Source of the DNA: Closterium sp. NIES-65
Lineage: Eukaryota > Streptophyta > Zygnematophyceae > Desmidiales > Closteriaceae
Reading direction: 5' to 3'
DNA: 64,000 bases
Assembly: GCA_948144175.1 (NCBI GenBank)
Contig: CANXME010002010.1
Coordinates: 682,001-746,000, forward strand
A program made the translations under genes and the position numbers. The notes under the pieces were generated by a model. That model saw only the letters and a program-made list of their open reading frames with translations, searched no databases and was not told the DNA's origin. Of the stretch, positions 1-64,000 are shown in pieces (the stretch's first letter is position 1; the number at the start of each line of letters is the position of its first letter).

Positions 1-71
1 CTGTTCTTGCTGCTCGCTCTGGTCGCCGTGCTCCGCGTGAGCGTCCTCCACCTACCCCTAGCACACACTAT

Positions 72-832
72 ATGACTCTGCGTCCTTCCACTACTCGATT
101 GCGTGTCCCTCTGCCGTCTCCTCCTGCGTCCTCTCTTCCAGTCCTTGCTGACCCGGAGTCTGACCGGGTTCGTGCTGCCAGTCCTACTGTCACGCGTCTC
201 CTGGCCACTGCTGTCACTGACCCTTCCTTTGAGCCTGCTGCTGCGTCTGCCCTAGTTGCTGAGCTTGTCGACTTTGCTGCTCACTGTCGTCTAGACTACG
301 CCGCGAATCTTGTTGCTGAGTCTGAGTCTGTGTGTCCTCTGTCCGTCGAGGGTGAGTGTGCTCTAGGCACGGACGTCCTTGAGGACAGGCAGGAGGACCT
401 TGAGTGTCTTGCTGATGCTGCGCCTCATCTCGTTTCCATGCTGATTGCCCCTGAGGGAGACCCGGATGCTCCAGACATCCCGACCCCGCGCTCTTACGCT
501 GAGGCGATCGCGGGTGAGTAATCCTCTCAGTGGCAGTCAGCCATGGATGCAGAGATGGCATCCTGGAAGTCCACTGGCACTTATGTCGACGAGGTTCCCC
601 TCCTGGGGCGAACATCGTCAGTGGCATGTGGATTTTCAGGGTGAAGCGGCCGACGGGTTCTCCGCCTGTCTTCAAGGCTCATTACGTTGCTCGAGGCTTC
701 AGTCAGCGAGAGGGAGTAGACTTCTTTCAGACCTTCTCCCCCACCCCGAAGATGACCACTCTTCGGGAGCTACTACACGTTTCCGCTCAGCATGACTACG
801 AGCTTCATTCTCTTGACTTCAGCACAGCTTTC
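72..832 (+). pseudogene. Element D pol fragment: linker and N-terminal reverse transcriptase
   Basis: The first open stretch (72-521) encodes the acidic Ser/Pro-rich linker that precedes copia RT in this family, including ESDRVRAASPTVTRLLATAV. It ends at a stop where sister copies continue into the RT start (AMDAEMASWKSTGTYVDEVP). RT homology then runs on, with frame changes near 600, through WIFRVKRP, YVARGFSQREGVDFFQTFSPTPKMTTL and LHSLDFSTAF. At 832 the reading is cut by element T inside the first catalytic-Asp motif (DFSTAF). It continues at 7076 with QGSLHEEIWLRRPPGFTG. Non-functional because of the stop, the frame change and the insertion. Confidence 0.85.
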
Positions 833-1849
833 TGTTGTGCCAACACATTACAGTGGCATGGTCATCGCACTCCCATTCGGCCTACAAGCCTGCTCAGCTT
901 CTGGAATTTTGTGTGAAGGTTGTTCAACATGTGTTCTTCAAACCCTCAAAGTTTCTGAATTTTTTAAGCAGTTACCAAGGCATGACAACATTTTATGTTT
1001 CAAGATTTATGGCATCCCGGAAGTGTGTGTTACTCCTTTTGGGTAACACCCGAGTTCACCATTTCGGCTGCTGACTCGTCTACCAAGATCGGATTTGTCT
1101 GAAATTCGGTCTGGTACTCCTTTGCCGCGCTGTGCAGGTGTTTACAAAGTTCTAGAAAGATCCAACATCTGAGCATTGCATGACAGCTGCCGAAATTCAC
1201 TGTTCCGTAGTCATGGTGCACTGTTGGCAGCATTTCCCTTGCCACACTTTCATTGTTGTCATGCCAATGGTGCAGGGACAGAGAATGAGACAAGACGTAC
1301 AGGTGGTCAAGTGGGACTCTACAACCCTCCTTTTGAGAAGTGTTGTCTTCCTGGAAGCAGCTTGCAAGAGGGTGCAAGTGGGAAGACAAACTGACTCATG
1401 TTGGCTTGATTCACTATTGGTAGTCTTGAGTACAGCTCTGAACATCCAAGTGTGGTTGGCTTTGCTGACCTAGCTAGGACGTTTCCCATTCTTCTCTAGA
1501 CTTTCTCCCCTAGGACTCAACCTTCTCTGCGTTCCCAGGATGACCCAACTCCTTATGTGTCCCCTAGGCAATGTTGTACTCACCTCTTCCTTGCATCAAT
1601 GAGAATACACGTTTTTCAGCCGAGCTTACGTTTTCGTTCACTGCGTAGTGCACACACCTCTGATAATAGCAAGTAATATACCGTTGGAAAGCAGACAGCT
1701 ACGGCTAACCGCTGTCCAAGTTTTAGCCTCGTATGGTTTTGGAGCTGATCGTGACGACGTTCTGAACAGAGGCGGTTTGAAGACGTCAGATTCTGCTTAG
1801 GCGGTTTCATGGGCATCCGCGACCTCTAAGTGGACTCTTGACTATAACA
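833..1849 (+). repeat. 5' LTR of element T
   Basis: 1017 bp repeat beginning TGTTGTGCC and ending ATAACA, immediately after the TSD ctttc. It is matched by 6069-7070 with scattered substitutions and a short indel near 1728-1770, where the right copy is shorter. Open stretches inside it (for example 1180-1473 +) recur in the other LTR and are not treated as genes. Confidence 0.93.
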
Positions 1850-1851
1850 AG

Positions 1852-1864
1852 TGGTATCAGAGCC
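1852..1864 (+). other. Primer-binding site of element T
   Basis: TGGTATCAGAGCC begins two bases after the 5' LTR. It is the standard plant LTR-retrotransposon site complementary to the 3' end of initiator tRNA-Met. Confidence 0.9.
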
Positions 1865-1988
1865 TGTTATACTATGTTCGTGGGTGAATCTGGAGGCTGA
1901 AGGTTCTGCTCGAGCTGGTCCCAGTGGCAGTGGTGGCGTGAGAGGCGCTGGGGAAGCGGGAAGAGGCGTTGCAGGCGGATCTGCACCA

Positions 1989-2387
1989 ATGGCTTCCGTT
2001 TCAACATCAGCTAAGGATGATGTGAAGGCATTCAACCTGGAGAAGTTCTCTGGTGAGGATTGGGGATCATGGAGCTTCAGGATGGAGCTCCTCTTCAACC
2101 ATTATGGGCTGCTTGAAGTGATGGATGGAGAAGTGAAGAGGCCTGCGAGCGAAGGAGCGACCAAGGAATGGGATCGCCGGTCCAAGGATGGATTCTTCCT
2201 TCTCTCCCAATGCCTCTCATCCAACCAGCTGCGCCACATCAAGCATCTCATCAAGGAAGTTGAGTGTGGTCCTAAGGCATGGAAGATATTGAAGGATGTC
2301 CATGCCCCCAGCAGCGAAGCTATGGTGGTGGTGCTCGAGCAACAACTCCATGCGGTAAAGATCAACGAGGGTGATGCCGTGCAATGA
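1989..2387 (+). pseudogene. Element T gag, N-terminal part
   Basis: Translation from the ATG at 1989 gives MASVSTSAKDDVKAFNLEKF followed by SGEDWGSWSFRMELLFNHYG, a typical copia Gag (UBN2/DUF4219-like) start with the conserved aromatic-rich capsid motif. The frame ends at 2385 after KINEGDAVQ. Gag resumes in another frame with KLSAAGVDYPEKIKCYKALS, so a small internal deletion with frameshift probably separates the halves. Gag forms the virus-like particle in these elements. Upstream in-frame codons back to 1851 lie in the leader and are not counted. Confidence 0.85.
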
Positions 2388-3400
2388 AGCTCTCTGCTGC
2401 TGGTGTGGACTACCCTGAGAAAATCAAGTGCTACAAGGCTCTCTCCCTACTGCCGGAGTCGTGGGGGCCCTTGGTGGTCAACCTTAATGGCATGAAGGAC
2501 TCGTGGTCCCTTGAGTGGATTCGCGCGCATGTTCTTCAAGAGGAGTTTCGGAGGAAGGAGCTGACCGCCGCTGCCGGTGAAGGTGGAGGTTCAGCCTACG
2601 GCATGAAGGGCTTCAAGGGGCGTGGCAGCAAGAAAGGCAAGGCCAAGGAAGGCTCTGGAGGGGAGCAGCATTCGGGAGGGAAGCGTGGCAACAAGGGAGG
2701 CAAGCAGCGTGGCGGCAAGTGTTGGTATTGCCATGTGGAAGGTCACCCATGGTTTAAGTGCCGCAAGTTACCTGACGGTTGGAGGCCTGGTCAGCCATCA
2801 CTTGAGGGCTCTAAGGGTGTTCATAGAGCTATGGGAGAAGGCGTGGGCAGTGAAGAGGGCGATGGAGGTGCTGGCGGATACGGCGGCATGTTCTACCATG
2901 TAGGAGAGGCGTGCTCCGAGGACATGGTTGTGCCGGCCAGCAAGGTTGCTCTTCACCGCTCCTCCCATTGGGTCATCGACACGGGAGCCTTCATGACCAT
3001 GACCAACCGAGAGGATCTACTGGATGAAATCAGGCCATCAAAGGCAGCCACCATCGTTTCAGCCACCGGCCAGGTTGTACTCGTGCGGGGCGAGGGGAGA
3101 GCCATGTTCATGGGTGCGGATGGGAGGCTTGTGGGGCTGAAGCGTGTTCTCCTTGTTCCTCGATTGTGTGCCAACCTCCTCTCTACCAAGGCCCTAAGTG
3201 AGGCAGGGATGAAGATGGAGATGTTGGGCACAAAGGTCTTCAAGGCAACTTTGGATGGGCGTGTGTTGTGGGACCTCCGAGGCGGCAAAGACATGCACCG
3301 GTCCATGTGGGAGATACCGGTGCTGCCATGGAAGGAGGCGGCTGCGCACTTGGCTGCTCGAGATTTGAGAGGAGGGCATGTTAACCACGTGGACAATGGA
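2384..3400 (+). pseudogene. Element T gag C-terminus and aspartic protease
   Basis: The reading carries the second half of capsid (LSLLPESWGPLV). A basic Gly/Lys-rich stretch follows, with a CCHC zinc knuckle CWYCHVEGHPWFKC at residues 113-126. Then comes a retroviral-type aspartic protease with catalytic motif HWVIDTGAFMTMTN, followed by VLLVPRLCANLLSTKALSEAG, the usual copia protease C-terminal signature. After about 3370 the sequence jumps directly to the second integrase aspartate region (VDNGG). The Gag-pre-integrase HHCC domain and the first integrase Asp are therefore deleted. The frame stays open to 3781 only out of register. Confidence 0.85.
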
Positions 3401-4475
3401 GGAGGTGGTGATAAAAGTGATGGTGGGCTCCTTGGGCATGAAGGGGCTGAGCTACCAAGAGTTCCGGAGCTGGCTGAAGCGGCACGGCATCAAGCAGCAG
3501 CTCACCACGGCCTATACTCCTCAATCCAATGGCATGGCAGAGAGAGCGAACCGGACCATCATGGAGGGTGGGAGAACGATGTTGGTAGACTCGGGTCTAC
3601 CCTTACTATTCTGGCCCCTCGCTATTCGCCATACCACCGTCATCAAGAACCGAGTATTGACTCATGTGGGAGGGCAGCATTGGGTCCCTATGGAGAAGTG
3701 GAGAGGCAAGAAGCCCCTGGTGGATATGCTTCGAGTCTTAGGGTGCATGGGACTAGTGCACGTCCCCAAGGAGAAGCGTGACAAGCTTCAAGCGGCGGCG
3801 GTGTGGGCTGTTCATTTGGGACTTGCACAAGGGAGCAAGGGGTGGCTCATGTGGGACCCAAAAGCCAACACCATCTTCACCACCAGAGATGCCAAGTTCA
3901 TGGAGGGGCTCATGTTCAAGGAGTGGTTGGAGCGAGGGAGGAGCAAGGTCACCATTCCGCTCGGAATAGAGGTGGGAACGAATGACCCACTCCTCATTCC
4001 CATCGAGTTGTCTCCATCTTCAGAGGTAACGGAGGTGTCACATGACTTGGGAGGTGCTGAAGGGGAGGCAACAGAGGTGGAGGGAGTGTTGCAGAAAGAG
4101 GAGGCCCCTGTAGCTGAGAGAGGTGATGCCGGGGAGGAGGTGCAGCAGCCAACATCATCCCCTTCACTTCCACCAAGGCGGACAACCCAAGGGAAGCGTG
4201 GTGCTGTCCGCGGTGGAGCTAAGGAGGGTGCAGCCAAGGAGAGGCCCAAGAGAGCTGCTCACCCAAGGGATTTCCTCAAGTATGAAAGGCTTGGGGGTCC
4301 TAAGGCATTGTTGGTCCAGGGGGAAGAAGATGATGAGGAGAAGGGAGCCGAGGGAGAGATGGAGCAGATTTGTTGCTTCGGTGTCAACTTACCTCATGAA
4401 ACGGCTTCAATGGAGGAAGCATTTGCTGGAGATGATCGAGAGGCTTGGTTGGCTTCAAGGGAGGACAAATTTTAG
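3378..4475 (+). pseudogene. Element T integrase C-terminal half and linker
   Basis: Encodes YQEFRSWLKRHGIKQQLTTA, then YTPQSNGMAERANRTIMEGG, which is the third catalytic block with its Glu. It is followed by the copia integrase C-terminal region (LGCMGLVHVPKEKRDKL, LGLAQGSKGWLMWD) and an acidic linker. The first catalytic Asp is missing because of the upstream deletion, so the integrase cannot be active. The frame ends at a TAG (4473-4475), directly before the RT domain in the same frame. One nonsense change therefore separates integrase from RT. Confidence 0.85.
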
Positions 4476-6011
4476 AGCCTCATGGAGAATGGAACATGGA
4501 CCCTCACTGATCTGCCCCCTGGAAGAAAGGCATTGGATTGCACGTGGATATTACGTGTGAAGACCGATGCGGAGGGGAAGTTGGAGAGGCGCAAAACAAG
4601 ACTTGTGATCAAGGGCTTCCAGCAGAGGGAGGGGGTTGACTTCAAGGAGGTGTTTGCTCCTGTTGCCAAGGCTCCTACGCTCCGGGTGTTGCTAGCAGCC
4701 GCTGCCGTTTGTGGTTGGAAGGTGGAGCAAATGGATGTGAAGACGGCTTTCCTCTATGGCGTGGTAGATGAGGAGATCTACATGAAGCAGCCAGAGGGGT
4801 ATGACGATGGGAGCGGACGTGTTTGCAGGCTCAACAAGGCCCTCTATGGCCTCAAACAATCTCCGAGGTGCTGGTATGCAAGGCTGGTGGAGGCTTTGGA
4901 GGCTCTTGGCTTCAAAGTCAGCGGGTGCGACGAGAGTCTCTTCATGACCGAGGGGAAGGAGGAGAAGGTGTTTCTTCTTGTCTACGTCGATGACATTCTC
5001 CTCTTCTCTCCATCCATAGAGAGGATCAAGGAGGTGCAAGGGAAGCTGAAGGAGACCTTTCAATGCAAGGCCCTTGGACCAGTGGGGTATTACCTTGGTC
5101 TTCATGTGGAGCGGGACGAGGTGAAGGGATGGTTGAGGCTTCACCATCACAAGTACCTTGCAGCCATGGGGGAGAGGTATGGGCTGGAGGAAGGGAGGAG
5201 TGTGAAGACTCCTCTACCCTCAGGGTTTCAGCTACACCTTGATGAAGAGGAGGGTGAGGTGTTGGAGCCCAAGTTGCAGCGTCGGTTCCAGTCAATGGTG
5301 GGGAGCTTGATGTATGCTTCGGTCAACACTCGCCCAGATATTTCATTTGCGGTTTCGCAGCTGGCTCGTGTGGTGTCTAGGCCACTTCAAAAGCACCTTG
5401 ATGCAGCAGAGAGGCTGGTGAGGTACTGCATGGCAACCTCAAGGGTGGGGCTGCAATATTCAGTGCATGGGCAGCTGAAGCAAAAGGGAGTGGAGGAGGT
5501 GAGCACAAAGACCGGTGCACCTGCAAGGCGTGGAAACTTGTACCTCTCGTGCTTCACCGACGCTACATGGGCAAGTGACATCAGTGATGCAACATCCCAT
5601 GGTGGCTATGTATGCTGTGTTGGAGGGAGCCCAGTGAGCTGGAAGTCTAAGAAGCAAGGGGAGATTGCTCACTCATCAACGGAGAGCGAGTACATGGCGT
5701 TGTTTCATGGGGTGAAGGAGGTGGTTTGGATGAGGAGGTTGCTTGAGGAGTTGGGGCAGGAGCATGAGGGTCGTACACCTGTGTTTTGTGACAGCCAAGG
5801 AGCAATTGCAATGGCTCGCAATGCTGTGCTCCATGGGCTGAACAAGCACATGCATATCAAATGGCATTGGGTGAGGAAGGAGGTGAAGAAGGGCACGGTC
5901 TCCTTGCACTACATCAACACTACCAAGCAACCGGCAGATTTCTTGACCAAGCAGCTTGCAGAGCATCAGCATTGGACCTGTGCCACCTTGTGTGGCATGT
6001 CCTTCAACTAA
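4476..6011 (+). pseudogene. Element T reverse transcriptase and RNase H
   Basis: This is a long intact reading of the copia RVT_2 domain: WTLTDLPPGRKALDCTWILR, LVIKGFQQREGVDFKEVFAP, MDVKTAFLYG (first catalytic Asp) and LLVYVDDILLF (YVDD box). RNase H follows with CFTDATWASD, STESEYMAL and FCDSQGAIAMARN, ending in QPADFLTKQLAE and a stop at 6009. It copies element RNA into DNA and degrades the RNA strand. All catalytic residues that can be read are present. Only the upstream TAG and missing integrase parts prevent autonomy, so this domain might still be expressed from an internal start. Confidence 0.88.
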
Positions 6012-6054
6012 GGGAGGCAGCTTCAAGGGGCAGCTAAGGGATGAATGAGAGCAC

Positions 6055-6068
6055 GATGAGGGGGAGTT
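6055..6068 (+). other. Polypurine tract of element T
   Basis: The purine-rich run ending gagggggagt lies directly against the 3' LTR start at 6069, the normal position for the plus-strand primer. Confidence 0.75.
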
Positions 6069-7070
6069 TGTTGTGCCAACACATTACAGTGGCACGGTCA
6101 TCGCACTCCCATTCAGCCTACAAGCCTTCTCAGCTTCTGGAAATTTGTGGGGAGGTTGTTCAACATGTGTTCTTTAAACTCTTAAAGTTTCAGAGGTTTT
6201 GAAGCAGTTAACAAGGCATGACAACATTTTATGTTTCAAGATTTATGGCATCCCGGAAGTGTGTGTTACTTCTTTTGGGTAACACCCGAGTTCACCATTT
6301 CGGCTGCTGACTCGTCTACCGAGATCTGATTGGTCTGAAATTCGGTCTGGCAGTCCTCTGCCGCGCTATGAAGGTTGTCACCAAGTTTCAAAACGATCCA
6401 ACATCTGAGCATTGCGTGACAGCTGCCGAAATTCACTGTTCCGTAGTCATGGTGCACTGTTGGCAGCATTTCCCTTGCCACCCTTACATTGTTGTCATGC
6501 CAATGGTGCAGGGACAGAGAATGAGACAAGACGTACAGGTGGTCAAGTGGGACTCTACAACCCTCCTTTTGAGAAGTGTTGTCTTCCTGGAAGCAGCTTG
6601 CAAGAGGGTGCAAGTGGGAAGACAAGCTGACTCATGTTGGCTTGACTCACTAATGGTAGCCTTGAGTACAGCTCTGAACATCCAAGTGTGGTTGGCTTTG
6701 CTGACCTAGCTAGGACGTTTCCCATTCCTATCTAGCCTTTCTCCCCTAGGGCTCAACCTTCTCTGAGTTCCCAGGATGACCCAACTCTTTATGAGTCCCC
6801 TAGGCAATGTTGTACTCACCTCTTCCTTGCATCAATGAGAATACACGTTTTTCAGCGGAGCTTACGATTTCATTCACTGCTTAGTGCACACACCTCTGAT
6901 AATAGCAAGTAATATACCGTGGGAAAGCAGACACCTAAGGCTAACCTCTGTCCAAGTTTTCACCCCAGATCGGGACGGCGATTGGAACAGAGGCGGTTTG
7001 AAGACGTCAGATTCTGCTTAGGCAGTTTCATGGGCATCCGCGACCTCTAAGTGGACACTTGACTATAACA
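6069..7070 (+). repeat. 3' LTR of element T
   Basis: 1002 bp copy of the 833-1849 repeat, from tgttgtgccaacacattaca to gactataaca, followed by the second TSD copy ctttc (7071-7075). Confidence 0.93.
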
Positions 7071-7075
7071 CTTTC

Positions 7076-8293
7076 TTGTAGGGCAGCCTGCACGAGGAGA
7101 TCTGGCTGCGCCGCCCTCCTGGCTTCACAGGGTCATTTCCCCCGGGTACCCGGTGGAGCCTCCGGCGGCCGGTCTACAGTCTCCGCCAGGCGCCACGTGA
7201 GTGGCACGACACACTGAGGACTACTCTTGCGGCTCTTGGGTTTGCGCCTTCTACTGCTGACCCGTCGCTGTTTCTACGCACCGACACGTCGCTGCCGCCG
7301 TTCTACATCCTCGTGTACATCGACAACTTGGTCTTTGCCACAGCTGACACTGAGGTTCTCGCCCACGTGAAGTCAGAGCTGCAGAAGAGACACACGTGCA
7401 CAGACCTGGGTGAACTGCGCAGCTACCTTGGCTTGCAGATCACCCGGGACAGAGCACGCCGCACCATCACACTGACTCAGTCACACATGGTGCAGCCGGT
7501 CCTTCAGCGCTTCGGTTTCACCTAGTCCACAACACAGGCCACTCCTCTTGCTACAGATCACTCGCTCTCAGCTCTGCCTTCGGACGAGTCCGTAGAGCCG
7601 AGTGGTCCTTACCCAGAGCTAGTTGGTTGCCTCATGTACCTGATGACTTGCACTCGTCCTGACCTAGCATACCCTCTTGGCCTTCTGGCCCGCTATGTGG
7701 CTCCTGGCAGGCACCGAAAGGTGCACTGGGATGCTGCAAAGAGGGTATTGCGCGACTTGTGCAGTACATCGGGCATGGGACTCGTGCTTGGAGGAGGGAG
7801 CTCAGTTGTTCTCACTGGGCACTCAGACGCTTCTTGGGTTGACGACCAGGCTACTCACTGGTCATCACAGAATTACCTCTTCAGCCTTGGCTCTGGCTCA
7901 GTTTTGTGACGTTCTTCGCGTTCGTCTTCAGTTCTCACCTCTAGTTGTGAGGCTGAGATCTACGCCACAGCCATGGCTGCAAAGGAGTTACGCTGGCTCA
8001 CCTACCCGCTGACCGACCTGGGAGAGCCGCCTCGTTCTCCTCCAGTGCTGTACGTCGACAACAAGGCTGCCATTGCCTTGTGTGAGGAGCACAGACTGGA
8101 GCACAGGACGAAGCACATTGCTCTACGTTACTTTCTGGCTCGAGAGTTACAGCAGCTTGGTCAGCTTCGTCTGCGTTACGTGGCCTCTCAGACAAACACT
8201 GCTGATATATTCACCAAGGCACTTCAGTCTTATGATCATCAGCGTTTCTGTACTTTGTTAGGGCTTGTGCCCACTTTTCCTCACTTGCTGTAG
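7076..8293 (+). pseudogene. Element D pol fragment: rest of RT and RNase H
   Basis: Resumes the reading broken by T: GSLHEEIWLRRPPGFTG, LVYIDNLVFATADTEVLAH and TCTDLGELRSYLGLQITRDR. The catalytic YVDD box has become YIDN, so the polymerase is dead. A stop at 7523 follows QPVLQRFGFT. RNase H homology continues (MYLMTCTRPDLAYPL, GHSDASWVDDQATHWSS) and is broken by a TGA at about 7907. Its end is at 7973-8293 (LRWLTYPLTDLGEPPRSPPV, YVDNKAAIALCEEHRLEHRT). The CDS ends at 8291-8293. Confidence 0.88.
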
Positions 8294-8524
8294 GCCTTGC
8301 TTGTACTGTGATCTTTGTACATATACCTGCATGTTTGCACTGCTAGATAGAGATCACTTTGCTGTTTGTGTTCCATATATGCCTCTGCATGTGAACTGGC
8401 CGTGTGGCCCTTTGCCTGTGCTCAGAGTGTGTGGTGACTTTGTGATCCACCCTGAGCTTGCTTTGCCTTTCTTGACTGGTCTTGTTACCCCCCTTTACTC
8501 TCCCTCACTTTGCCTATGGGGGTG

Positions 8525-8657
8525 TGTCAAACATTATATATGTTATAATTCTGTAGGCTATAGTGGGTTTAGCCTTAGGGGGTACACAACTCTATGCTTT
8601 CCTACTTGTACTCTCGATCTTCCTAGTGCAACCAAAAAAAACCTTCTCATTCGAACA
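8525..8657 (+). repeat. 3' LTR of element D
   Basis: Starts tgtcaaacatta directly after the conserved polypurine region cctatgggggtg and ends ctcattcgaaca, about 133 bp. Length, start and flanking sequence match the 128-136 bp LTRs of the other small-LTR elements. It is more diverged than the others, with an A-run near 8633. Confidence 0.75.
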
Positions 8658-9293
8658 AAAAGATAAGCGAGCGGTCGGTTATCAAGGTTTGAGATAAGCG
8701 GGTTGATGTCGAGCCTGAGTGCGTTAAAATGCCTGCCGAACAGCCCTTTTAATGCCTGCGTTTTTAGCAATACGATGGTTCCAGAAAACCGTTTCCCCTA
8801 GCAAAGTGGCGCACCACTGATCCGCTGCATGGTGCAAGGCCGAGAGCTTACACCATGCGAGGGATCAGTGATGCGGCCAATTATATGCGACTGGTCGAAT
8901 GGACTGGCCAATCATATGATTGTTCGAAGGTGAACAGAGATTGTGCGATCCAGCATAGCAACTGCATTCTGGCCTCTTCAAATGTTCAGCTCCCATAACG
9001 CCATCATTGTTAATGCCTGCCGAACACTCAACCCCGCTATTCCGAAGTTACAACGCTAGCGCATCTTGGCTTCGTCGTTATTTCGACATGGCGTTTTTCG
9101 AGGCTGGTTAAAAAGGCCATAACCAGCCGAACTAGGCCTTGCCTTTTGCAGAGTGTTGCCAACCTTCGTCGCACAACGTGGTGTGTTTCTCAGTTCATGT
9201 CCGTGAGGACGACATGTCAACATGGTAGTGTCAACACGAAGCGCATGGAATTTGGAGTGTGAAGCACTGTACCTTCAGTGTCTACGAAGCGCA
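8658..9293. other. Intergenic DNA, no recognisable gene
   Basis: About 640 bp between the D LTR and the duplicated unit. I see only short open stretches, palindromic bits such as gatcagtg...ggatcagtg near 8815-8872 and no RNA gene or intact coding region. It may be remnant transposon DNA. Confidence 0.6.
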
Positions 9294-9681
9294 GCACAAA
9301 ATCCTATGACGCCACGTGATTGGTTGGGCACAAATTGTTGCAAGACCTTGCAGTCGTACAGAACTTTACATCCGTCGATTGGGCAGGTGTGGGTAGAGAG
9401 AATTCTCGATCCTACTAGTTAGTTCGCTGGATGGAGGAACACGATTCGCAGAGCGGGATGTCCAACTAAATTTACTGGCTGGCAGTTTTCATGTCGTTGA
9501 CACTCTGCCAACAATGTTGGCAAGTGTCGAAACCAGAAGTTGACACTCATAAGCTTGACATGTCATCCCTACGGACACGACCTCATATTTTCTACAGTTG
9601 GGCAGTCGTGCATCTGCCTTGCCCAACCTGATGGGCCTGCAACCAATCAGAGGAACTCGGAACCAATCAACGGAACCAATC
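9294..9681. repeat. Ancestral 388 bp unit, copy 1 (uninterrupted)
   Basis: Begins cacaaaatcctatgacgcca. It runs through gccacgtgattggttgggca, ggatggaggaacacgattcg and cagttgggcagtcgtgcatc, and ends just before the same words restart at 9682. Copy 2 is found in four pieces (9682-9712, 42655-42768, 49995-50160, 50959 to about 51005) separated by elements E, H and a hAT-like insertion. Copy 1 thus preserves the empty target site of all three insertions. Confidence 0.85.
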
Positions 9682-9712
9682 AACACAAAATCCTGCGACG
9701 CCACGTGATTGG
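9682..9712. repeat. Ancestral unit, copy 2, first piece
   Basis: cacaaaatcctgcgacgcca followed by cgtgattgg, directly against element E. The last five bases (attgg, 9708-9712) are the TSD repeated at 42650-42654. Confidence 0.85.
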
Positions 9713-10180
9713 TGTTGGAGTATGAAGGGAATTGTACTTGGCATTCCCATAGGTGCAGCAGTATCGCACCCGACCTTATCGAAGCAGCAACACCCGCAGC
9801 ATCGGATCAGTCCATATCAAGGGCAGGAAGGTCAACAGTCGCAAGAGTCAACTGTCGCGACTGTTGACCATCTGGACCGACGTTTGACCTACCATCGAGG
9901 AATGGCAACAGGCGTAACCGTACAAGTTACATACAGCGACTCGATAACAAGAAAGTAGCGCAATAGCCAGAGTCACTGTAGAATTGCCTGTAAAACAGTT
10001 ATAATAAGGGAATGTACCCCTTAGAGTACATGGCTAGACTAGGACTATTTATATTTCCTGTATTCTATCTTTTAAAACAACTTGGTCATTTACATTCACT
10101 ATGATCTGAGTCCTTACAAGTCTTCCGCTACCAACTCTACCAAAGCACCTCCTATTCTATCCAAGGTCCTCACTCTAACA
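9713..10180 (+). repeat. 5' LTR of element E
   Basis: 468 bp, TG...CA, nearly identical to 42183-42649. Differences include cattcccatagg versus cattcccgtagg and an AA insertion near 10076. Confidence 0.94.
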
Positions 10181-10192
10181 TGGTATGAGAGC
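10181..10192 (+). other. Primer-binding site of element E
   Basis: TGGTATGAGAGC lies directly after the LTR, one base different from the initiator-Met complement TGGTATCAGAGC. Confidence 0.8.
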
Positions 10193-10273
10193 TAGTTTGG
10201 ATTATAGGAACTACTAAGGAGGCTCCCAACAAGCTTCTTTATAATTGAAGTCTAAAACATCAACTACTCCAAG

Positions 10274-10403
10274 TGAGAAAAGTGAAGCGAGGAATGATTG
10301 AACTGAGCAGCATGAGAAGTACAAGTACCAAACCCTAAAGTGTTGTACCCCATATAAGCTACCCCACTACAGCCTACACAGACTATAGTGAATGAGTTTG
10401 ACA
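10274..10403 (-). repeat. 3' LTR of element A
   Basis: 130 bp from tgagaaaagtgaag to gagtttgaca (+ strand). On the element strand it starts TGTCAAACTC and is preceded by the polypurine region CCCCCAATTTGCCTATGGGGG at 10404-10425. The partner is 28662-28791. Confidence 0.92.
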
Positions 10404-10611
10404 CACCCCCATAGGCAAATTGGGGGAGAGCAAGGGGTCACAAGACCAGTCAAGCAAAGCAAGGCAAAGCAAGCTCAGGGTGGATCACAATGTCACCACA
10501 CATTTTGAGCACAAGTTCAAGGCCACAAGGCCAGTTCACATGCAAGATTACATATATATAAGGCTAAACAAGAAAGAGTAGGTATATATATATGTAACAG
10601 TACAAACAAGG

Positions 10612-11067
10612 TCAAGAAGTGAGCAAGTAAGGCAAGCTAGGCACAAGGCCCAGCTGAGTACAGAAGCGCTGATGATCTCAAGGCGCGAGTGCCTTGGTGA
10701 AGATATCAGCAGTGTTGGCCTAAGAGGCCACGTACGCAAGTCGCAGCTGACCACGCTGCTGTAGCTCACGAGCTAAGAAGTAGCGAAGAGCAATGTGCTT
10801 CGTTCTGTGCTCCAGTCTCTGTTCCCGACACAAGGCCAGCATGGCCTTGTTGTCTACGTACAGCACTGGAGGAGAACGAGGCGGCTCTCCGAGGTCAGTC
10901 AGAAGGTAGGTGAGCCAGCGAAGCTCCTGTGCAGCCATGGCCCCTGCGTAGATCTCAGCCTCACAACTGGAGCCGAGAACAGAAGACGAGCGGGTAGCCC
11001 GCCACGAAACAGAGCCGGAACCAAGGCTGAAGGTGTAACCCTGTGACGACCGCTGCGTAGCCTGGTC
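10612..11067 (-). pseudogene. Element A RNase H C-terminal fragment
   Basis: Minus-strand reading DQATQRSSQGYTFSLGSGSV, SCEAEIYAGAMAAQELRWL, LYVDNKAMLALCREQRLEHR, then a TAG at 10720 where sister copies have GAG. It continues with ANTAD to the usual terminal TGA at 10612. It starts abruptly at 11067 where the LTR of element B abuts. The preceding ~200 bp (MYLMTCTRPDLAYPL to GHADASWA in relatives) are missing from A altogether. Confidence 0.88.
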
Positions 11068-11199
11068 TGTCAAACATTATATATGTTGTGGTTCTTTAGG
11101 CTACTGTGGGTTAGCCTATAGGGGGTACACAATTCTAGGGTTAGGTACTTGTACTGCTTTCAGTGTTAGTTCAATCATTCCTGTTCGTTCATTTCAACA
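11068..11199 (+). repeat. 5' LTR of element B
   Basis: 132 bp, tgtcaaacattatatatgtt to cgttcatttcaaca. The next bases (tcgtatagagcagg) resemble the family primer site TGGTATCAGAGCAGG with changes. Confidence 0.82.
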
Positions 11200-11279
11200 T
11201 CGTATAGAGCAGGTCCTTTGCTAGGACCGTTTTTTTAGGGCCCACCACTACCTACCTACCTACTTATCTAACTGCGCCC

Positions 11280-11760
11280 TAGGGCGCCTCGTTCTTCACG
11301 GCCCCCCTAAGGCCACGCGACCCGCCCCTTAGCGACCTGCGCGCCGCCCCCTAAGGCTCCGTCGGCCCACGCGCTCGCCCCTTACGGCCCCGCGCTCGCC
11401 CCTTAGCGACCCCGTCGGCCCCGCGATCGCCCCTAACGGCCCCGTCGGCCCCGCGCTCACTTCCCTAGAGGCCACCGTCGGCCCCGCACTCGCCCCTAGC
11501 GGCCCCGAACGGCCCCGCGCTCGCCCATACAGGCCCCGTACGGCCCCGTGCTCGCCCCTAGAGGCCCCAAACGGCCCCGCGCTCGCCCCTAGAGGCCCCG
11601 AACGGCCCCGCGCTCGCCCCTACAAGCCACGTACGGCCCCGAGCTCGCCCCTAGCGGCCCCGAACGGCCCCGCGCTCGACCCTACAGGCCCCGTACGGCC
11701 CCGCGCTCGCCTCTAGAGGCCCCGAACGGACCTGCGCTCGCCCTTAGAGGCCCCGAACGG
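11280..11760 (+). repeat. GC-rich tandem-repeat leader of element B
   Basis: About 480 bp built from ~31-35 bp units of the form ccccgaacggccccgcgctc followed by gcccctagaggc, with substitutions. It lies between the primer site and gag, with no long coding potential on the + strand. Equivalent leaders of different sequence but similar GGCC/CGCG texture occur in A, C and G. Confidence 0.8.
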
Positions 11761-11959
11761 CCCGTGACCGCCACAGCCCCTCCAGGACCGAGCCGAGCCG
11801 CGCGACCCGAACCGAGCCGCCCAGTCCGAGCCGAGCCGCGCGACCCGAACCGAACCGCGGCGCCCTACCCGAGCCGCGCCGCCCTAACTGAACTGAACTA
11901 AGCCGCGTGTACTGTTCGAGCCGCCCTACCTGTCTCACCCTCCTACTCCTACTGCTGCT

Positions 11960-13048
11960 ATGGCTAGTCCACCTGTACTAGCTTTCGATGCTGAGGGCCG
12001 CCCAGTGAAGTCTGACACCTGGCTAGATGACCTGCACCTCTATCTACAGCTCACTGCCAAGGACGACATCTCGCTGTACGACCACGCCCTAGGCCATGTC
12101 ACTGCCCCTGCTGCTACTGCTGACAGCACTGCCCACTCACAGTGGCAGACTCGTGACTCCCATGCTCGCTTTGCTATTCGCAACTCCCTGCCGATAGATG
12201 AGCGCGAGCACTTTGGGCAGCAGAAGACTGCACAGGCACTGTACACTGCTGTCGTTGCCCGCTACTCCTCACCGGCCTCTGCCGCACTAGGCCGTCTCTC
12301 TCTTCCCTACCTGTTCCCCGACATAGCATATTTCCACACAGTCGCTGACCTCATTACGCACCTCCGCACTAGTGAGGCTCGCTTCCGCGTTGCTATGCCT
12401 GATGAGTTCCTTGCCAAGAACCCACCCCCGCTCTGGCTCACTCTCTACCACCTAGTCACGCGCCTCCCTGACACTCTGCGCTCAGTCAGGGACCACTTCC
12501 TCGCTCGCTGCCCCACCGAGCTCACCATTGCCCTCCTCGAGAAGGAACTCCTTGCAGCTGAGGCTAGCATAGTCGCTGTAGGTGCCTCTCGTGGCGACCC
12601 CCGTACCCCGTTCTTTGAGGGGTGTTCTCCTTCCCCCCTTCTTCCCTCTGTCGCCTCTGCTGCTGCTGTCAACCTCCTTAGTGCTGAGAAGGTCGGGACT
12701 GCGTCTGCTTCGAGCGGGCGCCGCAGCGGCAAGGGCAAAGGGGGCAAGGGCGGTGGCGGTGATGGAGGGGGAGGCGGTGGTGGGGGCGGTGGCGGCGGTG
12801 GGAGTGGCGGCGCGACTGGAGGGGCTAGTGGCAGCGGTGGGGGTGGTGGCGGCAGCGGCGGGGGAGGTGGTGGGGTTGGCGGTGGACTCGGCGGCGGCAG
12901 GGGTTGGGGTGTGGTCGAGGAGGTGGCGGCGGCGGTGGTGGTTGTGGAGGCACTGGCGGTGGCCAGGGCCAGCAGCACACTCCGTCGCCCCAGGAGGTCT
13001 GTGAGTGGTACTCTCAGCACGGGGGGGGGGGGGGGGGGGTGGCTTTAG
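11960..13048 (+). pseudogene. Element B gag
   Basis: The ATG at 11960 opens MASPPVLAFDAEGRPVKSDT, then WLDDLHLYLQLTAKDDISLY, HLVTRLPDTLRSVRDHFLAR and EKELLAAEASIVAVGASRGD. A long Gly-rich segment follows (residues ~255-320). The proper frame is left inside the Gly-rich DNA. The words EVCEWYSQHGG appear in frame 12904 and the zinc-binding Cys/His part in frame 13005. The latter reads CTYVICTGDRTGQQCGGSHA and then TQRCF. A run of 19 G at 13021-13039 sits at the switch. Gag builds the particle. The frame changes may be mutations, homopolymer sequencing error or, less likely, programmed. Confidence 0.85.
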
Positions 13049-14840
13049 CTGCACGTACGTCATTTGCACTGGTGACCGCACTGGTCAGCAGTGTGGGGGA
13101 TCGCACGCCACACAGCGCTGCTTTGCTCGTCTCAACGACGCTTGGCGTGTTCAGTTCCCTCAGGCCACTGAGCTGCCCCGCTGGGTTGATCTCGTGAAGA
13201 AGGGGATTGATATCTATGCTCTAGACTTTGATGATATTCTCACTGCTATGTATCTGATGTCTACTAGTGGAGAGGGTGCTGAGTACCTGTGTGTGCCGCC
13301 CGACCCGGGCATTAGGACTAGTGCGTCTGCCGCTCCAGGTACTCGCGTGTCTGCTACCCCAGGTGCTGGTGAGGCAGCTGCTCTAGGTGCTTGTGCGTCT
13401 GCCCCCCATGGTACTGAGTCGACTGCAGCACTGCACACCTTCACACTGGACTCAGGCGCTTCTCGCTGCTTCTTTCGTGACCGCACTGCCCTTGAGCTGC
13501 TTGCTCCGCCAGTTGCTGTCTCCCTCGCTGACCCCTCTAGGGGTCCGGTCATTGCGACCTCCTCCACTGTCCTTCCCTGTCCTGCGGTCCCGTCGGCCAC
13601 ACTGTCAGGTCTCCACCTCCCCTCGTTCTCTACGAACTTGGTGGCAGGTTGTGCACTCCATGACGGAGGTGTTCACCAGTTCACCCCTGCCTACGAGCGC
13701 GTGACACACTGCACGTGTGCCCGTACGGGCCGCCACTTGGCTACCTTCACTCGACAGCCGGGGTCGGACCTGTACACACTGACCACCGAGTCCCCTCAGG
13801 TCGCTGCGTCTGCGTTTGCGTCCGCGTCAGGTCAGCTGTCTGCCCCCTGCTCGTGTCGCTCTCTGGCGCACGAGACTGTCCTCTAGCACCACCGACTTGG
13901 CCACCCGTCTGTGCAGCGCCTTTGTGCCATGCACTCCCGATACCTTGTCTCTGGTCTTCCCAGGGTCCTCCCTCCCCTCCCACCCTCGCCTGCTCCTCCC
14001 TGTCTTCCCTGTGTCGAGGGGCGGCAGCGCGCCGCTCCTCACTCCTCCTCGATTCCCCCGACGACTGCTCCTTTGCAGCCGCTCCACATGGACGTGTGGG
14101 GCCCAGCTCGCGTCCGTGGTCAGGGTCAGGAGAGGTACTTCCTGATAGTTGTTGACGACTACTCGCGCTACACCACGGTCTTCCCCTTGCGCACCAAGGT
14201 TGAGGTCCCTGATGTCTTGATCCCTTGGATCCGCAGAGCCCGTCTCCAGCTTAGCGAGCGTTTCCACTCGGACTTTCCTGTCCTGCGCTTGCACTCTGAC
14301 AGAGGTGGTGAGTTCTCCTCCGACCTCTTGGCAGCCTACTGTGCTGAGCACGGCATTGAGCAGTCGTTCACGCTTCCGGCCTCTCCACAGCAGAATGGGA
14401 TTGCGGAGCGCAGCATTGGCCTAGTCATGGAGGTCGCCCGTACCTCCTTCATCCATGCGGCTGCCCCCCACTTTCTGTGGCCATTTGCGGTCCGGTACGC
14501 TGCGCATCAGCTCAACCTCTGGCCCCGTCTCTCCTTGCCGGAGACCTCGCCCACACTGCTGTGGACGGGGGAGGTTGGCGATGCGTCGCGTTTCCGGGTC
14601 TGGGGATCTCGAGCTTTTGTCCGCGATACGTCTGCGGACAAGCTCTCCTCCCGTGCTGTTCCCTGCGTCTTCCTCGGCTTTGTCCCGGGCGCGCCTGGTT
14701 GGCAGTTTTACCATGCCACCTCGCGCCGGGTCTTGCCCTCTCAGGACGTCACTTTTGACGAGTCCGTCTCCTACTACTGCCTCTTCCCCTACCGCACTGC
14801 CCCGCTCCCCCCCCCCGCCTATCTTACTCGCGCATGGTGC
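13005..14840 (+). pseudogene. Element B protease and integrase
   Basis: After the Cys/His block comes FTLDSGASRCFFRDRTALEL, an intact DSGA protease motif, then LHLPSFSTNLVAGC. A TAG at 13884-13886 replaces the Trp codon of VLWHHRLGHPS, the start of the Gag-pre-integrase zinc motif, whose second half is CLPCVEGRQ. The same frame then carries all three integrase catalytic blocks: LHMDVWGPARVRGQG, LRLHSDRGGEFSSDLL and QQNGIAERSIG, followed by VWGSRAFVRD and VFLGFVPGAPGWQFYH. A frameshift near 14815, in a C-run, ends the domain. Confidence 0.86.
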
Positions 14841-14924
14841 TGCTGTGGTAGACCCCCTCCCCCCTCAGGGTGCCGCTCCCTCAGGTGTGTCCCAGGTAGA
14901 CCCGGTTGAGCATGTTGAGGTTGC

Positions 14925-15120
14925 TGTTGACTCTCGTCCTGCTGCGGGTGTGGAGCCTGGGGGTGCGGAGCCTGGTGGTGCGGATTCTGGGGGTGCTGAG
15001 CCTGGGGGTGCTGAGCCTGGGGGTGCGGGGCCTGGGGGTACTGAGCCTGGGGGTGCTGAGCCTGGGGGTGCTGAGCTGCAGAGTCCGGAGTCTGGGGGTT
15101 CTGAGTCTGGAGGTGCTGAG
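14925..15120 (+). repeat. Linker minisatellite of element B
   Basis: 15 bp units (cctgggggtgctgag with variants) encode Gly-Gly-Ala-Glu-Pro repeats in the hinge between integrase and RT. Related arrays lie in A (17200-17400), C (22020-22200), G (34330-34510) and L (62460-62640), with different unit numbers. Confidence 0.85.
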
Positions 15121-15137
15121 CCATTACCCAGAGCTTG

Positions 15138-17495
15138 TCTGGATACGGGCCACTTGACTCTATGGACTCATCCAAAGGCAGAGCTGAGAGCGAGTGGCGA
15201 GTAGGCAGAGGAGTGGCCTGAGGCGAGGAGTACGTGAAGCCGAAGCGCTGAAGGACCTGCTGCACCATGTGTGACTGAGTCAGGGTGATGGTGCGGCGTG
15301 CTCTGTCCCAGGTGATCCGCAAGCCAAGGTAGCTGCGCAGTTCACCCAGGTCTGTGCACGTGTGTCTCTTCTGCAGCTCGAACTTCACGTGGGCTAGTCC
15401 AGCAGTGTCAGCTGTGGCAAGGACCAAGTCGTCGACGTACACGAGGATGTAGAACGGCGGCAAAGAAGTGTCGGTGCGCACAAACAGCGACGGGTTGGCA
15501 GTAGAGGGAGCAAACCCAAGAGCCGCAAGTGTAGTCCTCAGTGTGTCGTGCCACTCACGCGGTGCCTGGCGGAGACCGTAGACTGGGCGCCGGAGGCTCC
15601 ACTGGGTGCCAGGAGGAAAAGACACCCAGTGAAGCCAGGTGGGCGACGCAGCCAGATCTCCTCGTGCAGGCTGCCCTGCAAGAAAGCAGTGCTAAAGTCA
15701 AGAGAGTGCAGCTCGTAGTCACGGTGAGCAGCTATGTGACGCAGTACCCGAAGAGTGGTCATCTTCGGGGTGGGAGAGAAGGTCTGAAAGTAGTCAACTC
15801 CCTGTTGCTGACTGAAGCCACGGGCCACGTAACATGCCTTGAAGACAGGCGGAGAACCCGGCGGCCGCTTCACCTTGAAAATCCACATGCCACTGATGAT
15901 GTTCGCCCCAGGCGGGGGAACCTCGTCAACGTAGGTGCCTGTGGACTTCCAGGAAGCCATCTCTGCGTCCATAGCTGCCTGCCACTTAGAGGAGTAGGTA
16001 CCCTCTATCGCCTCCGCGTAAGAGCGCGGAGTCGGGATGTCAAGTGCATCCGGGTCTCCCTCGGGGGTAAGCAGTACGGTCACGAGATGAGGTGAAGCAG
16101 CAGCCAAACACTGGAACTCTTCCTGCCTGTCCTCAAGGACGTCCGTGCCAAGAGCACACTCACCCCTGACGGACGGAGGACAAACAGACTCAGACTCAGC
16201 AATAAGACTAGCAGCGTAGTCTAGACGACAGCGAGCAGCAAAGTCGACGAGCTCAGCAACTAGGGCAGACGCAGCAGTGGACTCAAAGGAAGGGTCAGTG
16301 ACAAGAGTAGCAAGGAGACGCGTGACAATCGGACTGGCAGCACAAAGAGAGTCCGACTCCGGGTCGGCAAGAGCAGGAAGAGAGGACTCAGGAGGAGAAG
16401 GCAAAGGGGCACGCAGAGGAGAAGTGGACGGACGCAGAGATATCCGGTGCGTGCCAGGGACAGGAGGAGGACGCTGACGGGAACCACGACCACTAGCACG
16501 AGCAGCACGGACAGGCGATGCAGGGCGAGACGCAGGCTCAGGACGCTCAGCAAGACCTCCAGTAGGACCAGTGTAGGGAGAAGGAGCAGGCAGTGGGGAG
16601 GCCGGCACTAACTATAACTGCGACGGGACAGGCTGTGGACACTCTAAGGGAGGAGGAGGACCAGCAGAAGGCGGGAGACCAAGAACCTGCTCAAGGAGCG
16701 GAAGGAAGTACGGCCGAGGCCGCGCAACGACTCCAGACACAGCAGGGACAGCACGAGTACCCCCAGTGGCAGCACCAGCGCCAACAGCACCGCCAGCTCC
16801 AGCACCCCCAGCAGCTCCACTAGCTCCAGAACCTCCAGCAGCACCAATAGCACCCCCTGCAGGACCGCCTCCGGTACCGCCAGCAGTACCCTCAGCGCCA
16901 ACACCCGCAGCAGCTCCAGCTCCAGTCGGACCACGAGAAGATGCAGTGGCCCCAGCTCCAGTAGTACCCGCAGGCCCAGCAGCTCCAGTACTCCCAGTAC
17001 GAGCACCTCCGAGACCCGTGGTACCAACACCCTCAGCAGCCGAAGAACCTCCAGCTCCAGCAGCACGCCTCCAGCTCCGGGCAAACCACTCACGCACCTC
17101 CTGTGGAGAGAGTGGCTACCGTCGAGACGGAGCACCCGGAGAACCTCCAGGCCCAGCACCGCCAGACGCCACACAAGTAGGCCCAGCTCATGCAGGCTCC
17201 GCACCTCCAGGCTTAGCACCTCCAGGCGGAGCACCCCCAGGCTCAGCACCCCCAGTCGTAGCACCCCCAGGCTAAGCACCCCCAGACTCAGCGCCCCCAG
17301 GCGCAGCACCCCCAGGCGTAGTACCCCCAGGCTCAGCACCCCCAGGCTCAGCACCCCCAGGCGTAGCACCCACACGCTCAGCACCCCCAGGCTCACCACC
17401 CCCAGCAACACCAGAGTCACCAGCTACCTCAGCAGGCTCGACTGCGTCTACCTAGGACACACCTGAAGGGGCAGGACCCTGAGGGGGAAGGGGGT
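15138..17495 (-). pseudogene. Element A linker and reverse transcriptase
   Basis: On the minus strand an Ala/Gly-rich linker (about 16612-17420, with GGAEPGG-like units) leads into 16608-15538. That stretch reads ESDSLCAASPIVTRLLATLV, AMDAEMASWKSTGTYVDEVP, WIFKVKRPPGSPPVFKACYV and LHSLDFSTAFLQGSLHEEIW. Near 15625 there is a frameshift (PPGFTGCLFL versus MSFPPGTQW). RT continues to 15138 with LVYVDDLVLATADTAGLAHV (YVDD) and TDLGELRSYLGLRITWDRAR. It ends at SSGPYPDKLW, where the inverted junction with B lies. The catalytic residues are readable but the frame is broken. Confidence 0.86.
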
Positions 17496-18860
17496 CTACC
17501 GGGGGGGGGGGGGGGGGGCTGGCACGAGGAAGAGCGGTGGCGGGGGGAGGGACGGAGTGCGGTAGGGGAAGAGGCGGTAGTAGGGGACCGACTCGTCAAA
17601 CGTGACGTCCTGGGAGGACAAAACACGGCGAGAGGTGGGGTGGTAGAACTGCCACCCTGGCACGTTAGGGGGGAAGCCAAGGAAGACGCAGGGAGCAGCA
17701 CGAGGGGACAGCTTGTTCTCAGACAAGTCGCGGACAAACGCCCGAGATCCCCAGACACGGAACGCAGACGCATCGCCAACCTTCCCCGTCAAAAGCAAAG
17801 CTGAGGAGGCCTCCAGCATGGAGACCCTGGGCTGAAGGTTGATCTGATGCGCCGCGTACCGAACCGCAAACGGCCACAGAAAATGGGGGGCAGCCGCATG
17901 CATCATGGACGTACGGGCAACGTCCATGACCATGCCAATGCGGCGCTCAGCAATCCCATTTTGCTGTGGAGAGTCCGGAAGTGTGAAGGTCTGGCGGATG
18001 CCTCGTGCACGACAGTAGGCTCGCAGAATGTCAAAGTGCAGACGCAGAACAGGAATGTCCGAGCCGAAACACTTCCTGAGCTGGAGACGAGCTGCGCGGA
18101 TCCAGTCGATCAACACCTCAGTGACATCACCCTTGCTGCGCAAGGGGAAGACTGTGGTGTAACGCGAGTAGTCGTCAACCACCAGCAGGAAGTAGCGCTC
18201 GTGACCCTGTCCACGGACGCGGGCTGGGCCCCACACGTCCATGTGAAGCGTCTGCAGCGGGGCCTCTGTCGGAGGAAACTGGGAGGAGTGAGGGGCAGCA
18301 CGCTGCCGCCCCTTGACACAGTGGACGCAGGTAGGGGCAGGCCCCAGAGGAAGGGGAGGGAGGGACAGGGGAAGACCAGAGACAAGGACACGAGAGGCCA
18401 TGCCTCGGAGACGAGGCAGGGAGGGGTGACCAAGGCGGTGGTACCAGAGGAGAGTCTCGTGAGACAGGAGGCGACACGAGCAGGGGGCAGACTCAGGACC
18501 AGACCTGGACGATGCAGCAAACACCTGACCCAACGCAGCTGCCTGACCAGGCGCAGTGATTGGAGGAGACTCAGTGGTCAGTGTGTACAGGCTTGACCCC
18601 GGCCGACGTGTAAATGTGGCCAAGTGTCGGCCCGTCCGAGCGTCCGTGCAGTGGGTCACTCGCTGGCTCGCAGGAGTGAACTGGTGAACCCCCGCATCAT
18701 GTAGGTCGTCAGCACCACTCACCAAGTTTATAGAGCACGAGGGGAGGTAAAGACCAGACACGGTGGCAGAGGGGGCCGCCGGACACGGGAGGGCAGTGGA
18801 GAAGTGTGCAAGAACAGGACCCCCAGAGGGGTCTACCAGAGAGACTGCAACAGGCCGACT
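17496..18860 (-). pseudogene. Element A protease C-terminus, Gag-pre-integrase and integrase
   Basis: The minus-strand reading starts at the C insertion site. It covers LADPSGGPV-like protease sequence, LYLPSCSINLVSG, LLWYHRLGHPSLPRLRGM with CVHCVKGRQ (zinc motif), LHMDVWGPARVRGQGHERYF, then QNGIAERRIGMVMDVARTSM and VWGSRAFVRD. Around 18030 the text reads LRLHFDILRAYCRARG where sisters have LRLHSDRGGEFSSGLLRAYC. An in-frame deletion thus removed the second catalytic Asp and the GGEF motif, so the integrase is inactive. A G/C homopolymer at 17501-17518 disrupts the linker. Confidence 0.88.
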
Positions 18861-18996
18861 TGTCAGAATGAGAAACGAGAATGAATGACTAGAATGAGGG
18901 TTGGGTACAAATAGGTCAAACCTAACCCTAGAAATGTGTACCCACTATAGGCTAACCCACTGTAGCCTAAACAAGTACAACATACAATGTTTGACA
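18861..18996 (-). repeat. 3' LTR of element C
   Basis: 136 bp, tgtcagaatgagaaacgaga to tacaatgtttgaca on the + strand. On the element strand it is preceded by a polypurine-like region (cactcccataggcaaagtgg complement, 18997-19020). Confidence 0.95.
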
Positions 18997-19224
18997 CACT
19001 CCCATAGGCAAAGTGGGGGAGAACAAGGGGTCACAAGACCAGTCAAAGCAAGGCAAAGCTCAGGGTGGATCTCAAGGATACCACACAAGTTCCGAGCACA
19101 AGCAAGCAGTCACAAGACCAGTTCACATGCAGATTTAAAAAAGAAAGCAAGAGATACAGTGATCACAACCTAGCAAGAAAAAGCATGCAGGTATATATAT
19201 ATAGAGATCACTGTACAAGCAAAG

Positions 19225-22200
19225 TCAAGAAGTGAGCAAATGAGGGACAGTAGGCACGAGGCCTAGAACAGTACAGAAGCGCTGATGGTCACAAGGCTGA
19301 AGCGCCTTGGTGAACACGTCAGCAGTGTTGGCCCGAGTGGCCACGTAACGCAGACAAAGCTGACCTCGCTGCTGCAGCTCTCGAGCAAGAAAGTAGCGCA
19401 GAGCAATGTGCTTCGTCCTGTGCTCCAGTCTGTGCTCCCCACACAAGGCAATGGTGGCCTTGTTGTCGACGTACAGCACTGGAGGAGAACGAGGCTGCTT
19501 TCCAAGGTCAGTCAGCAGGTAGGTGAGCCAGCGAAGCTCCTGGGCAGCCATGGCCGTGGCGTATATCTCAGCCTCACAGCTGGAGCTGTGAACAGAAGAA
19601 GAGCGAGTAGAACGCCAAGAGACAGAGCCAGAGCCAAGGCTGAAGGTGTAACCCTGGGACGACCGCTGAGTAGCCTGGTCGTCTGCCCAAGAAGCGTCTG
19701 AGTGCCCAGTGAGAACAGGCCGGTCTCGCCCTCCAAGCACTAGCCCCATGCCCGACGTACTGCACAAGTAGCGCAACACCCTCTTAGCTGCATCCATGTG
19801 CTCCTTCCGGTGACGGCCGGGAGCGACATAGCGTGCTAAGATGCTGAGAGGGTATGCAAGGTCAGGTCGAGTGCAGGTCATCAGGTACATGAGGCAGCCC
19901 ACAAGCTCTGGATACGGACCACTCGGCTCTACGGACTCATCCGAAGGCAGAGCTGAGAGCGAGTGTCCCGTAGGCAGAGGAGTGGACTGAGGCGAGGAGT
20001 ACGTGAAGCCGAAGCGCTAAAGGACCTGCTGCACCATGTGTGACTGAGTCAGGGTAATGGTGCGGCGTGCTCTGTCCCGGGTGATCCGCAAGCCAAGATA
20101 GCTTGTCAGTTCACCCAGGTCTGTGCACGTGTGTCTCTTCTGCAGCTCGGACTTCACGTGAGCGAGACCAACTGTGTCAGAAGTGGCAAAGACCAAGTCG
20201 TCGACGTACACGAGGATGTAGAACTGCGGCAGTGAGGGGTCGGTGCGTAGAAACAGCGACGGGTCAGCAGTAGAAGGAGCGAACCCAAGAGCCGCAAGTG
20301 TAGTCCTCAGTGTGTCGTGCCACTCACGAGGCGCCTGGCGGAGACCGTAGAATGGCCGCCGGAGGCTCCACTGGGTACCAGGAGGGAACGACCCAGTGAA
20401 GCCAGGTGGGCGGCGCAGCCAGATCTCCTCGTGCAGGCTGCCTTGCAAGAAAGCTGTGCTGAAGTCAAGAGAGTGGAGCTCGTAGTCACGCTGAGCGGCG
20501 ACGTGTAGCAGAACCCGAAGAGTGGTCATCTTCGGGGTCGGGGAGAAGGTCTGGAAGAAGTCAACTCCCTCTCGCTGACTGAAGCCTCGTGCAACGTAAC
20601 GCGCCTTGAAGACAGGCGGAGAGCCCGGCGGCCGCTTCACCCTGAAAATCCACATGCCACTGACGATGTTCGCCCCAGGTGGGGGAACCTCGTCGACGTA
20701 GGTGCAAGTGGACTTCCAGGAAGCCATCTCTGTGTCCATGGCTGACTGCCACTGAGAGGAGTAGGGACCGGCCATCGCCTCTGCGCAAGAGCGTGGGGTC
20801 GGGATGTCTGGTGCATCCGGGTCTCCCTCAGGGGCAACAAGCATGGACACGAGATGGGGCAAAGCAGCGGCAAGGCAACCAAACTCCTCCTGCCTGTCCT
20901 CAAGAACGTCCGTGCCAAGAGCACACTCACCCCCGACGGACGGAGGACAGACAGACTCAGACTCAGCAACAAGACTCGCAGCGTAGTCTAGACGACACCC
21001 AGCTGCAAAGTCGACAAGCTCAGTGACTAAGGCAGACGCAGCAGCGGACTCAAAGGAAGGGTCAGTGACAACCGTAGCCAGGAGACGTGTGACAGTAGGA
21101 CTGGCAGCGCGAAGGGTGTCTGACTCCGGGTCAGCAAGAGCAGGAAGAGAGGACGCAGGAGGCGACGGGAGAGCGACACGCTGCGGAGTAGTGGACTGAC
21201 GAAGCGCCATCTGGTGAGTGCCTGGGACAGCAGGAGGACGCTGACTCTGGACACGACTACCAGTGGTAGCAGCACGAACAGGCGACCCTCGACGAGACGC
21301 AGGTGACACAGGACGTGACGCAGGCTCACGTCTCTCAGCAAGACCTCCAGTCGGACCAGTGTAAGGAGTAGGCACAGGGAGTGGGGAGGCAGGCGGTAAC
21401 TGTGGCTGTGACTGGACAGACGGCGGACACTCTAAGGCGAGAGGAGGACAAGGAGGAGGACGCTGACCAAGAACCTGCTGAAGGAGCGGAACGAAGTACG
21501 GCCGTGGCCGTGCAGCAACTCTCGAACCAGCAGAGACACCAGCGGCAGGGTCCTCAGCACCAGCAGAAGCTCCACCCTCCGGGTCCTCCACTCCAGCGGC
21601 AGCAGCAGCACCTCCAGAAGCACCAGCAGCACCTCCAGCAGTAGCAGCACCTCCAGCACCAGGGTCCGCAGCACCCGCAGCAGCTCCAACACCCGGGTCC
21701 TCAGTACGAGCAGCACCTCCAGCAGCACCGCCAGCAGCAGCAGCACCTCCAGCACCAGGGTCCGCAGCACCCGCAGCAGCGTCAACTCAGGGGACCCCAG
21801 CACCAGCAGCTCCACTCCGGAGACTGATGTGCCGAGCGTACCACTCTCGAAGCTGTGGGGAAGAGGGCGGCTCCCGCCGTGGTGGGGAAACACGAGTACC
21901 AACTCCAGTAGCACCACGAGCCCGAGACGAACCCCGCCGGAGGCTGCAGTACCGTGAGTACCACTCACGTAGCTGCTGCGAAGAGGGAAGTCCTCCAGGC
22001 GCCTCACAGTCAACTGCAACACCACCAGGCTCAGCACCCCCAGACTCAGCAACGCCAGGCTCAGTACCCTCAGACCCAGCACCCCCAGGCTCAGCACCCC
22101 CAGTCTCAGTACCCCTAGACCCAGCACCCCCAGGCTCAGCACCCCCAGTCTCAGCACCCCCAGTCTCAGCACCCCCAGACTCAGCACCCCCAGGCTCCGC

Positions 22201-24189
22201 CCGCTCAGGCTCCGCACGCTCAGGCTCAGAACCTCTAGCAGGACGCGAGTCGACAGCTACCTCGGCAGGCTCAACCGGGTCTATCTGAGAGACACCTGAG
22301 GGAGCGGCACCCTGAGGGGGGAGGGGGTCTACCACTGCAGCACCTGGCGCGAGGAAGAGAGGCGGGGGAGGGAGCGGGGCAGTGCGGTAGGGGAAGAGGC
22401 GGTAGAAGGGCACGGACTCGTCAAAAGTGACGTCCTGAGAGGGGAAGACGCGGTGCGAGGCGGGGTGGTAAAACTGCCAGCCAGACGCATCCGGGACAAA
22501 GCCAAGAAAGACACACGGAGCAGTGCGGGAGGAGAGCTTGTCCGCAGACGTGTCGCGAACAAAAGATCGGGATCCCCAGACACGGAAGCGTGACGCATCG
22601 CCAACCTCCCCCGTCCACAGCAGTGTGGGCGAGGTCTCCGGAGTGGAGACACGGGGCCAGAGGTTGAGCTGATGCGCAGCGTACCGGACCGCAAACGGCC
22701 ACAGAAAGTGGGGGGCAGCCGCGTGGACTAAGGAGGTACGAGCGACCTCCATGACCAAGCCAATGCGGCGCTCAGCAACCCCATTCTGCTGTGGAGAGGC
22801 CGGAAGCGTGAACGACTGGCGAATGACGTGCTCGGCACAGTAGGCTGCCAAGAGGTCGGAGGAGAACTCACCACCTCTGTCAGAGTGCAAGCGCAGGACC
22901 GGAAACTCCGAGCGAAAACGCTCTCGCAGCTGAAGACGTGCTCTGCTGATCCAAGGGATCAGAACATCAGGGACTTCACCCTTGGTGTGCAAGGGGAAGA
23001 CCGTGGTGTAGCGCGAGTAGTCGTCAACGACGATCAAGAAGTACCTCTCCTGGCCCTGACCACGGACGCGGGCTGGGCCCCACACGTCCATGTGGAGCGT
23101 CTGCAAAGGAGCAGTCGTCGGGGGGAACGAGGAGGAGTGAGGGGCAGCGCGCTGCCGCCCCTCGACACAGGGAAGACAAGGAGGAGCAAGGGAGGGTGGG
23201 AGGGGAGGGAGTACCCGAGGAAGACCAGAGACAAGGTACCGGGCGTGCATGCCCCGAAGGCGCTGCACTGACGGGTGACCAAGTCGGTGGTGCCAGAGGA
23301 CAGTCTTGTGCGCTAGAGAGCGACACGAGCAGGGGGCAGACAGCTGACCTGACGCAGACGCAGACGCCGCTACCTGAGGGGACTCAGTGGTGAGTGTGTA
23401 CAGGTCCGAGCCCGGCTGCCGAGTGAAGGTAGCCAGGTTACGGCCCGTCCGAGCACACGTGCAGTGTGTCACGCGCTCGTAGGCAGGGGTGAACTGGTGA
23501 ACACCCCCATCCTGAAGCGCACAACCCGCCACCAAGTTCGTAGAGAACGAGGGGAGGTGGAGACCTGACAGTGTGCCCGACGGGACAGCAGGACAAGGAA
23601 GGACAGTGGAGGAGGTCGCAATGACCGGACCCCCAGAGGGGTCAGCGAGCGAGACGGCGACTGGTCGAGCAAGGGGCTCAAGAGCAGTGCGGTCACGAAA
23701 GAAACAGCGCGAAGCGCCTGAGTCTAGAGTGAAGGTGTGCAGTGCCTCAGTGGACTCAGTAGTACCTGGGGTGGCGGACACACAAGCACCTAGAGCAGTA
23801 GCCTCACCAGCACCTGGGGCAGCAGACACGCAAGCACCTAGGGCGGCAGCCTCACTCGTGCGGATGCCTGGGTCAGGCGGAACACTCAGGTACTGGTCCT
23901 CCTCTCCACTAATAGTCAATGCATACATTGCTTTGAGAATAACATCAAAATCAAGAGCATAGATATCGATATCCTTCTTGAGGAGATCAGCCCACTGAGG
24001 GAGCTCAGGAGCGTCAGGAAACTGAGCACGCCAAGCATCATCTAGGCGAGAGAAGCAGCGCTGCGCAGTGTGCACCCTCCCGCACGTCTGTCCCTTGCGG
24101 CGACCAGTGCGGATGACGTACGTGCAGCTAAGGCTACCCCCCCCCACCCCCGTGCTGAAAGTACCACTCACGAAGCTCCTGGGAGGAGT
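19225..24189 (-). pseudogene. Element C pol: protease, integrase, RT, RNase H
   Basis: One minus-strand frame runs from the Cys/His block (SCTYVIRTGRRKGQTCG, THAQRCF-like) to the terminal stop at 19225. Domains in order: protease FTLDSGASRCFFRDRTALEP; Gag-pre-integrase LWHHRLGHPS ... CLPCVEGRQ; integrase LHMDVWGPAR, LHSDRGGEFSSDLL, QQNGVAERRIG; GGAEPGG linker; RT WIFRVKRPPGSPPVFKARYV, DFSTAFLQGSL, LVYVDDLVFATSDTVG; RNase H LTGHSDASWADDQATQRSSQ, LYVDNKATIALCGE. Two stops interrupt it: TGA at 21787 in the linker, and TAG at 20017 where relatives have CAG (VLQRFGF). All catalytic motifs are intact, making C one of the best-preserved copies. Confidence 0.9.
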
Positions 24190-25224
24190 GAGGGTGCTGC
24201 GCACTCTGGCCAGTGCCAGAGCCTCCACGACCACCACCGCCGCCTCCACCACGACCACCACCGCCCCTGCCGCCGCCACGTCCACTGCCGCCACCACCAC
24301 CGCCCCCACCCCGGCCACCGCCGCCGCCGCTGCCTCCACCACCCCCACCGCTGCCACTAGCCCCTCCAGCCCCGCCACCGCCTCCACCGCTGCCACCACC
24401 CCCACCACCGCCTCCCCCGCCGTCACCCCCACCGCCATTGCCTCCCCTGCCCTTGCCGCTGCGGCGCCCGCTGGGAGCGGACGCAGAGCCGACCTGCTCA
24501 GCACCAAGAAGGTCGACAGCAGCAGCAGAGGCGACAGAGGGGAGCAGGGGGGAGGGGGAACACCCCTCGAAGAAAGGGGTGCGGGGGTCGCCACGAGAGG
24601 CACCTACAGCTACAATACTCTTCTCAGCTGCAAGTAGTTCCTTCTCTAGGGCGGCAATGGTGAGCTCAGTGGGGCAGCGAGCTAGGAAGTGGTCCCTGAC
24701 TGTACGCAGAGTGTCAGGGAGGCGGGTGACTAGGTGGTAGAGAGTGAGCTAGAGCGGGGGAGGGTTGGAGGCAAGAAACTCAGCGGGCATGGCTGCACGG
24801 AAGCGGGCATCACTAGTACGGAGGTGAGTGATGAGGTCAGCGACTGTCTGGAAGGCGGACAGGTCCGGGAACAGGTAGGGAAGGGAGAGACGGCCTAGTG
24901 CAGCTGGGCCGGGGAGGAGTAGCGCGCAACTACAGCAGTGTACAGGGCCTGCGCAGTCTGATGCTGGCCAAAGTGCTCGCGCTCATCGACTGGCAGGGAG
25001 TTGCGAATAGCAAAGCGGGCGTGGGCATCGCGAGTCTGCCACTGCGAGCGAGCAGTAGCGGCAGCAGTAGTAGCAGGAGCAGGGACTGTGCCTAGTGCGT
25101 GATCGTACAGCGAGATATCCTCTCTGGCAGTGAGCTGGAGGAACAGGTGCAGATCATCGAGCCAGGTCTCAAACTTAATCGGGCGGCCCTCAGTATCGAA
25201 CGAGAGAACTGTAGGGCTAGCCAT
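24190..25224 (-). pseudogene. Element C gag
   Basis: The ATG on the minus strand at 25224 gives MASPTVLSFDTEGRPIKFET then WLDDLHLFLQLTAREDISLY. Near 24905 one base is missing (YSSPAQLH then stop; element B reads YSSPASAALGRL). A second defect at about 24753 turns the Trp of PPPLWLTLYHL into TAG. The rest encodes GASRGDPRTPFFEG-like sequence and a Gly-rich low-complexity region. It shifts frame again before VSGTFSTG and the Cys/His block. The gag type matches B and differs from A and G. Confidence 0.82.
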
Positions 25225-25986
25225 AGCTGAAACAGTAGCAGTGGCAGCAGTAGTAGTAGCAGGAGTAGCAGTAGCAGCAGTGGTAGAAGCAGTAGGGCGG
25301 CGCGACTCGGCTTGGGTGGCGCGGCTCGGCTAGGGCGGCGCGGCTCGGCTAGGGCGGCGCGGCTTGGTCGGGTCGCGCGGCTCGGTCGGGTCGCGCGGTT
25401 CGGCTCGGTCCTAGAGGGACGAGCGCGGGGCCGGGTGGGGCTGCTAAGGGAGAGCGCGGGGCCGTCCAGGGCGAGGGCGAGGCCGGTCGGGGGCCGTTCG
25501 GGGCTAGCGCGGGGCCGTTCGAGGGCCGTGAGAGGCTAGCGCGGGGCCGATGGGGGCCTTAGGGGGCTAGCGCGGGGCCGAGGGGGGCCGTGAGAGGCTA
25601 GCGCGGGGGCCGCACGGGGCCATTCGGGGCTAGCGCGGGGCCGTTCGGGGGCCGTGAGAGGCTAGCGCGGGCCGACGGGGGCCTTAGGGTGCTAGCGCGG
25701 GGCCTGAGGGGGCCGTGAGAGGCTAGCGTGGGGCCGATCGGGGGCCGTGAGAGGCTAGCGCGGGGCCACACGGGGCCTTGAGAGGCTAGCGCGGGGCCGT
25801 AAGGGGCCTTAAGAGGGCGACGCGAGGGGCCGTGAAGGGCCTTAAGGGGCGACGCGAGAGGGCCTTAGGGGGCCTTAAGAACGAGGCGCTCGAGGCACAG
25901 GAAAAGGCGGCGCACGAGGGCGCGGCTAGCGGAAACGGTGGGCCCTAACGTTTCGGTCCTAGGTGAAACCTAGGCTCGTAATACCA
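25225..25986 (-). other. Leader and primer site of element C
   Basis: About 760 bp between LTR and gag. 25973-25986 on the element strand is TGGTATTACGAGCC, a degenerate initiator-Met primer site. 25500-25880 is a GC-rich array of ~30-40 bp words based on gctagcgcggggccg and ggggccgtgagag. No coding region is supported. Confidence 0.75.
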
Positions 25987-26122
25987 TGTCAGAATGAGAA
26001 ACGAGAATGAATGACTAGAATGAGGGTTGGGTACAAATAGGTCAAACCTAACCCTAGAAATGTGTACCCACTATACGCTAACCCACTGTAGCCTAAACAA
26101 GTACAACATACAATGTTTGACA
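25987..26122 (-). repeat. 5' LTR of element C
   Basis: 136 bp copy of 18861-18996, with only isolated differences seen by eye (for example ctatacgcta versus ctataggcta). Followed by TSD cgact. Confidence 0.95.
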
Positions 26123-26127
26123 CGACT

Positions 26128-27718
26128 GAGCGGCGTGAGTGTGGTGCAGTCTCAAAAGAAGGAGCGAGAAGCCTCTGAGTCAAGGGTAAAGGTGTGGGAG
26201 GCCGAAGCCGACGTAGTACCTGAGAGAGCAGACTCACGAGCACCTGAGGAAGAAGACTCACTGGCACCTAGAGCAGCAGCCTCACCAGCACCTAGAGCAG
26301 CAGCCTCACCAGTACCTAGAGCAGTAGTACCAATGCCCAGGTCGGGCGGAAAACACCGGTAACAGTCACCCTCATCACTATTAGTCACATCATTCATGGC
26401 AGCAAGAATAGCATCATAGTCAAGATCAAAGATAGGAACCCCCGCCCTAGACAGCTCGTCCCAGCGAGGGATCTCAGTAGCCTTAGGGAACTGGTGACGC
26501 CAAGCGTCCGTCAGGCGGCCAAAGCAGCGCTGGGTGGAGTGCGAACCCCCGCACGGCTCACCCGCGCGATCGCCAGTGCGCAGGACGTAGGTACACGGAC
26601 CAGCACCCCCACCTCGCTGACGTGCAGCGTACCACTCACGAAGCTGCTGAGGGGGAGGGATCTCACGGGTGCGCTGCTGCTGTTGCTGCTGCTGCTGGCG
26701 CGGACCACCACCGGAGCCGACCCTCTGCGCAGCGCCACCCCGACCAGCTCCACCTCCTCCGCCGCTACCTCCTCCACGGCCGCCACCTCCGCCACCTCCG
26801 CTCCCACCGCCACCGCCGCCGCCGCCTTTACTGCCGCCACTGACGCCCCCACCCCCACCGCCACCCCTACCCCCTCCACCGCCTCCACCGCCGCCGCCAC
26901 CGCCCCCGCTAGCTCCTCCAGCTCCCTTGCCCCCCTTGACCTTGCTAGTGCGGCGTCTCCCGCTAGGGGTAGATGCCGCACCGACCGACTCAAGACCAAC
27001 GAGGTCGGCCACAGCAGCAGAGGCAACAGAGGGCAAGACGGGAGAGGGGGAGCACCCCTCAAAGACAGGGGCACGAGGGTCACCACGAGAGGCTCCTACA
27101 GCGACTATACTCTTCTCTGCCGCTAGGAGGCGCTCCTCGAGGAGGTCAACGGTGAGGGTGGTGGGGCAAACAGAGAGAAAGTGGTTCCTGACCGGGCGAA
27201 GGGTGTCAGGGAGTCGGGTGACTATGTAGTAGAGGGTTATGTACATAGGAGGGGGGGTTCTTGGCGCAGAACTCAGCGGGAAGGGCAGCGTGGTAGCGAA
27301 TGTCACTAGTGCGAAGGGGCGTAATGAGGTCAGCGACTGTGGGAAAAGCTGCGAGGTCAGGGAAGAGGTACGGCAGGATGAGGCGGCTAAGTGCAGCAGT
27401 GGCAGGGGAAGAGTAGCGTGCAACTACAGCGTCGTACAAGGTCCTAGCGCTCTTGTACTGGCTAAAGTGTGCACGCTCAGAGGTAGGCAAGTGGCGACGC
27501 ACAGCAAGACGTGCAGCAGCATCGCGTGTGGCCCACTGTGAGCGAACAGTGGCGTCAGCATCAGCAGTAGGGGCAGGAGAGGCACCAGAAGTGAGGTCAA
27601 AGAGGGAGAGACCGTCTGCCCTATTGCAGTGTAGGAAAAGCTGCAGGTCATCTACCCAGACGTCAAAGTCAATGGCCCGACCCTCAGCGTCAAAAGCAAG
27701 GACACTGGGGGTAGCCAT
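26128..27718 (-). pseudogene. Element A gag and start of protease
   Basis: The ATG at 27718 (minus) reads MATPSVLAFDAEGRAIDFDV, then WVDDLQLFLHCNRADGLSLF and YKSARTLYDAVVARYSSPAT. At about 27252 one extra base in a C-run shifts the frame (AKNPPSYVHN instead of PPPMYITLYY). Then VTRLPDTLRPVRNHFLSVCP, a Gly-rich stretch of ~75 residues, PPQQLREWYAARQRGGGAGP, and the Cys/His block CTYVLRTGDRAGEPCGGSHS. It ends in the protease start FTLDSEASRSFF, where the catalytic DSGA is DSEA. The reading is cut at 26127 by element C and resumes at 18860. Confidence 0.88.
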
Positions 27719-28661
27719 GACAGGAGTAGACTAGCAGCACGAGCAGTAGGCTAAGGGCAGTGCACTGGTAGAGGTGCTGCTCTTACCGTGCAGGCGAGAA
27801 GGACCGAGGCTCGCCGGTAGGAACAAGGCGGCGACGGCAGTGACCGGGTGTAGCGGACAGGGCGGCTCGGACGGCTCGGCGGCTCGGCAGCAACAGCAGC
27901 TCGGTGGCTCGGCGACTCGGCGGCTCGGGCGGCTCGGCGGGAGCGACAGCTCGGTAGCTCGGGCGGCTCGGCGGCTCGGGCGGCTCGGCTGCTGCAGGGA
28001 CAGTGGCAGCTGCTGCTGCAGGGACGACGGCGGCGGCTGCTGCTGCAGAGACTTCGGCGGGCGCTGCTGAAAGGACAACGGCAGCGGCCGCTGCTCAAGG
28101 GAAGGCGGCGGCCACTGCTGTAGTGGGCGACGGCGGGCCGTAAGGGGCCGCGTGAGGGGCCGTAAGGGGGGCCGCTAAGGGCGGCGCGAGGGGCCGCAAG
28201 GGCGGCGGCGGGGCTGAGGAGCGGCGCGAGGGGCCGCAAGGGGGCTGCGCAGGGCCGACGAGAGGCATGAGGGGCCGCAAGGGCGGCGCACGGGGCCGAC
28301 GAGAGGCGCGCGAGGGGCCGCAAGGGTGGCGCCCGGGGCCGACGAGAGGCGCTCGGGGCCGCAAGGGCGGCGCACGGGGCCGACGAGAGGCACGCGGGGC
28401 CGCAAGGGCGGCGCGCGGGGCCGACGGGTGGCGCGAGGGGCCGCAAGGGCGGCGCGCGGGGTCGACGGGCGGCACGAGGGGCCGTATGGGTGGCGCGCGG
28501 GGCCGTAAGGGCGGCTCAAGGGGCCGCTAAGGGCGGCGTGACGGTAGGGAGGGCACTCGGGGCGCGACTCGGGCAGGGGCGAAGCGCGCTCCGGGCAGGA
28601 AAAAAAAATATCGAGGTGGGCCCTAGAGAGCGTTCCCACTAGGGAACCTGCTCTGAAACCA
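27719..28661 (-). repeat. GC-rich leader of element A
   Basis: About 940 bp between primer site and gag. The distal part (28140-28560) is a tandem array of ~33-40 bp units such as ggggccgcaagggcggcgcg, some joined by gccgacgagaggc. The proximal part (27860-28000) is ggctcgg repeats. On the element strand the LTR is followed by TGGTTTCAGAGCAGG, a primer site one or two bases from the family consensus. Open frames here are repeat artefacts. Confidence 0.8.
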
Positions 28662-28791
28662 TGAGAAAAATGAAGCGAGGAATGATTGAACTGAGCAGCA
28701 TGAGAATTACAAGTACCAAACCCTAAAGTGTTGTACCCCATATAAGCTACCCCACTACAGCCTACACATACTCTAGTGTATGAGTTTGACA
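28662..28791 (-). repeat. 5' LTR of element A
   Basis: 130 bp, tgagaaaaatgaagcgagga to tgagtttgaca, partner of 10274-10403. Followed by TSD ccaag at 28792-28796. Confidence 0.93.
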
Positions 28792-28805
28792 CCAAGGGCA
28801 TCAAT

Positions 28806-29623
28806 ATGCCAGGTGCAGACTGCGGAGAAGCTGGAGAGAATCCAGTGCAACCCTCCACCAACGTCACCTCTACTACGACAACCGTGGACACAGCTCTACT
28901 CGAGCAACTGATTTTTCGCATCAGCGCACTGGAGAGCCATCAGCCAATGAGCATTGACAGCTCGAGTTACGCCTGAAGACCTCCCGATCCTCAAGGAGCT
29001 GGATCTGAGCGATCCTTCACCTTCGACAACCGTGGAGTTCAAGGATCTGCTCAAGCACAACAAACACATTACGAGGCAATGGATTCAATGCAGAGCAAGT
29101 TCCTCTCCACGTCGAAGCTCAGAACTACCAAGCCCTCGACGGACAAGACTTCTACACGTGGAGCTTCGAATTCGAACTACTCGCTCAGGGCGCTCAAATC
29201 TGGATGTACTACGACGGATCATACCCCTTCCCAGCAAACGGCTCACCTCAGGAGAAGTCGCAGTACTACAACGAATCTCTCCTGGCCTTCACCGTCCTGA
29301 TCCGGAATCTGTCGCCCAAAGAACAGCTGAGCATTCGCCCCTTCAAGAACGAGCGGGCGCCCGCGCAACAGTCCTGGGAACACCTGCGCACCTGCCACAT
29401 GGCAACAGATTCGGTGACACTTAGTCGCCTGCTCAACCAGCTGAACAACATCAAGATGTTTCCCGGCGAGAAGGCCGGCCCATACATCAACCGCTGCAGA
29501 AACCTGAGAGATCAATCCAGGAAAAGCGACAGAAACTTCCCTGACGATATGTTCGTCACCATCATCCTCGCTGGATTGAGCCCGGATTGGCGCCAATGCA
29601 AGGCACTCCTTCGCACGCAATGA
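28806..29623 (+). pseudogene. Element E gag, N-terminal and central part
   Basis: An ATG at 28806 opens MPGADCGEAGENPVQPSTNV, with a coiled-coil-like DTALLEQLIFRISALESHQP, but stops at 28974. Homology continues in shifted frames: EDLPILKELDLSDPSPSTTV, then from about 29085 VPLHVEAQNYQALDGQDFYT and WSFEFELLAQGAQIWMYYDG. After these come LAFTVLIRNLSPKEQLSIRP and MFPGEKAGPYINRCRNLRDQ, typical of UBN2-type copia Gag. The last frame meets TGA at 29621, 11 bases before the TSD of the TRIM-like element. It resumes after it, in the same frame, at 29991. Confidence 0.82.
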
Positions 29624-29638
29624 TCCCTCAGCGAAACT

Positions 29639-29777
29639 GTCAGAGGTCCACTGGTGATCCCCGATTGATCCTATGGAAGGGTTACAGGCACGTTTGCCTG
29701 GGGGGTTCTGGGCGCACTGACCCGCTACTTTAACAAGCCCTTTTATCCCAGTGGTCTAGTGGCTGGGATTCTGAGAT
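29639..29777 (+). repeat. Left LTR of the TRIM-like element
   Basis: 139 bp, tgtcagaggtccactggtga to tgggattctgaga. It differs from the right copy by only a few substitutions (for example cctatggaag/cctagggaag, gttctgggc/gttatgggc). Confidence 0.9.
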
Positions 29778-29821
29778 GGTATCCAGAGCGAAGGTCTCGG
29801 GTTCGAATCCCGGTATGTGCA
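29746..29821 (+). other. tRNA-Glu-like module spanning the TRIM LTR/core boundary
   Basis: tcccagtggtctagtggctg ggattctg resembles the 5' half of eukaryotic tRNA-Glu, with A box tggtctagtgg. ggttcgaatcc is an exact B box, inside a pairable T arm tcggg-ttcgaat-cccgg. The presumed acceptor arms (tcccagt and tatgtgc) do not pair, so this is not a functional tRNA gene. It is more likely a Pol III promoter-like or SINE-like module. Confidence 0.75.
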
Positions 29822-29846
29822 CTTCGGGCATCCCAGTGAGGGGGGG

Positions 29847-29985
29847 TGTCAGAGGTCCACTGGTGATCCCCGATTGATCCTAGGGAAGGGTTACAGGCAC
29901 GGTTGCCTGGGGGGTTATGGGCGCACTCACCCGCTACTTAAACAAGCCCTTTTATCCCAGTGGTCTAGTGGCTGGGATTCTGAGA
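29847..29985 (+). repeat. Right LTR of the TRIM-like element
   Basis: 139 bp copy of 29639-29777, ending tctgaga, followed by the second TSD gaaac (29986-29990). Confidence 0.9.
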
Positions 29986-29990
29986 GAAAC

Positions 29991-31287
29991 TGCCCTCTGC
30001 TCCACAATTCTCTCCGAGCAGAAGGAAATCGACCTGTACAACGAACGAGGCAACAAGAAGGAGAAAATTGCCTTTTATGCTCAAGCGCCAACGGACAAGA
30101 AAAGACTCCTCTGCAAGTACTGCAAGAAGACCGGACACACGATTCAAGACTGCTGGAAGCTGAACGGCAACAACAACAACCAGAAGGGTGGCGCTGCTCA
30201 CCAGCAAGGAGGAGCCGCAGCGCGCAACCAAACTGTGTCACCGCCAGCTGTCCCCAGCACGTCCCAAGCCCCGGCACGTCTCTCTGTGAACACAAGCGAC
30301 AAGGGGAAAAGCAAGGTCTTAACATGCATGGTGCGTCGTGGACCACCTCGCCCCAGCCGACACTACCTCTTCTTCCGAAGCTGGGAAGATATGTTCGCAG
30401 ACCCGCCTCAGGAGCGGCCCGAAGGATCAATTGAAGAAGAAGAAGAAAACGACCCAACCTATGACGAGCTAACGGTTGGACGGATGCAGTATGATTGGGA
30501 AGCACCGGAGTGGATTCAGGAGTCACTACCTGCACGCATCATAAGCGATGACAAAAAAGCTTACTACGACTACGAAAATGATCACTCCGAAGCTCGCCAA
30601 CCTGGCCAAAACAAGGAAGGAGGTCAACACATGGTACCTGGACAGCTGCTGTGGTCAACATATGGTGTCCTCAGATGTCTTCATCCTCAACAGAGAGCGA
30701 CTCTCCAACGAAGTGGAGATCACTGTTGCCAACAGCCAAACCATCTACGCCAGAGCTCGCGGCCAAATTCAACTGGAGTCACATGACACCGGTTACTGCA
30801 TCCACATCAGCGATGTCCTCATCGTGCCGGAGCTTCGATACAATCTTCTATCTCTCCACCAGCTGATGAAGTGCGGAGTTGGCTTGCAAACAATAGAAGA
30901 CGAAATGCACTTAATATACAACGGCATCTTCATCGCGAAGGCAACAAGTGTGGAAGGTGTCTTCGTGCTCGACTTCAAGTCGCCCAGAACCACTGGCGAC
31001 AACGAACACGTCCTTGTTCTTTACCCTCCGGGCCATCCGTTGCCACCACGATGGAGCCACCCAGAAGAAACCGACTATCAGCAACCTGGCCTCGACGGCA
31101 CCTTCCGCGCTCTCGCCGTACCCGTCGCGTCAACAACAAACCCTGTTGAGACCGGACCACAAGCAGTGGAAGAAGGAGAGGAGACCACATCAGGAATAGC
31201 AGTCGAAACACTCGAGCCAACGAGAACGCAAGCTTACTGGCCGCCTGTCGAACATCCCACCGGCTGGAACACAACCGAAGGATGGGA
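29991..31287 (+). pseudogene. Element E gag C-terminus and protease
   Basis: The gag frame resumes with ALCSTILSEQKEIDLYNERG and carries a CCHC zinc knuckle CKYCKKTGHTIQDC, a Pro/Ala/Ser-rich stretch and an acidic segment (EGSIEEEEENDPTYDE). About 30548 the frame changes into WYLDSCCGQHMVSSDVFI, the protease active-site region. Its canonical Asp-Ser-Gly is Asp-Ser-Cys here, so catalysis is doubtful. ISDVLIVPELRYNLLSLHQL, the usual protease C-terminal signature, follows. An acidic/Pro-rich tail is cut at 31287 by element G and resumes at 38760. Confidence 0.83.
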
Positions 31288-31419
31288 TGAGAATGTTAGA
31301 ACGAGAATGAAATGACTATGAACGGAGTGAGAACAAATAGGAAACCCTAATTGGGTTGTACCCCCTATGGGATACCCCACTATAGCGTACACAAATAAGT
31401 AAGCTATAATGTTCTGACA
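31288..31419 (-). repeat. 3' LTR of element G
   Basis: 132 bp, tgagaatgttagaacgagaa to ataatgttctgaca, partner of 38623-38754. Confidence 0.94.
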
Positions 31420-31631
31420 CACCCCCATAGGCAAAGTGGGGGAGAACAAGGGGTCACAAGACCAGTCAAGCAAAGCAAAGCAAAGCTCAGGGTGGATCAC
31501 AAAGTCACCACACATTCCGAGCACAAGTTCAAAGGCCAGAAGGCCAGTTCACATACAAGATCACATATAGAGATATACAAGAGTCAAGCAAGCAAGAGCA
31601 AGAGTATATATAGGTGAAGGTACAAGCAAGG

Positions 31632-34600
31632 TCAAGAAGTGAGCAAGTGAGGCAAGACAGGCACAAGACCCAGCTTCGTGCAGCAGCGCTGATGATCACA
31701 AGGCGCAAGTGCCTTGATGAAGACATCAACAGTGTTGGCCTCAGAGGCCACGTACGCAAGTTGCAACTGTCCACGCTGCTGTACCTCACGAGCAAGAAAG
31801 TAGCGGAGAGCAATGTGCTTTGTCCTGTGCTCCAAACGCTGCTCTCGACACAAGGCCAGCATGGCCTTGTTGTCTACGTACAAAACTGGAGGAGAACGAG
31901 GCGACTCTCCAAGGTCGGTCAGCAGGTAGGTGAGCCAGCGAAGCTCCTGGGCAGCCATAGCCCCGGCGTAGATCTCAGCCTCACAACTGGAGCCGAGAAC
32001 AGAAGACGAGCAGGTAGCCCGCCACGAAACAGAGCCGGAACCAAGGCTGAAGGTGTAACCCTGTGACGACCGCTGCGTAGCCTGGTCGTCAGCCCAAGAA
32101 GCGTCCACGTGCCCAGTGAGGACCACTGGACTGCGCCCTCCAAGCACTAGCCCCATGCCCGATGTACTGCACAAGTAGCGCAACACCCTCTTCGCTGCAG
32201 CCATGTGCTCTGGTCGGTGTCTCCCAGGAGCAACATAGCGTGCGAGAATGCTAAGAGGGTATGCAAGGTCAGGTCGTGTGCAGGTCATCAGGTACATGAG
32301 GCAGCCAACAAGCTCTGCATACGGGCCACTCGACTCTACGGACTCATCCAAAGGCAGAGCTAAGAGCGAGTTGCGAGTAGACAGAGGAGTGGCCTGAGGC
32401 GAGGAGTACGTGAAGCCGAAGCGCTGAAGGACCTGCTGCACCATGTGTGACTGAGTCAGGGTAATGGTGCGGCGTGCTCTGTCCCGGGTGATCTGCAAGC
32501 CAAGGTAGCTGCGCAGTTCACCCAGGTCAGTGCACGTGTGTCTCTTCTGCAGCTCGGACTTCACGTAGGCCAGTCCAGCAGTGTCAGCTGTGGCAAAGAC
32601 CAAGTCGTCGATGTACACGAGGATGTAGAACGGCGGCAGAGAGGTGTCGGTGCGCAGAAACAGCGACGGGTCTGCAGTGGAAGGAGCAAACCCAAGTGCC
32701 GCCAGCGTAGTCCTCAGTGTGTCGTGCCACTCACGCGGCGCCTGGCGGAGACCGTAGACTGGACGCCGGAGACTCCACTGGGTACCAGGAGGGAAAGACC
32801 CAGTGAAGCCAGGTGGGCGACGCAGCCAGATCTCCTCGTGCAGGCTGCCCTGCAAGAAGGCGGTGCTGAAGTCGAGAGAGTGCAGCTCGTAGTCACGGTG
32901 AGCAGCAACGTGCAGCAGAACCCGAAGAGTGGTCATCTTCGGGGTGGGGGAGAAGGTCTGAAAGTAGTCAACTCCCTGCCGCTGTCTAAAGCCACGAGCC
33001 ACGTAACGCGCCTTGAAGACAGGCGGAGAACCCGGGGGCCGCTTCACCCTGAAAATCCACATGCCACTGACGATGTTCGCCCCAGGAGGGGGGACAGCGT
33101 CAACGTAGGTGCCTGTGGACTTCCAGGAAGCCATCTCTGCATCCATAGCTGCCTGCCACTGAGAGGAGTAGGGACCCTCTATCGCCTCCTCGTAAGAGCG
33201 CGGAGTCGGGATGTCTAGTGCATCCGGGTCTCCCTCAGGGGTGAGCAGTACAGACGCGAGATGAGGTGAAGCTGCGGCCAGACACTGGAACTCCTCCTAC
33301 CTATCCTCAAGGACGTCCGTGCCAAGGGCACACTCACCCCCGATGGACGGAGGACAAGTAGACTCAGACTCAGCGACAAGACTAGCAGCGTAGTCTAGGC
33401 GACAGCGCGCAGCAAAGTCGACGAGCTCAGTAACAAGGGCAGACGCAGCAGAAGACTCGAAAGAAGGGTCTGTGACGGCAGTAGCAAAGAGACGCGTGAC
33501 AGTAGGACTCGCAGCACGAAGAGAGTCCGACTCCGGGTCGGCAAGAGCAGGAAGAGAGGAAGCGGGAGGAGAAGGCAAAGGGGCACGTAGAGGAGCAGTA
33601 GACAGACGCAGAGACATCCGGTGCGTGCCAGGGACAGGAGGAGGACGCTGACGCGAACCACGACCACTAGTGCGCGCAGCACAAACAGGCGACGCAGGAC
33701 GAGACGCAGGCTCACGACGCTCAGTAAGACCTCCAGTCGGACCAGCGTAGGGAGAAGGAGCAGGCAAAGGGGAGGCAGGCTGTAGCTGTGACTGTGACTG
33801 GACAGGCTGTGGACCCTCTAAGGGAGGAGGAGGAGGACCAGGAGAAGGTGTAAGACCAAGAACCTGTTGCAGGAGCGAAACGAAGTATGGTCGGGGCCGC
33901 GTGGCGACGCCAGAAACAGCAGGGACAGCACCAGTACCCCCAGCAGCAGTACCCGCTCCAGCAGCACCTCTAGTAGCTCCAGAACCCCCAGCAGCACCTC
34001 CAGTAGCCCCAGAATCTCCAGCAGTACCAGGAGAACTGCCAGTCGGACCGCCAGCGGTAGTCTCAGCGCCAACACGCTCAGCAGCACCAGCTCCAGGAGA
34101 ACCCGCAAACCCAGCTGCTCCAGAACTACCAGTACGAGCACCTCCGGGACGCGCGGCAGAAGCACCCTCAGCAGCCGAAGAACCTCCAGCACCAGCAGCA
34201 CGCCTCCAGCGCCGGGCAAACCACTCACGCAGCTCCTGTGGGGAGAGTGGCTCTCGGCGAGACGAAGCACTCGGAGAACCTCTAAGCGAAGAACCTCCAG
34301 GCTCAGGACCCTAAGGCAAAGCACCTCCAGGCGTAGCACCTCCAGTCTCAGTACCCCCAGGCTCAGCACCCCCAGGCTCAGCACCCCCAGGCTCAGCACC
34401 CCCAGGCTCAGCACCCCCAGGCTTAGCACCCCCAGGCTCAGCACCCCCAGACTCCGCACCCCCAAGCTCCGCACCCCTAGGCTCAGCACCCCCAGGCACA
34501 GCACCCCCAGTCACAGCACCCCTAGGATCAGCACCCACAGCAGAACCAGAGTCACCAGTGACCTCGACAGGCTCGAACGCGTCTACCTGGGACACACCTG

Positions 34601-37180
34601 AAGGGGCAGGACCCTGAGGGGGAAGGGGGTCTACCGGGGGGGGACCTGGTACCAAGAAGAGCGGGGGTGGGGGGAGGGACGGAGTGCGGTAGGAGAAGAG
34701 GCAGTAGTAGGGTACCGACTCGTCGAACGTGACGTCCTGGGAGGACAGAACACGGCGAGAGGTGGGGTGGTAGAACTGCCACCCAGGGACGTCGGGGGGG
34801 AACCCCAGGAAGACGCAGGGAGCAGCGCGAGGGGACAGCTTGTCCGCAGACAAGTCGCGGACAAACGCCCGAGATCCCCATACCCGGAACGCCGACGCAT
34901 CGCCAACCTTCCCCGTCCACAGCACGGCTGGGGAGGTCTCCGGCCTGGAGACCCTGGGGTGGAGGTTGATCTGATGCGCCGCGTACCTGACCGCAAACGG
35001 CCACAGAAAATGGGGGGCAGCCGCATGCATCATAGACGTACGAGCGACGTCCATGACCATGCCAATGCGGCGCTCTGCAATCCCATTTTGCTGCGGTGAG
35101 TCCGGAAGCGTGAAGGTCTGGCGGATGCCTCGCGCACGACAGTAGGCACGCAGAAGGCCAGAGGAGAACTCTCCGCCCCTGTCCGAGTGCAGACGCAACA
35201 CAGGAAAGTCCGAGGCGAAGCTCTGCCTGAGCTGGAGACGAGCTGCGCGGATCCAGTCGATCAGCACCTCAGTGACATCACCCTTGCTGCGCAAGGGGAA
35301 GACTGTGGTGTAACGCGAGTAGTCGTCAACCACCAACAGGAAGTAGCGCTCTTGACCGAGTCCACGGACGCGGGCAGGGCCCCACACGTCCATGTGAAGC
35401 GTCTGCAACGGAGCCTCTGTCGAAGGAAACTGGGAGGAGTGAGGGGCAGCACGCTGGCGCCCCTAGACACAGGGGACACAGGCAGGGCCAGGGCCCTGAG
35501 GAAGGGGAGGGAGGGACTGGGGAAGACCAGACACAAGAAGACAGGAGGCCATGCCTCTGAGCCGAAGCAGAGAGGGGTGACCCAGGCGGTGGTGCCAGAG
35601 GAGAGTCTCGTGAGACAGGCGACGACACGAACAGGGGGCAGACTCAGGACCAGACCTGGACGCTGCAGCAAACACCTGACCTGACCAAGGGACCCTACCA
35701 GACTCAAGAACTGGAGGAGAAGTAGTGGTCAGTGTGTACAGGCTCGACCCTGGCTGACGTGTAAACGTAGCCAGGTGACGACCTGTGCTAGCCTCTGTGC
35801 AGTGCGTCACTCGCTGACGAGCAGGGGTGAACTGGTGGACTCCCGCATCCTGTAGGTCAGCACCACTCACCAAGTTCGTAGAGAACGAGGGGAGGTAGAG
35901 ACCAGACAGGGTGCCAGAGGGAGCCGCCGGACACGGGAGGACTGTGGAGAAGCGAGACAGAACAGGACCCCCAGAGGGGTCAGCCAGGGACACCGCAACC
36001 GGCCGACCAAGCGGCGTGAGTGTGGTGCGGTCCCGAAAGAAGGAGCGAGACGCTCCAGAGTCAAGGGTGAAAGTGTGGGAGGCCGAAGCCGACGCAGTAC
36101 CTTAGAGCGCAGACTCACTAGTACCTGAGAGAGCAGTCTCACCAGTACCTGAGAGTACAGACGCACTGGCACCTAGAGCAGAAGCCTCGCTGGCACCTAG
36201 AGCAGCAGTACCAATGCCCGGGTCGGGCGGGAAACACCGGTAACAGTCACCCTCATCACTAATGGTCACAGCATACATGGCAGCAAGGATAGCATCAAAG
36301 TCAAGATCAAAGATAGCTACACCAGCCCTAGACAGCTCTCCCCAGCGGGGGATCTCCGCGGCCTCCGGGAACTGCTGGCGCCAAGCGTCCGTCAGGCGGC
36401 CAAAGCAGCGCTGGGCGGTGTGGGTACCCCCACACTGCTCTCCAGCGCGGTCGCCTGTGCGAAGAACGTAGGTGCAGGGACCAAAACCCCCACCACGCTG
36501 ACGCTGCGTGTACCACTCACGGAGCTGCTGAGGGGTGGGGACGTCGCGAGAACGCTGCTGCTGCTGCTGCTGCTGGCGCTGACCACCCCCAGAGCTGCTC
36601 CGCTGCGAAGCGCCACTCCGACCACCTCCACCACCGCCACCCCCGCCTCCGCCTCCACCGCCCCCGCCTCCGCCTCCACCGCCGCCGCCTCCGCCACCTC
36701 CGCTCCCACCGCCACCGCCGCCGCCACCCCCACCTCCAGTGCCGCCACTAGCACCCCCACCCCCGCCACCACCTCCACCGCCACCCCCACTCCCTCCGCC
36801 GCCTCCACCTCCACCTCCACCGCCCCCGCTGGCCCCACCCGCTCCCTTGCCCCCCTTGCCCTTGCCAGAGCGGCGTCTCCCGCTAGGGGCAGACGCCGCA
36901 CCGACTGACTCAAGACCAACGAGGTCGGCCGCAGCGGCAGAGGCGACAGAGGGCAGGAGAGGGGACCGAGAACACCCCTCAAAGATGGGGGCGCGGGGGT
37001 CACCTCGAGAGGCTCCTATAGCGACTATGCTCTTCTCCGCCGCTAGGAGGGCCTTCTCGAGGCTGTCGACTGTGAGGTTGGTGGGACAGACCGCGAGGAA
37101 GTGGTCTCGAACTACACCAAGGGAGTCAGGGAGGCGAGTGACTAAAACGTAGAGAGTGATGTACATGGGGGGGGGGGGGG
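31632..37180 (-). pseudogene. Element G gag C-terminal half and pol
   Basis: One minus-strand frame from the C-run at 37167-37180 to the stop at 31632. It contains PMYITLYVLVTRLPDSLGVV, a Gly-rich tract of ~90 residues, the Cys/His block CTYVLRTGDRAGEQCGGTHT and the protease region. Gag-pre-integrase follows (LLWHHRLGHPSLLRLRGM). Integrase has LHMDVWGPARVRGLGQERYF, LHSDRGGEFSSGLL and QQNGIAERRIG. After the GGAEPGG linker, RT has WIFRVKRP, DFSTAFLQGSL and LVYIDDLVFATADTAG (YIDD), and RNase H has LTGHVDASWADDQATQRSSQ and LYVDNKAMLALCRE. Stops: TAA 36102, TAG 35463, TAG 34311, TAG 33297. The last two protein-domain blocks are otherwise unbroken. Confidence 0.9.
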
Positions 37181-37641
37181 TTCTTGGCGCAGAAGTCAGC
37201 AGGAAGCGCAGCGCGGTAGCGAGTGTCACTAGTGCGGAGGTGCGTAATGAGATCAGCGACACTGGGAAAGGCGGCAAGGTCAGGGAAGAGGAAGGGGAGC
37301 ATGAGGCGGCTCAGTGCAGCAGTGGCAGGGGAGGAGTAGCGCGCAACTACAGCGTCGTACAAGGTCTGGGCACTCTTGTACTGGCTAAAGTGCGCGCGCT
37401 CAGCGGTAGGCAGGTGGTGACGCACAGCAAGACGTGCAGCAGCATCGCGCATGGCCCACTGTGAGCGAACAGTGGCGTCAGCATCAGCAGCAGGGGCAGG
37501 GACGGCGCGAGAGGTGAGGTCAAAGAGAGAAAGACCGTCTGCCCTATCGCACTGTAAGAACAGCTGCAGGTCGTCGACCCAGACCTCAAAGTCAATGGCA
37601 CGACCCTCAGTGTCAAAAGCTAGGACACTAGGGGTAGCCAT
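37126..37641 (-). pseudogene. Element G gag, N-terminal half
   Basis: The ATG at 37641 (minus) reads MATPSVLAFDTEGRAIDFEV, WVDDLQLFLQCDRADGLSLF and YKSAQTLYDAVVARYSSPAT to ADFCAKNPPPP. The frame is then lost in a 14-base C-run (37167-37180 G on the + strand), and gag continues in the overlapping frame. The same frame is open upstream of the ATG through the leader for about 190 further codons of Pro/Arg/Ala-rich repeats. I treat these as leader, not protein. Confidence 0.85.
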
Positions 37642-38622
37642 GACTGCAGCCGGCGATCTCACCAGACAGGACGGGTTGGGGAGCACAGCAGCACAGTAAA
37701 CACGGCAGCTCGGCCGGCCCAGCAGCAACAGCAGCACCTCGGCACCAGCGGCTCGGCTCCTCGGGCGGCTCAGGCGGCTCGGGCGGCTGGGGCGGCTCAG
37801 GCGGCTCGGGCGGCTCGGGCGGCTCGGGCGGCTCGGGCGGCTTGGGCGGCTCGGGCTGTCAGCGGCACAGGCGGCTCCTGCGGCTTGGCTCCACAGCTGC
37901 GCAGGTGGCTCGGGCTGGTGTCTCACGGCAGGGACGGGTGGTGCACGGGTGGCCGGGAGCTGGGCCGGGACGGGTAGCGCGCGGGCGGTTGGGAGCGGGG
38001 CCGGGACGGGTGGCACACGGGCGGCTGGGAGCGGGGCCGGGACGAGTGACGCACGGGCGGCTGGGAGCGGGGCCGGGACGGGCTGCGCACGGGCGACGAG
38101 GGGCCGGGAAGGGTGTGCGCGGCCGGGACGGGTGGCGCACGGGTGGCGTGGGGCCGGATCGGGCGGCGCACGGCGTCGAGGGGCCTGGCGGGCAGCGCGC
38201 GGGCGTCTAGGGGGGGCCAAGACGGGCGGCTCGCGGGCACTAAGGGCAGCGCGCGGGCAGCATGGGGCCTAGACGGGCGGCTCGCGGGCTAGAAGGGCAG
38301 CGCGCGGGCGGCGTGGGGCCTGGACGGGCGGCGCGCGGGCTCGAAGGGCAGCGCGCGGGCGGCGTGGGGCGTGGACGGGCGGCGTGCGGGTGTCTAGGGG
38401 CCGGGACGGGCGGCGCGCGAGCGTCTTAGGGCGGAGCGCGGGCGTCAAGGGGCCAGAACAGGCGGCGCGTGGGCGTCTAAGGGCGGCACGCGGGCGTCTA
38501 GGGGCCGTTAGGGCAGATCGAAAAAGTAAGAGAAAGGGCCCGGAGCGCGCTCCGGGCAGAAAAAAAAGTTCGATGTGGTGGGCCCTAAGCACAGTTCCCA
38601 CGGGGGAACCTGCTCGATACCA
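37642..38622 (-). repeat. Leader of element G
   Basis: About 980 bp of GC-rich repeats: ggctcgggcggctcgggcgg near 37760-37860, then ~40 bp units with gggccgggacgggtggcgca (37940-38160) and cggcgcgcgggc words (38220-38500). The primer site is at 38610-38622 (TGGTATCGAGCAGG on the element strand). Confidence 0.78.
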
Positions 38623-38754
38623 TGAGAAAGTTAGAACGAGAATGAAATGACTATGAACGGAGTGAGTACAAATAGGAAACCCTAATTGGGTTGTACCCCC
38701 TATGGGATACCCCACTATAGCCTACACAAATAAGTAAGCTATAATGTTCTGACA
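38623..38754 (-). repeat. 5' LTR of element G
   Basis: 132 bp copy of 31288-31419, followed by TSD tggga at 38755-38759. Confidence 0.94.
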
Positions 38755-38759
38755 TGGGA

Positions 38760-40026
38760 CGCGGTCAATATGCGTTGGGTCATGGAGAACACCATGCTAG
38801 GGGAAGCCGTCGCAGCTGAAACCAGATGGGGAAGCATCGCCGACGCACCTGCAGAAGAAACAACAGAACCAGAAATTACTGAAGAAGCACCAGAAGCAGA
38901 GGCGGAGGAATCACTGACGGAGTACGGGCCTCACCTGCTTCCCATCACGACAGACGGCCGAGACTATCTTCGCCTCGAGACAAGGGGAGTGGCGATCGGC
39001 GACACCAACCCCGAGGGAGAAGAAATCACGGAGCTCGAAGATCGTCACGCACGACCCTCGCCCACGCGTCCAGAGAAACCACTGGAGCTGCCGGTGACAA
39101 TGGACACTGCTGCCATCGGCGACTCCAGCGGAACATATTATGGCGTGACAATTCAAGCAGCAGCAGTTCAAGTCACCGTGCCCGATGAACCTACGGACGC
39201 AACAAGGCAAGAAACAACATAGGAGATATTAGCACGAGAAAAGGAGCTGTACACGTGCACCAAGGGGTATCGAGCTGACGGAGAAATCTGGCATCAACGC
39301 ATGGGACACCCATCAATCGAGGTGCTCAACAACTGCATCAACGCAAATGTTTTTGCGGCAGACGCACTGTTGCTGCCCGATGGTAAACTGCTGAAACCAC
39401 GAACCGATCTACCCAACTGCACCGTCTGCCCAGCAGCCGCGCTCCGCCACACGCCCTTTGCCGAAAAGATCCCTGGAGCCGAACGATACAAGCCACTGGA
39501 GAAATTCTACAGCGACTTTTTGGTCCTCACGGCGAAAGGAGTTGGAGGGTAGCAGTACACCCTTACCTTCATCGACGCCGGCACACGCTTCGTTTGGGCT
39601 GTCAACGTCAAGGATCGCTACCTCGCCTTCTGCTGCTTTGAGGTCTGGCTCGCCATGGCGGAAAACCAAAGTGACGGCCACAAGCTGAAGGCGTTCCAGA
39701 CAGATGGAGCCCTGGAGTACATGTCGGACGACTTCAAAACCCTATGCCAGCAGAAAGGGATCAAGAGGATGGTCTCCTTGCCCTATGCCCACGAGCAGCA
39801 GGGATTGGCGGAGAGAACCAACAGGAGCCTCGCGACAAAAATGCGAGCCCTCATGAAGCAGTCGGCTATGCCAACCAAGTATTGGCCCTTCGCCATGGCA
39901 CATGCAGTCCGGTTGCACAACATGCTTTCCTCGAAAGCACTGCCCAACAAAATCTCACCTTTCAAGGAGTGGACCGGAAAACACCCCGATACACGCATGC
40001 TGCGAGTCTTCGGGTGTATGGTATAG
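38760..40026 (+). pseudogene. Element E linker, Gag-pre-integrase and integrase
   Basis: 38770-39222 is an acidic region (EEAPEAEAEESLTEYG) with an extra stop at 39220. The Gag-pre-integrase zinc motif follows: WHQRMGHPSIEVLNNCINAN and CTVCPAAALRH. Integrase begins at YKPLEKFYSDFLVLTAKGVG (first Asp region) and meets TAG at 39550. It continues in frame as YTLTFIDAGTRFVWAVNVKD, FQTDGALEYMSDDFKTLC (second Asp, with GALEY replacing the usual GGEF) and HEQQGLAERTNRSLATKMRA (Glu). TAG at 40024 ends it after MLRVFGCMV. Downstream homology (WGIHLGIESEYHAW) is in other frames to about 40190. Confidence 0.85.
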
Positions 40027-40281
40027 TACCGCCCCCACACTGCCCGAACCGGAAAATTTGAAGATCGCGCTCGCTGGGGCATTCACCTCGGAATCGAATC
40101 CGAATATCATGCCTGGACCATTCTGGACTTCGCCACCCACCAGCTCACGCGTTCACGTGACTGCATCTTCTACGAAAGACTGACCCTACCACTGTACCGC
40201 CACCACCGCACTGCACAGAACGCACCGGACAGCCTCTTCCAAGGACAGCACAGCTACGCCAACAATGAGGACGATGTTGAC

Positions 40282-42175
40282 GTGGCAGGACAACAGCCGG
40301 ACGAGGCAACAGCAGCAGACGCAGCACCCTTCATCCCCGTTACGGAGCAGTTCGCCACTCCCGCATTCTTTCCAACAGACACCGACCCCCATAAAGCACT
40401 ACAAGCACAACACGATTACGCAAGTGCAGAAATGCACTCACCCATGAACGAAGACCCAGCTCGAGATTCATCTCGCGACACCTTTCGCGACATCCCTGGT
40501 GATGACGACGATGTAATCGAAGTTACCACCACGGCCGAATCCAACCTCACAGGCCTTCGCTTCCTCGGCCTCGCTGTCACCATACGGGGTAACCGCCAGC
40601 TGCTCGAGCCCACCACCGTTCGCCAAGCCCTCAATGGGCCCGACGCCGAGAAATGGAGAGCCGCCATGGCCGCAGAGGTCGCTGCACTACAACGTCGTGG
40701 AACCTGGAAGCTGGTACCACGCCGCCACGCAAAGAGGAGGAAGATTCTTATAGGGAAGTGGGTCTTCCGCATCAAGACTCTGGCGGATGGAACGGTCGAG
40801 AAGTTTAAGGCGCGATGGGTAGTTCGCGGATTCGAGCAGACACAGTTTGTTGACTACAACCAGACCTTCGCACCTGTCGGCCGTCACACCTCGGTGCGCA
40901 TTCTCCTCTGCATCGTCGCCGTCAAACAGTGTCCGCTCCGCAAGAACGACGTCTCCAACGCGTTCCCGTACGCAATCGTCGACGCCGTCATCTACGTCGA
41001 GCAACCGCATGCGTTCGAGGAAGAGGGAGACGCTATTTGCCTTCTTCAAAAGTCCCTGTACGGCATCAAACAGGCACCACGCCTATGGCAACAGCATCTT
41101 CACGGCGTTCTCATCGAGCTCGGTTTCCAGCAGCTTCCCCACGATCAGGGGATGTACCGCCTCGAATCCCGCGGCCACTTCATTCTGCTCGTCGCCTACG
41201 TCGACGACCTTCTCTATACTGGCGACGACAACGAACTGCTCGATCAAATCGAACGCGAAATTCAGGAGAAGCCGGAGGTTACGATCGACCTCGAGGTTAC
41301 TCAGTTCCTCGGGCTCAACATCACTCAAACCGCGGACACGATTCATCTCTCAGCCGCAAAGTACGCCGAGACTCTCGCTAAGAAGTTCGGGATAGCTCCC
41401 ATCGGTATAACCACCCCATTCCGCATTCCTCCGCCTAACCACGAGCCCGACACTACTCCGCTCTCACCGGCTGATCACCGCCTCTACCAGCAGCAGCTCG
41501 GATGCCTACTGTTCGACGCCGTCACATGCCGCCCGGACTTACATCGCCAGCCAGCTCGCCCAGTACCTGCGCCGACCTGAAGGGGAGAACCTAGCCGACC
41601 TGCGCCGCGCCCTATAGTACTTCATCTCTACGCTTGACGTCGGACTCACCTACAAGGCCAACTTAACAGCGCCCCTACAACTCACAGGCTACGTGGACGC
41701 GGACCATGCTGGGGACGTAGATTACAGGAGGTCCCGCACAGGCTTCATTTTCAAACTCGAGCATGCAGGAACCATCTCCTGGAACTCCAACAAACAGGAG
41801 CTCATTGCCCTTTCGTCAGCAGAAGCAGAATTCATCGCAGCAAGCTCGGCGGTTCGCGAAGGACTCTACCTCACGGAACTCCTGCAGGAAACGAAGACGG
41901 AGATGAGCTCGTCCTTCAAGTTACTCTGCGACAACCAGAGCGCGATCAAAATCGCCAACAAGCCAGGCTTCGTCAACCACACGAAACACATCGCCCTGCG
42001 TTACTTCTTCGTGAAAGACGAAATCAACAAAGGGAAAGTCCAGCTCACCTACCGTCCAACTAGCGAAATGGCAGCTGACTTCCTCACGAAGGAACGGCCA
42101 CGTCAGAAGTTCCAGTACTGCTCGGATCTGTGCGGAGTCACTCGCAAAAGCCACGTGACGCACCTCCATGAATGA
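40282..42175 (+). pseudogene. Element E reverse transcriptase and RNase H
   Basis: The 40282-41580 reading has an acidic N-terminus. RVT_2 follows: WRAAMAAEVAALQRRGTWKL, KWVFRIKTLADGTVEKFKAR, VVRGFEQTQFVDYNQTFAPV, NDVSNAFPYA (first catalytic Asp) and VAYVDDLLYTGDD (YVDD). A frameshift near 41540 (VTCRPDL, then out of register) separates RNase H. RNase H resumes at about 41640-42175 with YVDADHAGDVDYRRSRTGFI, LSSAEAEFIAASSAVREGLY, LCDNQSAIKIANKPGFVNHT and MAADFLTKERPRQKFQYCSD. The stop is at 42173. Catalytic residues appear conserved. Confidence 0.88.
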
Positions 42176-42182
42176 AGGGGAG
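42170..42182 (+). other. Polypurine tract of element E
   Basis: gaatgaaggggag lies directly before the 3' LTR at 42183, overlapping the RNase H stop. Confidence 0.75.
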
Positions 42183-42649
42183 TGTTGGAGTATGAAGGGA
42201 ATTGTACTTGGCATTCCCGTAGGTGCAGCAGTATCGCACCCGACCTTATCGAAGCAGCAACACCCGCAGCATCGGATCAGCCCATATCAAGGGCAGGAAG
42301 GTCAACAGTCGCAAGAGTCAACTGTCGCGACTGTTGACCATCTGGACCGACGTTTGACCTACCATCGAGGAATGGCAACAGGCGTAACCGTACAAGTTAC
42401 ATACAGCGACTCGATAACAAGAAAGTAGCGCAATAGCCAGAGTCACTGTAGAATTGCCTGTAAACCATTTATAATAAGGGAATGTACCCCTTAGAGTACA
42501 TGGCTAGACTAGGACTATTTATATTTCCTGTATTCTATCTTTTAATCAACTTGGTCATTTACATTCACTATGATCTGAGTTCTTACAAGTCTTCCGCTAC
42601 CAACTCTACCAAAGCACCTCCTATTCTATCCAAGGTCCTCACTCTAACA
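42183..42649 (+). repeat. 3' LTR of element E
   Basis: 467 bp copy of 9713-10180, followed by TSD attgg (42650-42654). Confidence 0.94.
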
Positions 42650-42654
42650 ATTGG

Positions 42655-42768
42655 TTGGGCACGAATTGTTGCAAGACCTTGCAGTCGTACAGAACTTTAC
42701 ATCCGTCAATTGGGCAGCTGTGGGTAGAGAGAATTCTCGATCCTACCAGTTAGTTGGCTGGATGGAGG
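42655..42768. repeat. Ancestral unit, copy 2, second piece
   Basis: ttgggcacgaattgttgcaa through gttggctggatggagg, matching 9319-9433 of copy 1. The last five bases ggagg are the TSD of element H. Confidence 0.85.
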
Positions 42769-43688
42769 TGCGGAGATACACTCTACAACGGTTGTGAGCT
42801 AGACTACAGGGTTGGCACAAACTACTAAAGGTGATCGTAGCTTTGCTTGGTTCCTTAGTGCTTGCACATTCACGAGAGAAATTGGCAAGAGTTTTCACTA
42901 GCAAAGTTAAGAATCCAGAATAATGGTTCAAGAAGCAATAACAACAATGACTACATCAGGCACCTAGCAACCCTGCAGCTAGCCTGGTCGACCGCCAGCG
43001 CAGCTCGGTCGACCGCTTGCCAGCATTGCGTAGAGGAGCCGCGCCAGCACTGCAGAAGGGCGACCTGCCAACAAAGCAGGTCGACGGCGTGCCCCGTAGA
43101 ACACAGCAGTGCGCGCGCTCGTAGGTGTGCGCAGATGATTGGCCCGACTTGCCTCGTTGGGCATCCGTCGGCTGTTGTCTGCGCCTGACGAGCCACATCG
43201 ACTTCGGGATACCAGTGCGAAGTCGCCTGCGCCATCGCGACGACGTTCGCGAGCCTTCGCAGAACTCGTCGAGCAGGTTACCCGGTCGACCTGGTCGACC
43301 CCTGGTGCTCTGGTCGACCCCCAGGTGCCTCCGGTCGACCACTGGGTCCCTCTGGTCGACCACCAGGCGCTCCTGGTCGACCACAACTCCCGTCGAGCTA
43401 CCCTCTGGTCGACGGGCCCCTTCCGTCGACCAGAACTGCTCTGTCGACCTCCCGGTCGAACTGTAGGTCGACGGACTGCTTCGTCGACCTCCCGGACGGC
43501 CCACCCGTCGCACAAACCAGTCAGTTGCAGCTGTCGAGCTCCTTGGTCGACAGTAACACCACAGCGGTCCGCTGCAGCTCGACGTAACCTGTCGAGCAGC
43601 TATCCCACTGTGAACGGTCGGCTGCTACTCCCGTGCATCCGACCAAGTCGTCGGCGTTGCCCAAGCAAGGGCGGGGCCAACACTCCAT
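42769..43688 (-). repeat. 3' LTR of element H
   Basis: About 920 bp beginning tgcggagatacactctacaa (+). It matches 49055 onward up to ccaacactccattcc, after which the two diverge. The stretch 42980-43500 is crowded with gtcgac words. Confidence 0.88.
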
Positions 43689-43816
43689 TCCCCTGCCGTG
43701 CTCACGCTTGGGCCTCCAGCCCACACGGCAGTACGCCACGGAGAAAACTCGTCCTCGGCGTGCACCCCACACACAGCACGCCGTCACCACACCAGCCGTG
43801 CAGAAGGGCACGGCAC

Positions 43817-46800
43817 CTACTGCTGCACCTCGTCGTCGCCGTCGCCGACGTCCACCAGGCGAACTTGGCCGATGGCAACAGAGCACCGGTTGAAAGCCGG
43901 AAAATGCAGTGCCTTCGTCAGGAAGTCCGCCGGCTGCTCGGCGGTAGGGATGTAGTTCAGCACAAATTTCCCGCGCCTCACCATGTGCTGCAGCCAGGCG
44001 TAGCGTCGCTCCATGTGCTTGAGGTTGCCCCTCAGCGACCGTGATTGCCGACTTGTTGTCGACGCGGAGGATGGTCGCCTTCCCAGCGTTGAGCAGCTTG
44101 AATTCCGCAAGGAGGAAGCGAAGTCGACGCCCCTCCTTGCCGGCGTCCGTTGCCGCCACGTACTCCGACTCGGTCGATGACAATGTCGCGCACTTGATGC
44201 GCGAGCTCGACCAGGAGACTGCGGCCCCTCCGTAGACGAACACGTAGCCTCCCGTGCTCGTCCGGTTCTGCTTGTCGCCCGCGTCGTCGGCATCGATGTA
44301 GCCGATCAGCTCCAACGATTCTGGTCCACCGCCAAACTCCAGGGCAGTGTCGCGAGTGTCGGCGAGGTAGGCGAGACAGCGGTCGACCTCGCGCCAATGC
44401 TGGTCGCTCCTCACCGTGAGGCCGCTCCCCAGCTTGCTGCAGGCGAACGCGATGTCCGGCCTGGTCGTCGTCGCCGCGAACTGCAGCGAGCCGACCTTCT
44501 GCCGGTACTCCTCCTCCTCGCGCTCTTGAGCCTCCTCGTCGTCGAAAGTCAGCTGAGCGTAGGCGTCAACCGAGACTGGCGTCTTCGGGACTCGGCCGCC
44601 CTGCTCCTCGTCGATGAAGCGCCTGCGCAGCTTGTCGGCGTAGCCCTGCTGGTGTAGCCACAGCTTCCTGGCCGGCCTGTCGCGCAAGATCTCCAGCCCA
44701 AGGTACTTCACTACTGGTGAGATCTCACGTAGCTCGAAGGCGACCTCCAGCAGCTCTTTCAGCTCCTTCAGCATCGCAGTGCTTCCGCTAGCGGCAAGCA
44801 GGTCGTCGACGTAGACCAGCACCCAGCAGGTCACTCCGTCGTCTCCGACCTTGAAGTAGAGTGCCTCGTCAACCTGGCTCTTCTTCCAGCCAGCGCCCAA
44901 CAGCACACCGTCGAGAGCCCTGTACCACAGCAGCAGCGACTTCTTCAGCCCGTAGAGGCTCTTCAGCAGCTTACACACCCGGCCGGTCCCGTCGTTGAAA
45001 TAGTCCGGCTGGTACATGTAGAGCACCCTGTCAAGCTCGCTCTACAGGAAAGCATTCTTCATGTCGAGCTGCATTAGGTTGAGATCGAGGACAGCGACTA
45101 TGCTGAGGAAGATCCTCAGCGTGACGTAGCTGCTCACCGGGGAGTATGTCTCGTCGTAGTCAGCGCCGTACACCTGCGTGAAGCCCTTCACGACTAGCCT
45201 CGCCTTCTCGCGCTCGACGGTGTCGTCGATGCGGTACTTGGTCGTCATCACCCATCGGTTCTTCATGATGTTCACCCCGCGTGGGCGTTCGACCAGCTCC
45301 CAAGTCCCCATAGCGATGAGGCTACGGATTTCTTCTTCCATGGCGGCCTTCACCGCCTCACCTTTCCAGCTCGACAGCGCCTCCTTCACCGTCATCGTGG
45401 CGATGTCCCAGCGGTGTTCGGGGTCGGCATGCACGTCAGGGTCGAGCTCCAGCAGGTCTTCATCCTCCTTGGCATCATCGTACAGCAGGTCGTCGTCGAC
45501 CTCGTCGTACACCGTGGTGAAGGCAGCTGGCGGTAAGCATGCATGTAAGCACAACCGCTCCGGCGGCCGTCGAGCTCGACCTGTACGTCGCAGCTCGGGC
45601 TTCGTGATCGGCACTTCCATTACATCACTGTCGGTGGACTCACCCGCCGACAGCTCCCCTTTCTCGTCAACGAGAACGTCGTCGACCAGCTGCTTCGACC
45701 CTTCGACCGGCTGTTCCTCTGCTGCTGCCTTCGACAACTCTCCTGTCGACCGCTCCGGCTGCCGCTCCCCTGTCGACTGTACCCCTGCCGATGCCTCCTG
45801 TTCAGCCGGCTCCCCTGTCTGGTGCTCCCCTCTCGTCGACGGCTTCCCATCGTGGTCTACGAGCTTGGCGCCTTGTCGTCCGCCGGCGATGCCACTAGCC
45901 GGCGCCACAGGTGACGCCTCAAGGCTCCCCTCATCATCGGTGGCCGACACAGGTGTCGACGCAGGCAGATCGGCGACGGGAGAGGGAGGAGCAAGAACAG
46001 GGGGAGGTGGAAGAACCTCCACAACATCTTCATCAGCAAGCTCGTCGACTTCGGCGAGCAGGGGAACCGTCGCCGTCGAGGTGTCCGTCGGCGGGTGCGC
46101 CTGCGTCCGCTCCGACGCCGGCCCATACTTCGCCTTCCACACCTCCAGCGACAGCGTCTCGTAGAAGATCACCTCGACCGACGTGACCACCTTGTTGTCG
46201 GTCAGGTCGAGCACCTCCCAGCCCTTGCTCTCCGGCGACACACCCAGGTGAAGCCCCCAACGAGCCTTCTGCGCCAGCTTCCCACCTCGTTGCTGCTCGG
46301 GAACCATGAACTGCACCATGCAGCCCCACACCCGTGCTAGCGTAAGGTCGGGCCTCTGCCCGGTCAGCACCTTGTACGGAGTCGTTCCCAGCGGCGTCGT
46401 CGACCTCTCCAAGCAGTTGCGCACCCAGACCGCTTGTCATAGAGCAAGGTGCCACCAGTGATGCTGCACGCCCATGTGTAGTAGCATCGTCCGCACGGAC
46501 TCGACGACCGTGCGCATCTCCCGCTCAGCCATGCCATTCTGCTGCGGAGTGTAGGGGCACGTCAGGTCGTGGACGATGCCCTTCCCGTCAACGAAGTCGG
46601 TGAACGCCTTCCCGAGGAACTCCCCTCCTCGATCGGAGCGAAGCGACAGCACCGTCTTCTTCATCTGTCGTTCCACTAGCGCCAGCCACCGCTGAAACTC
46701 CTGCAGCACGTCGCTCTTCCTAGCGACTGGCATTGCCCATACAAATCGAGTATGGCGATCCTTCAGCAGCAGGAAGTACAAGCTGCCATCCTTGGCAGCT

Positions 46801-47514
46801 ACTCGAAATGGCCCGCACAAGTCAATGTGCACGACAGCCAGCGCCCCTGCTGCGTCCGAGCCCTTGGCAGGGAAGGTGTGCCGCGCTAGCTTTCCTCCGA
46901 CGCACGAGACACACGGCGGGTCTGCTCCGGTCGACAACGTGATGTCAAGCCCAGTAGCAACATCATGCTTCACCGAGCTCTTGATCGTGTCGACGCTGAC
47001 GTGTGCAAGCCACGCATGCATCCTGTCGAGGGTCGTCTTCGTCGCTGAGATGATCGTCCGCAGAGCCATCACCTCAGTCGACGGCGACTGTGTCGAGCAG
47101 GGGCGAAGGCCGGTGCAGAGTACCCGTCCGGTGTAGCGTGCTCGACCGAGCACCTCCCCAGTCGCGGCGACGAGCAGCATCTCATCGCCATCGCCCTGCA
47201 GCAGCACTCCGCTCTCCTTCAGCTGGCCAGCAGAGTACGTCGGGGATGAGGACCCACTTCCCGGCCTCCCCTTGCAGAGCGACGGTTCCGCGACCCTCGA
47301 CAGGCTGCAATGCCCCGTTGAACCCACGCACGTGCTTCACCTCGTCGCTTGGCCCCATGTCGACGAAGACCGACTTCGTCCCCATCAGGTGGTGGGAGCA
47401 CCCGTTGTCGAGCAGCACCGCCATCGGGTTGGCCTGAACAGCTGCCGCCACTGCCTGGAAGTCCTCGCCAGCCTCCGGCGCCAGCGAGACCGTCGGCTCC
47501 ACGACGCCGACCAT
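43817..47514 (-). pseudogene. Element H pol: protease, integrase, RT, RNase H
   Basis: Protease: MAVLLDNGCSHHLMGTKSVF (Asp-Asn-Gly-Cys). A frameshift near 47230 follows. Gag-pre-integrase: MHAWLAHVSVDTIKSS ... CVSCVGGKLARH. Integrase: VVHIDLCGPFRVAAKDG, LSLRSDRGGEFLGKAF and YTPQQNGMAEREMRTVVESV. TGA at 46437 occurs in the block ending NCLERSTTPLG. An acidic linker of ~200 residues follows. RT: WELVERPRGVNIMKNRWVMT, LVVKGFTQVYGADYDETYSP, QLDMKNAFL then TAG at 45042, YMYQPDYFNDGTGRVCKLLK and WVLVYVDDLLAASG. RNase H: IGYIDADDAGDKQNRTSTGG, LSSTESEYVAATDAGKEG and LRVDNKSAITVAEG. A frameshift near 44030 precedes YIPTAEQPADFLTKALHFPA. Catalytic residues look intact. Confidence 0.87.
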
Positions 47515-47689
47515 CGAGCAGGACGCCTCCCCGTCGCCTCGGCTCTTGCCGCTGAAGCTATCGACGTCCTTCGTCGACGACGTCTTCTTCGACGCTTGTT
47601 TCTCCTTGCGCGGCTTCTCATCTCGACGGGGGCGACGACTGGCCGATCGACCACGGCCTCCCCTGTTGTCGTCCTCGTCGCTGTCATCG

Positions 47690-48957
47690 CGGTCGGGGCA
47701 CTCGAAGGAGAGATGGTCGGGGTCGCCGCAGACCCAGCACTCCCGCCGTCGACCACCACCTCGTCGACCCTTGTCCCGAGTCGACCCCTTCTCGTCGACG
47801 TCCTTCGTCGACCGCCCACTTCCGCTACCACTTCCGCCCGGCTTCCCGAGCTGCCCTTGCTGCTAATTCAGCTTTGTCGATGCAACTTAGTTCGCCTGCA
47901 GAAGAAGCTCTGTGGGCTGTTCGACCTCCTGCATCGCCTCATCTTGAAGAATGTAGCTGGTGATGGAGTCCTCGTCAAGGGACTCACGCGTGCCGGGCAC
48001 CATCATCATCCTCTTCATGAGATTGTAGCTGCGCGGCAAGCCCTTGACGATGTGGGTGATGTAGGACGCCGTCGAGTATTTGGCGCCCGCCATTCGCATC
48101 TCAGCCAGGATCCGTCGAGCACGGTTGCAGTAATCCGTCGCTGACTCCTGCTCGCCCATCCGAATGTGAGTCATCTTCTCCTCTAGCTGTCTGATGTACA
48201 GGTCGTCCCTGACCTGGTACGTCGATATGATGAAGCGACATGCCTGGTGACCAGCATCCAGTCGCTCTCGACAGCTCCTCAGTGCTAGCTGCACCACTGG
48301 CGAGCAGCACCTCGAGATGACCATAAAGGTGAGCAGGTGAGCAGAACGAAACTCCCCGCGCAGCCCGACATCCTCCTCGGGCGGAATTGGCACGGTGCCG
48401 TCGGCGAAGCCCTTCAGCCCGGCGACCTCCAGCTGAGGTTCGATCGACTCCCTCCAGGTGATGAGGTCCCATCGACCTTGCAGCGGAGCGACGGCGATCC
48501 GGTCCGGCGAGAACTTGAAGTAGCCATACGCCGGTGCAATCCCGCCCGCTGTCACGTGTGTTGTCACCGAGAGCCCTCCACCACTTCGTGGAGGAGAGCA
48601 ACGTCGAACATCGACGTCGGCGTGCGAGCTGCCTGCAGCCGCCATCGACCGCTGCACTCGCGCCTGGATTCCGTCGACACCACCGTCGACCTTGATCACT
48701 CCTCTCTGCCTCGTGCCTTCGCTGCCGCTGACTCGTGCACCACCGTCGACCTCGTCGTCGACGCCACCTTCGTTGCGCACCGGTCGAGGAGAAGTAGGAC
48801 CGGAAGGGTGTTCCGTCGCCCACTGCGACCGGATGCCCAACTCGGCGATCACCAAGGGGATCGTCCCGTACTCGCCATCCGCGTGGCGTCTCCTTGCGTC
48901 AGCCAAACGTGCCTCCAAGGTGTCCGTTACACCCGCATCAACCACGGGGTCGACCAT
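47690..48957 (-). pseudogene. Element H gag
   Basis: The ATG at 48957 (minus) opens MVDPVVDAGVTDTLEARLAD. The UBN2-like core carries WDLITWRESIEPQLEVAGLK, CRFIISTYQVRDDLYIRQLE, TDYCNRARRILAEMRMAGAK and THIVKGLPRSYNLMKRMMMV. TAA at 47887 ends this frame after ELLLQAN. The zinc knuckle CWVCGDPDHLSFEC lies downstream at about 47698-47741 in another frame, contiguous with protease. One frameshift therefore separates capsid from nucleocapsid. Confidence 0.86.
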
Positions 48958-48979
48958 GGCGACTATCGCTGCTGCCGGC

Positions 48980-49054
48980 CTATGAACGACTTAGTAGGTG
49001 CAGAAGTCGGCTCCTATCTGAAGGTCGCGTGTTCGTTCCACGCTCACCGCACCA
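48980..49054 (+). other. Full-length tRNA-like sequence at the element H primer site
   Basis: Read on the + strand, D-arm-like gacttagtaggtgcagaa is followed by an anticodon-arm-like tcggctcctatctga. After aggtc comes T arm gcgtg-ttcgttc-cacgc, acceptor tcaccgc, discriminator a and cca, directly abutting the LTR at 49055. The reverse complement (TGGTGCGGTGAGCGTGGAAC...) is the primer site of H. Similarity covers essentially a whole tRNA, Met(CAU)-like or Arg(CCU)-like from memory, rather than the usual 8-18 nt. The 5' acceptor strand pairs poorly. Confidence 0.75.
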
Positions 49055-49989
49055 TGCGGAGATACACTCTACAATGGTTGTGAGCTAGACTACAGGGTTG
49101 GCACGAACTACTAAAGGTGATCGTAGCTTTGCTTGGTTCCTTAGTGCTTGCACATTCACGAGAGAAATTGGCGAGTTTTCACTAGCAAAGTTAAGAATCC
49201 ATAATAATGGTTCAAGAAGCAATAACAACAATGACTACATCAGGCACCTAGCAACCCTGCAGCTAGCCTGGTCGACCGCCAGCGCAGCTCGGTCGACCGC
49301 CTGCCAGCATTGCGTAGAGGAGCCGCGCCAGCACTGCAGAAGGGCGACCTGCCAACAAAGCAGGTCGACGGCGTGCCCCGTAGAACACAGCAGTGCGCGC
49401 GCTCGCAGGTGTGCGCAGATGATTGGCCCGACTTGCCTCGTTGGGCATCCGTCGGCTGTTGTCTGCGCCTGACGAGCCACATCGACTTCGGGATACCAGT
49501 CCGAAGTCGCCTGCACCATCGTGATCTCGACGACGTTCGCGAGCCTTTGCAGAACTCGTCGAGCAGGTTACCCGGTCGACCTGGTCGACCCCTGGTGCTC
49601 TGGTCGACCCCCAGGTGCCTCCGGTCGACCACTGGGTCCCTCTGGTCGACCACCAGGCGCTCCTGGTCGACCACAACTCCCGTCGAGCTACCCCCTGGTC
49701 GACGGACCCCTTCCGTCGACCAGAACTGCTCTGTCGACCTCCCGGTCGAACTGTAGGTCGACGGACTGCTTCGTCGACCTCCCGGACGGCCCACCCGTCG
49801 CACAAACCAGTCAGTTGCAGCTGTCGAGCTCCTTGGTCGACAGTAACACCACAGCGGTCCGCTGCAGCTCGACGTAACCTGTCGAGCAGCTATCCCACTG
49901 TGAACGGTCGGCTGCTACTCCCGTGCATCCGACCAAGTCGTCGGCGTTGCCCAAACGAGGGCGGGGCCAACACTCCATTCCTGTTAACA
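49055..49989 (-). repeat. 5' LTR of element H
   Basis: 935 bp on the + strand from tgcggagatacactctacaa to ccattcctgttaaca, so TGTTAACA...CCGCA on the element strand. TSD ggagg follows. It carries a dense array of gtcgac palindromes (49270-49800). Confidence 0.92.
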
Positions 49990-49994
49990 GGAGG

Positions 49995-50160
49995 AACACG
50001 ATTCGCAGAGCGGGATGTCCGACTAAATTTACTGGCTGGCAGTTTTCATGTCGTACACTCTGCCAACAATGTTGGCAAGTGTCAAAACTAGAAGTTGACA
50101 CTCATAAGCTTGACATGTCATCCCTACGGACACGACCTCATATTTTCTACGGTTGGGCAG
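49995..50160. repeat. Ancestral unit, copy 2, third piece
   Basis: aacacgattcgcagagcggg through ttttctacggttgggcag, matching 9439-9605 of copy 1 with a few changes. It ends at the hAT-like insertion. Confidence 0.85.
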
Positions 50161-50950
50161 CAGGGCTCAGGATAGCAGGGCGTTTTACCCTGTTTGCCCT
50201 GCATTTCAGGGTGAAATTTCGGACCCACACTGCTAGAATTGGGTTTGGCTGGGCGTCCACCCTGTCATCGTCAGGTAGGGCTAGAAACAAACCCTGCAAT
50301 TGCTGTTTGACGCTTATGTGCAACACTGCCGTTTCCCGGCTCGTTGCGGCAGACACCCTGCAATTTTTTTTTCATAACTTCTCTAATTACCGAAATGTGC
50401 CTTGTAGCGTTTGTGACTGAAATTTCCAGAATCGGCTAAGTACTTGAAACACCAGATTCAGCTTTAGCACAGTGAGTGGCGTTCGTGACTGAAATGTGTC
50501 GAGTAGCCTTTGTGACTGAAATTCCAGAATCGGCGAAGTCCTTGAAACACCAGGGATTTAGCTCTAGCACAGAGAGTGGCGCGTTATCGCTAGTGACCGC
50601 ACCTAGAAGACCTCTCATCTCCCCACCTCACAACACTAAGCACTGAAGCATGGAGACGAGCACCCTCTCGTCAGTTGGGGTACACACTTCGAATTTAGCC
50701 AGAAAGACTCCTCAGTTCGACCAGATTTTCTGGCTCCTGGGAGGAGCGCAGAAATGGCAGTGTCCACTGTGGGACCCAAAGGTTTTTGCTAGGCAGTGTT
50801 TTCGGATTTTCCACCCTGCTGGGCTCGACCTCGAAAAGAAAAAACACTGCCATTTCTTGGGTACAACTGCCAAGGCACACTGCAGAGGCAGGGTGTAGTT
50901 GGTCACAACTCGGATCAGGCAGCGTGCCCAAAAATGAATCGAGAGCCCTG
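50161..50950. mobile_element. Non-autonomous hAT-like DNA transposon (790 bp)
   Basis: Termini cagggctc...gagccctg form an 8 bp perfect terminal inverted repeat starting CAGGG. They are flanked by the 8 bp duplication ttgggcag (50153-50160, 50951-50958). Copy 1 of the ancestral unit (9598-9605) has a single ttgggcag with no insert, giving the empty site. TIR and TSD length fit the hAT superfamily. No transposase coding sequence is visible. Inside, a ~95-110 bp segment is duplicated (starting gtgactgaaatttccagaat at 50412 and gtgactgaaattccagaatc at 50512). Confidence 0.88.
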
Positions 50951-51198
50951 TTGGGCAGTCGTGCATCTGCCTTGCCCAACCTGATGGGCCTCCACCAATC
51001 AACGGAACTCAACATAGTTGCGACTGGTTTGAGTGGTAACTCGGTTTCGAGCGTATTACTCTTGGTTGGATGGAAGAAATATGAGACGCGGGTTTTAACT
51101 TGTTTCATCACACTAGCTTGACAAAGTCACTGAATCAGCAAACGTGCTGGAACTGATTGTCCGTGCGGCATTGTCCGTTCAGTTTTTCATTGCCAGGC
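50951..51198 (+). promoter_or_regulatory. Upstream region of the PP2C gene
   Basis: 248 bp from the end of the hAT-like element to the PP2C start. The first ~55 bp are the last piece of ancestral unit copy 2 (gtcgtgcatctgccttgccc). The remainder must hold at least part of the promoter or 5' UTR unless these extend through the transposon. No TATA box is convincing. Confidence 0.45.
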
Positions 51199-54100
51199 AT
51201 GGACGACGATGGCAGCCGCGCCAAGCGATTAAAGACAGACGACGGCGGTTCTCGTGCCGCCGGTTCCGAAGCGGCGGAAGCCGCTGCCGTGGGGGCTGGT
51301 GAGGCCGCCGCCGCAGGGAAGGCGGGCGGTGCGGAGCTGGGCGGCAGTGATATCGCGGGCAGCGTCGACGGAGGGGCGATACCGACAAAATCGACGGACG
51401 GCGATGGCGGTGGAAAGGCGAACGGCGAGGGGCGTCAAAGCGAAAGCGAGCAGGCGGATCATGGCAGAGGAGGGGCGAGCGAGGGGGCTGCGGCGGAGGC
51501 GGCGGGCAGCGGGAGGACGAGGGAGGCGCGCGGCGACGGCGAGCTGGTGACGCGGGTGGCGGCGGGGCAGGCGGAGGACCGCGGCAGCCGGCACACGTTC
51601 GAGGACGTGGTGGTGGCCGTGGCGGACGCGTGGGGCGACGCGGATGACGCACCGCGCGGCGCGGACAGGCTCAGGTAGCGTCGGAGGAGCGAGGCACCGG
51701 GGGTAGCGCGAGTCATCGCGGCAATGGTTGCACAGCCCACCAATCGTGCGCATCGTGCTGTGCTCGGGTCGTGCGTGCCCTCGTTGTGGTGGTGGTGGTG
51801 GCAGGTGCTCGTTCTATGCGGTGCTGGATGGGCATGGCGGGCGGCGAGCAGCGGAGTGGGCAGCCAAGCACGTGAACGCCGCTGTCATTGCGGCAGGCCT
51901 GCCACGTGAGTCGGTGGGTGCTGCTGCCGTTGCCACTGCCGCAGTCGCCGTGCCTGTTATTAGCTGTGTTGGCCATTGGATGAACCGTTGGCCATTGCTA
52001 AGCACACCAGCACTCGCCTTCCCCTGCAGGTAGACATCAAGAAGGCCAAGCGAGCCATCATTGAAGGTGCGTGCTCCCGCCCGCACCCTGCTGCCACGCC
52101 ACTCCATGCGTACTGTCCATGCTCGCACACATCCACCCACTACCCTCTGCTGCACGCTCACGTGCACAAACCTCAGCCTTCTCTCGCGTTTGTGTCACTC
52201 TATCTGACCATCGCAAGTCTGCACTGCACTTACCATCCGTGCCATTGTGCTTGCTCTGGGGCATGTGTGTGCGTGTATTGGTGCGGGCGGTGCTGGTTGA
52301 GTGTGGTGGTGGGTGGTGAGTGTGTGTGAGGGGAGTGGGCAGGCATGAAGAGCACGGACGAGCAGCTGCTCAAGGAGAGCCTCGCAGGTGCGCGCCTGTT
52401 TCCACTCGTCTCCCCGCTGCCCGAACTGCCCACAGGACAATTTCATGCTTTTCTGTGTTCTCGCTCATACCTCACTCACTGCTCCTCTGCATGTATGGTC
52501 ATGATATTTTTCTCGCTGCACGGCAGTGTTCATAAAGATAATGCAGCTGTTATTGCAGTTTGAAAAGTGCTTGCTATGCCGGCCTACTTCACACACACGA
52601 CCTGCTCAAATTATGTTCACATTTCCGTCTGTTGGGTTCCCTGGCTTGCGCTTGTGTGGGAGGTATGCAGGCAACTGGCAGGACGGAGCGACAGCAGTGT
52701 GTGTGTGGGTGCTGGGCCAACATGTACGTGCTCATGCTTGCTGCCTGCACCACCACCGTCTCTGCTCCCACAGAGACTTTGTCGGCTACGTTCACCAGTT
52801 TGCGTTTCCTCCTGAGAATGGTCCTCCATGTGCTGTGCTCCCTAAGTGCACATGCGTCCCACTGCTCTACGTGCATGCAGTGCAAGGTCAGAGAGGAGAA
52901 CCAGGGGGGAAGGGGGTGGCATGGCAGGTGGCACGTGGATGAGCTGGGAGGGGTGACTGATGTTGGCAGCGAGGCCTAGTGCCGCCCTGCCGCCTCCACC
53001 CATGGGCCTATGAGCCCCGGGCCCCCATTTCCACCTCCAGGTTGGCCTCACGCCAGGTCCTTGTGGGCTTGGGGTGTCAGCAGGCTACTTGCATCCAGGC
53101 CCGTCAGGGGTGGTGCCTTTTTTAATGCCGGCCACCCTTGCGTCGAGGCGGGATGGGACCAGAGAAAGTTCCGGCCCTTTGAGTGTTGGAAGAGAGCAGA
53201 GCAGTAGCGCTGCCCGTTTGCTCTGCGCAAAAGTGTGTTTGTGTTTGTTCCAGACGCGTTGCAATGTCTGCACTGGCCAGTGTGCTGTCCCCACCAACCA
53301 AGGGGGCGGAGGGAAGGGAAGTAGGGGGTCAAGGGATCCCAGTCGGGGTGTGGGGCGGGACAGGGTGTCCAATGATGCTGCTGGGGTAGGGGGCCTCGGG
53401 TGCATATGCTGTGCTGCTGAGCTAACGGTTTTTCGACCGTGTAGTTCCGATGCTGCCCAGGGTTTAGGGTTTAGTATGACGGATAGCAAGGCCCGTGGCA
53501 GTGCGTACGTGCGGTGTTGCACTCATACGCGTGTACATGCTGGCAACGCTCTGCAAGTAGCCATTGCCAGGCGGTGGCTCGCCAAGGAAGAAGATACCCT
53601 AGCCGATAATTAGCAACTGAGGAATTAAGCTTTCTATCTCTCTCTTCTTCCCTCTCCCTCTCCCTCTCCCTCCTCTTTTTTTTCCCTCTCTCCCCCTCCC
53701 TTGTTTTCCAGGTGTTTGTTGCCAATCTGGGCGATGCCAAGGCAGTGCTGGCGAGGGAGCCAGATGCAGCTGTACCGCCAGCTGCCACCACGCCCACCAC
53801 AGCAGCAAGCCGCCCGGCAGGGAGTGGGCCAGGCAGTGGGGCAGGCAGTGAGTGTGCGGCGCTCAAGGCCATCGTGGTGACTCGCGAGCACAAGGCTATC
53901 TTCCCAGCCGAGAGGCAGCGTATTGAGAAGGTGGGGGGAATGGAGGGGAATGGAGGCGAACGGAGGTGCAGTGCTTTCTATATTTCTTGTTTCCAATGTA
54001 CGGCATCCTCCCCTGCCTGCCACTACTAGCTTCTCGTCATGTGTTTTCCACCACACCTGTCATGCCAGCAGCACCATCATTTGCTGTAGGCTGGAGGCTC

Positions 54101-55100
54101 AGTCATGCTGCAGCCTGCAGGCTGCAGGCTGGCAGCACCACCATTTGCTGCAAGCCTGCCACTACTAGCTTCTCTTGTGCGCCTTGAGCTGCAGGCTGGA
54201 GGCTCAGTCATCAATGGTCGCATTCTCGGTCGCTTGGAGGTCTCTCGTGCTTTCGGGGACCGCCAGTTTAAGAAGGTATTGCCAAACGAGCTATTCTTTG
54301 AATAGTGTTTGCCTAGGGTTCGAGATGCACAACTTGAAGCATGCAAGTGTTGCACCTCTACCATAAGGTCTGTGGTCTTGATCAAGGGCCAGGAAATCTG
54401 TCGTTGATGCCAGACTGCTTCAGCTGTTCATGTTTCTTCAACAAAATAATCGAACAATTATCTTTCTTTATATTTCTGTGTGCATGTGTGCATGCAGGCC
54501 GGGGTATCATGCACGCCTGACATCAGTGTCTTTCACCTGTCCCCGCGTGACCGCTTTCTCCTGCTTGCCTGTGACGGCCTCTGGGGGGTGAGTAATTCAT
54601 TGGGAAAGCATGGGTGTCCCGTACCCTGGTGCTGCCAGCACCATAAGCAGCACTGTGCACAGCATGTCCCACATGTACCTCATCCACTCCCAATGCATCC
54701 TTCAGACTCCCAATAGTCACCCATGTGCACCTCACACCGTGCACCCCTTTGCACCTCTCCTGTGTGCAGGTGTTCAGTCCTGCTGATGCTGTCGAGTTCA
54801 CGCAGGACCTTTTGCAGGTATGAAGTTTACTTGCAGCGCGCCATGCTTGCACTCAACTTGCTCTCCATGTCTCCACCATCCTTTTTGTGGCTTTGGCCCA
54901 GCGTTTTCAAAGCACTCTCTCTTGCATCACACCACTTCATGCCTCTTGACAGATGCCATGTTCGTTGTTTGCTTGCTTTCCAGAAAGGGGTGTCGGTGGA
55001 ATCTGCTGCTCGTAGGGTGGTGAAAGAGGCTGTGTGGGAGCGCAAGTGCAAGGACAACTGCTCCGTGTTGTTGCTGTCATTCCATCACATTTCCTCGTAG
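51199..55100 (+). CDS. Protein phosphatase 2C, ILKAP/plant PP2C8-like, ten exons
   Basis: A Mn/Mg-dependent Ser/Thr phosphatase of the PPM family. Exons: 51199-51674, 51805-51913, 52030-52066, 52343-52387, 52671-52723, 53712-53930, 54195-54275, 54498-54587, 54770-54817, 54984-55100. All introns are GT-AG and phases join exactly to 425 codons including stop. Residues 1-120 are low-complexity Ala/Gly/Glu with a possible KRLK nuclear signal. The catalytic domain follows: SRHTFEDVVV (E135, D136), YAVLDGHGG (D167), WQDGATA (D227), VFVANLGDAKAVLARE, REHKAIFPAERQRIEK, GRLEVSRAFGD, LLACDGLWG (D366) and KCKDNCSV (D410). All metal-binding Asp/Glu are present. The start ATG at 51199 is chosen for context; an in-frame ATG at 51157 is possible. 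Related plant proteins are of the At1g18030 type, from memory. Substrates cannot be read from sequence. Confidence 0.92.
51914..52029 (+). other. PP2C intron 2 (donor choice)
   Basis: The donor tcg|gtgggt at 51913/51914 keeps phase 0 and joins LPRES to VDIKKAKRAIIEG, matching the family. An earlier cac|gtgagt would shift the frame and is not used. Confidence 0.75.
52724..53711 (+). other. PP2C intron 5 (988 bp)
   Basis: The longest intron. Donor cat|gtacgt. The acceptor ttttccag|gtgttt is preceded by a strong pyrimidine tract, 53634-53709 (ctccctctccctc repeats). No coding sequence inside. Confidence 0.8.
54013..54211 (+). repeat. Partial duplication around the intron 6 acceptor of PP2C
   Basis: ctgccactactagcttctc occurs at about 54015 and 54155, and ggctggaggctcagtcat at 54089 and 54194. 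The 3' end of intron 6 and the first bases of exon 7 thus exist twice. The upstream copy also has an AG (54088-54089). Confidence 0.75.
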
Positions 55101-55809
55101 ACGACTCTGCTGTAATGCAATTGGCTGCTTCCTGGCTACCATCATCCAGGTATGCTTGCTTAGGGTGAGGCAATCCCAAAATGGGCAAATGTCCGTGTAG
55201 TGCCAGCCAGGTCTCCTTTGGATCCCCCACTCTGATTTGGTCTTTCAGGGGGTGCTACATTGGGTCCGCAAAGACCTTGGTCCGCAAAGACCTTGGCTAG
55301 TCCGAAGGACCTGACCTGAACCTGGTCTGACTTCATTGTCACGGACGGGTGTGAGGGACCAGCATCAACCCTGCAATTTTCGCTGTGAACCGTCAGAATG
55401 GACCAGAGTGGACCAGGCCTAGGATCATTTGTGTTATATGGTAACCACAGAATGTGGTACCAGTAGGTTCTAGAGGTGGCTCACAACTGAACCACCCTGG
55501 TCTGCATTATACTTTTTGATCCGCAGACAAAAAGACTGCGCCGCACACCCTCACACGTTTAATAGACAAGCCGGACTGGTCTGGGGTGCTCTTATTTTGA
55601 ACTATCCGGGTGTTTTTGCTTAAATGTGAAGCGGGAAACCTGCCCTGCTGTGAGCACGGGGACGTGGTCGGTACCAGTATGTTTACATGACAAAGCATGG
55701 TACATGCGATGATGATCCTAAGGACTGACGGCATGATTGGGATGATACATGTTAATAATCTACATACAATAAATAGTCATACAACAGGTTAGTCTGATGT
55801 TCCACAAGT
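55101..55809. other. Intergenic region between convergent host genes
   Basis: 709 bp, tail to tail, presumably containing both 3' UTRs. A 16-18 bp direct repeat (gtccgcaaagaccttgg twice at 55264-55297) is visible. No gene or RNA recognised. Confidence 0.6.
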
Positions 55810-56819
55810 TTACTGAATGTTGACATTCTTGACGGTAATGGTATAAGGGGCATTTGTAGGGTCACTGTAAACTCCAGCCCACGAGCCACCATTGATGAAA
55901 GAAGCGTTCCACACACTGGAGTATAAATAGACGTTCATTGACGGGAAACTGCTGCTTGTGGATTTCAAGACGGTGCGCACGAGTTCGCCATCAATGAACC
56001 ATCTGCAATGAAAACAAGTCAGAAACGTTCTGAATAAACATCACAACAAGATTAGGCGTTTGCTCACTGAATGCTGTCATCCGCGTATGTAACGGCGTAG
56101 GTATGAAAGTTTTGGCTGGCGTCGAACCCTAGGTCAATGACCACCTCGTGTCCACCGACTCTGTCACAGAAAACATATCATAAGCGAGAAAAGCCCAGAA
56201 ATATCAATGGCAGCGGTTCGGTGAAGCAATCTCTTCTTACCCATTGACATAGTAGTTTGTCTGAACCTGCATGTTGTTCTTGCCGAGCCATTCAAAATCA
56301 ATTTCGTCTTGGGTGGTGCTGCCTTCCAGTGAGGACAAGTAGAAGGATGACACAATGCCGCTCGTTGCACCACTAGGAATCATCACGTCGCCTGAGAATG
56401 TTGTTCCCGTCGGATAACGTGATGAAGATCGCACACGAGCAGCTGCACCCGAGTAATGTTAGTGAGCAAGAGTAAGTGATCCAAAAATACGATTTTAAAA
56501 TGCGTACTTCCTGAGTCATCCTCAAATATGTAAAATCCGCGCCCGTCAGAGTCAATAGACATATGATCCTCGACCCCAGCATCAAAAACCATTGATGGCC
56601 CAGAGTTCATAACGCGACTTGTTGGTGTTAGTTTGACATTCTTGTGGCTCGTAATCTTGTGTCGTTTAGCTGAGACCCTGTACAAAATTGTTAGACCAGA
56701 AGCAGCCTGAAGCGAAGAAATTAGGAAGCTGAAGAAAGTTACCCAGGATTTGAGAAGGATATATGAAGGCATATTAGAATCGCGATAGTGAGGATGGAGT
56801 TACTGAGCTTGAGGGCCAT
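55810..56819 (-). CDS. Secreted GH16 glycosidase/transglycosylase (XTH/CRH-like), five exons
   Basis: Exons on the minus strand: 56819-56743, 56677-56508, 56442-56241, 56160-56068, 56002-55810. All introns are GT-AG with matching phases, giving 245 codons with stop. A signal peptide is evident (MALKLSNSILTIAILICLHI SFSNPGVSA). The catalytic GH16 motif is QDEIDFEWLG, with nucleophile E129, D131 and acid/base E133. It is followed by VQTNYYVNG, FHTYAVTYADDSIQWFIDGE, and the end SWAGVYSDPTNAPYTITVKN. GH16 enzymes of this type cut and re-join beta-glucans, xyloglucan or chitin-glucan in the wall. The protein is short (244 aa) and stops after the jelly-roll domain, without the XET C-terminal extension of land-plant XTHs. 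DEIDFEW plus VQTNY resembles fungal CRH more than plant XTH (DEIDFEF). Substrate is uncertain. Confidence 0.9.
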
Positions 56820-57874
56820 TTTAGATGTGATGGTAACCCTCCTACGACTAGATTAGTACGGAGAGGGAGGTGAAGGTGACAATGGCAAAGTGGAGAAATA
56901 AGCAGTATTTGTAGGTATTCAGCCCGGCTTTCGCGCCGCGATGTTACGCAGCACAGGATGGATCGATAAGAATGTGTCTGTATGAAGTGAACACACATAT
57001 AATCTACAACATAGCCATGTGTTCACAAATTGGGAAAGAAGTAATTAAAGCAAGTTTGCTCAATCAACACTGATATTCCTCCCCAAAAAAAAAAAAACCT
57101 ACTACGCGTATTTTTTTTGTACACCACACTGTTTAAAAAATGTATTTTTTTCTAAAAAACATTAACAGGCGCTGACTTAAAGCCTTTGAAGCAGGGCTGT
57201 TTCTATCAGGGTGATTACCCTGATTTCAGGGTGATTTCAGGCTTTCCACTTTATGGAGACTGAAATTTCAAAATTAATTAATTTTCAACCCTGATCCAAT
57301 CAGGGTTATGGAACACCAGGGCTCATGGTAGCAAGGGTGCACATCCGGAGTTTCGTCTACATGTTTTCACCAGAGATCCGGAATTTGAGAGCACCAAAAT
57401 CAAAATCATCCGGACACGTAAAGGACATTTTTCAGAGACATCCAGATGCTTAAAACCGGAGGGCCAAGAAGGCCCAAATTGCGTCAACCTTCCTAACCTT
57501 GGTTAATTTTGGCCCTCACACCCAAAATCTTGGCCAATTGCTTCCTAAGGTTGAAGTTCTTGGCCCGAGGGTTTTAAGGGTAGTCCTTAAAAACTATCGT
57601 GCCGGAATCGAATGGTCGCATCCCTGCGTGAGACAGATCTGCGCTCGGAACAGCTGTAGTACAACTATACTTATGTTTTCTGCACTCACAGTTAGTCTAG
57701 TGGTTGCCTGTTAGACAGTTCAGTTATTTCAGGAACATGAATAAATGGAAGGGCTCTTCTCAAGTCCTCCTCCATGTGTGTCTTAACTTGTATTCTTCAG
57801 CAGTAACGACTCAATGGGCCGAAGGGTGTTTCTTAGAGACACACTGGGTCAGGGCTAATTTTTCGTTTTTAGAT
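56820..57874. other. Region upstream of the GH16 gene, no gene recognised
   Basis: About 1 kb, more AT-rich than elsewhere, with poly-A/T runs (57083-57150). Around 57190-57330 there are several cagggt/accctg words reminiscent of hAT-type ends, but no TIR/TSD pair could be defined. It presumably includes the GH16 promoter near 56820-57000. Confidence 0.5.
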
Positions 57875-58904
<1,030 letters not shown>

Positions 58905-59053
58905 CACCCCCATAGGCAAAGTGGGGGAGAACAAGGGGTCACAAGACCAGTCAAGCAAAGGAAAGCAAAGCAAGCTCAGGGTGGATCACAAAGTCACCAC
59001 ACATTCCGAGCACAAGTTCAAGGCCACAAGGCCAGTTCACATGCAGGAGTACA

Positions 59054-59087
<34 letters not shown>

Positions 59088-59138
59088 AGGCTAGACAAGC
59101 AAGAACAGGTAGATATATATGTAACAGTACAAGCAAGG

Positions 59139-59482
59139 TCAAGAGGTGAGCAAGTGAGGCAAGACAAGGACAAGACCCAGCTGAGTGCAGAAGTGCTGAT
59201 GATCACAAGGCGCAAGTGCCTTGCTGAAAACATCAGCAGTGTTGGCCTCAGAGGCCACGTACGCAAGCCGCAACTGTCCACGCTGCTGTAGCTCAGGAGC
59301 AAGGAAGTAGCGGAGAGCAATATGGTTCGTTCTGTGCTCCAGTCGCTGCTCTCGACACAAGGCTAGCATGGCCTTGTTGTCTACGTACAGAATTGGAGGA
59401 GAACGAGGCGGCTCTCCAAGGTCGGTCAGCAGGTAGGTGAGCCAGCGAAGCTCCTGTGCAACCATGGCCCCAGCGTAGATCT
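59139..59482 (-). pseudogene. Element K RNase H fragment
   Basis: Minus-strand reading IYAGAMVAQELRWLTYLLTD, LYVDNKAMLALCREQRLEHR and ANTADVFSKALAPCDHQHFC to the terminal stop at 59139. It has no stop in the retained part but is truncated at 59482 by element L just after the RNase H motif CEAE(I)YA begins. The 59052-59085 stretch downstream is an (AT)n run in the element 3' region. Confidence 0.88.
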
Positions 59483-59614
59483 TGAGGAAAACTGAACGAG
59501 AATGAATGACTATGAAATGAAGTGGGTACAAATATGAAACCCTAATTGGGTTGTACCCCCTATGGGATACCCCACTATAGCCTACAGAAATGAGTAAGCT
59601 ACAATGTTCTGACA
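59483..59614 (-). repeat. 3' LTR of element L
   Basis: 132 bp, tgaggaaaactgaacgagaa to acaatgttctgaca. The family polypurine region (cacccccataggcaaagtgg, + strand) follows at 59615. Confidence 0.92.
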
Positions 59615-59826
59615 CACCCCCATAGGCAAAGTGGGGGAAAACAAGGGGTCACAAGACCAGTCAAGCAAAGCAAAGCAAAGCTCAGGGTGGATCACAAAGT
59701 CACCACACATTCCGAGCACAAGTTCAAGGGCCACAAGGCCAGTTCACATGCAAGAGCATATATAAAGATATACAATAGTCAAGCGAGCAAGAGCAAGAGT
59801 ATATATAGCAGAAGGTATAAGCAAAG

Positions 59827-62800
59827 TCAAGAAGTGAGCAAGTGAGGCAGGACAGGCACAAGACCCAGCTGCGTGCAACAACGCTGATGATCACAAGGCG
59901 CAAGTGCCTTGGTGAAGACATCAGCAGTGTTGGCCTCAGAGGCCACGTACGCAAGTCGCAACGGTCCACACTGCTGTAGCTCACGAGCAAGAAAGTAGCG
60001 GAGAGCAATGTGCTTTGTCCTGTGCTCCAGCCGGTGCTCTCGACACAAGGCCAGCATGGCCTTGTTGTCTACGTACAGGACTGGAGGAGAACGAGGCTGC
60101 TCTCCAAGGTCGGTCAGCAGGTAGGTGAGCCAGCGTAACTCCTGTGCAGCCATAACCCCAGCGTAGATCTCAGCCTCACAACTGGAGCCGAGAACAGAAG
60201 ACGAGCGGGTAGCCCGCCACAAAACAGAGCCGGAACCAAGGCTGAAGGTGTAACCCTGTGACGACCGCTGCGTAGCCTGGTCGTCAGCCCAAGAAGCGTC
60301 TGCGTGCCCAGTGAGGACCACTGGACTGCGCCCTCCAAGCACTAGCCCCATGCCCGACGTACTGCACAAGTAGCGCAACACCCTCTTTGCTGCAGCCATG
60401 TGCTCTGGTCGGTGTCTCCCAGGAGCAACATAGCGAGCGAGAATGCTAAGAGGGTATGCAAGGTCAGGTCGTGTGCAGGTCATCAGGTACATGAGGCAGC
60501 CAACAAGCTCTGCATACGGGCCACTCGACTCTACGGACTCATCCGAAGGCAGAGCTGAGAGCGAGTGGCGAGTAGGCAGAGGAGTGGCCTGAGGCGAGGA
60601 GTACGTGAAGCCGAAGCGCTGAAGGACCTGCTGCACCATGTGTGACTGAGTCAGGGTAATGGTGCGGCGTGCTCTGTCCCGGGTGATCTGCAAGCCAAGG
60701 TAGCTGCGCAGTTCACCCAGGTCAGTGCATGTGTGTCTCTTCTGCAGCTCGGACTTCACGTAGGCGAGTCCAGCAGTGTCAGCTTTGGCAAAGACCAAGT
60801 CGTCGACGTACACGAGGATGTAGAACGGCGGCAGAGAGGTGTCGGTGCGCAGAAACAGCGACGGGTCTGCAGTAGAAGGAGCAAACCCAAGTGCCGCCAG
60901 CGTAGTCCTCAGTGTGTCGTGCCACTCACGTGGCGCCTGGCGGAGACCGTAGACTGGACGCCGGAGACTCCACTGGGTACCAGGAGGGAAAGACCCAGTG
61001 AAGCCAGGTGGGCGCCGCAGCCAGATCTCCTCGTGCAGGCTGCCCTGCAAGAAGGCGGTGCTGAAGTCGAGAGAGTGCAGCTCGTAGTCACGGTGAGCAG
61101 CACGTGCAGCAGAACCCGAAGAGTGGTCATCTTCGGGGTGGGGGAGAAGGTCTGAAAGTAGTCAACCCCCTGCCGCTGACTGAAGCCACGAGCCACGTAA
61201 CGCGCCTTGAAGACAGGCGGAGAACCCGGCGGCCGCTTCACCCTGAAAATCCACATGCCACTGACGATGTTCGCCCCAGGAGGGGGAACAGCGTCGACGT
61301 AGGTGCCTGTGGACTTCCAGGAAGCCATCTCTGCATCCATAGCTGCCTGCCACTGAGAGGAGTAGGGACCCTCTATCGCCTCCGCGTAAGAGCGCGGAGT
61401 CGGGATGTCTGGTGCATCCGGGTCTCCCTCAGGGGCTAGTAGTACAGACGCGAGATGAGGTGAAGCGGCGGCCAGACACTGGAACTCCTCCTGACTGTCC
61501 TCAAGGACGTCCGTGCCAAGGGCACACTCACCCCCGACGGACGGAGGACAGGCAGACTCAGACTCACCGACAAGACTGGCAGCGTAGTCTAGACGACAGC
61601 GCGCAGCAAAGTCGACAAGCTCAGTGACAAGGGCAGACGCAGCAGAAGACTCGAAGGAAGGGTCAGTGACAGCAGTAGCAAGGAGACGCGTGACAGTAGG
61701 ACTGGCAGCACGAAGAGAGTCCGACTCGAGGTCGGCAAGAGCAGGAAGAGAGGAAGCAGGAGGAGAAGGCAAAGGGGCACGCAGAGGAGCAGTGGACGGA
61801 CGTAGAGACATCCGGTGCGTGCCAGGGACAGGAGGAGGACGCTGACGCGAACCGCGACCACTAGTGCGCGCAGGACGAACGGGCGACGCAGGACGAGAGG
61901 CAGGCTCACGACGCTCAGTAAGACCTCCAGTCGGACCAGCGTAGGGAGTAGGAGCAGGCAAAGGGGAGGCAGGCTGTAGCTGTGGCTGTGACAGGACAGG
62001 CTGTGGACCCTCTAAGGGAGGAGGAGGAGGACCAGGAGAAGGTGTAAGACCAAGAACCTGCTGCAGGAGCGGAACGAAGTACGGTCGGGGCCGCGCGGCG
62101 ACGCCAGAAACAGCCGGGACAGTACCAGTACCCCCAGCAGGAGTACCCGCTCCAGCAGCACCTCCAGCAGCACCTCCAGTAGCTCCAGAACCTCCAGCAG
62201 CACCACCAGGAGCACTGCCAGTCGGACCGCCAGCGGCAGTCCCAGCGCCAACACCCTCAGCAGCACCAACTCCAGGAGAACCCTCAGACCCAGCAGCTTC
62301 AGCACCCACAGTACGAGCACCTCCGGGACGCTCGGCAGCAGTACCCTCTGCAGCCGAAGAACCTCCAGCACCAGCAGCACGCCTCCAGCGCCGGGCAAAC
62401 CACTCACGCAGCTCCTGTGGGGAGAGTGGCTCTCGGCAAGACGAAGCACCCGGAAAACCTCCAGGCTCAGCACCCCCAGGCAAAGCACCTCCAGGCGTAG
62501 CACCTCCAGTCGCAGCATCCCCAGGCTCAGCACCCCCAGGCTCAGCACCCCCAGGCTCCGCACCCCCAGGCTCCGCACCCCCAGGCTCAGCACCCCCAGG
62601 CTCAGCACCCCCAGGCACAGCACCCCTAGGCTCAGCACCCACAGCAGCACCAGAGTCACCAGTGACCTCGACAGGCTCGACCGCGTCTACCTGGGACACA
62701 CCTGAAGGGGCAGGACCCTGAGGGGGAAGGGGGTCTACCGGGGGGGGACCTGGTACCAAGAAGAGCGGGGGTGGGGGGAGGGACGGAGTGCGGTAGGGGA

Positions 62801-64000
62801 AGAGGCGGTAGTAGGGTACCGACTCGTCAAACGTGACGTCCTGGGAGGACAGAACACGTCGAGAGGTGGGGTGGTAGAACTGCCACCCATGTGCGTCGGG
62901 GGGGAACCCCAGGAAGACGCAGGGAGCAGCGCGAGGGGACAGCTTGTCCGCAGACAAGTCGCGGACAAACGCCCGAGATCCCCAGACCCGGAACACCGAC
63001 GCATCGCCAACCTTCCCCGTCCACAGCAGGGCTGGGGAGGTCTCCGGCCTGGAGACCCTGGGGTGGAGGTTGATCTGATGCGCTGCGTACCTGACCGCAA
63101 ACGGCCACAGAAAGTGGGGGGCAGCCGCATGCATCATGGACGTACGGGCGACGTCCATGACCATGCCAATGCGGCGCTCAGCAATCCCATTTTGCTGCGG
63201 GGAGTCCGGAAGCGTGAAGGTCTGGCGGATGCCTCGCGCACGACAGTAGGCACGCAGAAGGCCAGAGGAGAACTCTCCGCCTCTGTCCGAGTGCAGACGC
63301 AACACAGGAAAGTCGGAGCCAAAGCTCTGCCTGAGCTGGAGACGAGCTGCGCGGATCCAGTCGATCAGCACCTCAGTGACCTCACCCTTGCTGCGCAAGG
63401 GGAAGACTGTGGTGTAACGCGAGTAGTCGTCAACAACGAGCAGGAAGTAGCGCTCCTGACCCTGTCCACGGACGCGGGCTGGGCCCCACACGTCCATGTG
63501 AAGTGTCTGCAACGGAGCCTCTGTCGGAGGAAACTGAGAGGAGTGAGGGGCAGCACGCTGGCGCCCCTCGACACAGGGGACACAGGCAGGGCCTGGGCCC
63601 TGAGGAAGGGGAGGTAGAGACCGGGGGAGACCAGACACAAGAAGACGGGAGGCCATGCCTCTGAGCCGAAGCAGAGAGGGGTGGCCAAGGCGGTGGTGCC
63701 AGAGGAGGGTCTCGTGAGACAGACGGCGACACGAACAGGGGGCAGACTCAGGACCAGACCTGGACGCTGCAGCAAACACCTGACCAAACGAAGGGACTCG
63801 ACCAGACTCAGAAGCAGGAGGAGAAGCAGTGGTCAGTGTGTACAGGCTCGACCCCGGCTGACGTGTAAACGTAGCCAGGTGACGACCTGTGCTTGCCTCT
63901 GTGCAGTGCGTCACTCGCTGACGAGCAGGGGTGAACTGGTGGACTCCCGCATCCTGTAGGTCAGCACCACTCACCAAGTTCGTAGAGAACGAGGGGAGGT
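59827..64000 (-). pseudogene. Element L pol (partial): integrase, linker, RT, RNase H
   Basis: The frame is open from the window edge through protease C-terminus, LLWHHRLGHPSLLRLRGMAS with CVPCVEGRQ, then LHMDVWGPARVRGQGQERYF, LHSDRGGEFSSGLL and QQNGIAERRIGMVMD (all three integrase catalytic residues). After the GGAEPGG linker come ESDSLRAASPTVTRLLATAV and WIFRVKRPPGSPPVFKARYV. Near 61102 one base is missing (gcagcacgtgc versus gcagcaacgtgc in G), breaking the frame inside RT. The other frame continues with QGSLHEEIWLRRPPGFTG, LVYVDDLVFAKADTAG (YVDD), LTGHADASWADDQATQRSSQ and LYVDNKAMLALCRE to the stop at 59827. Restoring activity cannot be assessed because gag is outside. Confidence 0.92.

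What the first reader, a model, noticed from the sequence alone, without database searches (positions are those of the whole stretch)
29639..29985. 347 bp TRIM-like retroelement whose LTR/core boundary forms a tRNA-Glu-like Pol III module
Seen: two 139 bp direct repeats, a 69 bp core starting with an initiator-Met-type primer site (TGGTATCCAGAGC), a G-rich tract before the second repeat and a 5 bp TSD gaaac. Excision restores the gag frame of element E. The end of the LTR (tggtctagtgg) is a Pol III A box, and the core has an exact B box (ggttcgaatcc) in a pairable T arm. The 5' half looks like tRNA-Glu. Known: TRIMs are tiny non-coding LTR elements, and Cassandra TRIMs carry a 5S rRNA promoter in the LTR. 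Inference: this is a tRNA-based counterpart, possibly transcribed by Pol III, or a SINE that acquired an LTR-like layout. I know of no described family with this arrangement.
Basis: partly seen in the sequence, partly recalled or inferred. Interest (0 to 1): 0.82.

Follow-up and report, generated by a model that had tools for sequence, protein, structure and literature searches.

The report
Tiny retroelement with split tRNA-like promoter
A 348-letter mobile element in the genome of a green alga (Closterium) belongs to a family with thousands of copies, and it appears to carry a tRNA-type start signal split across the boundary between its end repeat and its core, a layout not seen in the description of its closest known relatives.

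Summary
The host is Closterium. In the window's own 874-Mb assembly the LTR-end/primer-site junction occurs 3,023 times and an LTR-end motif 7,696 times. Exact 5-bp duplications flank 28 of 30 closest copies, 43 of 75 junctions and 8 of 20 single LTRs. It is therefore a genuine multi-copy TRIM and not a SINE. The A box sits in the last 25 bp of the LTR and the B box lies in the core, behind the primer-binding site; this split is present in two subfamilies. A TTTT run lies 7 bp upstream of the A box in each LTR and nowhere else in the window element. The best reading is Pol III transcription from the 5' LTR/core junction, ending at the TTTT of the 3' LTR. That is inferred, not shown. What differs here is the promoter split by the LTR boundary, which leaves solo LTRs without a B box. 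New variant of a known kind.

The parts
29633..29637 (+). 5' target site duplication GAAAC
   Evidence: sequence; the window copy (L009) is one of 28 of 30 loci with an exact 5-bp TSD
29638..29776 (+). 5' LTR, 139 bp, begins TGTCAG, ends CTGAGA (CTGACA is the commoner end among the fetched TSD-bearing copies)
   Evidence: last six letters of 43 TSD-bearing copies: 36 CTGACA, 6 CTGAGA, 1 CTTAGA; all 30 loci closest to the window copy, itself included, end TGAGA
29735..29744 (+). putative Pol III start region and TTTT (29741-29744); would act as the R region (inference)
   Evidence: T4 runs in the element only at 29741 and 29950; T4 before the A box in 22 of 22 A and 19 of 21 B copies
29752..29762 (+). 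A box TGGTCTAGTGG, within the last 25 bp of the LTR
   Evidence: exact in 82 of the 100 listed LTRs of a search that left these letters open (counted by eye; 7,696 matches in all)
29777..29789 (+). primer-binding site, TGGTATCCAGAGC (one C more than TGGTATCAGAGC)
   Evidence: TGGTATCAGAGC in 40 of 43 fetched copies, whose first seven PBS letters were part of the search pattern; extra C in 14 of 28 close copies with a readable junction
29800..29810 (+). B box GGTTCGAATCC inside a T-arm-like stem, in the core
   Evidence: exact GGTTCGANNCC in 36 of 43 copies and 25 of 28 close copies with a readable junction; 2,461 LTR-end+PBS+B-box matches in the genome
29840..29846 (+). polypurine tract (G-run) before the 3' LTR
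   Evidence: G-run of 5 or more in 39 of 43 copies
29847..29985 (+). 3' LTR, 139 bp; holds an A box (29961-29971) and TTTT (29950-29953) but no B box
29986..29990 (+). 3' target site duplication GAAAC

Best explanation
A non-coding LTR retroelement (TRIM) of Closterium, probably moved by copia-type proteins. Shown: LTR-core-LTR structure, TG...CA-type ends in most fetched copies, primer site, polypurine tract, 5-bp TSDs, solo LTRs, tandem arrays, thousands of copies. Inferred: RNA polymerase III recognises a type-2 promoter formed only at the 5' LTR/core junction (A box in the LTR end, B box in the core behind the primer site), starts about 10-17 bp upstream of the A box, reads through the core and stops at the TTTT of the 3' LTR. 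The transcript would then have a very short terminal repeat (about 3-10 nt) for strand transfer. Because the B box is not in the LTR, the 3' LTR and solo LTRs would be promoterless.
For: TRIM nature: 28 of 30 loci with exact 5-bp TSD against 8 of 870 mismatched flank pairs; 43 of 75 junctions with LTR-core-LTR and exact TSD against 2 of 1320 in a control; 8 of 20 single LTRs are solo with TSD. In 216 annotated proteins, 27 LTR starts and 98 LTR ends in the common frame abut other sequence exactly at the element edge, a few of them inside rearranged copies. Promoter: tRNA model 19.4 bits; tRNA-Glu alignment 25 against a maximum of 17 in random sequences; 3 of 200,000 Markov sequences show A then B box; both boxes in two subfamilies, with A-B divergence 0.030 in the 22 nt up to the A box and 0.072 in the T arm/B box against 0.161 in the rest of the LTR before them and 0.183 in the rest of the core, 44 of 20,000 column draws as low. 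Terminator: TTTT before the A box in 41 of 43 copies, and an inner TTTT in 1 of 43. LTR pairs identical in 7 of 22 and 4 of 21 elements, so recent activity. Copia elements in the window share the TGTCA start, 5-bp TSDs (read off the flanks by eye), LTRs of about 132-136 bp and a primer site directly at the LTR end.
Against: No transcript or Pol III data. Other copies score lower with the tRNA model (14.1 bits in L052 and 15.9 in L072, both on the element's own strand at the boxes), and none of 20 loci pooled gave a tRNA match up to E 10. Inside each subfamily the B box is not unusually intact: 85 of 161 other windows in A and 48 of 161 in B are at least as intact, and the TTTT block is likewise ordinary (56 and 48 of 161); 84 of 182 free windows have the same commonest letters in both subfamilies. 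16 of 77 LTR windows are as similar between subfamilies as the B-box arm. The stretch between the boxes was fixed by my search pattern and is needed for reverse transcription anyway. 18 of 100 LTRs depart from the A-box letters. RNA folding shows no excess stability (z -0.31 and 0.13). The TTTT of the 5' LTR lies at the start and must be passed, and an R of 3-10 nt would be shorter than Cassandra's 18 bp (PMC10886601). No autonomous partner was proven.
Confidence: 0.62

Rival explanations
1. Ordinary Pol II TRIM of Closterium. The tRNA-like stretch is a fossil (for instance a captured SINE or tRNA piece around the primer site) and plays no part in transcription today.
For: Structure and TSDs need no Pol III; the B box and TTTT are no better kept than other windows within a subfamily; tRNA model scores are weak.
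Against: Both boxes and the TTTT are kept between two subfamilies that differ elsewhere; 36 of 43 copies keep an exact B box.
Confidence: 0.3
2. The A/B boxes are chance letters in an unusual LTR end and primer region, with no tRNA ancestry.
For: Below the Rfam gathering score; no tRNA by ARAGORN at default settings; no cloverleaf in the fold.
Confidence: 0.06
3. A SINE, starting near 29746, that looks like an LTR element because of a tandem duplication.
For: A tRNA-like head followed by a short unit.
Against: Copies begin and end at the LTR edges with exact 5-bp TSDs, and solo LTRs exist.
Confidence: 0.02

Closest known systems
Helenus (TRIMs with tRNA-derived LTR sequence), incl. Helenus-1_SMo of Selaginella moellendorffii (Kojima 2024, PMC10886601)
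   Same: Short non-coding LTR element, tRNA-type A and B boxes, PBS, PPT, 5-bp TSD in fungi and plants; Helenus-1_SMo has a 120-bp LTR and an 85-bp internal part, near the sizes here (LTR mostly 138-142 bp, core 70 bp in the window copy); tandem arrays are reported for the zebrafish family LTR-11_DR.
   Different: Helenus is defined by tRNA-derived sequence inside the LTR, and the paper's alignment figure shows boxes A and B in LTRs of four groups (Fig. 2 legend: fungi, wasps, fish, molluscs). Here only the A-box half is in the LTR and the B box is in the core behind the PBS.
Cassandra TRIMs (5S rRNA promoter in the LTR; passages of PMC7215508, and PMC10886601)
   Same: TRIM with a Pol III-type promoter; PBS TGGTATCAGAGC; tandem LTR/internal arrays.
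   Different: The promoter is 5S-derived (box A/C) and lies in each LTR; reported from vascular plants. Here it is tRNA-type and split.
SMART / TA-TRIMs (passages of PMC4717578)
   Same: Very short elements (down to 292 bp), 5-bp TSD, tandemly arrayed forms.
   Different: That paper does not hold the words 'tRNA' or 'polymerase III' (0 occurrences each).
Copia elements in this window (18861-26122 and 31288-38754, minus strand)
   Same: LTR about 136 and 132 bp, TGTCA start, PBS at the LTR end, G-rich stretch before the 3' LTR, 5-bp TSD.
   Different: Autonomous-size elements; a blastn of the TRIM against the window shows no long match to them; their PBS letters differ from the TRIM's.

Membership tests
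TRIM | two short LTRs, under 1000 bp, no coding capacity | tested here: met
   348 bp; LTR 139; 43 TSD-bearing copies 342-380 bp; stops in all six frames of the window copy
TRIM | PBS after the 5' LTR and PPT before the 3' LTR | tested here: met
   PBS TGGTATCAGAGC in 40 of 43 copies (seven of its letters were in the search pattern), G-run in 39 of 43; window copy has an extra C
TRIM | 4-6 bp TSD | tested here: met
   5 bp in 28 of 30 loci and at 43 of 75 junctions
TRIM | solo LTRs | tested here: met
   8 of 20 single LTRs with exact TSD
TRIM | mobilised by an autonomous LTR element | tested here: inconclusive
   window copia elements share end structure only
Helenus | tRNA-derived sequence (A and B box) inside the LTR | tested here: not met
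   A box in the LTR, B box in the core; B box in the 5' LTR of 0 of 28 close copies with a readable junction
Helenus | conserved A and B boxes somewhere in the element | tested here: met
Helenus | 5-bp TSD (fungi, plants) | tested here: met
Helenus / TRIMp3 | Pol III transcription (per PMC10886601 validated only for Cassandra) | not testable with these tools
   no transcript data
Cassandra | 5S rRNA-derived sequence in the LTR | tested here: not met
   Rfam scan of the element region lists no 5S match up to E 10; no family match in the window at gathering
tRNA-SINE | 5' end at the tRNA head, variable TSDs, no LTRs | tested here: not met

The most novel reading that the evidence does not exclude
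A TRIM whose Pol III promoter exists only at the 5' LTR/core junction: half in the LTR and half behind the primer site. Each full insertion would then carry a single working promoter, while the 3' LTR and all solo LTRs are silent by construction, and reverse transcription rebuilds the promoter at every cycle. I met no such arrangement in the paper searches (open-access library; mostly listings and passages seen).
Probability: 0.55. Interest if true: 0.62.

Novelty: new variant of a known kind. Interest (0 to 1): 0.52.

Why it matters
If the promoter works, it is a further solution, beside 5S (Cassandra) and tRNA-bearing LTRs (Helenus), for driving a tiny LTR element by Pol III, and one in which LTR-LTR recombination would destroy the promoter. 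It sits in an algal lineage close to land plants, in thousands of copies with recent insertions (11 of 43 examined have identical LTR pairs), so transcription, strand transfer with a very short R, and copia dependence are all directly testable there.

Tried and rejected
SINE reading: rejected by exact LTR edges, TSDs and solo LTRs. Functional tRNA gene: rejected; relaxed ARAGORN settings also 'find' unrelated tRNAs in the element and are uninformative. Special RNA fold: no signal. Amino-acid conservation over the family: boxes not above the rest, uninformative. Within-subfamily intactness: against a special status of the B box and TTTT, reported above. 5-bp TSDs judged from protein flanks: 7 pairs, 1 dropped for a 2-residue flank, 3 of the other 6 compatible (background 39 of 552); I regard the remaining 3 as internal or rearranged. 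Viral and prokaryote collections: no match to one pattern each. Not obtained because the genome machine did not answer: Closterium tRNA genes, the number of LTR-end/PBS junctions without regard to the B box, the count of LTRs with the exact A box, and junctions chosen by the polypurine tract or LTR start. Selection: the 43 copies are those of 75 junctions that had exact TSDs (9 of the 75 had no second LTR end, 23 had one but no TSD); the control imitates the scan of starts, not of several ends; at least one site is there twice (L075, L084), and one copy was trimmed by 3 nt (L006).

Full report
What is there. The window is Closterium DNA: the 120 listed hits (of 8000 scored) of a copia protein from the window are all named Closterium. 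The element runs 29638-29985: LTR 139, core 70, LTR 139, LTRs 134 of 139 identical, flanked by GAAAC. It lies in the gag region of a copia-like element; joining the flanks brings the frame together, though a TGA stands just upstream in the same frame.

It is a family. A six-frame query found 159 proteins (120 listed), and a second query 111 (15 of them already listed), 216 distinct listed proteins, every one named Closterium NIES-53 or NIES-54. These look like gene models that ran through insertions (inference). 182 of 216 hold an LTR start or end in the common frame; 27 starts and 98 ends sit directly against sequence that is not the next element part, a few of them inside rearranged copies. 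There are 26 distinct 5' flanks, and 80 distinct 3' flanks among the 92 long enough to compare. Successive LTR starts are most often 69 codons apart, that is 207 bp (19 of 30 spacings). In the window's own assembly (874,075,685 bases, 2400 contigs) the motif A box + LTR end + PBS occurs 3,023 times and its reversed control 0 times. An LTR motif that leaves the A box open occurs 7,696 times, control 0, and LTR end + PBS + B box 2,461 times, control 0. The contigs here reach several Mb, whereas the published NIES-53/54 drafts have N50 of 51 and 40 kb (PMC10407611, passages), so the family is probably not limited to those two strains (inference).

Mode of movement. 28 of 30 loci found by whole-element similarity have an exact 5-bp TSD; 8 of 870 mismatched flank pairs agree by chance (the window copy is one of the 30, and a few loci repeat one site). 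Of 75 junctions in 68 loci taken from the list (60 regions fetched, plus L001-L008), 66 have a second LTR end downstream and 43 have an exact TSD at the outer ends; control 2 of 1320. The rest include tandem arrays: 15 of 68 loci have two or three successive LTR-PBS junctions (L007 and L008 overlap), and L067 and L098 mix units of about 207 and 234 bp. Of 20 LTRs chosen because no partner stood nearby in the list, 8 are solo LTRs with exact TSD; others lie next to a PBS or a G-run. LTR pairs are identical in 7 of 22 (subfamily A) and 4 of 21 (B), median distance 0.022 and 0.014. No rate was applied to turn this into years.

Two subfamilies. A: 342-348 bp, LTR 138-139. B: 373-380 bp, LTR mostly 141-142, with a longer core. 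36 of 43 end CTGACA; all 30 of the loci closest to the window copy, itself included, end TGAGA.

The split promoter. In the window copy the A box ends 14 bp before the LTR end, and the B box begins 10 bp behind the PBS-like letters, in the core. In 43 TSD-bearing copies the B box GGTTCGANNCC is exact in 36 and the PBS canonical in 40. TTTT precedes the A box in 41, and an inner TTTT occurs in 1 (the A box and part of the PBS were in the search pattern there). Of the 30 close loci, chosen by overall similarity, 2 had no readable junction and were set aside; of the other 28 the A box is exact in 28 (5' LTR) and 28 (3' LTR), the B box is in the core in 25, a B box in the 5' LTR in 0, TTTT in both LTRs in 28, inner TTTT in 0. 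In the 100 listed LTRs the A box is exact in 82 (counted by eye). Between subfamilies, the 22 nt up to the A box and the 19 nt of the T arm/B box differ by 0.030 and 0.072, against 0.161 (LTR before them) and 0.183 (rest of core); 44 of 20,000 column draws are as low. Against this, LTR windows as similar as the B-box arm occur in 16 of 77 cases, and within a subfamily neither the B box nor the TTTT block is unusually intact.

tRNA likeness. Rfam tRNA: 19.4 bits in the window copy, 15.9 in L072, 14.1 in L052, where the element lies on the minus strand, and no tRNA match up to E 10 in 20 pooled loci. So the D-arm and T-arm parts resemble a tRNA, while the acceptor and anticodon parts do not; the LTR end and PBS occupy the place of the anticodon arm.

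How it may work. Shown: structure, copy number, TSDs, recent movement. Inferred: Pol III starts 10-17 bp before the A box, passes the PBS, core and the first part of the 3' LTR, and ends at its TTTT, giving an R of roughly 3-10 nt; copia proteins then reverse transcribe and integrate. Two copia elements in the window (18861-26122, LTR about 136 bp, TSD CGACT; 31288-38754, LTR about 132 bp, TSD TCCCA on the minus strand; both TSDs read by eye off the flanks) share the TGTCA start and a PBS directly at the LTR end. They show the right chemistry but are not proven partners.

Known relatives. Helenus (PMC10886601; outline, parts 1-4 of 6 of the text, legends and tables, a term search) covers tRNA-bearing TRIMs in fungi, animals and one lycophyte, so the general idea is in print. 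Closterium does not occur in that paper. In the paper searches made I met none with the promoter split by the LTR boundary, and none on TRIMs of Closterium; the library is open-access only, and apart from Helenus I saw listings, and passages of three papers. I therefore do not file this as Helenus: the defining place of the tRNA-like sequence was tested and only half met. It is a new variant of the TRIMp3 kind.

Noticed in passing
29777-29789 and L009-L038: An extra C in the primer-binding site is shared by 14 of 28 close copies with readable junctions. Since the PBS is partly rewritten from the tRNA primer at each cycle (recalled), an even split is what half-inheritance from the RNA template would give; a second primer tRNA or two separate lineages are the other options.
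   Followed up: partly
18861-26122 and 31288-38754 (minus strand): Two copia elements with paired LTRs of about 136 and 132 bp, 98-99% LTR identity and 5-bp TSDs read by eye.
   Followed up: partly
17127-17546, 21960-22379, 34247-34681, 62411-62801: 15-bp repeat arrays (repeats of the GGAEP kind in the protein) in the pol region of four copia copies, differing between the copies.
   Followed up: no
11389-11822, 25457-25828, 28168-28543, 38099-38415: Arrays of short tandem units (about 31, 32, 41 and 20/31 bp) that seem to lie in or near leader regions of copia elements.
   Followed up: no
57811-58773: About 0.9 kb of (CA)n/(TG)n microsatellite, seen as Cys-Val and His-Thr open frames.
   Followed up: no
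L067, L098: Tandem arrays that mix units of the two TRIM subfamilies (spacings near 207 and 234), pointing to recombination between them.
   Followed up: partly
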